Positions 1-64,000 of a DNA stretch of 64,000 nucleotides are shown here, one piece after another (the first letter of the stretch is position 1; each line of letters opens with the position of its first letter). This DNA is from Rhizobium sp. Lineage in GTDB: Bacteria; Pseudomonadota; Alphaproteobacteria; Rhizobiales; Rhizobiaceae. The position numbers and the translations under genes were made by a program. The DNA is taken from contig PEKW01000015.1 in the NCBI GenBank assembly GCA_002796995.1, positions 186,001 through 250,000 on the forward strand, read 5' to 3'. The notes below the pieces were generated by a model. The model searched no databases and was not told the origin of the DNA. It saw only the letters and a list, made by a program, of their open reading frames with translations.

Positions 1-84
1 CTCGGCGCGGCCGGACACTTCACCGTCACCGGCGAGTGGAACGACGACCTGATGACCTCGGTCTTGGCACCCTCGGCCAGCTGA
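1..84 (+). CDS. nirK: Copper nitrite reductase NirK, C-terminal end (5' truncated by window)
   Basis: Frame 1 from base 1 reads LGAAGHFTVTGEWNDDLMTSVLAPSAS*, typical of the NirK C-terminus; followed by nirV and nnrR. Confidence 0.75.
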   Translation, partial: LGAAGHFTVTGEWNDDLMTSVLAPSAS

Positions 85-167
85 TCAAGCCCACGCCCAT
101 GCCCGCACCGCGCGGGCATGGGCTCCCACCTCATTTCCCACCGCTCGACTGCCTCCGGGAGGTCGCC

Positions 168-1064
168 ATGTCCGCCATCCGTCACGCCCAATTCGTCTCC
201 GGTGCCTCGGTCGTCTTGCCGGCGCTGCTGATGGTCGCTTTCGTCGGCGGCCTTGGCCTCCAGACAGGCCTGTTCCGGACAGCGCCTGCCGACATTCCCG
301 TACCGGCGACGATCCGGATCGAGCCGCATGATTTCACCTACCGGCCGGCCGGTGAGTTCTACAAGGACGGTTTCGCCGTTGACGCCCCGAAGGTCGAGGT
401 GCGTCGGACGCGGCCGCTCCACATCACCAAGTATCAGGTGACGACCGCCGAATACGACGCCTGCGTCGCTGAGGGCGCGTGCCCGGCCCGCGAGGCCACG
501 ACGCCCTCTTCGTTCGACCTGCCCGCGACGTCGATCAGCCATGACGACGCGACGGCCTATGCCCAGTGGCTGAGCACCCGCACCGACGCGGTGTGGATCC
601 TGCCGAGCGACGAGGACCTCGCATTCGCCGCCGGCTCGAAATTCCCGGATGATGCGCTAGGCGTCGATCCCGACAGCAAGAACCCCGCCCTGCGATGGCT
701 GGCAGACTACCAGCGCGAAGCGGCCCGCAAGGCCTCGCGCGATCCGGCACCGCAGCCGCTCGGCCGCTTCGGCGAGGGCGAATACGGCTTGGCCGACTTC
801 GCCGGCAATGTCTGGGAATGGACCTCGACCTGCAATCGCAAGGTGACCCTCGGTGAGGGCGCGAACGCCGCCTCTGCCAGCGAAAGCTGCGGTATCTACA
901 TCGCCTCCGGCAAACACCGTTCGCCGCTCAGCGCCTTCATCCGTGACCCGAAGAGCGGCGGCTGCTCGGTCGGCACGCCGCCCGACAATGTCGGTTTTCG
1001 GTTGATCCGTGACGATAGCTGGTATGCGAGGCTAGTTTTTGCCTTTCGTCAGGCTGCATCCTAG
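168..1064 (+). CDS. nirV: NirV-like formylglycine-generating-enzyme/sulfatase-modifying family protein
   Basis: FGE-sulfatase motifs (LADFAGNVWEWTST, GFRLIRD), N-terminal signal/TM segment, directly downstream of nirK. Start set at ATG 168 (MSAIRHAQF). Confidence 0.85.
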   Translation: MSAIRHAQFVSGASVVLPALLMVAFVGGLGLQTGLFRTAPADIPVPATIRIEPHDFTYRPAGEFYKDGFAVDAPKVEVRRTRPLHITKYQVTTAEYDACVAEGACPAREATTPSSFDLPATSISHDDATAYAQWLSTRTDAVWILPSDEDLAFAAGSKFPDDALGVDPDSKNPALRWLADYQREAARKASRDPAPQPLGRFGEGEYGLADFAGNVWEWTSTCNRKVTLGEGANAASASESCGIYIASGKHRSPLSAFIRDPKSGGCSVGTPPDNVGFRLIRDDSWYARLVFAFRQAAS

Positions 1065-1157
1065 TCTAAAACCCGGGCTGATTGTTGCTCTTGGGCAGCC
1101 TCGTTCGGCACCCGGCACACTTTTTGGCGCGGGTGCTCGCAGAAAGGATCAGCGACG

Positions 1158-1859
1158 GTGAAGATCGATCGGACCGTCGTCAAGGCTCTTCCGCTGTTCG
1201 ACCGGATGAGCGACGAGGAGCTCGACAAGCTTCTGGCGCACGCGACCTCGCGACGGGTGCCGCAGGGTGAATGCGTATTCGAACAGGGCCAGCCCGCCGT
1301 CAGCTTCTATCTGCTCCTGCATGGCCGCCTGAAGGTGACCCAGGTCACCGAGGACGGGCAGCAGATCATCGTGCGGGTTGTGCATCCGGGCGATCTTTTC
1401 GGCTTTGCCAAGGCGCTGCAGCGCAGCGACTATCCCGGAACCGCGATTGCCGCCGCCGAAAGCCTGACTCTCGGCTGGCCGACGGACCTGTGGCCGAGCT
1501 TCGTCGAACACAATCCACGGCTCGCCGTCACCGCCATGCAGACGATCGGGCAGAGGCTCGAAGAGGCGCATACCCGTATCCGGGAAATGTCCACGCAGGA
1601 GGTCGAACGCCGCGTCGCCCACGCCGTCGTCCGCCTGGCGCGCAAGGCCGGCCGCAAGGAGGAAGGCGGCATCCGCATCGACTTCCCCATTTCCCGCCAG
1701 GACATCGCCGAAATGACCGGCACCACGCTGCACACGGTCTCGCGCATCCTCAGCGCCTGGGAGGGCCTGGGCCTGGTCGAGGGCGGCCGTCAGAAACTGC
1801 TGGTGACGAATATCGTCCGCCTGTCGGAACTCGCCGAAGGGTTCAAGGACCATCCGTGA
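1158..1859 (+). CDS. nnrR: Crp/Fnr family transcriptional regulator, NnrR-like
   Basis: cNMP-binding-like N-terminus and C-terminal HTH (ISRQDIAEMTGTTLHTVSRILSAWE); located between nirV and pseudoazurin; lacks the Fnr N-terminal cysteine cluster. Confidence 0.8.
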   Translation: MKIDRTVVKALPLFDRMSDEELDKLLAHATSRRVPQGECVFEQGQPAVSFYLLLHGRLKVTQVTEDGQQIIVRVVHPGDLFGFAKALQRSDYPGTAIAAAESLTLGWPTDLWPSFVEHNPRLAVTAMQTIGQRLEEAHTRIREMSTQEVERRVAHAVVRLARKAGRKEEGGIRIDFPISRQDIAEMTGTTLHTVSRILSAWEGLGLVEGGRQKLLVTNIVRLSELAEGFKDHP

Positions 1860-1899
1860 GGCACCGAAACCGAAGCGGCGAAAAATTGCGCTTTGTTAG

Positions 1900-1913
1900 T
1901 TGCGCAAGCACAA
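1900..1913 (+). promoter_or_regulatory. Candidate Crp/Fnr-type (NnrR) box TTG-N8-CAA upstream of pseudoazurin
   Basis: TTGCGCAAGCACAA = TTG-N8-CAA, 74 bp before the pseudoazurin ATG. Confidence 0.5.
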
Positions 1914-1986
1914 AGAAGGGCTCGAACGAAGGGCGTATCTCCTGTCCCAACGGATCCGAAGGGTCCCGTTTTCAAGGAGATAAGAA

Positions 1987-2430
1987 ATGTCCATGATGTT
2001 GAAGCGCCTCGCTGCCGCCGCTGTCGTTCTTGCCGCCTTTGCCGGTTCTGCAGCCGCTGCCGATTATGAAGTCCATATGCTGAACAAGGGCAAAGACGGC
2101 GCCATGGTCTTCGAACCCGCTGGCATCAAGATCGCTGCGGGCGACACGGTCACTTTCGTCCCGACCGACAAGGGACACAATGCCGAGACCATCAAGGGCA
2201 TGCTTCCGGCCGGTGCGACCGAGTTCAAGGGCAAGATGAGCGAGAAGGTCACCGTGACCTTCGACGTGCCCGGCGCCTACGGCATCAAGTGCGCACCGCA
2301 TGTCGGCATGGGCATGGTCGGCCTCGTGGTCGTCGGCGACGCTCCGGCCGATCTCGATGCCTACAAGGATGTGAAGGTGCCGAAGAAGGCCCAGGAACGT
2401 TTAGCTGCCGCTCTTGCATCGCTGCAGTAG
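1987..2430 (+). CDS. Pseudoazurin (type I copper electron carrier)
   Basis: Signal peptide, [18 protein letters not shown] and copper-site motif CAPHVGMGM with upstream His (GHNAE). Confidence 0.92.
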
Positions 2431-2452
2431 TCCCTGCCTTGCAAGCCATAAG

Positions 2453-2488
2453 AGGCCCGCGCCGGTAATCATCGGCGCGGGCCTTTCC
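2453..2488 (+). terminator. Rho-independent terminator after pseudoazurin
   Basis: 12-bp perfect stem AGGCCCGCGCCG / CGGCGCGGGCCT with 8-nt loop, followed by Ts. Confidence 0.8.
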
Positions 2489-2584
2489 GTTCCTAGTCCT
2501 GCAAATCACGATCGGACAAGCTGGCCGATTGCGCCCACGCGGCTTCGAAACTAGTTTCGGCGGAAACAGGCACAGGATCATCGC

Positions 2585-3184
2585 GTGAAATCAGCCATAG
2601 CACTCAGTCTCATCATGACCTGCCTTGCGGCAATATCTCCCGCTGCGGCGGCAGAATGGCAGCCCGTGGAAAAGGTGCAGACCTATTCGGTGCCCGGCGT
2701 CAGCGGCGCGGAACTCTACGCTTCGATCGGTGCGCGGGGACCGAAGCTCAGCATCGGCACCCGGGCGATCGCCCAGACCAGTTTTGCCCTGACCTGGACC
2801 CGCAAATACGAAACGCGCGGCGACGACTGTGTGCTGGCGACGGCCAAGCCCAAGCTCATCATCACCTATGTCCTGCCGAAACCGGCCAATGCCCTGCCGG
2901 CGCCGGTCAAGGCCAACTGGGAGAGTTTCATCAGCGGCGTGCGCGATCATGAACGTGTCCACGGCGACTATATCGTCGAGATGGTGAAACAGATCGAGGC
3001 GGCGACGGTCGGGCTGACCGTGCCGGCGGATCCCAAATGCCGCAAGATCAGGGAGGAGATGACCAAGCGTCTCGGCGCCCTGTCGCAGGAACAACGCCAG
3101 CGCAGCCGCGACTTCGACCGCGTCGAGCTCAGCCCCGGCGGCAATGTTCATACGCTCATCCTTCAGCTGGTGAACGGCGGGTAG
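2585..3184 (+). CDS. DUF922-type secreted putative Zn-dependent protease
   Basis: Signal peptide; HERVHGDY HExxH-like motif typical of DUF922. GTG start. Confidence 0.7.
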   Translation: MKSAIALSLIMTCLAAISPAAAAEWQPVEKVQTYSVPGVSGAELYASIGARGPKLSIGTRAIAQTSFALTWTRKYETRGDDCVLATAKPKLIITYVLPKPANALPAPVKANWESFISGVRDHERVHGDYIVEMVKQIEAATVGLTVPADPKCRKIREEMTKRLGALSQEQRQRSRDFDRVELSPGGNVHTLILQLVNGG

Positions 3185-3695
3185 ACGTCTCTGTAAACCG
3201 ACTCCGGAATGGATGCCGGACAGCGGGTGTGTGGGCGATCCGCATTTGACACACGCGGTGCGCAAAGTGTCCGTCGTCTGCTCCAGGCAAGCAGTTCTGT
3301 GCCGAAAATGGAGGCGTCGAGGGGATTTGCGCGGCGACCGATCGTCAGGGCAGCCGGCCCGGACTGGCAAATGGCGCCAAGGGCCGCGACGATGCGCACG
3401 CCTTAGCCACAATCTCCTGTCGTATGTAATGAAGTGCTAACGGAGTATTGTCGCATCAGCGCTTGCGCAGACGAGTATTTTCAATGTGTTGACCGGACCT
3501 TGGCCGCCGTGCGATGTCGCATTTCCGGCGAGAAACTCCGCAATTGCGCTACCCCCGAATCTGTGCCACAAATTACGTGTGGTTGCGTTTGGGAGAGCTC
3601 AGCCACTTGAAAGCGGGAATATTTTCCGTGGCATACGGGGCGGTTGGAGGCTGCTCCGCTGATGACGATCAGGAAATATTTTTGGGAGGAAAGCC

Positions 3696-4385
3696 ATGTC
3701 GCGGGCAGAATTGTCCGACCACTTGCTTTCGATAAAATCGGCGTTGGTGATCGATGATCATCCGCTTTATTGCGATGCTCTCGCGACCACGATGGAGAGC
3801 ATATTCAATACCCGACGGATTCGAACAGCAACTTCGCTGGGCGAGGCGCTGCAGCAGTTGCGGATGCGCTTCTCGCCCGATCTGATCATACTCGACCTCA
3901 ACCTGCCGGATGCGTCCGGATTGAGCGGATTTATGAAGATCAAGGAGAAGACGCCGGACATTCCGGTCATCGTCATCTCGGCGATCACCACGGAAGGCGT
4001 CGTGCAGTCCGTCATGGCCGCCGGCGCTGCGGGCTTCATCCCGAAGGACACCGGCCGGCAGACCTTCCAGGACGCGATGCGCGACATCTGGAACGGCAAG
4101 ACCTATGTGCCGCCGGGCTATACCCTGCCGACGCGGGCGCAGGCCACGGACCGTTCGGTCGAAACCATATCGCGCAAGATCGCCCACCTGTCGCAACAGC
4201 AGACCCGCATTCTCAGCCTGATCTGCGAAGGCATGCCGAACAAGCTGATCGCCTACGAGATGCAATTGGCCGAGGCCACCGTGAAGGCGCATATCACGGC
4301 ACTGCTGCGCCGGCTCGGCGTGCACAATCGTACGCAGGCGGCGATGCTCGTGCGGGAAGTCTCGATCCGCCATAGCCTGCAGTGA
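3696..4385 (+). CDS. LuxR/NarL-type response regulator
   Basis: REC domain (VIDDH, LIILDLNLPD, KDT) and LuxR HTH (LSQQQTRILSLICEGMPNKLIAYEMQLAEATVKAHITALLRRLGV). Confidence 0.9.
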   Translation: MSRAELSDHLLSIKSALVIDDHPLYCDALATTMESIFNTRRIRTATSLGEALQQLRMRFSPDLIILDLNLPDASGLSGFMKIKEKTPDIPVIVISAITTEGVVQSVMAAGAAGFIPKDTGRQTFQDAMRDIWNGKTYVPPGYTLPTRAQATDRSVETISRKIAHLSQQQTRILSLICEGMPNKLIAYEMQLAEATVKAHITALLRRLGVHNRTQAAMLVREVSIRHSLQ

Positions 4386-5602
4386 CGGAGCCGCGCGCGG
4401 TGGCGGGCCTTTCACAGGAGGACAGCGGCACGGTGACGGCTCTGGAGGATCTCGAACGCAGCCCCGCGAAGGCGGTGCGGATTGCCGTGTCCCATGCCGA
4501 CGAGCCGGCGGCGGCGCTTGCCGACATCCGCCGCCAGCTCGACCATGCCCGGCCGAGCTTCATCCTGCTTTTCGTGCCGAACCGCCTCTCGCCGGAAGAT
4601 ATCGCCGCGGCATTGCCTGCGGCCCTGCCGGACGCCGTGGTCTTCGGCTGCACGACGGCCGGACAGATCACGCCGCGCGGTTATGAAGACGACGCACTGG
4701 TGGCCCTTGCCTTCGAGCGGGGCCATTTTCGTGTGGCGTCGACGCTGTTCAGTCCAATCTCTCCGGTATCGATCGCCGAGGTTGTGCAGCAGACCGAGCG
4801 CCTGGCAGAGCAGTTCCGTGCCACCCCGGGCCGCAAGCGGCTGGCGCTCATCTTTGCCGACGGGCTCTCCAAGCAGGAGGACATTCTGGTCGCTGCCCTG
4901 GAAGCCGGGCTGAAGGATATCCCGGTCTTCGGCGGATCGGCCGGCGACGGCCTGCGGTTCGAGCGGACCCAGGTGCTGCGCAATGGCGAGTTCCACAGCA
5001 ATGCCGCGCTGCTGCTGTTGCTGGAGACCGACCTCGCCTTCTGCGGTCTCGGCTTCGACCACTTCCAGCCGACCGAGAGCCGCATGGTGGTCACCAAGGC
5101 GGTACCCGAGGAGCGGCTGGTGCTGGAGATCAACGGCTCGCCGGCGGCCGAGGAATATGCCCGACTGGTCGGCGTGCCCGTCGATGCGCTGTCCCCGACG
5201 ATCTTCGCGGAGAACCCGGTTCTCGTTCGCAACGGCAATATCTACCATGTGAGGGCGATCCAGCAGATCCACGGCGAGCATGGCCTGACCTTCCTGTCGG
5301 CGATCGACAACGGGCTGCTGCTGACCCTCGGCCGCGGCAAGGAGATCATTCGTACGCTCGACAGCGGGCTGACCGTCACCGACAAGCAGGGAGAGGCGCC
5401 GGATTTCATCCTTGGTTTCGACTGTTATCTGCGCAAGCTCGAGATCGACAGGAAGGGGCTGGAGGCCGAGGCCTCCGACCGCTTCCGCGAACGCCGCGTC
5501 GTCGGCTTCAGCACCTATGGCGAACAGCATCTTGGCGTGCACGTGAACCAGACCTTCGTCGGCGTCGCCTTTTTCCGCCCCAGGGGGAGCGCGCCGCTGT
5601 GA
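4382..5602 (+). CDS. FIST domain (FIST_N/FIST_C) sensory protein, NosP-like
   Basis: FIST hallmarks (VFGCTTAGQI, IPVFGGSAGDGLRF, GFSTYGEQHLGVHVNQT); overlaps the response regulator and the kinase by 4 nt each; GTG start. Confidence 0.8.
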   Translation: MTEPRAVAGLSQEDSGTVTALEDLERSPAKAVRIAVSHADEPAAALADIRRQLDHARPSFILLFVPNRLSPEDIAAALPAALPDAVVFGCTTAGQITPRGYEDDALVALAFERGHFRVASTLFSPISPVSIAEVVQQTERLAEQFRATPGRKRLALIFADGLSKQEDILVAALEAGLKDIPVFGGSAGDGLRFERTQVLRNGEFHSNAALLLLLETDLAFCGLGFDHFQPTESRMVVTKAVPEERLVLEINGSPAAEEYARLVGVPVDALSPTIFAENPVLVRNGNIYHVRAIQQIHGEHGLTFLSAIDNGLLLTLGRGKEIIRTLDSGLTVTDKQGEAPDFILGFDCYLRKLEIDRKGLEAEASDRFRERRVVGFSTYGEQHLGVHVNQTFVGVAFFRPRGSAPL

Positions 5603-7845
5603 TCGATCCGAGCGACCCGTATGAAATCCAGATCGCCAAGCAGGCGAAGATCATCGAGGCGCTGATCAACCGTGCCGAGCGCGGCCATGAGGTGGGCGGC
5701 ACCGCCTATTCCCTGTTCCAATCGGCGATCGCGTTGCAGACCGAGGTCTGGGAGAAAACCAAGGACCTGGAAAAGGCACTCGACACGCTCGGCCGCGCAT
5801 CGAGCGAGCTGGAAATCGCCTATCAGGCGCAGGAGCGCATCCAGCGGAACCTCGCCGATGCCATGGTAGCGATGGAAGGCGGCTTCGCGCTGTTTTCCGA
5901 GGACAAGCTGCAGGTCTGCAACAGCCAGTTCCGCCACCTGCTGCCGGATGTCGAGGAGCTGATCAAGCCGGGGCTCGCCTTCGACGACTATCTCGCGGCC
6001 GTCAATTCGAGCCGCTATCTGTCGCGCGAGGAGGGTGAGGGCGCCACGACCAGGAGCGGTGTCACGGCCACAGCGCAGGGACCTGCGGGGCAGCGCTTTT
6101 CCTCCTTCGTCATGGCATTGCGCAATGATCGCTGGTTCCAGATCTCCTATCGTCAGACCAGTTCGGACAACATGGCCGTCCTGCAGACCGAGATCACCGA
6201 TCTGGTGCGGGAAAACCGGCGCGAGAAGAACCGGCTGATCGACCAACAGGCGCATCTGCTGCAGGCCGCCTTCGATCACATGTCGCTCGGCGTCTGCACG
6301 TTTTCGTCCGGTGGCGAGCTCCTGGTGCGCAACGAACGGTTCGGGGAGTTGCTCGGCATACCGCTTCCGCTGCTGAAGAAGGGCACGCGCTTCCAGCGGA
6401 TCATCGAGCATATCGAGCGCCACGAGATACTCGACAGGCGTTCGCAGGGGCCGGAATTCGCCGGCTGGTTCAAGGCGCTCCGGCGCGGCGAGACCGTGCA
6501 GCGGCGCTTTCGCCGACGCGACGGCATGAGCCTCGACATGCGGCTTCATTCGCTTCCGGACGACGGCTTCATCGTTTCGATCATGGACGTCACCGCCGAA
6601 ACGGAAGCCGCGGCCCTGCTAGAGCGGCGGGTACAGGAGCGCACGGCCGAGCTTACCGAAGCGAACCGGCTCTTGCAGGTCCACGCGAACGAGCAGACGA
6701 AGATCGAAGGCGCGCTCCGGCAGGCGAAAGAGGCGGCCGAAGCCGCGCATGTCTCGAAGACGCGCTTCCTCGCCGCGGCCAGTCATGACCTGCTGCAGCC
6801 GATCAATGCGGCCAAGCTCTATCTCTCCACCCTCACCGAAACCGTCGAACAGTCCGAAGCCAAGGAGGTTGTCAGCCGCCTCAACAGGTCTTTCAACTCG
6901 ATCGAGACCCTGCTGCAGGCCCTTCTCGACATTTCGCGTCTCGACAGCTCGGGCGCCGAGTTCAACATCACGTCCTTCAGCCTCGGCAACATGCTGCAGG
7001 GGCTGGCGGAAGACCTGGCGCCGCTCGCTGCGGAGAAGGGCATAGAGTTGACCATCGTGCCGTCGAGCCGATGGGTAACCAGCGACCAGCGCTATCTGAT
7101 GCGCTGCGTGCAGAATCTGATGGCCAATGCGATCCAGTATACCGAGCGCGGCCGTGTGCTGGTGGGCTGCCGGCTTGCCGGCAACCGCTTTCGGATCGAG
7201 GTGTGGGACACCGGGATCGGCATTTCGGAGAAGGACAAGGCGCGGGTCTTCAAGGAATTCACCCGGGGCGGCGGCGGCAAGGGCACCGGCATGGGCCTGG
7301 GCCTGTCGATCGTGGAGCGCGCGTGCCGGCATCTCGACCACCCCGTCCGGCTCGAATCGCGGCTCGGCCACGGTTCGATGTTTTCGATCGAGGTGCCGCT
7401 TGCCGCGCCCGGTTATGTCGGCAGCGGCGAGAGCGCCATGGTCGAGGCGATGCCCGAGGGCAGCCTCGATCTCATCGTCATGATCGTCGAGAACGATGCC
7501 GACGAGCTCCATGCCATGACGCGCAAGCTGGAAAACTGGGGGGCAAGCGTTCTGGCGGCAGGATCGACGGCGGAGGCCGTGGCGCTGATGCAGGAGATTG
7601 GCACGCCGCCGGATATCCTGCTCGCGGATTACCAGCTGGACGACGAGGATACCGGCATAGACACGATACGCACGCTGAGGGCTCTGTCGGGCGAAGAGAT
7701 CCCGGCGGTCATCATCTCGGCCAATCGCCAGCGCGAGCTCTTCCAGCTCGGCCAGGAAATGTCGTTCTCCGTGCTCAACAAGCCGGTACAACTGGTGCGG
7801 CTGAGGGCGCTCATCGACTGGCAGACCCGTGGCCGCGCGGCATGA
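5599..7845 (+). CDS. PAS-domain hybrid histidine kinase with C-terminal receiver (NahK/ErcS-like)
   Basis: H-box AASHDLLQPINAAKLYLS, HATPase (VQNLMANAIQYTERG, GLGLSIVER), REC (LLADYQLDDEDTGID); GTG start overlapping the FIST stop. Confidence 0.88.
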   Translation: MIDPSDPYEIQIAKQAKIIEALINRAERGHEVGGTAYSLFQSAIALQTEVWEKTKDLEKALDTLGRASSELEIAYQAQERIQRNLADAMVAMEGGFALFSEDKLQVCNSQFRHLLPDVEELIKPGLAFDDYLAAVNSSRYLSREEGEGATTRSGVTATAQGPAGQRFSSFVMALRNDRWFQISYRQTSSDNMAVLQTEITDLVRENRREKNRLIDQQAHLLQAAFDHMSLGVCTFSSGGELLVRNERFGELLGIPLPLLKKGTRFQRIIEHIERHEILDRRSQGPEFAGWFKALRRGETVQRRFRRRDGMSLDMRLHSLPDDGFIVSIMDVTAETEAAALLERRVQERTAELTEANRLLQVHANEQTKIEGALRQAKEAAEAAHVSKTRFLAAASHDLLQPINAAKLYLSTLTETVEQSEAKEVVSRLNRSFNSIETLLQALLDISRLDSSGAEFNITSFSLGNMLQGLAEDLAPLAAEKGIELTIVPSSRWVTSDQRYLMRCVQNLMANAIQYTERGRVLVGCRLAGNRFRIEVWDTGIGISEKDKARVFKEFTRGGGGKGTGMGLGLSIVERACRHLDHPVRLESRLGHGSMFSIEVPLAAPGYVGSGESAMVEAMPEGSLDLIVMIVENDADELHAMTRKLENWGASVLAAGSTAEAVALMQEIGTPPDILLADYQLDDEDTGIDTIRTLRALSGEEIPAVIISANRQRELFQLGQEMSFSVLNKPVQLVRLRALIDWQTRGRAA

Positions 7846-7919
7846 GCCAATACCGACCAATGTCTGCGGTGACTAGCGCGCCGGCCGGACTAGGCTCAAC
7901 GGAAAAAGGGAGGTTTGCC

Positions 7920-8600
7920 ATGCGCGTCTTTCTGCTTCTTCTCGTCTTCCTCGGCCTGACCTCCGCGCCGCTCTCGGCCGCGGAGACCTATGATCTGCTG
8001 TTCCGCAAGGGCGCTCTCTCCGGCCTCGAGCCATCGCCGCCGCCGCCCGAGGGCGCAAAGGGAACCGACACGCTGGTCTATGAGCGCGTGGTCTCTCCCC
8101 TGAAGAAGGGCGAATCCGCCGACAAAGACACGATCGGCCTGCAACTGACCTCGGACGACAACGTCGCCCTGATCCTGCACCGCGGCCCGCAGATGCGTTT
8201 CATCGGCACCTTCCCGGCCTCGGTCGGCAATCCGCTCATCATGTATTTCCTCGAAAGCGCGCTTGCCGACATTGCGAAACAGTCGGGCGGCAGTCCGTTC
8301 TACATGCGCAACCGGATCAAGGAGGCCCTGCTGAAGGATGCCGAAATCGTGCCGGTCTCGCTTCACTTCGGCGAGCGTGACATATCCGCGAGACAGGTGA
8401 CGATCCGGCCGTTCGCCGAGGACAAGGCTCGGGCCCAGATGGGGCGCTTCGCCGAGCTGGCGCTTGCCGTCACCGTTTCGCAGGACATACCCGGGTGGTA
8501 CTACTCGTTGCAGGCCACTGTTCCTGAAGGCAAGGGCGAGGCGGATATCGGCTACACCGCGGCGATCACCCTGTCGGACGGCGGGGAGAACAAGCCATGA
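7920..8600 (+). CDS. Uncharacterised exported protein
   Basis: ATG with RBS-like GGGAGG upstream, signal peptide (MRVFLLLLVFLGLTSAPLSAAE), continuous ORF; no family recognised. Confidence 0.7.
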   Translation: MRVFLLLLVFLGLTSAPLSAAETYDLLFRKGALSGLEPSPPPPEGAKGTDTLVYERVVSPLKKGESADKDTIGLQLTSDDNVALILHRGPQMRFIGTFPASVGNPLIMYFLESALADIAKQSGGSPFYMRNRIKEALLKDAEIVPVSLHFGERDISARQVTIRPFAEDKARAQMGRFAELALAVTVSQDIPGWYYSLQATVPEGKGEADIGYTAAITLSDGGENKP

Positions 8601-8947
8601 GGCGGGCGGCGCTCTGCCTCGCGGCGACCCTGCTGGCCGCGCCGGCCCTCGGGCAGAGCGTTTCCGAGCGCCTGAACGACTATCCGACCGAGGCCCGCAC
8701 GGACTATGTCTTCGGCTGCATGGCGACCAATGGTCAGAACCGCGAGGTGCTGCGCAAATGCGCCTGTTCCATCGACACCATCGCGTCGATCCTGCCTTAC
8801 GAGAAATATGTCGAGGCCGAGACGGTGCTCGCCCTGCAGCAGGGAAGCGGCGAACAGCTGGCGATGTACAAGACGGCGGTCGTGTCGCAGACCATGGTCG
8901 CTGAACTCAGACGCGCCCAGGCCGAGGCCGAGATGCTCTGCTTCTGA
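8597..8947 (+). CDS. Uncharacterised small exported cysteine-containing protein
   Basis: Signal peptide, 4-nt overlap with upstream ORF, cysteines FGCMATNG...KCACSID. Confidence 0.7.
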   Translation: MRRAALCLAATLLAAPALGQSVSERLNDYPTEARTDYVFGCMATNGQNREVLRKCACSIDTIASILPYEKYVEAETVLALQQGSGEQLAMYKTAVVSQTMVAELRRAQAEAEMLCF

Positions 8948-8965
8948 GGATCGCTCTTCAGCGCG

Positions 8966-9778
8966 TCAGGCGGGCGGGCGTTTCGGCAATACCCGGTCGA
9001 AGGCGTTCCCCTCTGTGTCGACGGCATGCACCGTGAAGTCGGGCGAGCCATTGTCGATGTAGTTGAAGCGGAAGACCGGATTTTCGCTGATCGAGATCCC
9101 GCCTTCGAGCGAGAACAGCAACTCGTCGCCCTGGCGGACTTCGAGTTCGTTGATGAAATGCGCGCCGATGAACAACTGGGTGACCTGGTCCCGCTGCAGC
9201 CCGGAATAATTGGGATGGCGGATCATGATCTGCGCTTCGCGCCGCGAAGTCTGGTCGGGAACGGGAAGGTCAAAGAGCTTCAGCCGCATGTCGCCCATGC
9301 CCGTCAGCGCTGCTGCCGAGTCCTTGGTGGCGGGCGCGGAACAACCGCCGGACGCCTTGACGAAGCGCCCCGTCATGTAACTGCCGTTCGGTGTGTCGGC
9401 GATGACGCGGATGTTGGAATATTGGTTGACCCTGACGCGCGTCTCGAACTTCAGCGGCATCATCGCCGGCCCGAAGCGGATTTCGGCGGCCACTGGCGCC
9501 GGGTTTTCGTCGATCACCAGCTTGATGGCATTGATCGGGCCGCCGGTCGGATCGGTCTGCTCGATCGTCACCGGCACGACCGCCGCGTCGTCGGCGCGAT
9601 AGGGTGCGATGAGGGATAGAAGCGGCGCGGCGTCACGCAGAACAGCATCGCCGGCAATCGCGTCCTTGATGGTGTTCCATGTCGGTCCATCGACCAGGGG
9701 ATTGTCGGGCAAAGCTTCTTCTGCGCTGGCAAGGCCAGCGGCGAGCAAGAAGGACAATCCTGCCAGTACCTGTCTCAT
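8966..9778 (-). CDS. Quinoprotein dehydrogenase-associated SoxYZ-like carrier (copy 1)
   Basis: Signal peptide, SoxY-like half, internal SGGCSAP linker cysteine, SoxZ-like half (MIRHPNYSGLQRD...ISENPVFRFNY). Start ATG at 9778. Confidence 0.78.
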   Translation of the reverse strand: MRQVLAGLSFLLAAGLASAEEALPDNPLVDGPTWNTIKDAIAGDAVLRDAAPLLSLIAPYRADDAAVVPVTIEQTDPTGGPINAIKLVIDENPAPVAAEIRFGPAMMPLKFETRVRVNQYSNIRVIADTPNGSYMTGRFVKASGGCSAPATKDSAAALTGMGDMRLKLFDLPVPDQTSRREAQIMIRHPNYSGLQRDQVTQLFIGAHFINELEVRQGDELLFSLEGGISISENPVFRFNYIDNGSPDFTVHAVDTEGNAFDRVLPKRPPA

Positions 9779-9948
9779 GACGGTCAGTCCCCGGTTCAAG
9801 GACCAGACACGGCGTGTCGCCGTGTGGAAATGCATCATACTCCAGCGGGCCGATGCGCAGAACCGAGCCTTTCGGATGTGTTGCGGGGTGGCGGGCGCGG
9901 TCCCAGGCTGAGCACGACCAAGTGTTTGAGGCGGATCGGAGGTGAGAC

Positions 9949-11013
9949 GTGTTCGAGGCATTCGTGACGATCTGCCTCTTGGCATCTGTCGATCCGCAAG
10001 GGACCGCCGCTGCGCAGGAGGCCTGCCGCACCGCGCTTCTGCCGGGTCATGCGGCGGCCAGCAAGACCGATTGCGAGGCACAGGTCTTCGCCAGTCCGCC
10101 CGCATGGCTGTCGAAGAGCAGTGCGGACAAGCCGTTCTGCGCGGAAAGACCACGATCGCGTCTCGCCTTTACCGAGGTGATGCCGGGCCTGTTCGTCCAT
10201 CGCGGCGCGATCGCAGAGCCGGACGCGACGAATGCCGGCGATGTCGCCAATATCGCCTTCATCATCGGCGATGACAGTATCGCGGTTATCGATTCCGGCG
10301 GCTCGCGTCAGGTCGGTGAACAAGTCTATCTCGCCATTCGTGAGCACAGCGACCTGCCGATTTCGCACCTGATCCTGACGCATATGCATCCGGATCACGT
10401 GTTCGGTGCCGAGGCGTTGCGAGAGGCAGGCGCCGTGGTCGTCGGGCAGCAGAACCTGCCGCGGGCGCTCGCCGATCGGGCCGGCAGCTACGAGACCAGC
10501 TTCGGCCGGCTGATCGGCGCGCAGGCCTTTCTCGGCAGCCGCATCATCGCTCCGGATCGCAATGCGGCGCCTTCGGAAACCATCGACCTCGGCGATCGGG
10601 TTCTTGAGCTTCGCTCCTGGCCGACCGCGCATACGGGTACGGATCTGACGGTCCTCGACCGCACGTCTCGGGTGCTGATCGCCGGCGATCTGCTGTTCGA
10701 CGAATATGCGCCGGCGCTCGATGGTTCGCTGAAGGGCTGGCGCGCGGTGATGGGCGAGATGATGCTGATGCCGGCAAGCCAGGTGGTTCCCGGTCACGGG
10801 GGCCCCATACTCGCCTGGCCGGAAGCGGCGGCACCTCAGTCGCGCTATCTCGGCGTGCTGGAAGCGGATACGCGCGTGGCGCTCAAGGACGGATTGACGC
10901 TCGGTGCGGCGATCAAGGTGATCGCACGCAGCGAGGCGGGGCACTGGCAGCTGTTCGACCTGCACAATCCGCGCAACGCCACCGTCGCCTATACGGAGCT
11001 CGAATGGGAATAA
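9949..11013 (+). CDS. Quinoprotein-associated SoxH-like zinc metallohydrolase (metallo-beta-lactamase fold)
   Basis: THMHPDHVFGAE, HTGTDLTVLD, GDLLFDEYAP, VPGHGGP metal-site motifs; N-terminal secretion-like region with cysteines; GTG start. Confidence 0.82.
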   Translation: MFEAFVTICLLASVDPQGTAAAQEACRTALLPGHAAASKTDCEAQVFASPPAWLSKSSADKPFCAERPRSRLAFTEVMPGLFVHRGAIAEPDATNAGDVANIAFIIGDDSIAVIDSGGSRQVGEQVYLAIREHSDLPISHLILTHMHPDHVFGAEALREAGAVVVGQQNLPRALADRAGSYETSFGRLIGAQAFLGSRIIAPDRNAAPSETIDLGDRVLELRSWPTAHTGTDLTVLDRTSRVLIAGDLLFDEYAPALDGSLKGWRAVMGEMMLMPASQVVPGHGGPILAWPEAAAPQSRYLGVLEADTRVALKDGLTLGAAIKVIARSEAGHWQLFDLHNPRNATVAYTELEWE

Positions 11014-11022
11014 CCGCAAACG

Positions 11023-11616
11023 TCATTTGGGCAGATGCTTGAGCAGGATCTGCGCGATCGCGTAGGCTCGCTTTTCGATCAGCACCGGCGTCTCGCAGAC
11101 ATAGGTGAGCGCCCGCGAGCGGTCGAGATAGATGCGCTCGTTCCAGTCCATCTCTTCCTCGAGCTTGTCGATCCGGTCGAAATCCGGCGCCTTCTCCGCG
11201 CTCAGTTTCGCCATCTCGATGCGATCGGCGTCAATCCTGGCCGAAAGCGCGATCTGGCTCTGCGAGTAGCGGGCGATGCCGGACATCAGACGCTTGCGGT
11301 TTTCCGACAGCCGGTCGAATACGCTCTGGAAGACGGACCCGAGCATCTGCTCGTCGGAGGGATGCTTGGCGACGAAGTCCCGCACATGAATTTCGGCTTC
11401 CTCCAGGCTGACGCGGCGGAGTGCCAGCACGGCGGCCAGTTCTTCGGCTTCGGGTGACAGGTCCGTCTTCGTGACGGGATGCGGCCACATCAATCCCGCC
11501 GACAGATTCTCCACCTTGCGCTGGATGCAGGGCCAGTCGGGGTCGGAAAAGTCAGCGGCGACGCCCGGCCCTGGAAAGAGCGCCAGCAGAAGCACCAGGT
11601 TCACGGCTTTCATCAT
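11023..11616 (-). CDS. Uncharacterised exported protein
   Basis: Signal peptide (MMKAVNLVLLLALFPGPGVAAD), two Cys (WPCIQRK, TYVCET), helical; located between SoxH-like and adhC. Confidence 0.7.
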   Translation of the reverse strand: MMKAVNLVLLLALFPGPGVAADFSDPDWPCIQRKVENLSAGLMWPHPVTKTDLSPEAEELAAVLALRRVSLEEAEIHVRDFVAKHPSDEQMLGSVFQSVFDRLSENRKRLMSGIARYSQSQIALSARIDADRIEMAKLSAEKAPDFDRIDKLEEEMDWNERIYLDRSRALTYVCETPVLIEKRAYAIAQILLKHLPK

Positions 11617-11781
11617 GAAGTCCCTCCTCGACTTGTGTCACTATAGGCAAACGGAGGGAGATGCCAAAGGTGCCGATTTACACACTAAGGTCGCAATTGT
11701 CAGTGCGCTTGGCTCGTCTGTAGTCTCACCCCAAGGTCGCAAAGGCCGGCATTCAATAACGCAGATACCGGGAGGCATTCC

Positions 11782-12909
<1,128 letters not shown>

Positions 12910-12917
12910 GCGGGCCG

Positions 12918-13748
12918 ATGGAACTCGTATCGCAAAACCAGTGCTTCGGCGGCACGCAGTCGGTCTACCGGCATCGCTCCGAGGTTTGCGGGGGCGAAAT
13001 GACCTTCGGCCTCTTTCTGCCGCCGCAGGCTGGGAACCGGCCGGTACCGTTGCTCTGGTACCTGTCGGGCCTGACCTGCACGCATGAGAATGCCATGACC
13101 AAGGCGGGGTTGCAGCGTCATGCGGCGGAGCACGGTCTGGCGCTGGTCTTTCCGGATACCTCGCCGCGAGGCGAGGGCGTGGCCGACGACCAGGCCTACG
13201 ACCTTGGCCAGGGAGCTGGCTTCTATGTCAATGCGACGCAGAAACCCTGGTCGCGGCATTTTCGCATGTACGACTACATCGTTTCGGAATTGCCCGATCT
13301 GTTGATGGCGGAACTGCCGCTCAGCGGGGTGCACGGTATCACCGGCCATTCGATGGGCGGGCATGGCGCCCTGACGATCGCCTTTCGCAACCCGGCGCAG
13401 TTTCGTTCGGTGTCCGCCTTTGCACCGATCGTCAACCCGACCCGGTCGGACTGGGGACGCAAGCAGTTCTCTGCCTATCTCGGCGATGACGAGGCGCACT
13501 GGGTGGAATACGACGCCTGCCTGCTTCTGGCCGAACGGGGCTGGGCCGGCGAGATCCTGATCGACCAGGGCGCGACGGACCAGTTCCTCGAGCAGCTGCG
13601 TCCCGAGGCCATGGCCAGCCTGATCGCGGAGCGACGCCAGCCCGGCGTCCTGCGCATGCAGGCCGGTTATGATCACAGCTACTATTTTGTTGCGAGTTTC
13701 GGCGAGGACCACGTGCGCTGGCACGCCGAGCGGCTCAACGCCGCGTGA
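12918..13748 (+). CDS. fghA: S-formylglutathione hydrolase
   Basis: Esterase D family: LSGLTCTHEN, GHSMGGHGAL; coupled to adhC (alternative TTG start at 12906 overlaps the adhC stop). Confidence 0.93.
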   Translation: MELVSQNQCFGGTQSVYRHRSEVCGGEMTFGLFLPPQAGNRPVPLLWYLSGLTCTHENAMTKAGLQRHAAEHGLALVFPDTSPRGEGVADDQAYDLGQGAGFYVNATQKPWSRHFRMYDYIVSELPDLLMAELPLSGVHGITGHSMGGHGALTIAFRNPAQFRSVSAFAPIVNPTRSDWGRKQFSAYLGDDEAHWVEYDACLLLAERGWAGEILIDQGATDQFLEQLRPEAMASLIAERRQPGVLRMQAGYDHSYYFVASFGEDHVRWHAERLNAA

Positions 13749-13788
13749 CAAGACTGCGCATGGCGCCGGCATCGTCCGGTGCCGATGG

Positions 13789-13807
13789 GTCGCACATGCA
13801 ATGCGAC
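13789..13807. promoter_or_regulatory. Inverted repeat GTCGCA-N7-TGCGAC upstream of xoxF
   Basis: Perfect 6-bp inverted repeat in the fghA-xoxF intergenic region; same hexamer recurs in the adhC and response-regulator upstream regions. Confidence 0.4.
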
Positions 13808-14022
13808 AGGTGGGTTCGCGGCCTGAGAGTGTAAGTGGTCGCGCACCTTTAACGACAGGAGGGACGAGCAGCAGGATGATGGGATCGTAGCTTCGGACAT
13901 CCGAGGTGCAAGGTCTCGGGGGATTTTCGCAAAGCCGATGCCGGGAAGGAGGAGACCGCAAGGTTTTCCCGGGGCGAAGAGGGTGGATGACCCTGATCGG
14001 CATCACTCAACGGGAGGATACA

Positions 14023-15825
14023 ATGAAACGACTTCTCACATTGCTTGCCGTGTTGACCATAGGCGGCTCACAGGTCGCCTTCGCCAATCCGGATCTGCAG
14101 AAAATCATCGATGACCCCAACCAGTGGGCCATCCAGACGGGCGACTACGCCAACCAGCGCTATTCCAAGCTCGACCAGATCAACAAGGGAAATGTCGGCA
14201 AGATGCAGGTCGCGTGGACCTTCTCGACCGGCGTCCTGCGTGGTCACGAAGGCTCGCCACTGGTCATCGGCGACATGATGTATGTGCATTCGCCGTTCCC
14301 GAACACCGTCTTCGCGCTCGACCTGAGCAAGGAAGGCCAGATCGTCTGGAAATACGAACCGAAGCAGGACGCAGACGTCATTCCGGTGATGTGCTGTGAC
14401 ACCGTCAACCGCGGCGTGGCCTATGCCGACGGCAAGATATTCCTGCACCAGGCCGATACCACGGTCGTTGCGCTCGACGCGAAGACCGGCAAGGTCGTGT
14501 GGAGCGTCAAGAACGGCGATCCGAAGAAGGGCGAAACCAACACCGCGACCGTTCTGCCGGTCAAGGACAAGATCATCGTCGGCATTTCCGGCGGCGAATT
14601 CGGCGTGCGCGGTTCGGTCACGGCCTATGCCATGGCCGACGGCAAGCTTCTGTGGCGCGGCTATTCGATGGGTCCCGACAGCGACACGCTGATCGATCCC
14701 GAGAAGACCACCCATCTCGGCAAGCCGGTCGGCGCCGACTCTGGTCTGAACACCTGGGAAGGCGACCAGTGGAAGATCGGTGGCGGCACGACCTGGGGCT
14801 GGTATTCCTATGATGCCGAAGAGAACCTGATCTATTACGGCTCGGGCAACCCTTCGACCTGGAACCCGTCCCAGCGCCCGGGCGACAACCGCTGGTCCAT
14901 GACGATCTTCGCTCGTGACGCCGACACCGGCGTGGCCAAGTGGGTCTACCAGATGACCCCGCACGACGAATGGGACTATGACGGCATCAACGAGATGATC
15001 CTGACCGAACAGGACATCGACGGCAAGGCACGCAAGCTGCTGACCCATTTCGACCGTAACGGCTTCGGCTATACGCTCGATCGCGTCTCCGGCGAACTGC
15101 TGGTGGCCGAGAAGTACGACCCCGCCGTCAACTGGGCGACCGAAGTCGTGATGGATCCGAAGTCCGACCAGTATGGTCGTCCGCAGGTCGTCGCGCAGTA
15201 TTCGACCGAACAGAACGGCGAAGACGTCAACTCGACCGGCATCTGCCCCGCCGCGCTCGGCACCAAGGACCAGCAGCCTGCGGCCTATTCGCCGAAGACC
15301 CAGCTGTTCTACGTTCCGACCAACCACGTCTGCATGGACTACGAGCCCTTCCGCGTCAGCTACACCGCCGGCCAGCCCTATGTCGGGGCGACGCTTTCGA
15401 TGTATCCCGCACCGGGCAGCCATGGCGGCATGGGCAACTTCATTGCCTGGGACGGCAAGGAAGGCAAGATCAAGTGGTCGCTGCCTGAGAAGTTCTCCGT
15501 CTGGTCCGGCGCACTCGCAACGGCTGGTGACGTCGTATTCTACGGCACGCTCGAAGGCTACCTGAAGGCCGTCGATTCCGAGACCGGCAAGGAGCTCTAT
15601 CGCTTCAAGACCCCGTCCGGCATCATCGGCAACGTCATGACCTACACCCATGGCGGCAAGCAGTATGTGGCCGTGCTCTCGGGTGTCGGTGGCTGGGCCG
15701 GTATCGGCCTTGCAGCCGGCCTGACCAACCCGAACGAAGGTCTCGGCGCCGTGGGCGGCTATGCAGCCCTCAGCGACTATACCGCGCTCGGCGGCACGCT
15801 CACCGTGTTCTCGCTGCCGAACTGA
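14023..15825 (+). CDS. xoxF: Lanthanide-type PQQ methanol dehydrogenase XoxF
   Basis: Signal peptide, vicinal Cys-Cys (VMCCDTVN), quinoprotein W motifs, DEWDYDG (second Asp = Ln-ligand position). Confidence 0.96.
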
Positions 15826-15847
15826 CGGCAGCCCAACGCCAATGAAG

Positions 15848-15880
15848 CTGGCGCGGGTGCATCAGCCCGCGCCAGTTCGT
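15848..15880 (+). terminator. Intercistronic hairpin between xoxF and xoxG (attenuator or mRNA stability element)
   Basis: Perfect 10-bp stem CTGGCGCGGG/CCCGCGCCAG, 8-nt loop, followed by TTCGTTCTC. Confidence 0.6.
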
Positions 15881-15903
15881 TCTCTGGCCCAAAAGGACGC
15901 AAC

Positions 15904-16434
15904 ATGACCAGAAGACTATCCGCTCTGCCGACCTCGCTCGCCGCCCTGGCGCTGTTTGCCAGCTCGGCCACGGCGCAGGACGCGGCAAAGGCCGACAACA
16001 TCACTGCCGCCAGCAACGAGAACGGCCGCTACTACACCGCCGACGGTGTGCCGACCTTCAATATCGCTCCGGACGGCACGATGGACTGGATGACCTATTC
16101 CGGTTTCCGCCGCTATCATTCCGAATGCCATGTCTGTCACGGGCCGGAAGGCGAAGGTTCGAGCTATGCGCCGGCGTTGAAGAACTCGGCGATCGACATG
16201 GACTATTATGACTTCGTCGACGTTGTCACCAACGGCCGCAAGAAGGTCAGTGCCTCGCAGAATTCGGTGATGCCGTCGTTCGGGCAGAACGCCAATGTCA
16301 TGTGCTATCTCGACGACATCTATACCTATCTGAAGGCGCGCGGCAGCGGGGCATTGCCGAGAGGCCGGCCCGGAAAGAAGGAGCCGAAATCCGATGCAAT
16401 TCGTCAAGCGGAAGCCGATTGCCTTGGCAACTAG
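15904..16434 (+). CDS. xoxG: Cytochrome c, XoxG/MoxG-like electron acceptor
   Basis: Signal peptide, single heme motif CHVCH, Met ligand candidate (VMPSFG), position after xoxF. Confidence 0.88.
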   Translation: MTRRLSALPTSLAALALFASSATAQDAAKADNITAASNENGRYYTADGVPTFNIAPDGTMDWMTYSGFRRYHSECHVCHGPEGEGSSYAPALKNSAIDMDYYDFVDVVTNGRKKVSASQNSVMPSFGQNANVMCYLDDIYTYLKARGSGALPRGRPGKKEPKSDAIRQAEADCLGN

Positions 16435-17260
16435 ACACCTGTCCATCCTGGCAAGCCTGCTGCTGGCATTTGGCATTGCAGCGCCGGCGGCGGCGCAGAC
16501 CTCCGACCTCGTGTCGAAGACGGCCTTCCGCGTCTGCGCGGATCCGGCCAACATGCCGATGTCCGACAAGTCGGGAGCAGGTTTCGAGAACAAGATCGCC
16601 GAACTGCTGGCAGCCGAACTCAAGCTGCCGCTGGAATACACCTGGTTCCCGATGGCGACCGGCTTCATCCGCAAGACCCTGCAGGCCTATAATTGCGACG
16701 TCGTGATCGGCTACGCGCAGGGCGACGAGATGGTGTTGAATACCAACCACTACTACACATCCGGCTTCGTGCTGATCGTGCCTGCGGACGGTCCGCTCGC
16801 CGGTGTCACGACCATCGGCGACCCGGTACTGAAGGACAAGCGAATCGGCGTGGTCGCGGGCAGTCCGCCGGGCACGCATATGGCGCTTCATGGGCTTCTG
16901 GCCAAGGCCAAGGGCTATGACCTGATGGTCGACCGGCGTTACCAGGATCCGGCCGGTGATATGCTGGCCGATCTCAAAGCCGGCGTGATCGATGCGGCTA
17001 TTCTTTGGGGACCGATCGGCGGTCCACTGGTCAAGCAGAGCCACCCGGATTTCAAGGTGACACCGCTGCTCTCCGAGCCGCTGCCGCCGAAGCTGTTCTA
17101 TCGCATCACCATGGGTGTCCGGCAGGGCGAGAAGGTCTGGGAACGCAAGCTCAACTCGCTGATCCGGCGCAATCAGGCGAAGATCAACGCCATTCTCTCG
17201 GAGGCTGGCGTGCCATTGCTCAACGACATGGGCACCGCGCCGTTGGAGGCTCCAAAATGA
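16394..17260 (+). CDS. xoxJ: XoxJ/MoxJ-like quinoprotein-associated periplasmic solute-binding protein
   Basis: Signal peptide, FRVCADPANMPMSDKSGAGFENKIAELLA motif of the MoxJ/XoxJ family; overlaps xoxG by 41 nt. Confidence 0.88.
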   Translation: MQFVKRKPIALATRHLSILASLLLAFGIAAPAAAQTSDLVSKTAFRVCADPANMPMSDKSGAGFENKIAELLAAELKLPLEYTWFPMATGFIRKTLQAYNCDVVIGYAQGDEMVLNTNHYYTSGFVLIVPADGPLAGVTTIGDPVLKDKRIGVVAGSPPGTHMALHGLLAKAKGYDLMVDRRYQDPAGDMLADLKAGVIDAAILWGPIGGPLVKQSHPDFKVTPLLSEPLPPKLFYRITMGVRQGEKVWERKLNSLIRRNQAKINAILSEAGVPLLNDMGTAPLEAPK

Positions 17261-17847
17261 ACCCTCGGCGGCTGCTTCTTCTCGCGCTGCTTCTGCTTGT
17301 TCCCACCGCGCTTACGGCCGAAGAGGCGCCCGCGCCTCAGGCGGGAACGATCCGGCAAACGGTCGAGGAGCCGGGCACGTACCGGGAAGACGAATACCGG
17401 GCTCCGGTGCCGGCGACGCTTGCCGGTGCGACGGTCGTTTCGACAGCGGAAGCGCATGCGCTGTGGGAGAGCGGAGGTGCGGCCTTCATCGACGTGCTGC
17501 CACGGCCGCCCAAGCCGGCCAACCTGCCCGAGGGCACGGTGTGGAACGAGAAGCCGCGCATTTCGATCGAGCGGGCGATCTGGCTGCCTAATACCGGTTA
17601 TGGCAAGCTGGCGGACACCACACTCGCCTATTTTCGCAACGGCCTGGAAAAGGCAACGGGCGGCGACAAGACGCGGCCGCTGCTGTTCTTCTGCCTTCCC
17701 GACTGCTGGATGTCATGGAATGCTGCCAAGCGGGCGATCGAACTCGGCTATGGCAAGGTCTACTGGTATCCCGAGGGCAGTGAGGGCTGGGCCGCGGCCA
17801 GGTATCCGACCGTGCGCCTGCAACCCGAGCCCGGCGCCGATCAGTAA
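17257..17847 (+). CDS. PQQ-dependent catabolism-associated CxxCW motif protein (rhodanese-like)
   Basis: Signal peptide and CLPDCWMSWNAAKRA (CxxCW). Confidence 0.82.
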   Translation: MNPRRLLLLALLLLVPTALTAEEAPAPQAGTIRQTVEEPGTYREDEYRAPVPATLAGATVVSTAEAHALWESGGAAFIDVLPRPPKPANLPEGTVWNEKPRISIERAIWLPNTGYGKLADTTLAYFRNGLEKATGGDKTRPLLFFCLPDCWMSWNAAKRAIELGYGKVYWYPEGSEGWAAARYPTVRLQPEPGADQ

Positions 17848-18671
17848 CTCGTCAGGCTCTGCGTCTTGCGGCTGACGGTGCCGTCGGTATCCGTCATCGT
17901 CACGTCGATCACACGGGCCGCGGCCGGAATCGACAGGCTGAATTCCGGGTTTTCACTGAGAGAGATGGAGCCTGTCAGTTCGGCAAAGGGCACTCCATCG
18001 AGCTCGATGCCGACCGTCTCGACGTAGCGCATAGGGATAAAGAGCAGGCTCACCTGATCCATCTGCATACCGGAATGGCTGGGATGGCTGATCTTGAGGT
18101 TCATCGACACCTGCTGGTTCCGCAGCCGCGCCAGATTGGCCAGTAGTTGGCCATCGTCGGTCCCGCGCTCATGGCCGATCTCGATCTCCATGTTGCCGAG
18201 CGTCGCCAGCGCTGCCTCCGGGTTGCCGCCGGGCGGCGCCGCACAGGCGCCCTGACCCGATGTCTTGACGAAGCCCTCCGCGGCCAGCAACTGACCGTCG
18301 GTCAACTCGCCGACGACGTGAACAGGCGTCGGACCGTTGACCCGCAATGTCGTTTCGACGGCGACGCGCGCCATGGGCTGGGACAGCCGCAACACCGCGG
18401 AGACCGGCATAGGATTGCGATCGAGCACCAGCGTGACTTCCCGGATCATCTGGCCCGGCGGTGCGGCGAGCGTTGCGCCGATGACTGTCCTTGCGTCGTT
18501 TTCGGAGCGATAGGGCGCATCCAGGGTGATAATTCCGTCGGCGGCGGCGATCGGTCGCGCGCCGAACAGCTGCTGCCGGATCTTGGACCATTCGTCTTCG
18601 GCGCAGGCGGAGCCCGACGATAGGAGTGCCAGGCCGAAGGCCACGGCAAGAAGACGCGAATGTGAACGCAT
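17841..18671 (-). CDS. Quinoprotein dehydrogenase-associated SoxYZ-like carrier (copy 2)
   Basis: Same architecture as 8966-9778: SoxY-like half, internal GQGACAAP cysteine linker, SoxZ-like half (ISHPSHSGMQMDQ...SLSENPEFSLS). Confidence 0.78.
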   Translation of the reverse strand: MRSHSRLLAVAFGLALLSSGSACAEDEWSKIRQQLFGARPIAAADGIITLDAPYRSENDARTVIGATLAAPPGQMIREVTLVLDRNPMPVSAVLRLSQPMARVAVETTLRVNGPTPVHVVGELTDGQLLAAEGFVKTSGQGACAAPPGGNPEAALATLGNMEIEIGHERGTDDGQLLANLARLRNQQVSMNLKISHPSHSGMQMDQVSLLFIPMRYVETVGIELDGVPFAELTGSISLSENPEFSLSIPAAARVIDVTMTDTDGTVSRKTQSLTSY

Positions 18672-18675
18672 GGCT

Positions 18676-19653
18676 TTACTCCTCTTGCATCCTGGCTGCC
18701 AGGAACAGACCGAAGGCTCTGGGACCGTCGCCGGTCGCGACCTCGCCGACGACCTTCAAGGTCCGGGCATCGATCACCGAAAGGGTGTTGGTGTCCCAGT
18801 TGGCGACGGCGACCTTCAGGCCGTCCGCGGTCGTGTCGATGCCTTCGGGATAGCCGCCGACGTCGATCACGGCGACGGGCGCATAGGTCGTGGCGTCGAA
18901 GACGCTGACGGTATCGTCATACTGGTTGGTGACGAAGCCACGACCCTCGGCGAAGGCCAGACCATAGGGCCGCTCGCGAGTCTTGGCCTTGCCGAGGACG
19001 ACACCGCTTTCGGGATCGACGGCCGTCACCGTATTGCTGCCGACATCGGCCGAAAACACCCGGCCATCCGGCGCGAAGGTGACACCGAAGGGGCGTTCGC
19101 CCACCGTTACGCGGTGGACGAGAGCCAAGGTTTCGGCATCGAAGATCGACACCTGATTGGAATCGCGATCGGCCGTCGCGAGCCACCGGCCGTCCGGGGA
19201 GATCGCCAGGCCTGCCGGAGCGCTGCCGGTTTCCAGCGTGGCCGAGAGGGTGAGTTCGTCTGCGGTCAGCACCCACACGCGGGCATTGTACCAGTCGGAA
19301 ACGAAGACCCGGCGGCGCTTCTCGTCGACGGCCACGCCGATCGGACCGCCGTCGAGCTGGCGTTCGATCTCCGGAAGGTCTGACGCGAGACCGAAGCGGC
19401 GCAGCGTCTTGCTGTCGGGGCTGACGGTGAAGACCGCGCGGAGCGCCTCCGAGACGGCGACGCCGGCCGGCATGCCCGGCACGGGGATGCGCCGGACTTC
19501 GGTCATCCGCTCGAGATCGATGATGCTGAGATCGCTGGAGGACTGGTTCGTCACATAGGCATAGTCGGCAGTGGCCGAACGCGGCGCAAGGAGCGCCGCG
19601 ACGAGGCCGACTGTCAGGAGCGTGCTATTTGCCGAACTTCGCTTCCAGGGCAT
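18676..19653 (-). CDS. YVTN-type beta-propeller protein, PQQ-catabolism associated
   Basis: Repeated YVTN/SNTVTAVD/..SIFDAET... blades and signal peptide. Confidence 0.8.
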   Translation of the reverse strand: MPWKRSSANSTLLTVGLVAALLAPRSATADYAYVTNQSSSDLSIIDLERMTEVRRIPVPGMPAGVAVSEALRAVFTVSPDSKTLRRFGLASDLPEIERQLDGGPIGVAVDEKRRRVFVSDWYNARVWVLTADELTLSATLETGSAPAGLAISPDGRWLATADRDSNQVSIFDAETLALVHRVTVGERPFGVTFAPDGRVFSADVGSNTVTAVDPESGVVLGKAKTRERPYGLAFAEGRGFVTNQYDDTVSVFDATTYAPVAVIDVGGYPEGIDTTADGLKVAVANWDTNTLSVIDARTLKVVGEVATGDGPRAFGLFLAARMQEE

Positions 19654-20158
19654 CGAGGCCAGCCTTGTAGACCCCGGTGACAGCTGCGATGGCGGCCGCG
19701 TCGTTGAGGTTTTCCGGCGGGTCGTTGTTCGGATAACCGCGATAGAAGGCGCCGCGCCATTCGATGTGCGAGCCGCCGCTCGCCGTCGGCGTCACGGTCA
19801 GGTGCGACGAATAATTGGTGACCGGCAGGACGGCGACATCCACCGCGGTGATGCGGTAGGAATAGCTCATCTTGGCCGCGTCATATTTGTAGAGCTGCTC
19901 GGAGATCGTCGGTCCGCCTTCCTTGCCGAGCGTCAGCACGCGCGTGGCGTCGATCGCATTGTCGCCAGTGCCGGTCGACGAAAAGACCGCGGGATGCCAG
20001 CTCATGTCCTGGAAATTGCCGATGACCGCCCAGACCTCTGCAGGGGGAGCGTTGACGTCGACCGCCAGGCTCAGCTTCTGCCGCGTCGGGCCGTGGGCGA
20101 AGGCGATCGCCGGTGCCAGCAGGAAGAATGTCAGCAGGAAATTACGAAGCTGTCCCAT
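19625..20158 (-). CDS. SRPBCC (START/polyketide cyclase-like) exported protein
   Basis: Signal peptide, SLAVDVNAPPAEVWAVIGNFQDMSWHPAV typical SRPBCC N-terminus; ATG at 20158. Confidence 0.75.
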   Translation of the reverse strand: MGQLRNFLLTFFLLAPAIAFAHGPTRQKLSLAVDVNAPPAEVWAVIGNFQDMSWHPAVFSSTGTGDNAIDATRVLTLGKEGGPTISEQLYKYDAAKMSYSYRITAVDVAVLPVTNYSSHLTVTPTASGGSHIEWRGAFYRGYPNNDPPENLNDAAAIAAVTGVYKAGLDALEAKFGK

Positions 20159-20166
20159 GGGTCTCC

Positions 20167-20676
20167 TCACGATTTGAAGAAGTGGTTCTTGAAGATGTAA
20201 TTGAGGCCGCGCAGCCAGCTCTGGTCGGTATTCGAGCGGATATCCACGGCGAGCGCGCGCACGGCCTCGCCGGACTTCACGTCCCTCAGGACGAGATTCA
20301 TCGACAGGATCAGGTTGGAGACTTTCTGCACCTCGCCGACCAGCACGTAGTCGGCGCCGAGCCGTTCGGCCATGCGAACCTCGCATCCGTAGCAGTGGGC
20401 GGGATTGGTGGTGTTGGCGAGTTCATCGGCGATCGGCTGGTTGTCGAGCACGACGAAGCCTTCGTCGCGCAGGCGCTGCCGTGTCGTTTCTTCCAGCAAA
20501 CGGGTGCGGGCGGTCTGGTCGGCGCGCGCGCCGTCATAGGCGCCCTCCGTCGAAGTATCGATGAAGGTCATGCCGAGGAAGGCGATTTTCGCACCCTGCT
20601 TGAGCGGCTTGTCCAGCGCGGCCAGGGCAAGCACGGGGATCAGGACCAGCACGAGTGACATCAAAATACGCTGCAT
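20167..20676 (-). CDS. DUF3280/DUF2380-like exported protein
   Basis: Signal peptide, AFLGMTFIDTSTEG..., GADYVLVGEVQKVSNLILSMNLVLRDV; ATG at 20676. Confidence 0.65.
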   Translation of the reverse strand: MQRILMSLVLVLIPVLALAALDKPLKQGAKIAFLGMTFIDTSTEGAYDGARADQTARTRLLEETTRQRLRDEGFVVLDNQPIADELANTTNPAHCYGCEVRMAERLGADYVLVGEVQKVSNLILSMNLVLRDVKSGEAVRALAVDIRSNTDQSWLRGLNYIFKNHFFKS

Positions 20677-20800
20677 GCGACCGAGCCTAACATAGCAGGC
20701 CCGCGACACCACGATCCATAAGTATCGGTTTCGCGACACAAACCTCTCGTCTATTCTCCACTTTAAGATGTGTCAGGAAGATTGGGAGGTCATTCCGACG

Positions 20801-21988
20801 ATGTCGAAACAGCGGCTTACGCTTGCCATTTTTTGCGCTGCCTGGATGACAACGCAGACTGCGTGGGCCGAGGAGGTGAAGACCGCCGTCCTTCGCGTCG
20901 ATCGCGTCAAACTGCCGCCGATCTCCCGGCTCGACGTCGCGCCCGCGGATCTCGGTTTCGCCGGTGCCACGCTCGGCAACGAGGACAACCGTACCACCGG
21001 TGCCTTCACCGGCATGGACTATCAGCTGACAACCAAGGCCGTGCCGCCCGAGCAGGCCGAGGCGGCGCTCGACGCGCTGAAGGCCGATGGCGTCAAGCTG
21101 ATCGCCGTCATTTCCGACGGGGAAACCCTGAAGACACTGGCCGATCGAGCGGGGCCGGAGGTGCTGGTGCTCAATGCCGGAGCGCGGGACGATGCGCTGC
21201 GTGACGCGGAGTGCCGGGCGAATGTCCTGCATATCGCGCCGAGCCGGTCGATGCTGACGGACGGCGTCGTGCAATTCCTGATGTGGAAGAAGTGGGCGCG
21301 CATCCTCCTGATCCACGGTTCTCATCCAGAAGACAAGCTACTCGCCGAAAGCTACCGGAAGTCGGCGACGAAGTTCGGCGCGAAGATCGTCGAGGAGCGG
21401 GAATTCGTTGATACCGGCGGCGCCCGGCGCACGGACACCGGCCATGTCCTGGTCCAGAAGCAGATCCCGGTCTTCATGCAGGGTGCAGAGGAACATGACG
21501 TCACGGTTGCGGCCGACGAAACGGACGTGTTTGCGGCCTATCTGCCCTATCATTCCTGGGATCCGCGCCCGGTCGCCGGCTCGGCCGGCCTGATGCCGCT
21601 CACCTGGCACCAAGCGCACGAATCCTGGGGCGCGACGCAGTTCCAGCGGCGCTTCGAAAAGCTGACGGGCCGTGGCGCGCGGGACGAGGACTACCAGGCG
21701 TGGCTGGCCGTCCGGGTGATCGGCGAGGCCGTGACGCGGTCCGGCAAGCCGGATGCCGCTTCGATCCGCTCCTATCTGCTGTCCAAGGATTTCGAGATCG
21801 CCGCCTTCAAGGGCCAGAAGCTGACCTTCCGCTCGTGGAACGGGCAGCTGCGCCAGCCGATCCTGCTTGGCGACGGCCGCATCACCGTCTCCGTCTCTCC
21901 CCAGGACGGTTATCTTCACCAGTATTCGCCGCTCGACACGCTGGGCATCGATGCACCTGAAACCGCATGCCGTGCCTTTGGAGGATAG
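20801..21988 (+). CDS. PQQ-catabolism-associated ABC transporter substrate-binding protein (LutA-like)
   Basis: Type I periplasmic-binding fold-like sequence (KWARILLIHGSHPEDKLLAESYRKSATKFGAKIVEEREF) with signal peptide, directly preceding a beta-propeller gene. Confidence 0.75.
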   Translation: MSKQRLTLAIFCAAWMTTQTAWAEEVKTAVLRVDRVKLPPISRLDVAPADLGFAGATLGNEDNRTTGAFTGMDYQLTTKAVPPEQAEAALDALKADGVKLIAVISDGETLKTLADRAGPEVLVLNAGARDDALRDAECRANVLHIAPSRSMLTDGVVQFLMWKKWARILLIHGSHPEDKLLAESYRKSATKFGAKIVEEREFVDTGGARRTDTGHVLVQKQIPVFMQGAEEHDVTVAADETDVFAAYLPYHSWDPRPVAGSAGLMPLTWHQAHESWGATQFQRRFEKLTGRGARDEDYQAWLAVRVIGEAVTRSGKPDAASIRSYLLSKDFEIAAFKGQKLTFRSWNGQLRQPILLGDGRITVSVSPQDGYLHQYSPLDTLGIDAPETACRAFGG

Positions 21989-21989
21989 A

Positions 21990-22964
21990 ATGCTGAAATA
22001 CGCCTGGATCATCCTGCCTGCCGCCCTTCTGGCCAGCGGCCCCGCCCACGCCAACAAGGTGTTCGTCACCAACGAGCGCGGCAACACGGTAACAGTTCTC
22101 GACAGCGAGACTTGGGAGAAGATTGCCGAGTTTCCCGCCGGCAACCGGCCGCGCGGCATCACGATCAGCCCCGACGGCAAGGAACTCTATGTCTGCGCTT
22201 CCGACGACGACACGGTGCGCGTCTTCGATCCGGAGACCTACAAGGAGTTGCATACCCTTCCTTCAGGTCCCGACCCGGAACTGTTCGCGCTCAACCCATC
22301 GGGCAAGCAGCTCTATGTCGCTAACGAGGACGACAATCTGGTGACGGTCGTCGACACGGAGACGCATCAGGTTCTGGCAGAAATCCCGGTCGGGGTGGAG
22401 CCGGAGGGCGTGGCCGTCAGCCCCGATGCCAAGACGCTGATCAATACGTCCGAAACGACCAACATGGCGCATTTCATCGACACCTCGACCTACGAGATCG
22501 TGCACAATGTGCTGGTCGACCAGCGGCCGCGCTATGCCGAGTTCACGGCCGACGGGAAGAAACTCTACGTCAGCGCCGAGATCGGCGGTAGCGTGTCGGT
22601 CATCAATCTCGGTGCCGGGGAGCCGAAGGTCGACAAGAAGATCACCTTCGAAGTTCCCGGCGTGCTGCCGGAATGGCTGCAGCCGGTCGGGGTCAAGGCG
22701 ACCAGCGACGGATCGCGGGTCTTCGTCGCGCTCGGGCCGGCCAATCGCGTGGCGGTGATCGATGCGAAGACCGACGAGGTGCTCGACTATCTGCTCGTCG
22801 GCCAGCGCGTCTGGCAGATGGCGTTCACGCCGGGCGAGGAATTTCTCGTCGTCACCAACGGCAACTCCAACGATGTCAGCATCATCGACGTGAAGGCCGA
22901 GAAGGTCATTCGTTCGGTTCCGGTCGGCGAGCAGCCCTGGGGGGTCGTTGTCGCGCCGAACTGA
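21990..22964 (+). CDS. YVTN beta-propeller repeat protein, PQQ-catabolism associated
   Basis: Multiple VFVTNERGNTVTVLDSET / LYVANEDDNLVTVVDTET repeats, signal peptide. Confidence 0.85.
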   Translation: MLKYAWIILPAALLASGPAHANKVFVTNERGNTVTVLDSETWEKIAEFPAGNRPRGITISPDGKELYVCASDDDTVRVFDPETYKELHTLPSGPDPELFALNPSGKQLYVANEDDNLVTVVDTETHQVLAEIPVGVEPEGVAVSPDAKTLINTSETTNMAHFIDTSTYEIVHNVLVDQRPRYAEFTADGKKLYVSAEIGGSVSVINLGAGEPKVDKKITFEVPGVLPEWLQPVGVKATSDGSRVFVALGPANRVAVIDAKTDEVLDYLLVGQRVWQMAFTPGEEFLVVTNGNSNDVSIIDVKAEKVIRSVPVGEQPWGVVVAPN

Positions 22965-23004
22965 CCGTTTTTCAGACAGATACAATATTGGGAGGAATTC
23001 ATCG

Positions 23005-23472
23005 ATGACGAGAAAGCTTTTGGCGGGATTGGCCGCTCTGATTGCCGTCCCCTTGGTCAGTCCGATCATCGCCATGCCGGCGGTAGCGGCACCGCTCTGC
23101 GACAAGCTCGGTTTTGCGGGGCTTCTGGCCAAATGCAATCGCGGCGAACCGATCGAGATCACGCTTGCCTCCGGACAGCCGCTCGGCAAGGGCGACGTGG
23201 CGCTGCAATCGGGCGCCTATTACGAAATGAAGATCACCGCCGACGGCTCGGCCGAGCTGGCGATTTCCGGGGCCCCCTTCTTCCGGGCAATCTGGATGAA
23301 CGAGATCGTCATCAACGGCATCGAGGTTCGCCCCATGGCGATCGACAGCCTCGAATTCGACAAGGCCGGCGTGGCGACCATGTCATTTATCGCCATAAAG
23401 CCCGGCTCCTACGAGGTCCGCATTCCGAACACGACCAGCGACACCCAGAAGGTGACGATTTCCATTCAGTAA
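23005..23472 (+). CDS. Uncharacterised exported protein (possibly cupredoxin-like fold)
   Basis: RBS GGGAGGAATT, signal peptide, beta-rich mature sequence ending AIKPGSYEVRIPNTTSDTQKVTISIQ; no canonical Cu ligands recognised. Confidence 0.6.
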   Translation: MTRKLLAGLAALIAVPLVSPIIAMPAVAAPLCDKLGFAGLLAKCNRGEPIEITLASGQPLGKGDVALQSGAYYEMKITADGSAELAISGAPFFRAIWMNEIVINGIEVRPMAIDSLEFDKAGVATMSFIAIKPGSYEVRIPNTTSDTQKVTISIQ

Positions 23473-23499
23473 GCCAAACGTGACAGAAGGACGATTGCG

Positions 23500-23757
23500 A
23501 TGCACAGCTACAAAATGAAGACCGTTTTCCTTGCCGCCTTTCTTGCCTTGCCCTTTGCCGCATCGGCCGCCGAGGTGCCGGCCGACAAGCAGACGGCGAT
23601 CCAGGACATGCTGAAGACCATGCAATGCGAGGTCGATCCGGCCAATATCGAAGCCAATGGCGACGGTTTTGAACTCGACGACGTGTTCTGCGCCGACGGG
23701 CAGTACGACATGGATCTCAATGCCGATCTCACCGTCGCCGACAAGCGCAAGGAATAG
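23500..23757 (+). CDS. Small exported acidic protein, PepSY-like
   Basis: Signal peptide, 85 aa, two cysteines, acidic C-terminal QYDMDLNADLTVADKRKE. Confidence 0.6.
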   Translation: MHSYKMKTVFLAAFLALPFAASAAEVPADKQTAIQDMLKTMQCEVDPANIEANGDGFELDDVFCADGQYDMDLNADLTVADKRKE

Positions 23758-23851
23758 GCTGGACAGGTTGGCGAATTGCCAGAAGAATCGTGTAGAAGCC
23801 GCTGGTCAACAAGCCGCGAAGGCAAGGCGGCAATCCCGGGGAGAGCGAGCG

Positions 23852-24823
23852 ATGCGTGTCTTGAGACGAATTCTGACCGGGTGCCTGCTGGCGCTTGGCA
23901 TGGCGCCGGCCATGGCGGAGGAACTGCCGCCGATCAGGGCAGCGATGCTCGCTTCCGGCACGGTCAACTGGGAGATTTCGACGATCAAGGCGAACAAGCT
24001 CGACCGGAAGAACGGGTTCGCCCTGGCCGTGCAGGACTATGCGGACAACGGCGCGACGCGCGTCGCCTTCGAGGGCGGCGAGGCGGACACCATGGTGGCC
24101 GACTGGATCTGGGTTGCCTATCAGCGCGCCGCCGGCAAGGACTACGTCTTCATTCCCTATTCGCGCGCGGTCGGCGGTCTCGTTGTCAAGGACGACAGCC
24201 CGGTCAAGGCGCTTGCCGACCTCAAGGGTCAGAAGATCGGCATTGCCGGCGGGCCGCTCGACAAGAGCTGGCTCATCCTGCGCGCCTATGCCACAAAAAA
24301 ATACGGCATGGATCTGGCCAAGGAGACCGAGCAGGTGTTCGCCGCACCGCCGCTGATCTTCAAATCGGCGCTGTCCGGCGAGACGGCGGGAGCAATCAAC
24401 TTCTGGCATTTCCTCGCCAAGATGAAGGCGAAGGGCATGCACGACCTCGTTTCCGTTGCCGATGCCGCGACCGAACTCGGGCTCGACCCCGATACGCCAC
24501 TCCTTGGCTATGTGCTCAAGGGCGAATTCGTCAAGGCGCATCCCGAGGTGGCGCAGGGGCTCTACAAGGCCTCGGTGGCGGCGAAAGAATTGTTGCGCAG
24601 CGATGATGCTGCCTGGGAGGGGATACGCGGTCAGATGAACGCCGCAGATGACGCCGAGTTTGCGGCGTTGCGTGACGGTTATCGCGCCGGCATTCCGAGC
24701 GGCAGGCCGATCGACGAGGCGGCGGCCGATCGCTTCCTGCGGCTGATGGCCGAGCTCGGCGGCGAGGAGCTTGTCGGCAAGGCGACTACGCTGCCCGAGG
24801 GGGTCTTCCTGCACCTTGAGTGA
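23852..24823 (+). CDS. ABC transporter substrate-binding protein (NMT1/SsuA-like)
   Basis: Signal peptide; SGTVNWEISTIKANKLDRKNGFALAV... ADLKGQKIGIAGGPLDKSWLILRAY; followed by permease and ATPase. Confidence 0.82.
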   Translation: MRVLRRILTGCLLALGMAPAMAEELPPIRAAMLASGTVNWEISTIKANKLDRKNGFALAVQDYADNGATRVAFEGGEADTMVADWIWVAYQRAAGKDYVFIPYSRAVGGLVVKDDSPVKALADLKGQKIGIAGGPLDKSWLILRAYATKKYGMDLAKETEQVFAAPPLIFKSALSGETAGAINFWHFLAKMKAKGMHDLVSVADAATELGLDPDTPLLGYVLKGEFVKAHPEVAQGLYKASVAAKELLRSDDAAWEGIRGQMNAADDAEFAALRDGYRAGIPSGRPIDEAAADRFLRLMAELGGEELVGKATTLPEGVFLHLE

Positions 24824-25577
24824 CAATGGCCAAAATCCGCTGATCGTCCGCACGCTATCGCTCTGCCTGCTGCTGCTGGTGTGGGTCGGCGCGGCGGCGC
24901 TGACGGCGGATGCCAGCATTCTGCCGCAACCCTGGGCGCTCGCGGAGCCGCTCGCCCGGGCGGTTGGTTCCGGTGCCTTGCCCTATCATCTCGCGATGAC
25001 GCTCGGGCGCGTGGTGATGGCCTTCGTGCCAGCCATGGCGATCGGCGTGGCGCTCGGTTTTCTGATGGGGCGCTATCCGGCGTTCGACCGGTGGCTCGAT
25101 CCCTGGCTGGTGGTGTTCCTCAACCTGCCGGCGCTGGTCCTGATCGTGCTCTGCTATCTCTGGATCGGCCTGAACGAAACGGCGGCGATCATCGCGGTCG
25201 TGCTCAACAAGATCCCGAATGTCGCGACGCTTCTGCGCGAAGGCGCGCGCGCTCTCGATCCGAACCTCGATGCCATGGCAAAGGTCTATCGCATGCCGCC
25301 TATGGCGCGGCTGCGTCATGTCGCCATTCCCCAACTGGCTCCCTATATCGCCGGTGCGGCCCGTTCCGGCATTGCCGTCATCTGGAAGATCGTGCTGGTG
25401 GTCGAGTTTCTCGGCCGCTCCAGCGGCGTCGGTTTCCAGATCCATTTCTATTTCCAGCTGTTCGACGTCGCCATGGTGCTGGTTTATTCGCTGACCTTCA
25501 TCGTCGTCATGCTCATGGTCGAAGCCCTGATCCTGCAGCCGGTCGAACGGCGGGCGCGGGCCTGGAGGACGGCATGA
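24816..25577 (+). CDS. ABC transporter permease (binding-protein-dependent importer type)
   Basis: Hydrophobic; EAA-like motif PPMARLRHVAIPQLAPYIAGAARSGIAVIWK; start uncertain (TTG 24816 overlapping upstream stop). Confidence 0.82.
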   Translation: MSDNGQNPLIVRTLSLCLLLLVWVGAAALTADASILPQPWALAEPLARAVGSGALPYHLAMTLGRVVMAFVPAMAIGVALGFLMGRYPAFDRWLDPWLVVFLNLPALVLIVLCYLWIGLNETAAIIAVVLNKIPNVATLLREGARALDPNLDAMAKVYRMPPMARLRHVAIPQLAPYIAGAARSGIAVIWKIVLVVEFLGRSSGVGFQIHFYFQLFDVAMVLVYSLTFIVVMLMVEALILQPVERRARAWRTA

Positions 25578-26206
25578 TCAAGGTCGACGTCCGGCGAAAG
25601 GCTTTCGGTCCATCGGAGATCCTGCGCGACATCCGTTTCGAGATGGGTGACAGCGAAGCCGTCGCCATTCTCGGCGCTTCTGGCATCGGCAAGTCGACGC
25701 TGCTCCGTCTGATCGCCGGCATTGACGAGGCCTTCGAAGGTGAGATCGTCCGGCCGCAGAATATCGCCATGGTGTTCCAGGAGCCGGTGCTGCTGCCGTG
25801 GCGCAGCGTGCTGCAGAATCTCACCCTGGTCCACCCGACGCTCGGAGAGGATGCGGCGCGCGCTGCGCTCGAACGTATCGGCATTGCCGACAAGGCCGGA
25901 CTCTTTCCCGGCCAGCTGTCGCTCGGCCAGCAGCGGCGGTTGGCGCTGGCCCGCGCCTTTGCCGGACGCCCGGCACTTCTCGTCATGGATGAGCCCTATG
26001 TCTCGCTCGATCCGCAGACGGCCGAGGAAATGCTGGAACTGACCGAGGCGCTGATTGCCGAGACCGGTCCCGCCGTCATTCTCGTCACCCATTCCGAGGC
26101 TGAGGCCAGGCGTCTGGCCCAGCGCACTCTCAGGCTTGCGGGTCGCCCGGCAACGATCGCCGATGGAGCGAGCCCTCCGGCGGCGAAGCGGGAGGGTGCG
26201 GCATGA
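25574..26206 (+). CDS. ABC transporter ATP-binding protein (importer type)
   Basis: Walker A GASGIGKST, Walker B LLVMDEP, signature LSLGQQRR. Confidence 0.88.
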   Translation: MIKVDVRRKAFGPSEILRDIRFEMGDSEAVAILGASGIGKSTLLRLIAGIDEAFEGEIVRPQNIAMVFQEPVLLPWRSVLQNLTLVHPTLGEDAARAALERIGIADKAGLFPGQLSLGQQRRLALARAFAGRPALLVMDEPYVSLDPQTAEEMLELTEALIAETGPAVILVTHSEAEARRLAQRTLRLAGRPATIADGASPPAAKREGAA

Positions 26207-26931
26207 AGGGTCTTGAGATCAGCCATGTCGGATATCACTATGGCGAGCGCAAGGCGCTGGACGATGTCTCGTTCAACGTCGAGCCCGGTCGGTTCTGCGC
26301 GCTGCTCGGGCCTAACGGTGCCGGCAAGTCGACGCTCTTTGCCCTTCTGACCCGGCTGATCGTCGCTGACGAGGGAACGATCAATGTCGCAGGCTTCGAT
26401 ATGGCCCGGTCGCCACGCGCCGCGCTCGCGCGGATCGGCGTGGTGTTCCAGCAGCCGACACTCGATCTCGACATGACGGTGCGCCGCAACCTGCGCTACT
26501 TCGCCGGTCTGCACGGACTGTCCGGCCGTTCCGCCTCCATGGCCATCGAGAGGGCACTTGCCCAGCTTGGCATGGACGAGCGCGCCGACGAACCGGTGCG
26601 TGCGCTGAATGGCGGGCACCGGCGGCGTATGGAGATCGCCCGCGCCCTGGTTCATCAACCGGAGATCCTGCTGCTCGACGAGGCGACCGTCGGGCTCGAT
26701 GCCGCCTCGCGGCAGGCGATCACCGACCACGTGCATCAGCTCGCCGAAAGTGGGCTTGCCGTGCTCTGGGCGACCCATCTGGTCGACGAGATCGCCATGT
26801 CGGATCAGGTCGTGGTGCTGCATCGCGGGCGCGTGTTGAGCAACGGCCCGGCGGCTGAACTGGCCGGTGACCGCAGCCTGGCCAAGGCCTTCCTCGCCAT
26901 GACGGCCGAAGGCACGGAGGCGACGGCATGA
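26203..26931 (+). CDS. PQQ-associated ABC transporter ATP-binding protein (LutE-like)
   Basis: Walker A GPNGAGKST, Walker B ILLLDEA, signature LNGGHRRR; coupled to an ABC-2 permease. Confidence 0.87.
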   Translation: MKGLEISHVGYHYGERKALDDVSFNVEPGRFCALLGPNGAGKSTLFALLTRLIVADEGTINVAGFDMARSPRAALARIGVVFQQPTLDLDMTVRRNLRYFAGLHGLSGRSASMAIERALAQLGMDERADEPVRALNGGHRRRMEIARALVHQPEILLLDEATVGLDAASRQAITDHVHQLAESGLAVLWATHLVDEIAMSDQVVVLHRGRVLSNGPAAELAGDRSLAKAFLAMTAEGTEATA

Positions 26932-27722
26932 AGGCCTGGCTGACCGCGCTATTCGCCATCATCACCCGCGAGAACCTGCGCTTCGTCCGGCAGCGCGGAC
27001 GGTTCCTCGCCGCCCTCGTGCGCCCCCTCGTCTGGCTTCTCGTCTTTGCCGCCGGCTTTCGCGCGGCGCTCGGCGTGTCGATCATTCCGCCTTACCAGAC
27101 CTATATCACCTACGAGGTCTATATCCTGCCGGGGCTGTGCGGCATGATCCAGCTGTTCAACGGTATGCAGTCGTCGCTGTCGCTGGTCTATGACCAGGAA
27201 ATGGGTTCGATGCGTCTCTTGCTGACCTCACCCTTGCCGCGCTGGTGGTTGCTGTTCTCCAAGCTGCTGGCCGGCGTCATCGTGTCGATCCTGCAGGTCA
27301 TGGTCTTTCTGGGTCTTGCGGCGCTGACCGGCATCGACTTGCCGCCGCTCGGCTATCTTTCGGTTCTGCCGGCGCTGCTGCTGAGCGGCCTGATGCTCGG
27401 GGCCTTCGGCCTGGTGATCTCCTCGACCATTCGTCAGCTGGAGAATTTCGCCGGGGTGATGAACTTCGTCATCTTCCCGATGTTCTTCCTGTCGTCGGCC
27501 CTCTACCCGCTCTGGAAGATGGCGGAAAGCTCGCCGCTGCTGCGCGACATCTGTGCCTACAACCCCTTCACCCATGCGGTTGAGCTGATCCGCTTCGCGC
27601 TCTATGGTCAGCTCAACCTCGAGGCGTTGGCCTGGGTTTCCGGCTGCTTCGTCGTCTTCATGCTGGCCGCCGTCTGGGGCTACGATCCGGCCCGCGCCAT
27701 GCTGCGGGGCCGCGGCCGCTAG
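26928..27722 (+). CDS. ABC-2 type permease, PQQ-associated (LutF/PedC-like)
   Basis: ABC-2 membrane protein: MQSSLSLVYDQEMGSMRLLLTSPLPRWWLLFSKLLAG, NFVIFPMFFLSSALYPLW. Confidence 0.87.
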   Translation: MKAWLTALFAIITRENLRFVRQRGRFLAALVRPLVWLLVFAAGFRAALGVSIIPPYQTYITYEVYILPGLCGMIQLFNGMQSSLSLVYDQEMGSMRLLLTSPLPRWWLLFSKLLAGVIVSILQVMVFLGLAALTGIDLPPLGYLSVLPALLLSGLMLGAFGLVISSTIRQLENFAGVMNFVIFPMFFLSSALYPLWKMAESSPLLRDICAYNPFTHAVELIRFALYGQLNLEALAWVSGCFVVFMLAAVWGYDPARAMLRGRGR

Positions 27723-27857
27723 TCGTCCGTTGGGCTGGAAGGCCGCGACCGCAACAAAAACCGCCACTTTCCGCTATGTTGCCGATCGCCCGATTTGCTC
27801 CGATCCTGTCCCCGATTGAAGACGCTTCAGACGTCCAAACTTGAGGAGGAGGGACCC

Positions 27858-28427
27858 ATGATTAAACTGCATCCGGCCATCGACAACGGCTTTCCGCCGG
27901 CCACGCCCGGCTTTCACGGCGGCACGCTCAAATGCAAATGCGCCACCAATCCGGTGACGGTCGAAATCAGCTCGCAGACGGCGCACAACCATGCCTGCGG
28001 CTGCACCAAGTGCTGGAAGCCGAAGGGCGCGATCTTCGCGCAGATCGCCGTCGTGTCGCGTGACAATGTCAAGGTCACCTCCGGCGCCGAGAAGTTGCAG
28101 ATCGTCGACCCGAACGCGACGATCCAGCGTTACGCCTGCAAGGATTGCGGCACGCATATGTACGGCCGCATCGAGAACACCAAGCATCCCTTCTATGGTC
28201 TGGATTTCGTCCATACCGAACTCAGCGACCAGACCGGCTGGTCTCCGCCGGAATTCGCCGCTTTCGTCTCGTCGGTCATCGAGAGCGGGGTCAGCCCCGA
28301 CAAGATGGGCGAGATCCGTGCGCGCCTCAACGAACTCGGGCTGCCGCCCTATGACGCGCTGTCACCGGCGCTGATGGACGCGATCGCCACCCATGTCGCC
28401 AAGCAGTCCGGCGCCCTGCCGGCGTAA
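27858..28427 (+). CDS. gfa: S-(hydroxymethyl)glutathione synthase / Gfa-like
   Basis: Gfa Zn motifs: [34 protein letters not shown]. Confidence 0.93.
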
Positions 28428-28556
28428 GCAAGGCCAAAGCGCTCCTCCCCCCGAGCCCTGTCCGCGTCTCTTCCTTCCGGAAGCGAGAACGGGCGGGGCT
28501 TGAGGTCTTCGGGGGATACAGGCCTGCCGGTCCGTACGGGTTCGACAGCAATAGAC

Positions 28557-28588
28557 AAAGCCGCCGATGGTGGATCATCGGCGGCTTC
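28557..28588. terminator. Bidirectional terminator between gfa and the redoxin gene
   Basis: AAAGCCGCCGATG-GTGGAT-CATCGGCGGCTTCT: 10-bp perfect stem between convergent genes. Confidence 0.7.
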
Positions 28589-28674
28589 TGACGATTGCGA
28601 CATGCTGCTTACGACTGGAGTCTCGTGGGTAAAGCTTTCGGTACAGCGAGGATCGGGGGCGAGGGGTTGCTTGC

Positions 28675-29265
28675 TCAACGGTGGGTCATCATCTCCGCGC
28701 CGGCCCAGGACGGGGCCTGCTTCCATTTGATCGAACAGCCGATCGCCGCGTGCTGCTCTTCCGGCCCCTTGCCGGTCCGGGCGATGCCGACCATCGCCTC
28801 GAACAGGTCGCGCCTCAGATCCGCTGGGCCGATCTCCTTACGCGAGGCATCGAGCCGTCCGCGATACTGCAGCTCCATGCGCTTGTTGAAGCCGAAAAAA
28901 TCCGGCGTGCAGACGGCGCCATAGGCCCTGGCGACCCACTGGTCGGCGTCATGCAGATAGGGGAAGGGCAGGGCGTGATCGGCGGCAAAGCGCTTCATAT
29001 TGTCGAAGCTGTCTTCCGGATAGGCGGTCGCATCGTTCGAGTTGATCGCCACGAAGCCGATTCCGTGTGCCTCGAGCGCCAGCGCATCGCGCACGATCCG
29101 GCCGATCACCGCTTTCACATAGGGGCAGTGATTGCAGATGAAGGCGACGACGAGGCCGTTCGGTCCGGCAAGATCGAGAATGGAGCGGGCGCGTCCCTCG
29201 GTGCTCGGCAGCCGGGCGTCGATGGCCTTCCATCCGAAATGGCAAAGCGGTGCGGTGGATGCCAT
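28675..29265 (-). CDS. Thioredoxin/redoxin family protein
   Basis: NHCPYVKAVIGR (CxxC-variant, HCPYV), NSNDATAYPEDSFDNMKRFA, YGAVCTPDFFGF. Confidence 0.8.
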   Translation of the reverse strand: MASTAPLCHFGWKAIDARLPSTEGRARSILDLAGPNGLVVAFICNHCPYVKAVIGRIVRDALALEAHGIGFVAINSNDATAYPEDSFDNMKRFAADHALPFPYLHDADQWVARAYGAVCTPDFFGFNKRMELQYRGRLDASRKEIGPADLRRDLFEAMVGIARTGKGPEEQHAAIGCSIKWKQAPSWAGAEMMTHR

Positions 29266-29269
29266 GGAG

Positions 29270-29965
29270 CTACCTTTCGTTCTGGACGAGGGGACGGGTC
29301 GCGCTGTCTGAGGCGTGGCGCAGGGCGGCGATGTTACCGGCATAGGCATCCGCGCCGCCCTTGAAGATCGCCGAGCCGGCGACGAGGATGTCGGCGCCGG
29401 CCCGGGAAACGAGCGGCGCGGTCTCGGGTGTCACGCCGCCGTCGATTTCGATCACGATCGGACGGTTGCCGATCATCGCCTTGATGCGCGCGACCTTGTC
29501 CACCACGGCCGGGATGAAGGCCTGGCCGCCGAAGCCGGGATTGACCGTCATCAGCAGGACGAGGTCGAGGCGGTCGAGCACGTATTCGATGACGTTTTCA
29601 GGCGTCGAGGGATTGAGCGAGACGCCGGCCTTGCAGCCGAGGTCACGGATCGCCTGGAGCGAGCGGTCGAGATGGGTGGTCGCCTCGGCATGGACGGTGA
29701 CGATGTCGCAGCCGGCATCGGCGAAGGCGCCGAGAAAGCCATCGACGGGCTCGATCATCAGGTGGCAGTCAAACACCTTGTCGGTGCGGTTGCGGATCGC
29801 CTTGATCACCGGCGGGCCGAAGGTGATGTTGGGCACGAAATGCCCGTCCATGACGTCGAGATGGATCCAGTCGGCGCCGGCGCGGCAGACTGCTTCCACT
29901 TCCTCGCCGAGACGCGAGAAATCGGCAGACAGGACCGAGGGGGCAATGATGGTCTTCGGGCTCAT
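29270..29965 (-). CDS. rpe: Ribulose-phosphate 3-epimerase
   Basis: [48 protein letters not shown]. Confidence 0.96.
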
Positions 29966-30906
29966 GCTGTCTCCTGAGGATGTTCGGGCGGTGCGGCCGG
30001 CTTCATGGCAAAGACGCGGCTTGCGGCAATGTCGCGGCCGATGATGGTCGAGAGCTGCTCCGCGTTGACCGGGCCCTTGGTTTCCTCGAACAGGCGGTTG
30101 GCCTGGCGCAGGCGCGCCCGGTCGAGCGCGTTGCGGATGGAGCGCGCATTGGCGAAATGCGGCTGGCTGCGCCGGCGGGCGATATAGTCGGTCATCACGG
30201 CCGTCGCTTCCGCGTCGAGATGGTAGCCCTGCCGCTCCAGCATGGTCTCGGCGATCGACAGCAATTCGTCGTTTGCATAGTCGGGGAAGTCGATGTGGTG
30301 GGCGATGCGCGAGCGAAAGCCCGGATTGCTTTCGAAGAAGCGATCCATGCGGTCGGAATAGCCGGCGAGGATCACGACCAGATCGTCGCGGTTATTCTCC
30401 ATCACCTGTAGCAGGATCTCGATCGCTTCCTGGCCGTAGTCGCGCTCATTGTCCGGACGATAGAGATAGTAGGCCTCGTCGATGAACAGCACTCCGCCCA
30501 TGGCCTTCTTGAGGATCTCCTTCGTCTTCGGCGCGGTGTGGCCGATATACTGCCCGACGAGGTCATCCCGCGTCACCGAGACGAGGTGGCCCTTTCGAAT
30601 GTAGCCGAGGCGGTGGAGCAGGTTCGCCATGCGTAGCGCCACCGTCGTCTTGCCGGTGCCGGGATTGCCGGTGAAGCTCATGTGCAGCGACGGCGGCTCG
30701 TGGGAGAGCCCCATGGCGCGGCGGGCGCGCTCGACCAAGAGCAGCGCTGCCGTCTCGCGGATCCGCCGCTTCACGGGCTTGAGGCCCACAAGGTCGCGGT
30801 CGAGCTCTTCGAGGATCTCGGCGACGCCCGAGGTCCGGTATTCCTCGGCGAGGTCGACCGAAGTCGGCGGGCTCTCCTGCGTCACGGTTGTCTCGGGCAT
30901 AGCCAT
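29962..30906 (-). CDS. cbbX: RuBisCO activase CbbX (AAA+)
   Basis: [51 protein letters not shown]. Confidence 0.96.
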
Positions 30907-30921
30907 TGTCTCGTCCTTTCG

Positions 30922-31311
30922 TCAGCCGGTCGTCGACCAGGAGTAATGCTGAGAGCGGCCCGGGCCGTCGGTACGCGTCATTCTGAGATCCGGTTCCTTG
31001 TCCGGCCGGTTGACGATGAAGGACATCGTCACCGTCTCGAAACCGCGGTTGGAATCGAAGGCGTTGAGGCGGATGTAGGTCTGCGGATGAGCCTTGCGGC
31101 AATCATCGAGCTCCATCATCACGCCCTTGGCGTCCTTCAGGTCGAACATCGGATTGCCCCACATTTCCCAATAGGTGTTGCGGGGGTGGGGATCGTCGGT
31201 GTACTCGACGCCGATCGCCCAGCCCTTGCGCAGGCAGTATTCCACCTGCGCGGTGATCTGCTCGTCCGTCAGGTCCGGCAGGAACGAGAAGCAGCCTTGG
31301 GTGATACGCAT
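30922..31311 (-). CDS. cbbS: RuBisCO small subunit
   Basis: MRITQGCFSFLPDLTDEQITAQVEYCL...WEMWGNPMFDL. Confidence 0.96.
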   Translation of the reverse strand: MRITQGCFSFLPDLTDEQITAQVEYCLRKGWAIGVEYTDDPHPRNTYWEMWGNPMFDLKDAKGVMMELDDCRKAHPQTYIRLNAFDSNRGFETVTMSFIVNRPDKEPDLRMTRTDGPGRSQHYSWSTTG

Positions 31312-31338
31312 TGTCGTTTCTCCTTTTCTCTCGCTCTG

Positions 31339-33910
<2,572 letters not shown>

Positions 33911-33959
33911 GGTCAGGCGTCCTCTCTGTGTGCGGTGGTGATTTGGGAGGGGCTTCTCG

Positions 33960-35987
33960 TCATTGGCCGCGCCCGCCCTTGTGGTGGCCGGCAAACCGCA
34001 GCGCTTCCGCGGCGACATGCTCGGCGGTGATGCCGAAATGCTTGTAGAGTTCGCCTGCCGGGGCCGAGGCGCCGAAGCCCTGCATGCCGATGAAGCTGCC
34101 GCGCGGCCCCATCCAGCGGTCCCAACCGAGTCGACCGGCGGCTTCAATGGCGATGCGCGGTGCGCTGCCGAGGGTCTTGCTTTGGTAGGACTCGTCCTGC
34201 GCCTCGAACTTCTCCCAGCAAGGCATGGAGACGACAGCCGCCGCGATGCCCTTTTCGGAAAGAAGCTTGTCGGCGGCGGCGACCGCAATCTCGACCTCCG
34301 AACCGGTGGCAAGCAGCGTCACGTCGCGGGGGCCCTTGGCTTCCCGCAATACGTAGGCGCCGCGGGCAGAGAGGTTCTCGTCGCCGGGGACCGCGCGCAG
34401 CATCGGCAGGGCCTGGCGGGAGAGTGCCAGCACGCTCGGCGTCGCCTTTTCCCTCAATGCGATTTCCCAGCATTCGGCCGTCTCGATGATGTCGGCCGGA
34501 CGGAAAACGTTGAGGTTCGGCGTGGCGCGCAACATGGCGAGGTGCTCGACCGGCTGGTGGGTCGGTCCGTCTTCGCCAAGGCCGATGGAATCGTGGGTCA
34601 GCACGTAGATGACCGGCAGCCCCATCAGCGCCGAGAGCCGCATCCCGCCCCGGGCATAATCGGAGAACACCAGGAAGGTGCCGCCATAGGGGATGAAGCC
34701 GCCATGCAGCGCAATGCCGTTCATCGCGGCCGCCATGCCGTGCTCGCGGATGCCATAGTGCAGGTAGCGGCCCTTGAAGTTGCCGGCGGCGATCGGAGCC
34801 GTCTGGGAGGTCATGGTGAGGTTGGAACCGGTGAGATCGGCAGAGCCGCCGATCGTCAGCGATGTCGCGCCGTTGATCGCCTCAAGCGCCATCTGCGAGG
34901 CCTGGCGGGTCGCCACCTTGGTGGCCTTGTTGCGATGCTCCGCACGGAATTTCGTCAGCTGGCGCGCGACCTCGGGGCCGAGGTCCCGTTCGATCGTCTG
35001 CTCATAACGCTTTCTGGAACGGGACGTGTCGCGGCGGATTTCCCACGCCTCGCGCGCCGTCTGGCCACGGGAGGCCACGCTTTCCCAGGCCGACTTGATG
35101 TCGGACGGTACGAAGAAGGGCGGGTGATGCCAGCCGAGCTTTTCGCGGGTCGCGGCGATTTCCTTGTCGCCAAGGGCCGCGCCATGGGTCTTGTGCGAGC
35201 CTTCCATGCTGGCGGCACCCTTGCCGATCCTTGTCCGGCAAGCGATCAGCGACGGCTTGCGACTCTTGCGGGCGCGGTCGATCGCCTTGGCGACCGCTTC
35301 CGGATCATGGCCGTCGACGGCCTGCGCATCCCAGCCGGCGGCGCGGAAGCGGGCGAGTTGGTCCATCGAGGTGGATAGCTCGGTCGCGCCATCGATAGAG
35401 ATGTGGTTGTCGTCCCACAGCACGATCATCTTGCGCAGCTTCAGGTGCCCGGCCAGGTCGATCGCCTCGTGGCTGATGCCCTCCTGGAGGCAGCCGTCCC
35501 CGGCGACCACGTAGGTGAAGTGATCTGAGAGCGATGAACCGAAGCGGGCGGCCATCATCTGTTCGGCGATGGCCATGCCGACGGCCGTGGCGATGCCCTG
35601 GCCGAGCGGGCCGGTCGTCGTCTCGATGCCGAGCGCATGGCCGTATTCCGGATGGCCGGCGGTCTTCGAACCCATCTGCCGGAAGGCGGCCAGTTGGGAG
35701 ATCGGCATGTCGGAAAAGCCGATCAGGTGGTGGATCGCGTAGAGCAGCATCGAGCCGTGTCCGGCGGACAGCACGAAGCGGTCACGGTTCGGCCAGTCCG
35801 GCATCGAGGGATCGATGGTGATGAAGCGGTTGAAGAGGACGGTCACAGCGTCGGCCATGCCCATCGGCATGCCGGGATGGCCCGAATTGGCTTTCTGCAC
35901 CGCGTCCATGGCGAGGAAGCGGATGGCATTCGCCATGTCCTGTTCGGACACCGCATTGCGGGTTTCGATCTTCTGCGAAATGTTCAT
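33960..35987 (-). CDS. cbbT: Transketolase
   Basis: [26 protein letters not shown], thiamine-binding [33 protein letters not shown]. Confidence 0.96.
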
Positions 35988-35998
35988 GGGTGTCCTCC

Positions 35999-36868
35999 TC
36001 ACGACATGCGGTGCTTGCGTTCGAGCAGTTTGTGGATCAGCGGCGTGAAGATCAGCTGCATGGCGAGGTCGAGCTTGTCGCCGGGAACGACGATCGAATT
36101 GGCGCGCGACATGAAGCTGTTCTGCAGCATCGACAGCAGGTAGGGAAAATCGATGCCGCGCGGATTGGCGAAGCGGATCACCAGGATCGATTCCGCCGGC
36201 GTCGGGATCCAGCGGGCAACGAACGGGTTCGAGGTGTCGACGATCGGAACGCGCTGGAAGTTGATGTCGGTCTGCGAGAATTGCGGGCAGATATAGTGGA
36301 CATAGTCCGGCATGCGGCGAAGGATCGTGTCGGTGACGGCCTCCGTCGAATAGCCGCGGGTCGCCTTGTCGCGGTGGATCTTCTGAATCCATTCGAGATT
36401 GATGACGGGCACGACGCCGATCTTCAGGTCGCAATGCTGGGCGAGGTTGATGGTTTCGGTCACGGCACAGCCGTGGAGCCCTTCATAGAACAGCAGGTCG
36501 CTGCCTTTGAATTCCTCCCATTCGGTGAAAGTACCGGGTGCGGAGCCGTATTTTGCGGCCTCCGCATCGTCGTGGATGTAGTGCCGGGTGCGGCCGACGC
36601 CGCGACGGCCATATTCGGAGAACACGCTTTCCAGGATTTCCAGTTCGTTCGCTTCGGCGGCGAAATGGGTGAAGTCTTTGCCCTTGGCCTTTTCTTCGGC
36701 GATCTTCTTCTTCATCGCCTCGCGGTCATAGCGGTGGAAGGCGTCGCCCTCGATGAAGGATGCGGAGATGTTCTCGCGCTTGAAGATCTTCTCGAAGGTA
36801 TCCTTGACCGTGGTGGTGCCGGCGCCGGACGAGCCGGTGATCGAAATGATGGGATATTTGGCTGACAT
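35999..36868 (-). CDS. cbbP: Phosphoribulokinase
   Basis: [23 protein letters not shown]-loop, [12 protein letters not shown]. Confidence 0.97.
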
Positions 36869-36878
36869 CGTATTCTCC

Positions 36879-37928
36879 TCAGGCCCGGAACAAGCCGCGC
36901 TTGCCGAACAGCGGCGCGCGTTCACCGATCATGGTGGGGTCGACATGGTAGCGGGCGACGCGTGCCACCTCGCGGCGTGAGCCGAAGACCAGCGGCACGC
37001 GCTGGTGCAGGCTTTCCGGCTCGATATCGAGGATGCGGGAGACGGCATTGGTCGCCGCACCACCGGCATTCTCGACGAGGAAGGCGATTGGGTTGGCCTC
37101 GTAGACGAGCCTCAGCCGGCCCTGCGAGTAGCCCCGGCGGCTGTCGGCCGGATAAAGAAAGATGCCGCCCCTGACCAGGATGCGATAGGCATCGGCGACC
37201 AGGGACGCGATCCAGCGCATGTTGAAATCGCGCTCGCGGGGGCCGTCGGCGCCGGCCAGGCAGTCGTCGACATAGAGGCGGATCGCCTCTTCCCAGTGGC
37301 GGTAGTTCGAAGCGTTGATGGCGAATTCATGAGCGCGGTCGGCGATGCTGACGGACTTGTAACCCTGCACGAAGCAGCCGAGGCGGCTTGAGAAAATGAA
37401 GATCTCCGTGCCCTTGCCGAGCGACAGCACCAGGGCCGTTTGGGGCCCGTAGATGAAAAAGCCGGCCGCCAGCTGGCGGGTGCCCGGCTGCAGGAATGTC
37501 GGCATCGGGTCGTGGTCGGCGCTCGGGATTGCCGGCAGGATCGAGAAGACCGTGCCGACCGAGACATTGGTGTCTATGTTCGACGAGCCGTCGAGCGGAT
37601 CGATGGCGACGGCAAGCCTCGCTTCGGGATTGAGCGAGACGGGATGCTCCAGTTCTTCCGAGGCGTAGAAGGCGACCGGCGCGCCCTGGAGCGAGGAGAG
37701 GAACAGGTCGTCGCAGATGACGTCCATTTCCTTCTGCATGTCGCCGTCGGTGTTGGCACCGCCACGCAGACCGTGGAGGTGTGCACTCAACGCGCCCTGA
37801 CCGACCAGCTTGCGGATGTCGAGGGCGGCGGTCGCCAGCCGCTGGATAATGGCGGCCACGTCGCGCGCCGTTTCATCGCGCGTGGCGATGCATGAGACGA
37901 GGTAGGCCTCGAGGGTTGCGCCTGACAT
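36879..37928 (-). CDS. cbbF: Class I fructose-1,6-bisphosphatase
   Basis: SEELEHPV, IDPLDGSSNIDTNVSVGTVFSI; start ATG 37928 (or 37946). Confidence 0.96.
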   Translation of the reverse strand: MSGATLEAYLVSCIATRDETARDVAAIIQRLATAALDIRKLVGQGALSAHLHGLRGGANTDGDMQKEMDVICDDLFLSSLQGAPVAFYASEELEHPVSLNPEARLAVAIDPLDGSSNIDTNVSVGTVFSILPAIPSADHDPMPTFLQPGTRQLAAGFFIYGPQTALVLSLGKGTEIFIFSSRLGCFVQGYKSVSIADRAHEFAINASNYRHWEEAIRLYVDDCLAGADGPRERDFNMRWIASLVADAYRILVRGGIFLYPADSRRGYSQGRLRLVYEANPIAFLVENAGGAATNAVSRILDIEPESLHQRVPLVFGSRREVARVARYHVDPTMIGERAPLFGKRGLFRA

Positions 37929-38011
37929 TACGATGTCTCCTCCCATCTGCTGTCGGGAAGAGAATGGCGGAATGGTAGAGTTTGTAAATTTTATTATATT
38001 GACTTAGTTGG

Positions 38012-38024
38012 TTAGAAATACTTA
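38012..38024. promoter_or_regulatory. Candidate CbbR operator (TNA-N7-TNA)
   Basis: TTA-GAAATAC-TTA in the AT-rich divergent cbbF/cbbR intergenic region. Confidence 0.4.
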
Positions 38025-38033
38025 CTTCCTAAT

Positions 38034-38975
38034 ATGCGCAACGTTTCCCTTCGCCAGCTCCGCACGATCGAAGCCGTCAGCCGGCTAGGGAAGATCAATC
38101 TCGCGGCCGCAGAACTCGGACTGACCGGGCCGGCGCTCACCCTGCAGATCCAGCAGCTGGAACGGGACGCGGGCGTGGTGGTGTTCGACCGGACGCGCGA
38201 GGGCATGGTTCCGACTGCCTTCGGTCTCGCCTTTCTCGAGGCGGCGCATGCGATCGAGGAGAGCCTTGCGACACTGGCGGATTCGATCGATTCGATGAAA
38301 GGGCTGAGGAGCGGGCGGTTGAGGCTTGGCGTCGTATCGACGGGCAAGTATTTCGCCCCGCAGCTGATCGCCGCCTTTCGCAAGCAGGTGCCCGATATAG
38401 ACATCAACCTGTTCATCGGCAACCGGGCGGAGATCATCCAGAAGCTGCGCGATCATGAGGTGGACATCGCCCTGATGGGTCGCCCGCCGCGCGACTTCGA
38501 CGTCCGCTCGCAGATGTTCGGCGACCATCCCCTGGTCTTCATCGCGCCGGCCGGACATCCGCTGGCCGGTGTGCTCGACATTTCCCGCGAGCGGATCGCC
38601 CAGGAGCAGTTCCTGGTGCGGGAAAGCGGATCGGGGACGCGGATTTCGCTGGAAATCTTCCTCAGCGAAGTGCCGCGACGGCTGGAGGAACTGGGCACGG
38701 AAATGGGATCGAACGAGACGATCAAGCAGGCGGTGATCGCCGGGCTGGGGCTCGCCTTCATCTCGGCGCACACGATCGAGCAGGAGGTGAAGCTCGGCCG
38801 GCTCGTCATTCTCGACGTGATCGACACGCCGATCCGGCGGCAGTGGTTCAGCGTGTCGCGCACTGATCGCGCGACGAATCCGGCCATGCAGGCCTTCGAG
38901 CGGTTTCTGCTGGCGGAAGGGGCCCGCCACCTGCCGGTGGTGACGAAGCCTTATCCCGCCAACGCTTTCGGATGA
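38034..38975 (+). CDS. cbbR: LysR-family regulator CbbR
   Basis: LysR HTH (LRTIEAVSRLGKINLAAAELGLTGPALTLQIQQLE), divergent from the cbb operon. Confidence 0.93.
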   Translation: MRNVSLRQLRTIEAVSRLGKINLAAAELGLTGPALTLQIQQLERDAGVVVFDRTREGMVPTAFGLAFLEAAHAIEESLATLADSIDSMKGLRSGRLRLGVVSTGKYFAPQLIAAFRKQVPDIDINLFIGNRAEIIQKLRDHEVDIALMGRPPRDFDVRSQMFGDHPLVFIAPAGHPLAGVLDISRERIAQEQFLVRESGSGTRISLEIFLSEVPRRLEELGTEMGSNETIKQAVIAGLGLAFISAHTIEQEVKLGRLVILDVIDTPIRRQWFSVSRTDRATNPAMQAFERFLLAEGARHLPVVTKPYPANAFG

Positions 38976-38994
38976 ACTTATGCTCGCAGTCAGA

Positions 38995-40218
38995 TCAGCC
39001 GTCGGCGCGCGACAGAATCTTCTTCTCGAAGAAGAAGTAAGGACGCAGCTTCACGCCGACCATGTTGCCGACAAAAGCGAATACGGCCCAGAGCCAGCCG
39101 TGCAGGCTGCCCGAAGCGATGCCGGAGAAATAGGCGCCGATATTGCAGCCATAGGCGATGCGGGCGCCATAGCCGAGCAGCAGCCCGCCGATCACGGCGG
39201 CAAGCACAGAGCGCAGCGGGATGTCGAGGCTCGGGGCGAACTTGCCGGCGAGGGCTGCGGCCAACATGGCGCCGGCGATGATGCCGAAATCCATGACCGA
39301 GGTGACGTCGGCCAGCACGCTTTCGCTCAGCGCCTTGGCATTGGGCGGAAGCTGCCAGTAGGCCCAGGCCGATGGGTCGATGCCGATCAGCTGCGCGCCC
39401 TTCGCACCCCAGAGCGCAAAGGCCGAGGTGATGCCCCAGGGCCGGCCCGCCAGCGCCAGCGTCGCGAAGTTCAGGAGCACTAGAGCGACCGCACCGGCGA
39501 CCAGCGGCCACGGGCCACGCAGCAGCCGGGACACGCCCTGGCGCTTCGAGGCTGGTTCACTTTCGAGGGCGCCATGGCGGCGCTTCTCGACCAGGATCGT
39601 CACCGCAGCGATCGCGGCAAAGAGGACCAGCGAGACCAGGATGCCGCCGGCGGCGCCGAATGTGTCGACCAGCGAGACGGGTGCCAGCGACGGAAGCGCC
39701 ACCCACCAGTCGAAGTTGATGGTGGCGAGCAACGAACCGATGATGAAAAACAACAGCGTGACGAGCATGCGGGCATTGCCGCCGCCGGCCGTGAACAGCG
39801 TGCCGGAGGCGCAGCCGCCGCCGAGCTGCATTCCGATGCCGAACATGAAGGCGCCGGCCAGCACGGAAGTGCCGAGGGGAGAGACGAAGCCCTTGACCGG
39901 ATTGCCGAACAGGGTTCCGCTCGCGAGGAAGGGGAAGAACAGCATGACAGCCAGGGCCAGAAGGATCATCTGCACGCGCAGGCCACGACCGCGCCCGTCC
40001 ATGATGAAGACGCGCCAGGCCGACGTGAAGCCGAAGGCTGCGTGATATAGGGCGATGCCGAGACCGCCGCCGACGAGGAACAGCGCCCCATGCTTGACGC
40101 CATAGGCATAGCCCAGGAAGAGCGTTCCGAGAACGAGGACGGCGAGAGCGCCAAGCCCGGATGCGCCGAGCAGCGGCTGCCGTTCGGGCGCGCTCAACGG
40201 TGATGCAATTGTAGACAT
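38995..40218 (-). CDS. YeeE/YedE (TsuA-like) sulfur-compound transporter
   Basis: Duplicated Gly/Cys motifs MQLGGGCASGTLFTAGGGN and GARIAYGCNIGAYFSGIASGSLHGW, polytopic. Confidence 0.88.
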   Translation of the reverse strand: MSTIASPLSAPERQPLLGASGLGALAVLVLGTLFLGYAYGVKHGALFLVGGGLGIALYHAAFGFTSAWRVFIMDGRGRGLRVQMILLALAVMLFFPFLASGTLFGNPVKGFVSPLGTSVLAGAFMFGIGMQLGGGCASGTLFTAGGGNARMLVTLLFFIIGSLLATINFDWWVALPSLAPVSLVDTFGAAGGILVSLVLFAAIAAVTILVEKRRHGALESEPASKRQGVSRLLRGPWPLVAGAVALVLLNFATLALAGRPWGITSAFALWGAKGAQLIGIDPSAWAYWQLPPNAKALSESVLADVTSVMDFGIIAGAMLAAALAGKFAPSLDIPLRSVLAAVIGGLLLGYGARIAYGCNIGAYFSGIASGSLHGWLWAVFAFVGNMVGVKLRPYFFFEKKILSRADG

Positions 40219-40392
40219 GGGGGGACTCCTTGCGTTTAGGGTCGCGATCCTATGTCCTGCAGCCTGCAGTCGCGAGACAGGCTATCCTCTCCCGGCGTCG
40301 CAATGGCACGGCATTTTCCGGATTGGCTGACTTTGTTGGATAATTCTACCCGACTGCCCGCGCGGTTGGGACCGGCCGGCACTGACAGCACG

Positions 40393-41016
40393 CTAGCCGA
40401 TGGCCCAACCGAGGGCCGAGGCTGTGCCGTAAAGGAGGCCGCCGGAAGTGCCGAGCGCGACGGCGGCAAGCAGGATGCCGAACAGGGTGGCGAGGCCGTC
40501 GCGCTCCATCAACCCCATGGCAATGACCACGAGCGCGGCGACGGGAAGGAAATTGCCGAAGGGGATCGGCAGCGCGATCGCAACCGCCAGCAGAAACACC
40601 GGCACGCCGAGCAGGGTCTCAGCTGTCCGGCCGGTCAGCAGCCGCAGCCTGTCGCGGCGCAGGATGGTCTCGACGCGTTGGATGAAAGGGGAGGTGTGGC
40701 GCACGACGAGCTGGACGGTCGCTGCAGAGAGGCTTCTCCTTGCCAGGACCTCCGGCAGCCAGATGGAGCGCGCGCCGGCGATGATCTGCAGCGAGACGAT
40801 CGCGAGGCAGGTGCCGAAGAACATGCCGAACGGGCCGGGGATCGGCGTCAGGGCGGGCAGTGACAGGATGAGAATGGCAAAGGCAATGCTGGTGCGGCCC
40901 ATGGCGGCCAGAAGTTCGCCAAGCGTAATCGTTCCCGCTTCGCCCGCCGCCTGCGCAAGTGCGGCGAGTTGGAGCGAGGCGGTGCCGGTCCGGCTTTCTG
41001 GCGGAGCATGGCTCAA
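40393..41016 (-). CDS. ExoD family membrane protein
   Basis: SLPALTPIPGPFGMFFGTCLAIVSLQI and ExoD-like hydrophobic architecture. Confidence 0.82.
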   Translation of the reverse strand: MSHAPPESRTGTASLQLAALAQAAGEAGTITLGELLAAMGRTSIAFAILILSLPALTPIPGPFGMFFGTCLAIVSLQIIAGARSIWLPEVLARRSLSAATVQLVVRHTSPFIQRVETILRRDRLRLLTGRTAETLLGVPVFLLAVAIALPIPFGNFLPVAALVVIAMGLMERDGLATLFGILLAAVALGTSGGLLYGTASALGWAIG

Positions 41017-41287
41017 GCGTGCATCCTTTTCATTCCGTCGCCCGATCGAAGGGGCAATCTTCCGTTTCTGGTGCTGTGCATGTTCCTACATGTAAGGGCG
41101 CCGCCGGACCGGACAAGATATGGGCGCCTCCGTGTGCCGTATCCTGTGGCCATCGCATCGGGCCTCGACTAGCATGCCGGCCGGAAACCGGAGCTGAAGG
41201 AGGAACAATGCAGCCGTTTCGATCCGATGTTCACCCGCAAGTCTTTGACCGCTCTGCCGAGAGCTGCGCGGCGGCATGGTGTGCGGC

Positions 41288-41725
41288 ATGAGCAAGGCAA
41301 TTGCGGCCGATCGTGCCGCCTACAGGGTGTTTCGCACGCTGACCACGCGCTGGGCGGACAACGACATTTACGGCCACATGAACAATGTGGTGCATTACGG
41401 CCTGTTCGACACGGCGGTGAACGGCTTCCTGATCGAGAAGGGAGTGCTCGACCTCCATGGCGGGGGTCGCATCTTCGTCGTCGTCGAGACGGGGTGCCGC
41501 TATTTCGCGGAAATGGCCTTCCCGGACGTCGTGCATGCCGGTATCCGGATCGCCAGGCTCGGCGGATCGTCCGTTCGCTACGAGGTCGGCCTGTTTCGCA
41601 ATGACGAGCCGACGGCGGCGGCGGAAGGCTATTTCATCCACGTGCAGGTCGATCGCGCGACGCGTCGGCCTCTGGCGCTCGACGATGGGACGCGGCTCGC
41701 GCTGGCGCCGCTTGCGATCGACTGA
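41288..41725 (+). CDS. Acyl-CoA thioesterase, 4HBT hotdog fold
   Basis: RWADNDIYGHMNNVVHYGLFDTAVNGFL hotdog active-site motif. Confidence 0.87.
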   Translation: MSKAIAADRAAYRVFRTLTTRWADNDIYGHMNNVVHYGLFDTAVNGFLIEKGVLDLHGGGRIFVVVETGCRYFAEMAFPDVVHAGIRIARLGGSSVRYEVGLFRNDEPTAAAEGYFIHVQVDRATRRPLALDDGTRLALAPLAID

Positions 41726-41731
41726 AGGGGC

Positions 41732-41758
41732 TGGAACCGGAACAAGGGGTTCGAGGTT
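41732..41758 (+). promoter_or_regulatory. Candidate EcfG/RpoE2 promoter upstream of the 57-aa gene
   Basis: GGAAC-N17-GGTT (GGAAC-N19-TT). Confidence 0.35.
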
Positions 41759-41786
41759 TCTCCGGCATGGAAACCGGGAGACCACC

Positions 41787-41960
41787 ATGAACTCCGAGAA
41801 GAAGATCGACCCCGCCGAATTGAATCGCGAGCGCCGCGAAGAGAAGATGCCGGCAGCCGGCCCGCATGCGCGCAAGGAACTGACAGACCCGATGAAAACC
41901 CCGGGAACCGGCTCCCTGCCGGAGCCCGGCGCTGCCAAGACCGATGTCGGTCCCGATTGA
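41787..41960 (+). CDS. Small hydrophilic protein (57 aa)
   Basis: MNSEKKIDPAELNRERREEKMPAAGPHARKELTDPMKTPGTGSLPEPGAAKTDVGPD; terminator follows. Confidence 0.6.
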   Translation: MNSEKKIDPAELNRERREEKMPAAGPHARKELTDPMKTPGTGSLPEPGAAKTDVGPD

Positions 41961-41984
41961 GCAGCGCGAAAATGCGGAAATGAC

Positions 41985-42014
41985 GAGAGGCCGGCGGGTG
42001 TCCGCCGGCCTCTC
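41985..42014. terminator. Bidirectional terminator
   Basis: 13-bp perfect stem GAGAGGCCGGCGG-GTGT-CCGCCGGCCTCTC between convergent genes. Confidence 0.75.
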
Positions 42015-42035
42015 TCTATCTGGATGTGATCGTAC

Positions 42036-43133
42036 TCAGATATTCTCCGCGACAGTTTCCCGCTCGCGCCGGAGCTCTTCCGCCCGTTCGCTGCGGTTGT
42101 AGCGGATCGAGGACCACAGGGAGACACCGATCAGGCCGGCGCCGCCAAGGCCGGTGATGACCTCCGGAATGTGCACGAGCGTCTGGCAGTACATGATCAC
42201 CGACAGGATCAGGATCGCGTAGAAGGCGCCGTGCTCCAGGTAGCGGTATTCGGCGAGCGTTCCCTTCTCGACCAGCATGATGGTCATCGAACGCACATAC
42301 ATGGCGCCGATGCCGAGGCCGATGGCGATGACGAACAGGTTCTGGCTGAGCGCGAAGGCGCCGATGACGCCGTCGAAGGAGAAGCTGGCGTCGAGCACTT
42401 CGAGGTAGATGAACGCGCCGAGACCGCCCTTGGCCGCCGCAGACATGGTCTTCTGCGACTGGTCAAGAAGCCCGCCCAGCACTTCGACGGCAAGGAAGGT
42501 GAGAAGGCCGTAGATCGCCGAATAGACGAAGGTCACGGATTCCTCGCCCTCGAGCAGGTTCGAGAACAGCAGGATGAGAATGAGAACGAAGGCGATCTCG
42601 ATACCCTTGATGGTGGCCGAGCGCGCCATGTGCTTCTCGATCACCTCGATCCAGTGCACGTCCTTTTCATGGTCGAAGAAGTAGGTGAGGCCGACCATCA
42701 TCAGGAAGGTGCCACCGAAGGCCGCGATCGGCAGATGCGCGTCGTTCATGATGCGGGCATATTCGGCCGGTTCGCGTGCCGCCAGGAAGATCGCGTCGAC
42801 CGGTCCGATGCCGGCCGCGATGACGACGATCAGGAGCGGGAAGACGATACGCATGCCGAAGACGGCGATGACGATGCCCCAAGTCAGGAAGCGATGCTGC
42901 CAGACCGGCGTCATGTCCTTCAGCTTGTTGGCGTTGACGATGGCGTTGTCGAAGGAGAGAGAGATTTCAAGCACTGCGAGAACGGTGCAGATGAAGAACA
43001 CCGTCGCCATGCCGCCGATCGTGCCGGTTGTCTGCCAACCGAGCCAAGCGCCGAGCGCGAGGCCGGCGGCGGTCACGATGAAGGCCCATTTGAAATATCC
43101 GAGAGAGCTGTTTCCTGTGGCTTGCTTGTTCAT
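42036..43133 (-). CDS. DUF475 / TerC-like integral membrane protein
   Basis: EISLSFDNAIVNANKL and VLDASFSFDGVIGAFALS repeats typical of TerC/DUF475; ATG 43133. Confidence 0.85.
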   Translation of the reverse strand: MNKQATGNSSLGYFKWAFIVTAAGLALGAWLGWQTTGTIGGMATVFFICTVLAVLEISLSFDNAIVNANKLKDMTPVWQHRFLTWGIVIAVFGMRIVFPLLIVVIAAGIGPVDAIFLAAREPAEYARIMNDAHLPIAAFGGTFLMMVGLTYFFDHEKDVHWIEVIEKHMARSATIKGIEIAFVLILILLFSNLLEGEESVTFVYSAIYGLLTFLAVEVLGGLLDQSQKTMSAAAKGGLGAFIYLEVLDASFSFDGVIGAFALSQNLFVIAIGLGIGAMYVRSMTIMLVEKGTLAEYRYLEHGAFYAILILSVIMYCQTLVHIPEVITGLGGAGLIGVSLWSSIRYNRSERAEELRRERETVAENI

Positions 43134-43490
43134 CGACCCATCTCCCCGGCGATAACCGTCGTTGAAGAGAAAAGGCGTGAGGTTTCTCCGCGCGTCGCCC
43201 AGCACGCACGGGTTAGTGGCATGTTCAAAGAGATCATTTTCTTGAATCCGCCGGCTCATATTGCTGGCGGTACCGACATCACGAGAGCGCCGTATACTCT
43301 CGCCAGAGGGGCCCGGCACCATAGTTTATCCGTGGCGAACTCTGGTCCTTGAGCCACGGAACCCGGTCGTTTTCACTGAACTGAGGCCTTGCGTCAAGGC
43401 TTCGTTCAGCGTCGGCCGGGCGCTAATCGATTTAGGGCGGTATTCCGGCTTGTCCACACGCGGGTTGCGCTCATTGCGGGGAAGAATGCG

Positions 43491-43910
43491 TCATTCGGCG
43501 AGCAGCATGTGGAGAACCGGGACCGAGCCAAGCGTATTGCTGACCGTGCAGATTTCCTCGGCCTCGTGGGCGATCGCCGCTTTGGTGGCCGCGTCAATGT
43601 CGCCGTCGATCGCCAGCACGACCGTGAAGCGGGCGATACGGGACGGTTCCTCGGCCGCCTTCTCTCCGCTCACGTCCGCACGGATGTCCCGGATCTGTCC
43701 AAGCACGCCTCGGCGGCTTGCGGCGATGCGGGCGCTCATCGTCATGCAGGCCGCAAGCGAGGCATAGAGCAGGTCGAGCGGGTTGAAGCCCGCCTGGGAG
43801 GCCCCCGTCACGAGATCCAGCGTACCGCCGGTTGGGGTGACGATATGGGGAAAGCCGGTGCGGCCGAGTTGGGCCGTGGCACCGGTCGCCCGCGTCTTCG
43901 GTTCGTGCAT
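43491..43910 (-). CDS. OsmC family protein
   Basis: GFNPLDLLYASLAACMTMSARI; start ATG 43910 (alternative 44003). Confidence 0.83.
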   Translation of the reverse strand: MHEPKTRATGATAQLGRTGFPHIVTPTGGTLDLVTGASQAGFNPLDLLYASLAACMTMSARIAASRRGVLGQIRDIRADVSGEKAAEEPSRIARFTVVLAIDGDIDAATKAAIAHEAEEICTVSNTLGSVPVLHMLLAE

Positions 43911-44007
43911 CGGTTCGCCTTTCGCGTCTGCAGGGGCTAATGCATAGCGGGCAAAGTCGACGTGAGGCAAGGCGCGCCAGGTCCTCGACAGCCGATCGTG
44001 CATGGCG

Positions 44008-44415
44008 TCAGAGCGCGCTGCCGATGCGGGCCGTGCCGGTTTGACCATTGTTGCGCGTCCACTTCAGCTTGCTGTCACTGATGCGCTCGAGTTCGAAGCA
44101 CATCGGTTCGCCCTTGTACCAGCTGGTGAACTTCTGGCAGAGACGGTCGCCATCGATCCACCAGCGGCCGGTGTCGGTGGGTTTTGCCAGCCGGCCAAGG
44201 CCGAGCGCCTCGCCCGAGCCGTCCACCTGTCCGTTGGGGCGATAGTTGAGCGGGAATTCGCCGCCGAGCGGCACGGCGAGATAGATCCGCCGGCCAATGA
44301 TCGACTGCTGAATCTCGGCGGCGCTGTAGCGATTCTGGTTGGCGTCGGCGGTGCTTGTCGAAAGAAGCGCAGAGGCAAGCGCCGCAAACACCGTGATCGT
44401 CTTTGCTGTCGTCAT
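44008..44415 (-). CDS. Uncharacterised exported protein
   Basis: Signal peptide; WWIDGDRLCQKFTSWYKGEPMCFELER; DUF995-like in style, not certain. Confidence 0.6.
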   Translation of the reverse strand: MTTAKTITVFAALASALLSTSTADANQNRYSAAEIQQSIIGRRIYLAVPLGGEFPLNYRPNGQVDGSGEALGLGRLAKPTDTGRWWIDGDRLCQKFTSWYKGEPMCFELERISDSKLKWTRNNGQTGTARIGSAL

Positions 44416-44493
44416 CTGTCGGGTCTCCCTGCCGGTTTCCAAGCATGTTGCCTTAAGGGATACGCAGGGTATGCGGCAGTGGATCAGCCGACC

Positions 44494-46584
44494 TCAGGGC
44501 GAGCGTATGAAAATGCCGACGCTTGCGGCGCGACCGGCGGCGTCGATCACCGTCAGTGTCGAATAGCCGGAGCCCTCCGGCGTCCAGTCGCTGGTGCGCC
44601 GCCTCGTCGGTTCGGCGAGCGGCTTGCCATTGGCGAGCCAGCGGAACGGTGCGCGCCCGGCCTGCAGCTTGAGGATCAGCGGCAGGGCCGTGCCGTCCGG
44701 CGCGGTGCCGAGTTCCACATGCGCGCCTTCCGGCGGATAGACGATCTGGGGCGGCTTTTCCCGCGCAGAGGCGGAGATGAGGCCGTTCGCCTGCATGGAG
44801 AACCGCCGCTGGCTGACGGGCAGTTCGGCCTGGGCGATGCGCGCGGCGCCGCGCGGTGCCGCGGGATGCGGCGTGCCGGCAATTCCTGACTTGGCGAAGG
44901 CCTCGAACAGCACGGGCGCGGCGGTGGCATAGCCTGAGATACCGGGAATGGCGGCGTTGTCGGGTCGGCCAATCCACACGCCGATCACATAGCGCCCGTC
45001 ATAGCCGACGGACCAGGCGTCGCGGTAGCCGTAGCTGGTGCCGGTCTTGTAGGCGATGCCGCTTTTCGGGCTGCCGAGCGGCGGCAGAACGGCGGAGAGC
45101 ACGTCGGCGACATTCCAGGCAGCGACGGGTTCGAACAGCGGCGGGCTGTCGATCGCTCCGGGCAGATCGCGGATGCCGTCGCCGAGCCTGACCGGCTTCT
45201 CGCGGTTCGCAAGCCCCGCATAGAGCTGCACCAGATCCTTCAGCGACAGGCCGACCCCGCCGAGCGCGATCGCAAGGCCCGGCGCTTCGGCCGTCGGCAG
45301 GCGCGGCGTGACCTCGGCGCGGCGCAGGCGCGCCATCAGCTTGGTCGGACCGAGCGCATCGAGAAGACGAACCGCCGGAACGTTGAGCGACAATTGCAGA
45401 GCCTGACGGACCGAGACGTCACCCTGGTAGGTCATGTCGAAATTTTTCGGTCGATAGCCGAAGAAGTCGGCGGGGCGGTCCTCGACGATGGTCTCCTGGG
45501 CGACGATACCCTCTTCGAAGGCGAGGCCGTAGATGAAGGGTTTCAGCGTCGAGCCCGGCGAGCGGCTCTGGCGCGTCATGTCGATCCAGCCGGAACGTGA
45601 CGCGTCGAAATAGTCGGCGGCGCCGACTTCGGCGAGGATTTCGCCGGTCTCCGCATCGGCCATCATCAGGGCGAGCGAAACCTTGGGGTCGAGCTTGGCC
45701 GAGGCATGCAGCGCGACGGTTTCCAGCCTCTGCTGAATGTCTGCGTTCAACGTCGTTTCGTGGCGCTCGGCCGTCGGATCCTTCTTGCGCGCGGCTTCTG
45801 CCAGGTGCGCGGCCAGTGCCGGCAGCTGCGCGCGCCGGGTCGGAACGGCACTTGCCTCGGCGCGGGCAATCTCGCTCGCGTCGAGGACGCCGGCCGTCTG
45901 CATGCGCTCGAGAACCCGGTGGCGGGCAGCCTCGGCCGTCGCCGGATGACGATCGGGCCGGCGACGTTCCGGCAGCTGCGGCAAGGCGACGAGCAGGGCG
46001 GCCTCCGCCACCGAAAGCCGGCGCGGCTCCTTGCCGAAATAGGCAAGGCTTGCGGCCCGCACGCCTTCGAGATTGCCGCCATAGGGGGCAAGCGTCAGAT
46101 AGAGATCGAGGATTTCCGCCTTGTCGAGGCGGCGCTCGATCTGGATCGCCCGGGCGATCTGGATCAGCTTGGCGGTGATCGACCGTTCGCGCCGTGGCTC
46201 AATCAGGCGTGCCACCTGCATACTGATGGTCGAGCCGCCGGAGATGATGCGGCCATTGGCCAGTAGCTGGAGCGCAGCCCGGCCAAGTGCCACGGGATCG
46301 ACCCCGGCATGGTCCTCGAATCGTCGATCCTCATAGGCAATGAGCATCTTGAGGAATTGCGGATCGACATCCGCGGCCCGCGTTCGCAGGCGCCAAAGCC
46401 CGTCCCGCGTGGCGAAGGCGCGCAACAGCCGGCCGTCGCGATCCACCACTTCCGCAGAGACGCTTGCGGCGCCTTCCAGCGGCGGAGGGAACGCCCGGTC
46501 CGCCCAGAGAAGGCCGACGACCAGCATGCCCGCCGCCAGGGAGGCGGCGAGGGTGCCGATGCCGATGGTACGAACCAGCCTCAT
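44494..46584 (-). CDS. pbpC: Penicillin-binding protein 1C
   Basis: Transglycosylase (AYEDRRFEDHAGVDPVALGRA, SGGSTISMQVARL), transpeptidase (SPGSTLKPFIYGLAF, YKTGTSYGYRDAW), C-terminal PBP1C domain. Confidence 0.95.
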   Translation of the reverse strand: MRLVRTIGIGTLAASLAAGMLVVGLLWADRAFPPPLEGAASVSAEVVDRDGRLLRAFATRDGLWRLRTRAADVDPQFLKMLIAYEDRRFEDHAGVDPVALGRAALQLLANGRIISGGSTISMQVARLIEPRRERSITAKLIQIARAIQIERRLDKAEILDLYLTLAPYGGNLEGVRAASLAYFGKEPRRLSVAEAALLVALPQLPERRRPDRHPATAEAARHRVLERMQTAGVLDASEIARAEASAVPTRRAQLPALAAHLAEAARKKDPTAERHETTLNADIQQRLETVALHASAKLDPKVSLALMMADAETGEILAEVGAADYFDASRSGWIDMTRQSRSPGSTLKPFIYGLAFEEGIVAQETIVEDRPADFFGYRPKNFDMTYQGDVSVRQALQLSLNVPAVRLLDALGPTKLMARLRRAEVTPRLPTAEAPGLAIALGGVGLSLKDLVQLYAGLANREKPVRLGDGIRDLPGAIDSPPLFEPVAAWNVADVLSAVLPPLGSPKSGIAYKTGTSYGYRDAWSVGYDGRYVIGVWIGRPDNAAIPGISGYATAAPVLFEAFAKSGIAGTPHPAAPRGAARIAQAELPVSQRRFSMQANGLISASAREKPPQIVYPPEGAHVELGTAPDGTALPLILKLQAGRAPFRWLANGKPLAEPTRRRTSDWTPEGSGYSTLTVIDAAGRAASVGIFIRSP

Positions 46585-49500
46585 TATTCCGCCGCCAGGA
46601 CCTCCATGCGTCCCGTCGCCGTGCGGGCGAAGAACTCCGGGCGATACATGTCCTCGACATGGGCGGCGGGATGGTCATAGACGCCCGGCGTGACCGCGCG
46701 GACGACATAGGCCAGCGTGATCGCGTCGTTTTCACCGGCACCGCGGGTGATCGCTGCGACGAAGCGGTCGTTGCGGAATTCCAGATGGGCGGTTTCCGTC
46801 TCGCCGACCCAGTCGAAATTGGCCAGCTTGGCGCTGTCGACGAGGCTCGGATTGTCGATCTCGAAGCCTGCCGGCAGAAGGTCGGTGATCAGCAGTTCGG
46901 CCGGCCATTCGTCGTTTTCGGTGACTTCGAGCACGACGACGTAGCGCTCGTTCTGGCTGGCTTCGCTGACATTGGCTTCCTCGCCGTCCAGCGTGTAGTA
47001 GCTGCGGGCGATGGTGAAGCCTTCTTCGGTTGCCGGCAAAGGCACGCTCGGTGCGGCGACCGTGGTGACCGAGGCCGTCAGCGGATCGCTGCTCTTGTTG
47101 GTCAGCGTGACCGGATGTTGGAGCAGCGCGTCGCCGGTAATGCTGGCGCGGTAACCGCCGCTATGATCGGCGCCGTTGACCTCCACGTTGATCCCCTCGT
47201 CGCCCTGGTCCAGCGCGCGGGCGGCGAGCAGCGCCCAAGTCTGTTCCTGGGTGCTGAGATAACGCTTCTCGCGCAGTTCCGCACTCACCACCTTGGCCAG
47301 CATGGGCACGATCGGCGGCACGGGCCGGCTCTCGGCGGCGAGCGCCAGGACGGCGGCGGCGTCGCGCAAGGACGAGCCGTAGTCCGAGCGGTTCAGGCTG
47401 ACCTTGTGGATGCGGGCTTCTTCCGACATGCCGGCGGCATCGAGGAAGACGGCGCGCGAGCGTTCGGCATCGCCGTAAAGGGCGAGGGCGGCCGCCAGAT
47501 GCGCCTTGGACAGCGGTGTCGGGAAGTCGCCGAGCATCGTGTCGGCGTAGTAGCGCAGGTCGCTGATCGCGGCCTTGCGGTTACGGGCGAGCACGTAGAG
47601 CGAATAGGCGATCTCGTTGCCGCGATCCTTGATGTTGGTGTCGTAGCCGATGCGGTTCTGCAGGTTTTGCAGCGCCTGCACCATGGCTTCGTCCGGCACG
47701 TCGAACTTCTGTTCGCGCGCCCGGGTCAGGAAATCGCTGACATAGGCGTCGAGCCAGAGGTCCTCGTAGCCAGGCGCCCAGAGGCCGAAACTGCCGCTCG
47801 ACGACTGGTAGGACAGCACGCGGTAGACCGCGTCCTGGACACGTTTCTTGATCTCGGCGTCGGCGGGCAGGCCGGAGCCGGACTGCAGCTCGTCGAAATA
47901 GACGAGCGGAAGCGCGCGGCTGGTGGTCTGCTCGGCGCAGCCATAGGGGTAGCGGTCGAGGCTCATCATCAGCGCCGGGATGTCGAAGCCCTCGGCGCGC
48001 GAGACGTTCAGGCTGACCGAGGCATCCTGCAACAGGCTGTCGGCCAGAAGGTCGCCGTCGACGGTGAGGCTGCGGCCGGCGGCAAGGTTGATGATCCGAC
48101 GTTCGGTGACCGGCAGCGAGGACGGCCTGACCGGGACGATCAGCTGCTGGTCGAGCGAAATCCCATCGCCACCGGAAAGGGCGATGTCGATGGTGCCCTG
48201 GCCCGGCTGCATGCCGGTCAGCGGCAGGGTCACCGTCGTCTTGCCGCCGGCTTCGAGGCTGATCGTCTGCGTAGCATCGTCTGCGTCGACAGAGACCGGA
48301 TCACTCGGCGTGACCGCCAGCGTGTAATCGCCGGCCGGAGCATCGGTGGCGACGATGTCGAGCCTGAGTGCGCTGACATCGCCGGGGGCGAGGAAGCGCG
48401 GCAGGCTTGCCGTGACCACGATCGGATCGCGGATGATCACATCGGTCTGGGCATGGCCGAGGCCGGTCTTCGACCAGGCGACCGCCATGATGCGGGCCGT
48501 GCCGTTGAACTGCGGAATGTCGAAACTGACGGTCGCCTTGCCTTCTGCATCCAGCTTCACCGGACCGGAGAAGAAGGCGACGAGCTTTTCCTTCGGCGGG
48601 TTGCCCTGAAGCGGCATTTCGGCGCCGTCACCGCCGGTGCGCAGTTTGCCGGTCGCACCGAGCGAGCCGTCGATCAGGCGGCCATAGAGGTCGCGCATCT
48701 CGATGCCCAGGCGGCGCTGACCGAAATACCAGGTCTCCGGATCGGGCGCTTCGTAACGCGTCAGGTTGAGGATGCCGACGTCGACGGCGGCGACCATGAC
48801 ATAGGCCTCCTCGCCGATGCCGGCACCGGCCACCTCGATCGGGATCTGCAGGGCCTGGCGCGGCAGCGTCTTTTCCGGGGGCGAAAGCTTGATCGCCAGC
48901 TTGTCGGCGCCGGGATCCACCGTCAGCCAGGTGACGCCGATCGCGCGCATCGGCATGCGGCTTTCCTGGGCCTCGCCGGGGCGGAACAAGGTGGCGGTGA
49001 CATAGGCGCCGGGGCCGAAATCGGCTGTGATCGGGATCTCGACTTCGCCGCCGCCAACGGGGATGCTGGCGGTCTGGGCAGTCACCAGCGTGTCGGTGCC
49101 GACGGTCAGCAACAGTTCGCCGGAAAAGCGGGGGGACACCTTCAGCTTGGCGGTATCGCCAACCTTGTAGTTCTCCTTGTCGAGGCTGATTTCCAGCGCG
49201 TCGGGCGTTTCGGTCGAGCTTGCCTCGACGAACCAGCCGGCGTCGAATTCGACGCTGGTCGCAGCACCGTCGCTGCTCGCCTGTTCGATTTCGAGACGAT
49301 AGCGGCCCCAGGTGACGGGCACGGCGATTTCCGCGCCGTCGCCTTCTATGTCCACGGTGCCGTCGGCCACCTGCTTGGTGGTGATGATGGGTTCATAGCG
49401 CCAGGACGAGCCCTCGCGATACCACTGGTAGTTCCGCTCCAGGCTGACGAGTTTCCACTTGGCACCAGCCAGCGCCTGCTTTTCCCCGTCGGGGCCGACG

Positions 49501-52040
49501 GCGATGACATGGAAGCGGCCTGTGGAGTTCTCGGCGAGGTCGCCAGTGAATTCCGGCTTCACGCCGATCATAGCCCCTTCGGGACGGACCGGCAGGGTCA
49601 GCTTGCGCTCTACCGCCCGGCCGCCGCCTTCGACCATGCGCAGCACGATCTCGGCTTCCAGCATCTGCGTGGTCGATGGCAGTTCACTGATGTCCACGTC
49701 GAAGCTTGTCTTGCCGTCCTCGTCGAGCGGTTCGAGTGCTTCAAGCGGGATGCGGGTATCTTCGCTCTGCTCCTCGTCGGCAAGGCCGAAGACATAGCGC
49801 TCGAAGGCCGGGCTCGTGCGGGTCGGGCGGATGTTCACCTCGCCCTCGAGCATCAGGCCGGCCGCCGGAGCGCCATAGAGATAGCGGCCGTCGACGGAAA
49901 CCGGAACGGGGACGCCCGGCTCGACGCTCTTGGTGTCGCTGGTGATGTCGAATTCCAGCCGGTCCGGCACGAAATCGTCGACCAGGAAGCCCTTCTGGGC
50001 GATCGGTTCCTTCTTCGGATCGGTGTGGATGTTGATCGTCCAGGTGCCACGCATGGCGTCGGCCAGCAGCGGAAGGTCGGCGGAGTAACCGCCGAGCGTA
50101 TCGCTGGTTACCACCATGCGGCGGAACTCGACCCCGTCGGGACGGTTGAAGATGAAGGTCAGCGGCAGCTTTTCGATCGCGTCGGCCTCGGTATCGCGCG
50201 ACAGGGCTGCGGCATGCACCGTCTCTCCGGGGCGATAAATGCCGCGTTCGGTCCAGGCGAGCACGTCGATGGCGCCGGGGGCAGGGCGTCCGGTGACGCC
50301 GCGGTCGGAGAGATCGAAGCCGGCGCGGGTCATGTCGAGGAAGACATTGTCGTCCTCGCCCTTGCGGGCGACGATGACGGCGGGAGCAAGGGCTGCCCCG
50401 GCGCGCATCAGGCCAGCGTCGAAGCGGGCGCGGCCGTCTGAATCGGTGCGGGCCGTGGCAAGGATCTCGTTGTTCTTGGCGATCAGCTGAAGATCGACAT
50501 CGGCCAGCGGCGCCGCGCTTGCCAGCGAACGGGCAAAGACATGCAGGCCGTCCGTGCCGGCGAAGGTCGACAGCCCGATGTCGGAGACGACGAACCATTG
50601 AGTGGCCCGGGTGTCCCAGTCCTCGCTGGTGGCATTCGCGACGGCTGCGGTCATCACATAGATACCGGGGCGGCGCTTGGGCAGTGCCTCGTCGACCGGG
50701 AAGCTGGTGATCACGTCCTTGTTGAGCTCGCTGGCAATGTCGATCGTGCCCTGCCAGATCAACTCGCCGCTTTCGCTTTCGATGCGGTCGGCACCATAGC
50801 CGTCGAGCTGGGTGAGGAACTGCGAGGCGGCCAGCAGCGGGGCGACGTTGCGGTCGCCGATCCGGTAGAGCTCCAGCTTGGCGCTCTCGGTGTTGACGGA
50901 GACGATCGGAATGCCGCGCCGGGCGGTCGACGGCAGGACGAAATTGTCGCCGGTGAAACGCACGGCGGCCGAACGGTCCTTCACATAAATGTCGAGATCG
51001 ACCTGGGCTTCGAGGTTTTCCTCGACAGAGGAGGGCAGGCCGGCACGGAGCGCCAGCTTGTAACGCTGGCCGTGGGTCAGGCCTTCGACGCAGATCTGGT
51101 TGTCCTTGGCGTCGACCGCCTTGGGTGCCGAACCGTCGAGGGTGACGAAGGGGGTATAGTCGACGCCGCGCTTGACCAGCGGATCGGAAAATTCGACGCA
51201 GGCGCGTGGCGTCAGGCTGTCGGCATCGACCGTGTTGCTGACGACGCGGAAACCCTTGCGGGCGCGCAGGTCGTTATAGGCCGCCTGGACGGTCTTCGCC
51301 GTCACCAGTTCGAGGCTGGCCTTGTAGGCGTTGAGCGCGCCGCGATAGTTTTCCGAATTCTCCAGCCCCTTGGCGAGCACGGCGAGAGCATCGGCGCGGG
51401 CCTGGGTGGAGCGGGTGAGCAGAAAACCGTTGAGCGCGGCAAGCACGCCCTGGCCGGTCATTTCGCTGTTGCCCGTAACGGAATTGGCGGTGCGCGCCAC
51501 CTCGATCCACATGGCCGGATCTTCCGGCGTGAGGGCGAGCGCGCCCTTGAAGGCGTGAAGGGCCCCTTCGTAATTGTTCGTGTAAAGCGCCTGCCGTCCC
51601 TGCTCCAAAAGGGCGTTGTGACCGAGACCCTGCTGGTCTTCGCCAAGCGCGAGATCGGCGCGCTGCTGGCGGGCATCTTCCATCAACTGATCGGAGACGA
51701 AATCCGGGCGCTGGGGCGCGCCGATATCGGGTTCCGCGCCCTGCTCGACGATGCGACCGGCGACGGCACCGGCAAACGTATTCAGCTGGTTGAAGTCGGA
51801 TTTCAGGAAGCACCATTTCACCTTGGGATTATAGGTGAAGGCCCGGCATTCCTGGTCGGCGATGCAGCTCGACTGGCACTGGGCAAGCGAAACATTCTGT
51901 TCGGTCCGCAGATCGAACCCAAAATAGTCGCCGTCGCGGGTGGTGACGACGCTGCGTCCGCCGGCGGAAAGCGCGGGTGGCGCAAGCGCCAGAAGGCCAA
52001 ACAAGAGTGCGGTGAAACCGTTGGACCTGCGCCTGGACAT
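46584..52040 (-). CDS. Alpha-2-macroglobulin family protein with N-terminal PAN/Apple-like domain
   Basis: Thioester motif GCAEQ (complement of 47928-47942); PAN-like CQSSCIADQECRAFTYNPKVKWCFLK; adjacent to pbpC. Confidence 0.93.
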   Translation of the reverse strand: MSRRRSNGFTALLFGLLALAPPALSAGGRSVVTTRDGDYFGFDLRTEQNVSLAQCQSSCIADQECRAFTYNPKVKWCFLKSDFNQLNTFAGAVAGRIVEQGAEPDIGAPQRPDFVSDQLMEDARQQRADLALGEDQQGLGHNALLEQGRQALYTNNYEGALHAFKGALALTPEDPAMWIEVARTANSVTGNSEMTGQGVLAALNGFLLTRSTQARADALAVLAKGLENSENYRGALNAYKASLELVTAKTVQAAYNDLRARKGFRVVSNTVDADSLTPRACVEFSDPLVKRGVDYTPFVTLDGSAPKAVDAKDNQICVEGLTHGQRYKLALRAGLPSSVEENLEAQVDLDIYVKDRSAAVRFTGDNFVLPSTARRGIPIVSVNTESAKLELYRIGDRNVAPLLAASQFLTQLDGYGADRIESESGELIWQGTIDIASELNKDVITSFPVDEALPKRRPGIYVMTAAVANATSEDWDTRATQWFVVSDIGLSTFAGTDGLHVFARSLASAAPLADVDLQLIAKNNEILATARTDSDGRARFDAGLMRAGAALAPAVIVARKGEDDNVFLDMTRAGFDLSDRGVTGRPAPGAIDVLAWTERGIYRPGETVHAAALSRDTEADAIEKLPLTFIFNRPDGVEFRRMVVTSDTLGGYSADLPLLADAMRGTWTINIHTDPKKEPIAQKGFLVDDFVPDRLEFDITSDTKSVEPGVPVPVSVDGRYLYGAPAAGLMLEGEVNIRPTRTSPAFERYVFGLADEEQSEDTRIPLEALEPLDEDGKTSFDVDISELPSTTQMLEAEIVLRMVEGGGRAVERKLTLPVRPEGAMIGVKPEFTGDLAENSTGRFHVIAVGPDGEKQALAGAKWKLVSLERNYQWYREGSSWRYEPIITTKQVADGTVDIEGDGAEIAVPVTWGRYRLEIEQASSDGAATSVEFDAGWFVEASSTETPDALEISLDKENYKVGDTAKLKVSPRFSGELLLTVGTDTLVTAQTASIPVGGGEVEIPITADFGPGAYVTATLFRPGEAQESRMPMRAIGVTWLTVDPGADKLAIKLSPPEKTLPRQALQIPIEVAGAGIGEEAYVMVAAVDVGILNLTRYEAPDPETWYFGQRRLGIEMRDLYGRLIDGSLGATGKLRTGGDGAEMPLQGNPPKEKLVAFFSGPVKLDAEGKATVSFDIPQFNGTARIMAVAWSKTGLGHAQTDVIIRDPIVVTASLPRFLAPGDVSALRLDIVATDAPAGDYTLAVTPSDPVSVDADDATQTISLEAGGKTTVTLPLTGMQPGQGTIDIALSGGDGISLDQQLIVPVRPSSLPVTERRIINLAAGRSLTVDGDLLADSLLQDASVSLNVSRAEGFDIPALMMSLDRYPYGCAEQTTSRALPLVYFDELQSGSGLPADAEIKKRVQDAVYRVLSYQSSSGSFGLWAPGYEDLWLDAYVSDFLTRAREQKFDVPDEAMVQALQNLQNRIGYDTNIKDRGNEIAYSLYVLARNRKAAISDLRYYADTMLGDFPTPLSKAHLAAALALYGDAERSRAVFLDAAGMSEEARIHKVSLNRSDYGSSLRDAAAVLALAAESRPVPPIVPMLAKVVSAELREKRYLSTQEQTWALLAARALDQGDEGINVEVNGADHSGGYRASITGDALLQHPVTLTNKSSDPLTASVTTVAAPSVPLPATEEGFTIARSYYTLDGEEANVSEASQNERYVVVLEVTENDEWPAELLITDLLPAGFEIDNPSLVDSAKLANFDWVGETETAHLEFRNDRFVAAITRGAGENDAITLAYVVRAVTPGVYDHPAAHVEDMYRPEFFARTATGRMEVLAAE

Positions 52041-52149
52041 GATGTCCCTCCCCACGCTTGAGCATTTTCGCGGAGAGTACTCTTCGTCCATAACAGGCGC
52101 TTGTCAATCGGCGCGGATGTCGCGCTGTGAGCGCCGACACAGGTCTGCG

Positions 52150-53433
52150 TCAGGCCGGATTCTGGATGGTCCGGACGTCGACGTGCAGGGCGCGACCCGC
52201 ACCCCAACCGTTGATCGCGGCGCCCAGGCCGAAGGCGACGAAGACGATGGATGTGGCGGCAAAGCTGCCGGTCCAGTCGCGGATCAGGCCGACCAGAAGC
52301 GGTGCGATTGCGGCCAGCGTGTAGCCGACGAACTGAGCCATGCCGGACAAGTGTGCGGCGACATGCTGGTCGGGCGAGCGCAGCACGACGGCGGTGAGCG
52401 CCACGGCGACCAGCCCGCCCTGGCCGATGCCCTGCAATACGGCAAAGGGCCAGACGGTCCAGAGCGGCGCGAACAGAAGGCCGAGCAGGCCGGTGACGGC
52501 GATTGCGGCGAGGACAACATGCACCACGCGCTGGTCCTTGCCGCGCACGGCGATCTGCGGCGAGACGATGCAGGAGGCGGCCTGGACCATGACCGACAGC
52601 GAAACGATCGCACCGGCGGTGACGCCGTCAATGCCCCGATCGCGAAGGATCGGGACCAGCCAGCCGAAGACGCAATAGGCAAGCGCCGATTGCAGGCCCA
52701 TGAACAGGGTCACCTGCCAGGCCAGTCTGTCGCGCCAGAGGCCTTCGACGCGAAAGCTGGTCTTGGCCGGTTTCGCCCTGCTGCCGAGGGCCTGGGGCAG
52801 CCAGATCAGCCCGACGATGGCGGCGGGGATCGCCCAGATCGCCAAGGCAGCACCCAACGAGCCTCCGAGGGCCGTCTCGATCGGCAGCGTCAGACCGGCA
52901 GCGCCCGCGGCGCCCGCGCAGAGCGCCATGGTGTAGAAGCCGGTCATCAGCGCGGCCTTGTCGGGAAAGTCGCGCTTGACCAATCCGGGCAGCAGGACAT
53001 TGCCGACGGCGATGCAGGCGCCGGCAAGGGCTGTGCCGAAGAACAGCAGGGGCAGGGAGTGGAAGGCGCGCAAGGCGGTGCCGAGGGCCAGAAGCGCGAC
53101 GGCCGCCAGCAGGGTGCGTTCTGCGCCGAGACGCGCGGCCAGGCGGGGTGCAAGGGGCGAGAAGAGCCCCAGGCATGCGACGGGCACGGTGGTGAGCAGG
53201 CTCGCGCCAGCCGCCGACAGTCCGAGTTCGGAGCGGATTTCCGGCAGCAGCGCCGAGGCGCTGGAAAACAGCGGCCGCAAGTTGAAGGCGATCAGCACCA
53301 GGCTGACGCCGAGGAGCAGTCGTGCGAGCGGGCTCATCGTCGCGGCGGCGGGTGCCTCCGGCGGCATGTCCTCGGCGTCGATCAGCAGTTCGTCGCCAAG
53401 GTCCAGCGGACTGGTCTGTCCGGTGATGGTCAC
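52150..53433 (-). CDS. MFS transporter, CynX/NimT-like
   Basis: 12-TM MFS pattern, LVLIAFNLRPLFSSASALLPEI, coupled to GntR gene. Confidence 0.85.
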   Translation of the reverse strand: MTITGQTSPLDLGDELLIDAEDMPPEAPAAATMSPLARLLLGVSLVLIAFNLRPLFSSASALLPEIRSELGLSAAGASLLTTVPVACLGLFSPLAPRLAARLGAERTLLAAVALLALGTALRAFHSLPLLFFGTALAGACIAVGNVLLPGLVKRDFPDKAALMTGFYTMALCAGAAGAAGLTLPIETALGGSLGAALAIWAIPAAIVGLIWLPQALGSRAKPAKTSFRVEGLWRDRLAWQVTLFMGLQSALAYCVFGWLVPILRDRGIDGVTAGAIVSLSVMVQAASCIVSPQIAVRGKDQRVVHVVLAAIAVTGLLGLLFAPLWTVWPFAVLQGIGQGGLVAVALTAVVLRSPDQHVAAHLSGMAQFVGYTLAAIAPLLVGLIRDWTGSFAATSIVFVAFGLGAAINGWGAGRALHVDVRTIQNPA

Positions 53434-54107
53434 GCTTCAAGTCTTTCGTCGAGGAAGGCGAAGACCGGGGCCATAAAACGGCGCACTGCCGCATCGGCCT
53501 TGTCCGGGTCGCCGGTTTCAATGGCATCGACGATCGCCACATGGGCGGCCATGTCGGGTTCGGGCAGATCGCCGGCCGTCGTCGCCTGGATCGTTTCGGC
53601 GATCGATGCGGAGAAGAAATCGAAAAGTTCGACCAGGGCGCAGTTTGCCGACGCGGCGATCACCGCCTTGTGGAAGGCGAGGTCGCGGGCGATGAAACTC
53701 TTCCTATCGCCGGCATCGGAATTTCCGCGCTGGGCGAGCAGGGCGCGCAGCTGCGCAATTGTCGCCGGGCCTGCACGTTTGGCGGCAAGCCGGGCTGCCT
53801 CGACGTCGAGCGCGCAGCGGGCCTCGAAGCGGTCGCGCAGGCTCGCATGGCGGGCGGCGTCCAGCGTGCGGCGGCCGTCTGCTGCGGAGCGGACATAGGT
53901 GCCGGACCCCTGCAGCACTTCGAGCAGGCCCTGAGAGGCCAGCACCCTTACCGCCTCGCGAACGGTTCCGCGACTGACGCCCAGCGTGGCGGACAGGGTC
54001 GCTTCGTTCGGCAGGCGCGAGCCGACGGTAAAACGCCCGGAGATGATCTCGGCGCGAATGGCTTCGGTCGCCGTGTCGGCGAGGCTGGTCTTCTGAACGG
54101 GTTTCAT
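53430..54107 (-). CDS. GntR/FadR family regulator
   Basis: GntR wHTH (AEIISGRFTVGSRLPNEATLSATLGVSRGTVREAVRVLASQGLLEV). Confidence 0.92.
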   Translation of the reverse strand: MKPVQKTSLADTATEAIRAEIISGRFTVGSRLPNEATLSATLGVSRGTVREAVRVLASQGLLEVLQGSGTYVRSAADGRRTLDAARHASLRDRFEARCALDVEAARLAAKRAGPATIAQLRALLAQRGNSDAGDRKSFIARDLAFHKAVIAASANCALVELFDFFSASIAETIQATTAGDLPEPDMAAHVAIVDAIETGDPDKADAAVRRFMAPVFAFLDERLEA

Positions 54108-54179
54108 ATCGAATAGATTAAATCATCGGATGACTTTGGCAAGTGGAACCTTCGCCGCGGACGGCTTGATCTTCACAGG

Positions 54180-55103
54180 TCAGCCGGGAGTGCCGTCGTT
54201 CGAAGCGTTGAATTCCCGTACCTGCCCCAGCAGCCAATTGGAAAAGGCGGTGGCGGGCTGGTAGGCCATCTTCGACAGCGGGCGGACGAGATAATAGGCG
54301 CTGGCGCTCTTCACTTCGTGGTTCCAGGCGCGCACCAACTGCCCGCTCGCCAGTTCCGGCTCGATCAGGAAGGTCGGCACCAGCGCGATGCCGAGGCCGG
54401 CAAGGCAGGCCTGGACCACGTTGGAGAATTGTTCGAACCGCATGCCGCCGCCGCGGCCGTTGGCAATGCCGAGACTTGCGAACCAGTGCTCCCAGGCGCG
54501 CGGCCGCGAGGCCATGTCGAACAGCGGCATCGACAGCATGTCTTCCGGCCGCGCCACGGGATGGTCGCGCAGAAAGGCGGGGCTGCAGACCGGCACGACC
54601 ATTTCCTGCATGAGGAACTGGCAGTCGGTGCCGGGCCAGTTGGGCTCGCCGATATGGATTGCCGCGTCGAGGCCGGACGTCTCGAAATCGAACTGACCGA
54701 TGCGGGTGGCGAAGTCGATGATGATCGAGGGGTGCTTCTGCAGGAAGTCCGGAATGCGCGGCATCAGCCAGCGCGTGCCGAAGGTCGGCAGGATGGCGAG
54801 GCGCAGATGCGTGTCTTCGGCTTTCGCCATCGCCTCCAATGACAAGGTGCGGATGGTCGCCAGCGCGTCGCCGATCCCCTTGGCATAGTCCCGGCCGATG
54901 GATGTGAGCTCCACGCCGCGGTTGTTGCGGTCGAACAGCTTGACCCCGAGCTGGTCTTCGAGGAGGGATATCTGCCGGCTGATCGCGCCCTGGGTCAGGT
55001 TCAGTTCGTTGGCGGCGGCGGAGAAACTGCCGAGCTTGGCGACGGAATCGAAGGCGGCGAGCGCACTGGTCGAAGGCAGGAAACGGCGTTGATGAGTCAG
55101 CAT
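54180..55103 (-). CDS. LysR family regulator, GcvA-like
   Basis: LPSTSALAAFDSVAKLGSFSAAANELNLTQGAISRQISLLE; divergent from an acyl-CoA dehydrogenase gene. Confidence 0.9.
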   Translation of the reverse strand: MLTHQRRFLPSTSALAAFDSVAKLGSFSAAANELNLTQGAISRQISLLEDQLGVKLFDRNNRGVELTSIGRDYAKGIGDALATIRTLSLEAMAKAEDTHLRLAILPTFGTRWLMPRIPDFLQKHPSIIIDFATRIGQFDFETSGLDAAIHIGEPNWPGTDCQFLMQEMVVPVCSPAFLRDHPVARPEDMLSMPLFDMASRPRAWEHWFASLGIANGRGGGMRFEQFSNVVQACLAGLGIALVPTFLIEPELASGQLVRAWNHEVKSASAYYLVRPLSKMAYQPATAFSNWLLGQVREFNASNDGTPG

Positions 55104-55202
55104 TGGCTATGAATAGACCTGATAGCCGCATGAGTAAACATGTCTTGCGTTCGCTTCCCGTTTCATCAATCTATGCACCAGTTTAAAGAGGATATCAGAC
55201 CT

Positions 55203-56390
55203 ATGAGCGAAATGCGGCCGTTTTCCTGGAGTGATCCATTCCTGATGGCGGAGGCGCTCTCCGAAGACGAGCGCATGATCCAGGCCTCCGCCGAGGCCTT
55301 TGCCCAGAGCGAGCTCATGCCGCGCATCAACGAAGCCTATCTCGGCGAAACCGTTGCGCCGGAACTGTTCAAGCTGATGGGCCAGGCCGGCCTGCTGGGT
55401 GTCACCCTGCCGGAGAAATACGGCGCGGCGGATGCGAGCTATGTCTCCTACGGTCTCGTCGCCCGCGAAGTCGAACGCGTCGATTCCGGCTACCGCTCGA
55501 TGATGAGCGTGCAGTCGTCGCTGGTCATCTACCCGATCTATGCCTATGGCTCGGAAGAGCAGAAGGACAAGTATCTGCCGGGTCTCGTCTCGGGCGAGTT
55601 GATCGGCTGCTTCGGCCTGACCGAGCCGGATGCCGGTTCCGATCCGGGCGGCATGAAGACCCGCGCGGAAAAGATCGAAGGCGGTTACCGCCTGCGCGGC
55701 TCCAAGATGTGGATCTCCAACGCGCCGATCGCCGACGTCTTCGTCGTCTGGGCGAAGTCGGAAGCCCATGGCGGCGAGATCCGCGGCTTCGTGCTCGAAA
55801 AGGGCATGAAGGGCCTCTCGGCACCGAAGATCGGCGGCAAGCTGTCGCTGCGCGCCTCCGTCACCGGCGAAATCGTCATGGACGGCGTCGAAGTTGGTGA
55901 AGATGCGATCCTGCCGGGCGTTTCCGGCCTGAAAGGTCCGTTCGGCTGCCTGAACCGTGCCCGCTACGGCATTTCCTGGGGCGTCATGGGCGCAGCCGAA
56001 GATTGCTGGCATCGTGCCCGTCAATATGGCCTCGACCGCAAGCAGTTCGGCAAACCGCTCGCCGGCATGCAGCTCTACCAGAAGAAGCTCGCCGACATGC
56101 AGACGGAAATCACGCTCGGCCTGTTTGCCTCGCTGCGCGTCGGTCGCCTGATGGACGAGCACCAGTTCGCCCCGGAGATGATCTCGCTGATCAAGCGCAA
56201 CAATTGCGGCAAGGCGCTCGACATCGCCCGCCAGGCTCGTGACATGCACGGCGGCAACGGCATCCAGATCGAGTATCATGTCATGCGCCACGCGCAGAAT
56301 CTGGAGACCGTCAACACCTATGAGGGCACGCACGACGTTCATGCGCTGATCCTTGGGCGTGCCCAGACCGGGATCCAGGCCTTCTTCTGA
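55203..56390 (+). CDS. gcdH: Acyl-CoA dehydrogenase, glutaryl-CoA dehydrogenase type
   Basis: [54 protein letters not shown]. Confidence 0.9.
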
Positions 56391-56415
56391 GGCTGGATGA
56401 GGCTATGGAATGCAA

Positions 56416-56447
56416 AAGGCGGCTTCAGGGCCGCCTTACTTTTTTTG
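56416..56447 (+). terminator. Rho-independent terminator after gcdH
   Basis: AAGGCGGC-TTCAGG-GCCGCCTT then ACTTTTTTT. Confidence 0.85.
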
Positions 56448-56817
56448 GCATTTGAGGCTTCTCTGAAGTGATGCGGGAGCAAACACTGTCCCGCTGGCGA
56501 ATATTTGAGGCCCTGCCGCACCCGGATTTCCGCTGTTTCGGCATGATTTTTTCCGGAAATCCTTAGATTCTTGCGGTTTATCAATCGATCAAGAAATTTA
56601 ATTGTTCATCAACCTCTGCACGGTTAGCAGTGAGCAAACGATTCACGGTTTGTTAGAATTTTAGATGCGCGTCATCTGCGCCTGTCCCTCGGGACTGGCG
56701 TTCGGTCCGCGCGATCTCCCGTGTCGGCGCGCAAAGGATCCGGTCGCGCTGCCCGCACGTACTTGGATCGTGAACTTATCCCAGTCCGGGTCCGCCATTA
56801 GGCGAGGAGAAGCAGAC

Positions 56818-57828
56818 ATGTACGCCGTTGCCGTATTGGACAAGGAAGCGCTGGCCGGTTTCAGGCGTGAGCATCCGTGGTTGGAATTTCCCGAAAAGGT
56901 ATGCGAGGTATCGCTCTTCTTCGACGACAATGGCAGTCCCGCACGCCTGACTGCAGTCGAGACGGGGGTGGATGGTGTGGACTGTCCCGCCAATACCAAC
57001 ACCTTCTCGACCGAGACGGTGCTGGCGCTGATCCGCTTTGCGCCGCACGGCACGCCCATGACGTGGGAAAGCCCGGACGAGGCGCGCGTCTGGCGCATCC
57101 TCGAACGATTGCCGACAAGCGATGAAATGGTACTGGTCGACGAGACCGTGGACGCCTGCCGTCGCGTTTTGCTGGACGAGGCCTATGAACTGCTCAGGCA
57201 GATGGCGGTCAATGCCTATCAGGGCCTTGCCACGGCCGCGCGTTCCCAGGCCGAATCCGAGCGTCTGGGAAAGGCCGCGCAGTCCGTGCCCGCCAATCTG
57301 GACGATGTGACGGAGGCGACCAAGCCCTTGTTCCTCGAGGTCGATCTCTGGCGGCTGGTTGCGGTCGTTCGCGACGAGGCCTCCATGCCGGTCGACAGCG
57401 AAATGCCGATGACGCCGGCACTGGAGGATCTGGATCGGTTGATCGGCGATCCGGGAGAAACCGAAGGCGCGTCGGATGCGCTCATCCAGACGCTGTTCGA
57501 CCTGTCGCCCGTGGCCTTCTCGATCTCGACGATCGGCAAGAACAGCTCCCGCTATGTGCGCGTCAACAAGGCCTATCTCGAACTCGTCGGCAAGACCTGG
57601 GAAGAAATCCGCGGCCACGAGATGGTCTCTTCAGGTCTGGCGATCGGCAACGAAGCGCGCGAGCGGCGGCTGGCCATGCTGGATCAAGAGGGGGGCTATT
57701 CCGGCGAGCGTGCGGAAATCCGCAATGCCAAGGGCGAGATCGTGCCAATCCTCATTTCTGCCCGCCGTCTGAAGCTGGCGGGCGAGCTTTACGACTTCGA
57801 GGTCATCACCGACGCTTCGCAGAGCTGA
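56818..57828 (+). CDS. PAS-domain protein with unrecognised N-terminal region
   Basis: C-terminal PAS (FDLSPVAFSISTIGKNSSRYVRVNKAYLELVGKTWEEIRG); no kinase, GGDEF or HTH output seen. Confidence 0.7.
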   Translation: MYAVAVLDKEALAGFRREHPWLEFPEKVCEVSLFFDDNGSPARLTAVETGVDGVDCPANTNTFSTETVLALIRFAPHGTPMTWESPDEARVWRILERLPTSDEMVLVDETVDACRRVLLDEAYELLRQMAVNAYQGLATAARSQAESERLGKAAQSVPANLDDVTEATKPLFLEVDLWRLVAVVRDEASMPVDSEMPMTPALEDLDRLIGDPGETEGASDALIQTLFDLSPVAFSISTIGKNSSRYVRVNKAYLELVGKTWEEIRGHEMVSSGLAIGNEARERRLAMLDQEGGYSGERAEIRNAKGEIVPILISARRLKLAGELYDFEVITDASQS

Positions 57829-57858
57829 TCGGATCGTCTCGACCCCGAGGCCGCCGCG

Positions 57859-59943
57859 TCAGGCGCGGCGGAACAGCGCGAGCGAGCGGGGCACGAGCGG
57901 CATGTTCTGTCCCGCCGCAACGTGATCGCCCTGGCGGGCAGGATCGTTGGTGTCGAGTTCCAGCTGCCAGTCGCTGTCGCCTCCGCCGCTCTTCGGCATG
58001 GTGAAGTTCATCTCCTCATCGACCGGATTGAAGAGGATCAGGATTTCCGCCCAGGCACCCTCGATCTGTTCCAGGTCGTCGCGCTGAAGCCTCAGTGCCA
58101 ATGGATTGCGGTCGAGCCAGTGTTCCGGCCGCTGGGCGCCGCCCTTGACGTTGTACCATTCGATGATCGTACCGTCGCGCCAGCTGGCGCGGCGCAGCAG
58201 CGGCTGCTCCTTGCGAAGCGAAATGAGCTTGGCTGTAAATTCGCGCAGCACCTCGCAGCCGTGCGGCAGGTTTTCCCAATGCAGCCAGCTGATCTCGCTG
58301 TCCTGGCAATAGCCGTTGTTGTTGCCCATCTGCGAGCGGCCGAACTCGTCGCCGGCAAGCAGCATCGGAGTGCCGTGCGAAAAGAACAGCGTGGCCAGGA
58401 AATTGCGCTTTTGCCGATCACGAAGGGCGTTGATGCCCTCGTCGTCCGTCGGACCTTCGGCTCCGTAGTTGTGGCTCCGGTTGTCGTTGTGGCCGTCGTT
58501 GTTGTCCTCGCCGTTCGCCTCGTTGTGCTTGCCGTCATAGGAGACGAGGTCGTTGAGCGTGAAGCCGTCATGGGCGGTGATGAAGTTGACGCTGGCCCAC
58601 GGGCGGCGGCCACGCAGATCGTAAATGTCGCCGGAGCCGAGCAGGCGGGCGGCAAAGTCCGGTGCGCAATTGTCTCGGTCCAGCCAGTAGTCGCGGGTGG
58701 AATCGCGATACTTGTCGTTCCATTCGGCCCAACCCGGGGGGAAGCCGCCGACCTGGTAACCGCCCGGTCCGATGTCCCACGGTTCACCGATCAGCTTTAT
58801 CTTCGACAGGACCGGATCCTGTGCCACGGCATCGAAAAACCCGCCGCGCTGGTCGAAGCCCTCCGGCTCGCGACCGAGAATGGTGCCGAGATCGAAACGG
58901 AAACCGTCGACATGCATCTCCTCCGCCCAGTAGCGCAGGCTGTCCATCACCATCTGCAGCACGCGGGGATGGGAGGTGTTGACCGTATTCCCGGTGCCCG
59001 TGTCGTTGATGTAATAGCGATGATTGTCGGGCATGGTGCGGTAGTAGGAGAAATTGTCGATGCCCTTGAAGGAAAGTGTCGGCCCGAGCTCGTTGCCCTC
59101 GGCCGTGTGGTTGTAGACGACGTCCAGGACCACCTCGATACCGCCGTCATGGAAGGCGCGAACCATATCGCGAAACCCGTTCAGACCCTTCGGCCCATAG
59201 TAACGCGACGCTGGCGCGAAGAAGCCGATAGTGTTGTAGCCCCAATAGTTGCGCAGGCCCTTGTCGAGCAGGTGACTGTCGTCGGGAAAGGCATGAATCG
59301 GCAAAAGCTCGATCGAGGTAATGCCGAGGCTCTTCACGTAGTCGACTGCTGCCGCGTGACCGAGGCCTTCGAACGTGCCGCGCAGATTTTCCGGGATTGC
59401 CGGGTTGAGCTTGGTGAAGCCCTTAACATGGGTCTCGTAGACGATCGTGTCCGCCCAAGGGATGCTCGGGGAGCCGTTGTACTCACGGCTGATCCGCGGA
59501 TCGATGATCCGGCACTTCGGCATGTCCGCGCCATTGTCGGTCTCGCTGAAAGAGAGGTCCTTCTCTTCGCTGTCGACGTCATAGCCGAAATGCGCCTTCG
59601 TCCAGGCGATATCGCCGACGATCTCGCGCGCGTAGGGATCGAGCAACAGCTTGTTTGGATTGAAGCGGTGGCCGTTTGCCGGGTCATAGGGACCATGGAC
59701 GCGGTAGCCGTAGAGCATGCCCGGCTTCACGCCCGGCAGATAGCCGTGCCAGACTTCGTTGGTATATTCCGGTAGTTCGATCCGGGCGATCTCGGTCTTG
59801 CCGCTCTCGTCATAGAGGCAGAGTTCGACTCGCTCCGCATGGGCGGAAAACAGCGCAAAATTCGTACCCTCCCCATCGAAGCGCGCGCCCAGCGCATGCC
59901 ATTCACCGGCTTCGACTGCGAACTGCGTGCTGCGAGCGTCCAT
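57859..59943 (-). CDS. glgX: Glycogen debranching enzyme GlgX
   Basis: GH13 motifs VVYNHT, GFRFDLGTILGR, HDGFTLNDLVSYDGKHNEANGEDNNDG; ATG 59943. Confidence 0.95.
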   Translation of the reverse strand: MDARSTQFAVEAGEWHALGARFDGEGTNFALFSAHAERVELCLYDESGKTEIARIELPEYTNEVWHGYLPGVKPGMLYGYRVHGPYDPANGHRFNPNKLLLDPYAREIVGDIAWTKAHFGYDVDSEEKDLSFSETDNGADMPKCRIIDPRISREYNGSPSIPWADTIVYETHVKGFTKLNPAIPENLRGTFEGLGHAAAVDYVKSLGITSIELLPIHAFPDDSHLLDKGLRNYWGYNTIGFFAPASRYYGPKGLNGFRDMVRAFHDGGIEVVLDVVYNHTAEGNELGPTLSFKGIDNFSYYRTMPDNHRYYINDTGTGNTVNTSHPRVLQMVMDSLRYWAEEMHVDGFRFDLGTILGREPEGFDQRGGFFDAVAQDPVLSKIKLIGEPWDIGPGGYQVGGFPPGWAEWNDKYRDSTRDYWLDRDNCAPDFAARLLGSGDIYDLRGRRPWASVNFITAHDGFTLNDLVSYDGKHNEANGEDNNDGHNDNRSHNYGAEGPTDDEGINALRDRQKRNFLATLFFSHGTPMLLAGDEFGRSQMGNNNGYCQDSEISWLHWENLPHGCEVLREFTAKLISLRKEQPLLRRASWRDGTIIEWYNVKGGAQRPEHWLDRNPLALRLQRDDLEQIEGAWAEILILFNPVDEEMNFTMPKSGGGDSDWQLELDTNDPARQGDHVAAGQNMPLVPRSLALFRRA

Positions 59944-59979
59944 GGGGATATCCTTGATCAAGTGGAATTGCGCACTTTC

Positions 59980-60004
59980 AATGCTGCGATGCGGAAAATG
60001 TTCC
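59980..60004 (-). promoter_or_regulatory. Candidate EcfG/RpoE2 promoter for glgX
   Basis: Minus strand GGAAC-N16-CATT (GGAAC-N18-TT). Confidence 0.45.
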
Positions 60005-60037
60005 GTTGAGCCGCATCGATTCCCGTCTTCACCGGCC

Positions 60038-60064
60038 GGAACCTTTGACACTCTGCGGCAGTTT
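60038..60064 (+). promoter_or_regulatory. Candidate EcfG/RpoE2 promoter for DUF3008 gene
   Basis: GGAAC-N17-AGTT (GGAAC-N19-TT), 50 bp upstream of the ATG. Confidence 0.5.
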
Positions 60065-60113
60065 GACGAACGGCGCCACACCCGAGCGTCAACTTGTAAC
60101 CCAGGAGGCTTCG

Positions 60114-60302
60114 ATGCCAGCAAAATCCAAGGCTCAGCAGAAGGCCGCGGGCGCCGCTCTTTCGGCAAAACGCGGGGAAAGCAAGAAGAGTGAACTCAAG
60201 GGCGCTTCGAAGGGCATGGTCGAATCCATGACCGAAAAGGAACTCGAGGACATGGCCGCGACGAAGCGCAAGGGCAAGCCGGAGCATGTCTCCAAGAAAT
60301 AG
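60114..60302 (+). CDS. DUF3008 family small basic protein
   Basis: MPAKSKAQQKAAGAALSAKRGE...SKGMVESMTEKELEDMAATKRKGKPEHVSKK. Confidence 0.85.
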   Translation: MPAKSKAQQKAAGAALSAKRGESKKSELKGASKGMVESMTEKELEDMAATKRKGKPEHVSKK

Positions 60303-60336
60303 AGTGCGGTCGGCCGCGGCGGAGGAAAGCAAAACC

Positions 60337-61119
60337 ATGGAATTCAACGATAAGGTTGCGCTCGTCACCGGGGCCGGATCCGGCATCGGCAAGAGCACGG
60401 CGATGACGCTGGCCGCAGAAGGCGCGTTCATAGCTCTGCTCGGCAGAACCGCTGACGAACTGGAGGCGGCGCTCGACGAGATTCGACAGGCCGGGGGCGA
60501 CGGGGTCGCGCTGGTCGCCGACATCAGCGACGAGGCGGCGATGAGGGATGCGCTCGAGACGCTATGGAACCTGAAGGGCAGGCTCGACGTCGTCGTGGCC
60601 AATGCCGGGATCAACGGGACTTGGGCGCCGATCGACGATCTCAAGCCGGAGGAATTCGATCAGACCATCGCCGTCAATCTGCGCGGGACCTATCTCACGC
60701 TTCACTACGCGGTGCCGAAGCTCAAGCAGTCGGGCGGCGGCGCGATCGTGGTCGTTTCCTCAATCAACGGAACACGCACCTTCACCACGCCCGGCGCCAC
60801 GGCCTATTCCGCGACCAAGGCAGGGCAGCTCGCCATGGTCCAGCAACTGGCCCTGGAACTCGGACAGCATCGCATCCGGATCAATGCGGTGTGCCCGGGG
60901 GCGATCGCGACCGACATCGACGACAACACGACGATCCGTCACCGCGAAAAGACCAGGGTGCCGGTTGTCTTTCCCGAAGGAGACATACCGCTGACGGGTG
61001 GTGAACCGGGACAGGTCGATGAGGTGGCGGACGTCATCGCCTTTCTCGTTTCCGACCGGGCGCGCCATGTCAGCGGTTCGCCTGTGTGGATCGACGGAGG
61101 CCAGAGCCTCCTGCGCTAG
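60337..61119 (+). CDS. SDR family oxidoreductase
   Basis: TGAGSGIGKS, NAG, YSATKAG catalytic YxxxK. Confidence 0.93.
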   Translation: MEFNDKVALVTGAGSGIGKSTAMTLAAEGAFIALLGRTADELEAALDEIRQAGGDGVALVADISDEAAMRDALETLWNLKGRLDVVVANAGINGTWAPIDDLKPEEFDQTIAVNLRGTYLTLHYAVPKLKQSGGGAIVVVSSINGTRTFTTPGATAYSATKAGQLAMVQQLALELGQHRIRINAVCPGAIATDIDDNTTIRHREKTRVPVVFPEGDIPLTGGEPGQVDEVADVIAFLVSDRARHVSGSPVWIDGGQSLLR

Positions 61120-61155
61120 CGCGGGAGGCCCAGGCTTCGGTCAAGGGCAGACGAT

Positions 61156-61644
61156 TCAGTCCGTTTCGGGCCTCGAGACGACGCGGTTTTCGAACCCATG
61201 CAAAAGCCAGAGAACGATCAGCGCCAACGCCGTTGCCAGCAGGCTGATATGCCAGAAACCAAGCCCCGCGGAGAGGCCGATCGAGCCCGCGAACCAAAGC
61301 CCGGCACCCGTGGTGAGGCCGCGAACCTCGCCCTTGGAAAAGACGATCATTCCGGCTGCCAGGAAGGCCACGCCGGCGGTGATAGCTTCGATCAGGCGCA
61401 GGGGATCGATCCGGGCCGAATCTCCTTGAAAAGCGGAATGGTGAGCGATCTCGATCGTCAGGATGGCGACGATCGCGCTCGACAGGCAAACCAGGATATG
61501 GGTGCGCAGCCCCGCGGCCCGGTTCTTGCGTTCGCGTTCGAAGCCGATCGCCCCGCCGCAGAGCATGGCGATCAACAGGCGCATGCCTATGACGGAGAGG
61601 GGGAGGGCGGTGTCGGTGGCGAAGTAGGGTTCGAGATTCGTCAT
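61156..61644 (-). CDS. MgtC/SapB family membrane protein
   Basis: AMLCGGAIGFERERKNRAAGLRTHILVCLSSAI. Confidence 0.92.
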   Translation of the reverse strand: MTNLEPYFATDTALPLSVIGMRLLIAMLCGGAIGFERERKNRAAGLRTHILVCLSSAIVAILTIEIAHHSAFQGDSARIDPLRLIEAITAGVAFLAAGMIVFSKGEVRGLTTGAGLWFAGSIGLSAGLGFWHISLLATALALIVLWLLHGFENRVVSRPETD

Positions 61645-61676
61645 CGGTCTGTCCTGAGGCGCTGGACAATGCGAGA

Positions 61677-61704
61677 GGGCGCGTCGGCATAGGCCGACAC
61701 GCCC
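61677..61704 (-). terminator. Hairpin terminator downstream of 61731-62126
   Basis: GGGCGCGTCGGC-ATAG-GCCGACACGCCC, near-perfect 12-bp stem. Confidence 0.5.
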
Positions 61705-61730
61705 TTAAGTCTTCGCGCCGAAGCTGTGGG

Positions 61731-62126
61731 TCAGTGGCGCTCTTTCGAGCCGGCGGTCGAGGAATAGGTGGCCGAGACCGGATCGCTGGCCGGGAAGCTG
61801 TCGATCAGTCCCTCGTCCACCTGCGACTCGAGTTCGGTCTCGTCCTGCGCGCGCCGGGCGCTCAAGACGGCGTCGGATACCGCTTCGTCGCCGCTGCGGG
61901 CCAGGTTGTCGTCGCGCTCGCGCTCGGTCGTGCCATCGAAGGAGCCGACCTGAAGAAGCAGGACACGCGCCTTGTCCAAGGCATTTTCGCGATTGAGGTC
62001 GCCGCTTTCGCTCTGCTTCATGCGAACCGAAACGACCTCGCCGCCGTCGCCGACGAACTCCACGGTGTAGCCGGGGACGCCGCCCATGTCTTCGTGTACC
62101 TGTGTTCCAACGATCTGCATGGTCAT
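61731..62126 (-). CDS. Uncharacterised small protein, possible general-stress protein
   Basis: ORF from ATG 62126 (MTMQIVGTQVHEDMGG...); strong EcfG-type promoter upstream. Confidence 0.65.
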   Translation of the reverse strand: MTMQIVGTQVHEDMGGVPGYTVEFVGDGGEVVSVRMKQSESGDLNRENALDKARVLLLQVGSFDGTTERERDDNLARSGDEAVSDAVLSARRAQDETELESQVDEGLIDSFPASDPVSATYSSTAGSKERH

Positions 62127-62152
62127 TCTCCCATTGTGGTGATCCGATAGAA

Positions 62153-62177
62153 AACGCGCGCGCGGCGCGCTGGTTCC
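62153..62177 (-). promoter_or_regulatory. Candidate EcfG/RpoE2 promoter, perfect GGAAC-N16-CGTT
   Basis: Minus strand GGAAC CAGCGCGCCGCGCGCG CGTT, 27 nt before the ATG. Confidence 0.6.
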
Positions 62178-62356
62178 ATCGAAAGACAACGATATGTCTG
62201 GGTGCCTGCCCATCAAAGGCTCGGCCAGCAACTCTGCATTGCGAATTGTTCCATCCGTCGCCGTAAACGCTTTATTTACCAAGCTGTCCGCGAATTTACT
62301 AAAATCTGAAACAAACTTCGAGTTGCAGGCGTTGTGGCGGCGAAGGAGATATTGCC

Positions 62357-62749
62357 ATGCTGATGAGATCCAAACTGCCGACCGATACCATCCTGATCGT
62401 CGAGGACGATGTCTTCATTTCCATGGACGCCGCCGATAGCGTGTCGCGGGCGGGGGTCAACGTCGTTACCGCCGAAACCGTGCATGACGCACTCGACATC
62501 CTCGAACAGGAGGAAATCTCGGCCGCGATCCTCGATTTTCACGTGCGTGACGGCGCCGTCACGCCGATTGTCGCCGTGCTTCGCCAAAAGGGCATCCCCT
62601 TCCGCATCGTGTCCGGATCGCCTCTGGCCGAGATCGCCGCCAACGGGATCCCGCCGGGGCTATGCTCCCAGAAGCCGGCCGATTATTTCAAGGTGCTCGT
62701 CTCGCTGATCAGCGAACGCCCCTGGACGGCGCTGAGGCCGAGCCACTAA
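62357..62749 (+). CDS. Stand-alone response regulator receiver protein
   Basis: ILIVEDDVFISMDAAD, AAILDFHVRDG, VSGSP, QKP receiver-domain residues. Confidence 0.85.
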   Translation: MLMRSKLPTDTILIVEDDVFISMDAADSVSRAGVNVVTAETVHDALDILEQEEISAAILDFHVRDGAVTPIVAVLRQKGIPFRIVSGSPLAEIAANGIPPGLCSQKPADYFKVLVSLISERPWTALRPSH

Positions 62750-62765
62750 GGAAGGCCTGGACCTC

Positions 62766-63386
62766 TCAGGTGCGCTTGTCGAGGAGGCGCGTCAGCGTGC
62801 GTTCCACCACATCGACCATCACCATCGTCTGGTGATCCACCTCGATGTTCAGCCGGTCGCCCTGACGGTAGCGGGGAAATGTGGTCTGCCGGAGCGTCTC
62901 GGGAATGAGATTGATCTGGAAGATATTGCCTTCGGCTTCGGCGACCGTGAGGCTGGCGCCGTTGACGGCGAGAAAGCCACGCGGGAAGATATACTTCGCC
63001 CATTCCTCGGGCACGGAAAAGCGGATATGGGCGCCCGGCATTTCGCTCTTGGCGCCGATCAAGGTCGCGGTCGTGGCGATATGTCCGGCAATGGCATGGC
63101 CGCCGTTCTCATCGGTCGGCTTTGCCGAGCGCTCGAGGTTGACGCCGTCGCCGACGGAGAGGTCGGACAGGTTGGTCCGCTCCAAGGTGGCGTCCATCGC
63201 ATCGAAGCTTACGGTCGTTCCCATGATGGAGGTGGCCGACAGGCAAACGCCTTCCACCGAAACACTGCCGCCGATCTGCAGCCCCTCGACCAATCGTTCG
63301 GGAAACTCAATATGAAATTCAGTGTATCCGTCATGACGGATGATCTTGGTGACCGGGGCCACCGCCTGCACGATACCGGTATACAT
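62766..63386 (-). CDS. ribE: Riboflavin synthase alpha subunit
   Basis: MYTGIVQAVAPV; duplicated lumazine-binding motifs SVSVEGVCLS and FLAVNGASLTV. Confidence 0.95.
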   Translation of the reverse strand: MYTGIVQAVAPVTKIIRHDGYTEFHIEFPERLVEGLQIGGSVSVEGVCLSATSIMGTTVSFDAMDATLERTNLSDLSVGDGVNLERSAKPTDENGGHAIAGHIATTATLIGAKSEMPGAHIRFSVPEEWAKYIFPRGFLAVNGASLTVAEAEGNIFQINLIPETLRQTTFPRYRQGDRLNIEVDHQTMVMVDVVERTLTRLLDKRT

Positions 63387-63609
63387 GTCTCTTCCTGTCT
63401 TGCCCGGCAGGCGCGCAAAGGCCCGTCGCCGCGTCGTTCGTGGGCCAAAGGTAATGTGAGATCGGCCAAAGACAACCGCTAAATCCGGACGCTCCGTCAA
63501 GATTTGCTGAACGGTGGCGGTGAGCGCTGCTTTCCGGCCGGATTGCAAAACCTCGGCGCGCTTGCGATGAACGAAATGTCCGGAACGGACCCGGAAGCAA
63601 GGGCACAGC

Positions 63610-64000
63610 ATGCAGCCGCACGACTATTGGCAGACGATACATCCTCCAGGCAGCTTCGACCCCGCCGGCCCGCATCGCGACAGCTTTCCCGCGGGCATGC
63701 CCGACGGCGGGCAGATGCTCCTGCCGATCCGGTCCCTGGCCGACGGCCGGCACGGCATCGCCTCTCTCATCATCAACCAGGCGAGCTTCGACGTGCTGGA
63801 CGCGCTTGCGGCCTCCCTGGCCGAGAAGCTCTCGCCTTTCCGTCCGGACGTGGTCATCGGCCTGCCGACGCTCGGGCTGACGCTCGCCTCAGCCGTGGCC
63901 CAGAAGCTCGGCCACACCCGCTATGTCCCGTTCGGCACCTCGCGCAAGTTCTGGTACCTCGACGAATTGTCCGTGCCGATGAGTTCTATCACCACGCCAC
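63610..64000 (+). CDS. Phosphoribosyltransferase family protein (3' truncated by window)
   Basis: Open frame from ATG 63610 to window end: MQPHDYWQTIHPPGSFDPAG...PFRPDVVIGLPTLGLTLASAVAQKLGHTRYVPFGTSRKFWYLDEL. Confidence 0.75.
   Translation, partial: MQPHDYWQTIHPPGSFDPAGPHRDSFPAGMPDGGQMLLPIRSLADGRHGIASLIINQASFDVLDALAASLAEKLSPFRPDVVIGLPTLGLTLASAVAQKLGHTRYVPFGTSRKFWYLDELSVPMSSITTP

Follow-up and report, generated by a model that had tools for sequence, protein, structure and literature searches.

Between denitrification genes and genes for methanol and formaldehyde oxidation lie three genes, for a response regulator of the LuxR type, a FIST protein and a hybrid histidine kinase with a PAS domain, which raises the question of which neighbours this trio serves and what it senses. 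We analysed the whole 64,000-nucleotide stretch from Rhizobium sp. (the window), for which an earlier note had described three genes that overlap by 4 nt and lie ~1.3 kb after the pseudoazurin gene and ahead of xoxF, and had proposed that they pass NO or a C1 metabolite signal on to xoxF/adhC transcription. The layout was as described, with GTGA forming the 4-nt overlap at both junctions:

3696..4385, + strand: response regulator, FlhR/AfdR-like; ATG start, 229 aa; receiver (PF00072) and LuxR/GerE HTH (PF00196) by Pfam
4382..5602, + strand: FIST protein, in the AfdT/RfdT/orf2 position; GTG start, 406 aa; Pfam FIST (FIST_N) and FIST_C
5599..7845, + strand: PAS hybrid histidine kinase, FlhS/NahK-like; GTG start, 748 aa; Pfam PAS_7, HisKA, HATPase_c and Response_reg

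The phospho-acceptor motifs DDHP and DLNLP are present in the response regulator, which is 86–92% identical to its Sinorhizobium and Agrobacterium a22-2 counterparts, and the hybrid kinase likewise has SHD at 395 together with the receiver motifs. The FIST gene is the sole one of the genome, and the order regulator, FIST, kinase, with FIST directly before the kinase, is kept in 42 of 43 same-clade relatives, which indicates that the arrangement is not due to chance.

Upstream, pseudoazurin ends at 2430, leaving 1266 bp before the trio, and this gap holds a separate ORF (2585–3184) and ~510 bp of non-coding DNA, so that a single operon of the trio with the nir genes is unlikely. The nirK gene lies just beyond the window edge, within the run norCB(QD)-hemN-nnrS-nirK-nirV-nnrR-paz (names read from translations). 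Homology to relatives begins at 3534–3738, at or just upstream of the regulator gene, and the denitrification genes are outside the conserved block. Downstream of the kinase this block continues with:

7920..8600, + strand: hyp1, uncharacterised, signal-peptide-like N-terminus; no Pfam/NCBIfam match; a regular neighbour of the trio
8597..8947, + strand: hyp2, small and uncharacterised, signal-peptide-like N-terminus; no Pfam/NCBIfam match
8966..9781 (start approximate), - strand: quinoprotein dehydrogenase-associated SoxYZ-like carrier; TIGR04557, 266.6 bits (cut-off 140)
9949..11013, + strand: quinoprotein relay system zinc metallohydrolase 2; TIGR04559, 376.7 bits (cut-off 280)
11782..12909, + strand: adhC (flhA), S-(hydroxymethyl)glutathione dehydrogenase, probable target; 93% identity to the annotated S. 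meliloti gene
12906..13748, + strand: fghA, S-formylglutathione hydrolase; 86% identity to the annotated S. meliloti gene
14023..15825, + strand: xoxF methanol dehydrogenase, same block; TIGR03075, 778 bits; 90% identity to S. meliloti

The synteny trio-hyp1-hyp2-SoxYZ-MBL-adhC-fghA-xoxF is kept in Rhizobiaceae and Rhodobacterales, and Sinorhizobium meliloti 2011 carries this block on pSymB. The pair hyp1-hyp2 accompanies the trio in 42 of the 43 loci of the clade, and C1, alcohol, aldehyde or PQQ genes stand near 73 of 89 related loci compared with 1 of 40 control segments. The trio belongs with the methanol and formaldehyde oxidation genes and not with the neighbouring denitrification genes, and the link to PQQ alcohol oxidation drawn in the earlier note is supported.

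There are precedents for this gene order (PMC4776306), which that note did not name: the R-T-S order of the trio is also that of FlhR-orf2-FlhS in Paracoccus denitrificans and of AfdRTS/RfdRTS in Rhodobacter sphaeroides. In Paracoccus flhR-orf2-flhS activates flhA/fghA, and in Rhodobacter afdR-afdT-afdS activates adhI with formaldehyde (PMC4776306, PMC8879981). The described targets of these systems are genes of glutathione-dependent formaldehyde oxidation (PMC4776306), and the trio shares the link to adhC/fghA, although it heads a methanol/formaldehyde block whereas flhRS lies away from flhA-fghA. The likeness is one of gene order and description, and the FIST middle protein was seen in the trio and its relatives. 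We consider it likely that the trio regulates glutathione-dependent formaldehyde oxidation as a system of the FlhRS/AfdRTS type, heading a conserved methanol/formaldehyde block. What the DNA itself displays is the gene order, the overlaps, the clade, the conserved synteny and, at adhC and hyp1, a promoter motif whose presence follows that of the trio.

The trio also resembles NosP-NahK of P. aeruginosa (PA1975-PA1976) and PP_2663-PedS1-AgmR of P. putida, where a FIST gene likewise adjoins a PAS hybrid kinase gene and a LuxR regulator and PQQ alcohol oxidation are nearby (PMC12997753). The NosP traits, FIST_N and FIST_C with an adjoining kinase gene, are present in the trio; however, unlike these systems it scores under both the NosP and NahK cut-offs, falls in a separate clade and has an adhC/xoxF neighbourhood. 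With the NosP model NF041558 the FIST protein reached 369 bits (cut-off 450), while same-clade members gave 272–370, P. chlororaphis NosP 596 and Azospirillum 498, and with the NahK/ErcS' models the kinase gave 426 bits for NF041831 (cut-off 1500) and 365 bits for NF041832 (cut-off 400). In the tree the window FIST lies within a 44-row clade (support 99) separate from NosP, in which the single FIST gene of several Paracoccus species is also placed. Judged by these scores, the NosP/NahK relation claimed in the earlier note is real, in that this is a related two-component module, but distant and under the NCBI cut-offs. In Burkholderia pseudomallei a regulator, a FIST protein and a kinase (NosR-NosP-NosK) are similarly encoded in one operon of three genes, but there the output of NosR is a degenerate HD-GYP domain and no sensory domain is recognised in NosK (PMC12570481), whereas the trio has a LuxR-type HTH and a PAS hybrid kinase.

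A 20-bp motif is common to the promoters of adhC and of hyp1, the first gene after the kinase:

7853..7876, + strand: conserved promoter motif before hyp1, CCGACCAATGTCTGCGGTGACTAG; 24.3 bits
11680..11699, + strand: adhC promoter motif, ACACACTAAGGTCGCAATTG, 20 bp, proposed response-regulator site; 82 bp before the ATG

The motifs were found separately at adhC (598 against 277–281 for shuffled sequences), hyp1 (798 against 313–336) and gfa (388 against 199–207), and the likeness of the adhC motif to those of hyp1 and gfa was reached in 0 of 200 permutations. The site upstream of hyp1, whose promoter motif is present in 32 of 42 loci, is the second-best place in the 64-kb window for the matrix derived from adhC. 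Of 30 adhC promoters from Rhizobiaceae, the motif is confined to the trio-linked one, which scored 31 bits while the other 29 reached at most 5.9, and a 97%-identical adhC paralogue in the same genome lacks it (-3.1 bits). The adhC promoter of another trio-bearing Rhizobiaceae genome scored 20.0 bits, and in two Roseovarius genomes the motif occurs before adhC genes that lie apart from the trio (22.1 and 29.5). As this shared motif goes with the trio, adhC is probably controlled by it. For xoxF, the other target proposed in the earlier note, and likewise for the promoter of the trio itself, motif discovery returned no shared site but only ribosome-binding sites. Candidates that initially emerged ahead of adhC and xoxF proved to be coding sequence of adjacent genes and were discarded. 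A genome-wide search for the adhC motif (≤2 mismatches) gave 9 matches compared with 12 for the reversed control, showing no enrichment, and a larger regulon is therefore not readable from it.

In the mechanism that we propose, the kinase would phosphorylate the response regulator, which would then bind the adhC/hyp1 motif and activate adhC-fghA and hyp1-hyp2. With less certainty, and by analogy with NosP and NahK, the FIST protein might be an auxiliary sensor of the kinase with an aldehyde as its signal, a suggestion that we make tentatively. In AfdRS/RfdRS, regulator and kinase carry no conserved cysteines that would account for formaldehyde sensing (PMC4776306). Sequence alone gave no significant PDB relatives of the FIST protein, but using Foldseek with its AlphaFold model (pLDDT 90.5) the best fold match was human FBXO22 (E 6e-7), a match that is weak at sequence level (E 0.055). 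FBXO22 C326, R329 and E362 align with FIST C348, R351 and E381 in a Cys...Arg...Gly-Glu site. In FBXO22 an aldehyde adduct on C326 was detected by mass spectrometry and backed by cryo-EM density, and E362A weakened activity (PMC11208438, PMC13316043). FBXO22 thus shares with the window FIST a fold and a Cys/activating-Glu site at aligned positions; however, it is a eukaryotic E3 ubiquitin ligase subunit without a kinase partner, and its aldehyde capture was demonstrated only for synthetic degraders, which are drug-like aldehydes, and not for formaldehyde.

By this likeness, formaldehyde could form a reversible hemithioacetal on Cys348 with Glu381 activating, as aldehydes do on FBXO22 Cys326/Glu362, and the adduct could alter the contact between FIST protein and kinase. 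More broadly, it is possible, if well short of even odds, that NosP-family FIST proteins are aldehyde sensors in which the invariant Cys-x-x-Arg...Gly-Glu site traps formaldehyde, or some other aldehyde of metabolism, in a hemithioacetal and so switches the partner kinase. The case for an aldehyde sensor rests on fold plus motif. Across 118 FIST sequences Cys348, Glu381 and His387 are invariant, Cys90 and Arg351 near-invariant and His227 clade-conserved; the invariance of Cys348 and Glu381 in all FIST proteins examined means that this pair does not point to formaldehyde in particular. The idea that clade-specific cysteines mark formaldehyde sensing was likewise dropped, since conservation of Cys90 and Cys348 extends over the whole FIST family. 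In an R. sphaeroides rfdT mutant adhI expression with formaldehyde was unchanged (PMC4776306), which counts against the FIST sensor step. That result is qualified by the close kinship of afdT to rfdT and by the role of RfdRS as the repressor arm.

The NO input of the earlier note, in which the FIST protein binds heme and NirK-derived NO and acts on the kinase to couple denitrification to methanol oxidation, draws on the FIST/NosP family kinship, on the nor-nir cluster adjoining the trio in this genome, and on invariant His387 and conserved His227, which could serve a heme, though no residue was assigned as its ligand. The enzyme class of adhC also reduces S-nitrosoglutathione, which counts in its favour, as do reports that NosP proteins sense NO through heme on behalf of an adjacent kinase (PMC12570481, PMC11784011). 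Nevertheless, nirK, norB/C and nirV are near none of the 89 related loci, norB is absent from 13 of 29 close trio carriers, the FIST protein scores under the cut-off for NosP and belongs to another clade, and the regulator's output is DNA binding and not c-di-GMP. Within the first 27 kb a perfect TTG-N8-CAA occurs only before pseudoazurin, and neither the trio nor adhC nor xoxF is preceded by an FNR/NnrR-type box (≤1 mismatch), although this negative is weak as the same consensus also missed the nor-nir promoters, its only two one-mismatch matches in that region being within the nirK ORF. H-NOX as an alternative NO sensor is absent from the genome. We therefore regard NO as a very unlikely input.

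A signal that is neither formaldehyde nor NO, such as methanol, the PQQ/quinoprotein state or another small molecule of the pathway, is unlikely. It would fit the linkage, seen throughout the family, to pqq genes and PQQ alcohol dehydrogenases besides formaldehyde genes, and the quinoprotein-relay SoxYZ-like and metallohydrolase genes within the block, but Azospirillum relatives of the trio are found with aldehyde dehydrogenase/DUF779 and no PQQ enzyme within about 10 kb, and the reactive-Cys site argues for an electrophile. Alternatively, the adhC/hyp1 motif might be the site of another regulator travelling with the block, with the trio controlling something else. Binding of the trio's regulator at the motif is a prediction, and the motif is absent from the adhC promoters of Paracoccus although Paracoccus has the trio; against this, annotation recognises no transcription factor in the conserved block other than the response regulator of the trio, and FlhRS-type systems act on flhA/adhI promoters, making a separate regulator quite improbable.

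For an FlhRS/AfdRTS-type regulator, the promoter motif offers a concrete candidate site. Genetic knowledge of FlhRS-type formaldehyde regulation is more than 20 years old, and the gene that separates regulator and kinase here encodes a FIST protein, whose family-invariant cysteine aligns with one proven to capture aldehydes. Across the family, the company of alcohol and aldehyde genes is far commoner than that of denitrification genes, and the automatic label NosP calls for caution against reading NO sensing from a name. If FIST proteins are indeed aldehyde sensors, formaldehyde sensing by FlhRS, AfdRS and RfdRS would be explained, the NO-sensor label on many family members would be recast, and the aldehyde chemistry of human FBXO22 would be of ancient signalling origin.

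A trio of overlapping genes for a response regulator, a FIST protein and a hybrid kinase had been described in the earlier note, and this arrangement was borne out, with all three on the + strand and joined by GTGA overlaps:

3696-4385, + strand, response regulator (receiver plus LuxR HTH)
4382-5602, + strand, FIST protein (FIST_N plus FIST_C)
5599-7845, + strand, hybrid kinase (PAS_7-HisKA-HATPase-receiver)

Phosphorelay motifs were found in the regulator and the kinase, and the FIST gene is single copy in this genome. The proposed kinship with NosP and NahK is real, although both proteins fall under the curated cut-offs: the FIST protein reaches 369 of the 450 bits required by the NCBI NosP model, and the kinase 365 of the 400 required by the NahK/ErcS C-terminal model. 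A quick tree placed the FIST protein in a 44-row clade (SH-aLRT 99) that takes in block members from Rhizobiaceae, Rhodobacterales and Paracoccus, while NosP-type proteins from Pseudomonas, Halomonas and Azospirillum fall outside it. Scores against the NosP model were 596 bits for P. chlororaphis, 498 for Azospirillum and 272-370 for the other tested members of the window protein's clade. Nearly all clade members carry hyp1-hyp2 immediately 3' of the kinase. These two genes (7920-8947 in the window) encode uncharacterised proteins with signal-peptide-like starts; they accompany the trio in 42/43 clade loci, and in Paracoccus still lie beside it although adhC and xoxF are not adjacent.

The same trio occurs on Sinorhizobium meliloti pSymB, followed by hyp1, hyp2, a SoxYZ carrier, a metallohydrolase, adhC, fghA and xoxF; upstream of it nir genes are absent. 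Loci taken from genome contigs and plasmids were annotated by tblastn. Of 89 related loci, 73 lie within ~10 kb of a C1, alcohol, aldehyde or PQQ gene; such a gene occurs in 1/40 arbitrary 20-kb alphaproteobacterial control segments. Because the 89 share phylogenetic kinship and were retrieved via the window's own protein family, a Fisher test does not yield a fair p-value here, but the contrast is large nonetheless. After the methanol block, genes for a RuBisCO large subunit, a CbbX-like AAA protein and ribulose-phosphate epimerase, identified from translations, lie at 29270-32799 (- strand), consistent with the pairing of XoxF and the Calvin cycle seen in Sinorhizobium.

As an input of the trio NO, put forward in the earlier note alongside a C1 metabolite, has a low probability. 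In its favour, the FIST family includes reported heme-NO proteins, the conserved histidines are kept here, and a nor-nir cluster adjoins the trio. Beyond this local adjacency, however, nothing at this locus or in its relatives favours NO: nirK, norB/C and nirV were found within ~10 kb at 0/89 loci (denitrification group, 0/40 controls), nnrS at 2/89, and norB is missing from the genome in 13/29 close carriers. DNA similarity to the closest relatives starts at 3534-3738, at or just 5' of the regulator gene, and the adjoining cluster is therefore a separate module. That norCB(QD)-hemN-nnrS-nirK-nirV-nnrR-pseudoazurin run (8464-20003 of the same-genome stretch L002, plus window 1-2430) abuts the methanol block directly, an arrangement not found among relatives. 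A possible NnrR box, TTGCGCAAGCACAA (1900-1913), lies before pseudoazurin; the first 27 kb contain no other perfect TTG-N8-CAA. At two Azospirillum FIST loci (L036, L042), genes labelled nitric oxide-sensing NosP-NahK lie directly behind aldehyde dehydrogenase and DUF779; nir/nor genes were not found nearby, with one nnrS slightly further out in L036 (~11 kb), and the label may mislead. In principle, a thiol at the FIST site could also react with NO-derived species, a mechanism distinct from the proposed heme one.

We searched upstream regions gene by gene, setting scores against shuffled sequences. Motifs were recovered for adhC (ACacACcAagGTCgcaATTG, 598 vs 277-281), hyp1, which has its own conserved promoter (GACaAAAGTCgGC.aTGACA, 798 vs 313-336), and gfa (CGATAC.aa.GGcTGaATTG, 388 vs 199-207). 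The likeness of the adhC motif to each of the others was matched in 0/200 column permutations, and the weaker gfa-hyp1 likeness in 15/200. Across the 64-kb window the adhC matrix scored 31.0 at its own site and next 13.2 and 12.5 at the hyp1 promoter. Of 30 promoters of Rhizobiaceae adhC genes whose proteins are 87-100% identical, the motif is confined to the one linked to the trio, the other 29 scoring <=5.9; the second adhC of this genome (L192, G000:C28:243373-244494) is 97% identical and scores -3.1, so that one copy is apparently housekeeping and the other regulated. An adhC promoter in another trio-bearing Rhizobiaceae genome scored 20.0, and two Roseovarius genomes carry the motif at trio-distant adhC promoters (22.1, same contig, ~27 kb off; 29.5, different contig). 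It was not found at Paracoccus adhC promoters, and a whole-genome pattern search for the adhC site gave no excess. This evidence, correlative in kind, supports adhC being under trio control within the clade; for the xoxF part of the xoxF/adhC control proposed earlier no shared site was found, and the xoxF promoter, like that of the regulator, yielded ribosome-binding sites only. A weak match to the adhC motif at 28556 (11.8 bits) and stronger ones in the loci L061 (22.2) and L071 (28.3) are possible further targets, with no gene annotated 3' in this analysis.

The trio belongs to a type of regulator already described; what is unusual is its left-hand neighbour. In afdR-afdS and rfdR-rfdS of Rhodobacter sphaeroides and flhR-flhS of Paracoccus denitrificans, an extra ORF of unclear role (afdT, rfdT, orf2) lies inside each pair (PMC4776306), and the targets are adhC-type formaldehyde dehydrogenase genes (PMC4776306; PMC8879981). 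By comparison with the published descriptions, the window trio has this exact order, with a FIST protein at the position of the extra ORF; several Paracoccus species have one FIST gene each, placed inside the window's clade. AfdRS and RfdRS lack conserved cysteines, and formaldehyde sensing is therefore unexplained (PMC4776306). The AlphaFold model of the FIST protein is confident (mean pLDDT 90.5, pTM 0.88), and its closest solved structure is human FBXO22 (E 6e-7, probability 1.0), in which aldehydes form a hemithioacetal at C326 and E362A lowers activity (PMC11208438, PMC13316043). FBXO22 FACVGR...GNGE lines up with the [DS]CxxR...[YF][GSA]E motif of the bacterial FIST_C profile, and C326 and E362 correspond to C348 and E381, counting residues along an alignment with a sequence E-value of only 0.055; C348, E381 and H387 are kept in 118/118 aligned FIST proteins. 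Literature tying this chemistry to bacterial FIST proteins or formaldehyde regulators was not found, within incomplete coverage.

The order and overlaps of the genes, their synteny, the promoter motif, the predicted FIST fold and the site aligned with FBXO22 are observed; we infer that the kinase would pass phosphate to the regulator, which would bind 11680-11699 and 7853-7876 and activate adhC-fghA and hyp1-hyp2. More tentatively, the FIST protein might bind the kinase, as NosP does, and the signal might be formaldehyde at C348. In R. sphaeroides, adhI expression with formaldehyde was unchanged in an rfdT mutant (PMC4776306), which speaks against T being essential in that one species, with the reservation that a close relative, afdT, is present in the same cell. 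The FIST site is a concrete, testable lead for the unsolved formaldehyde-sensing step.
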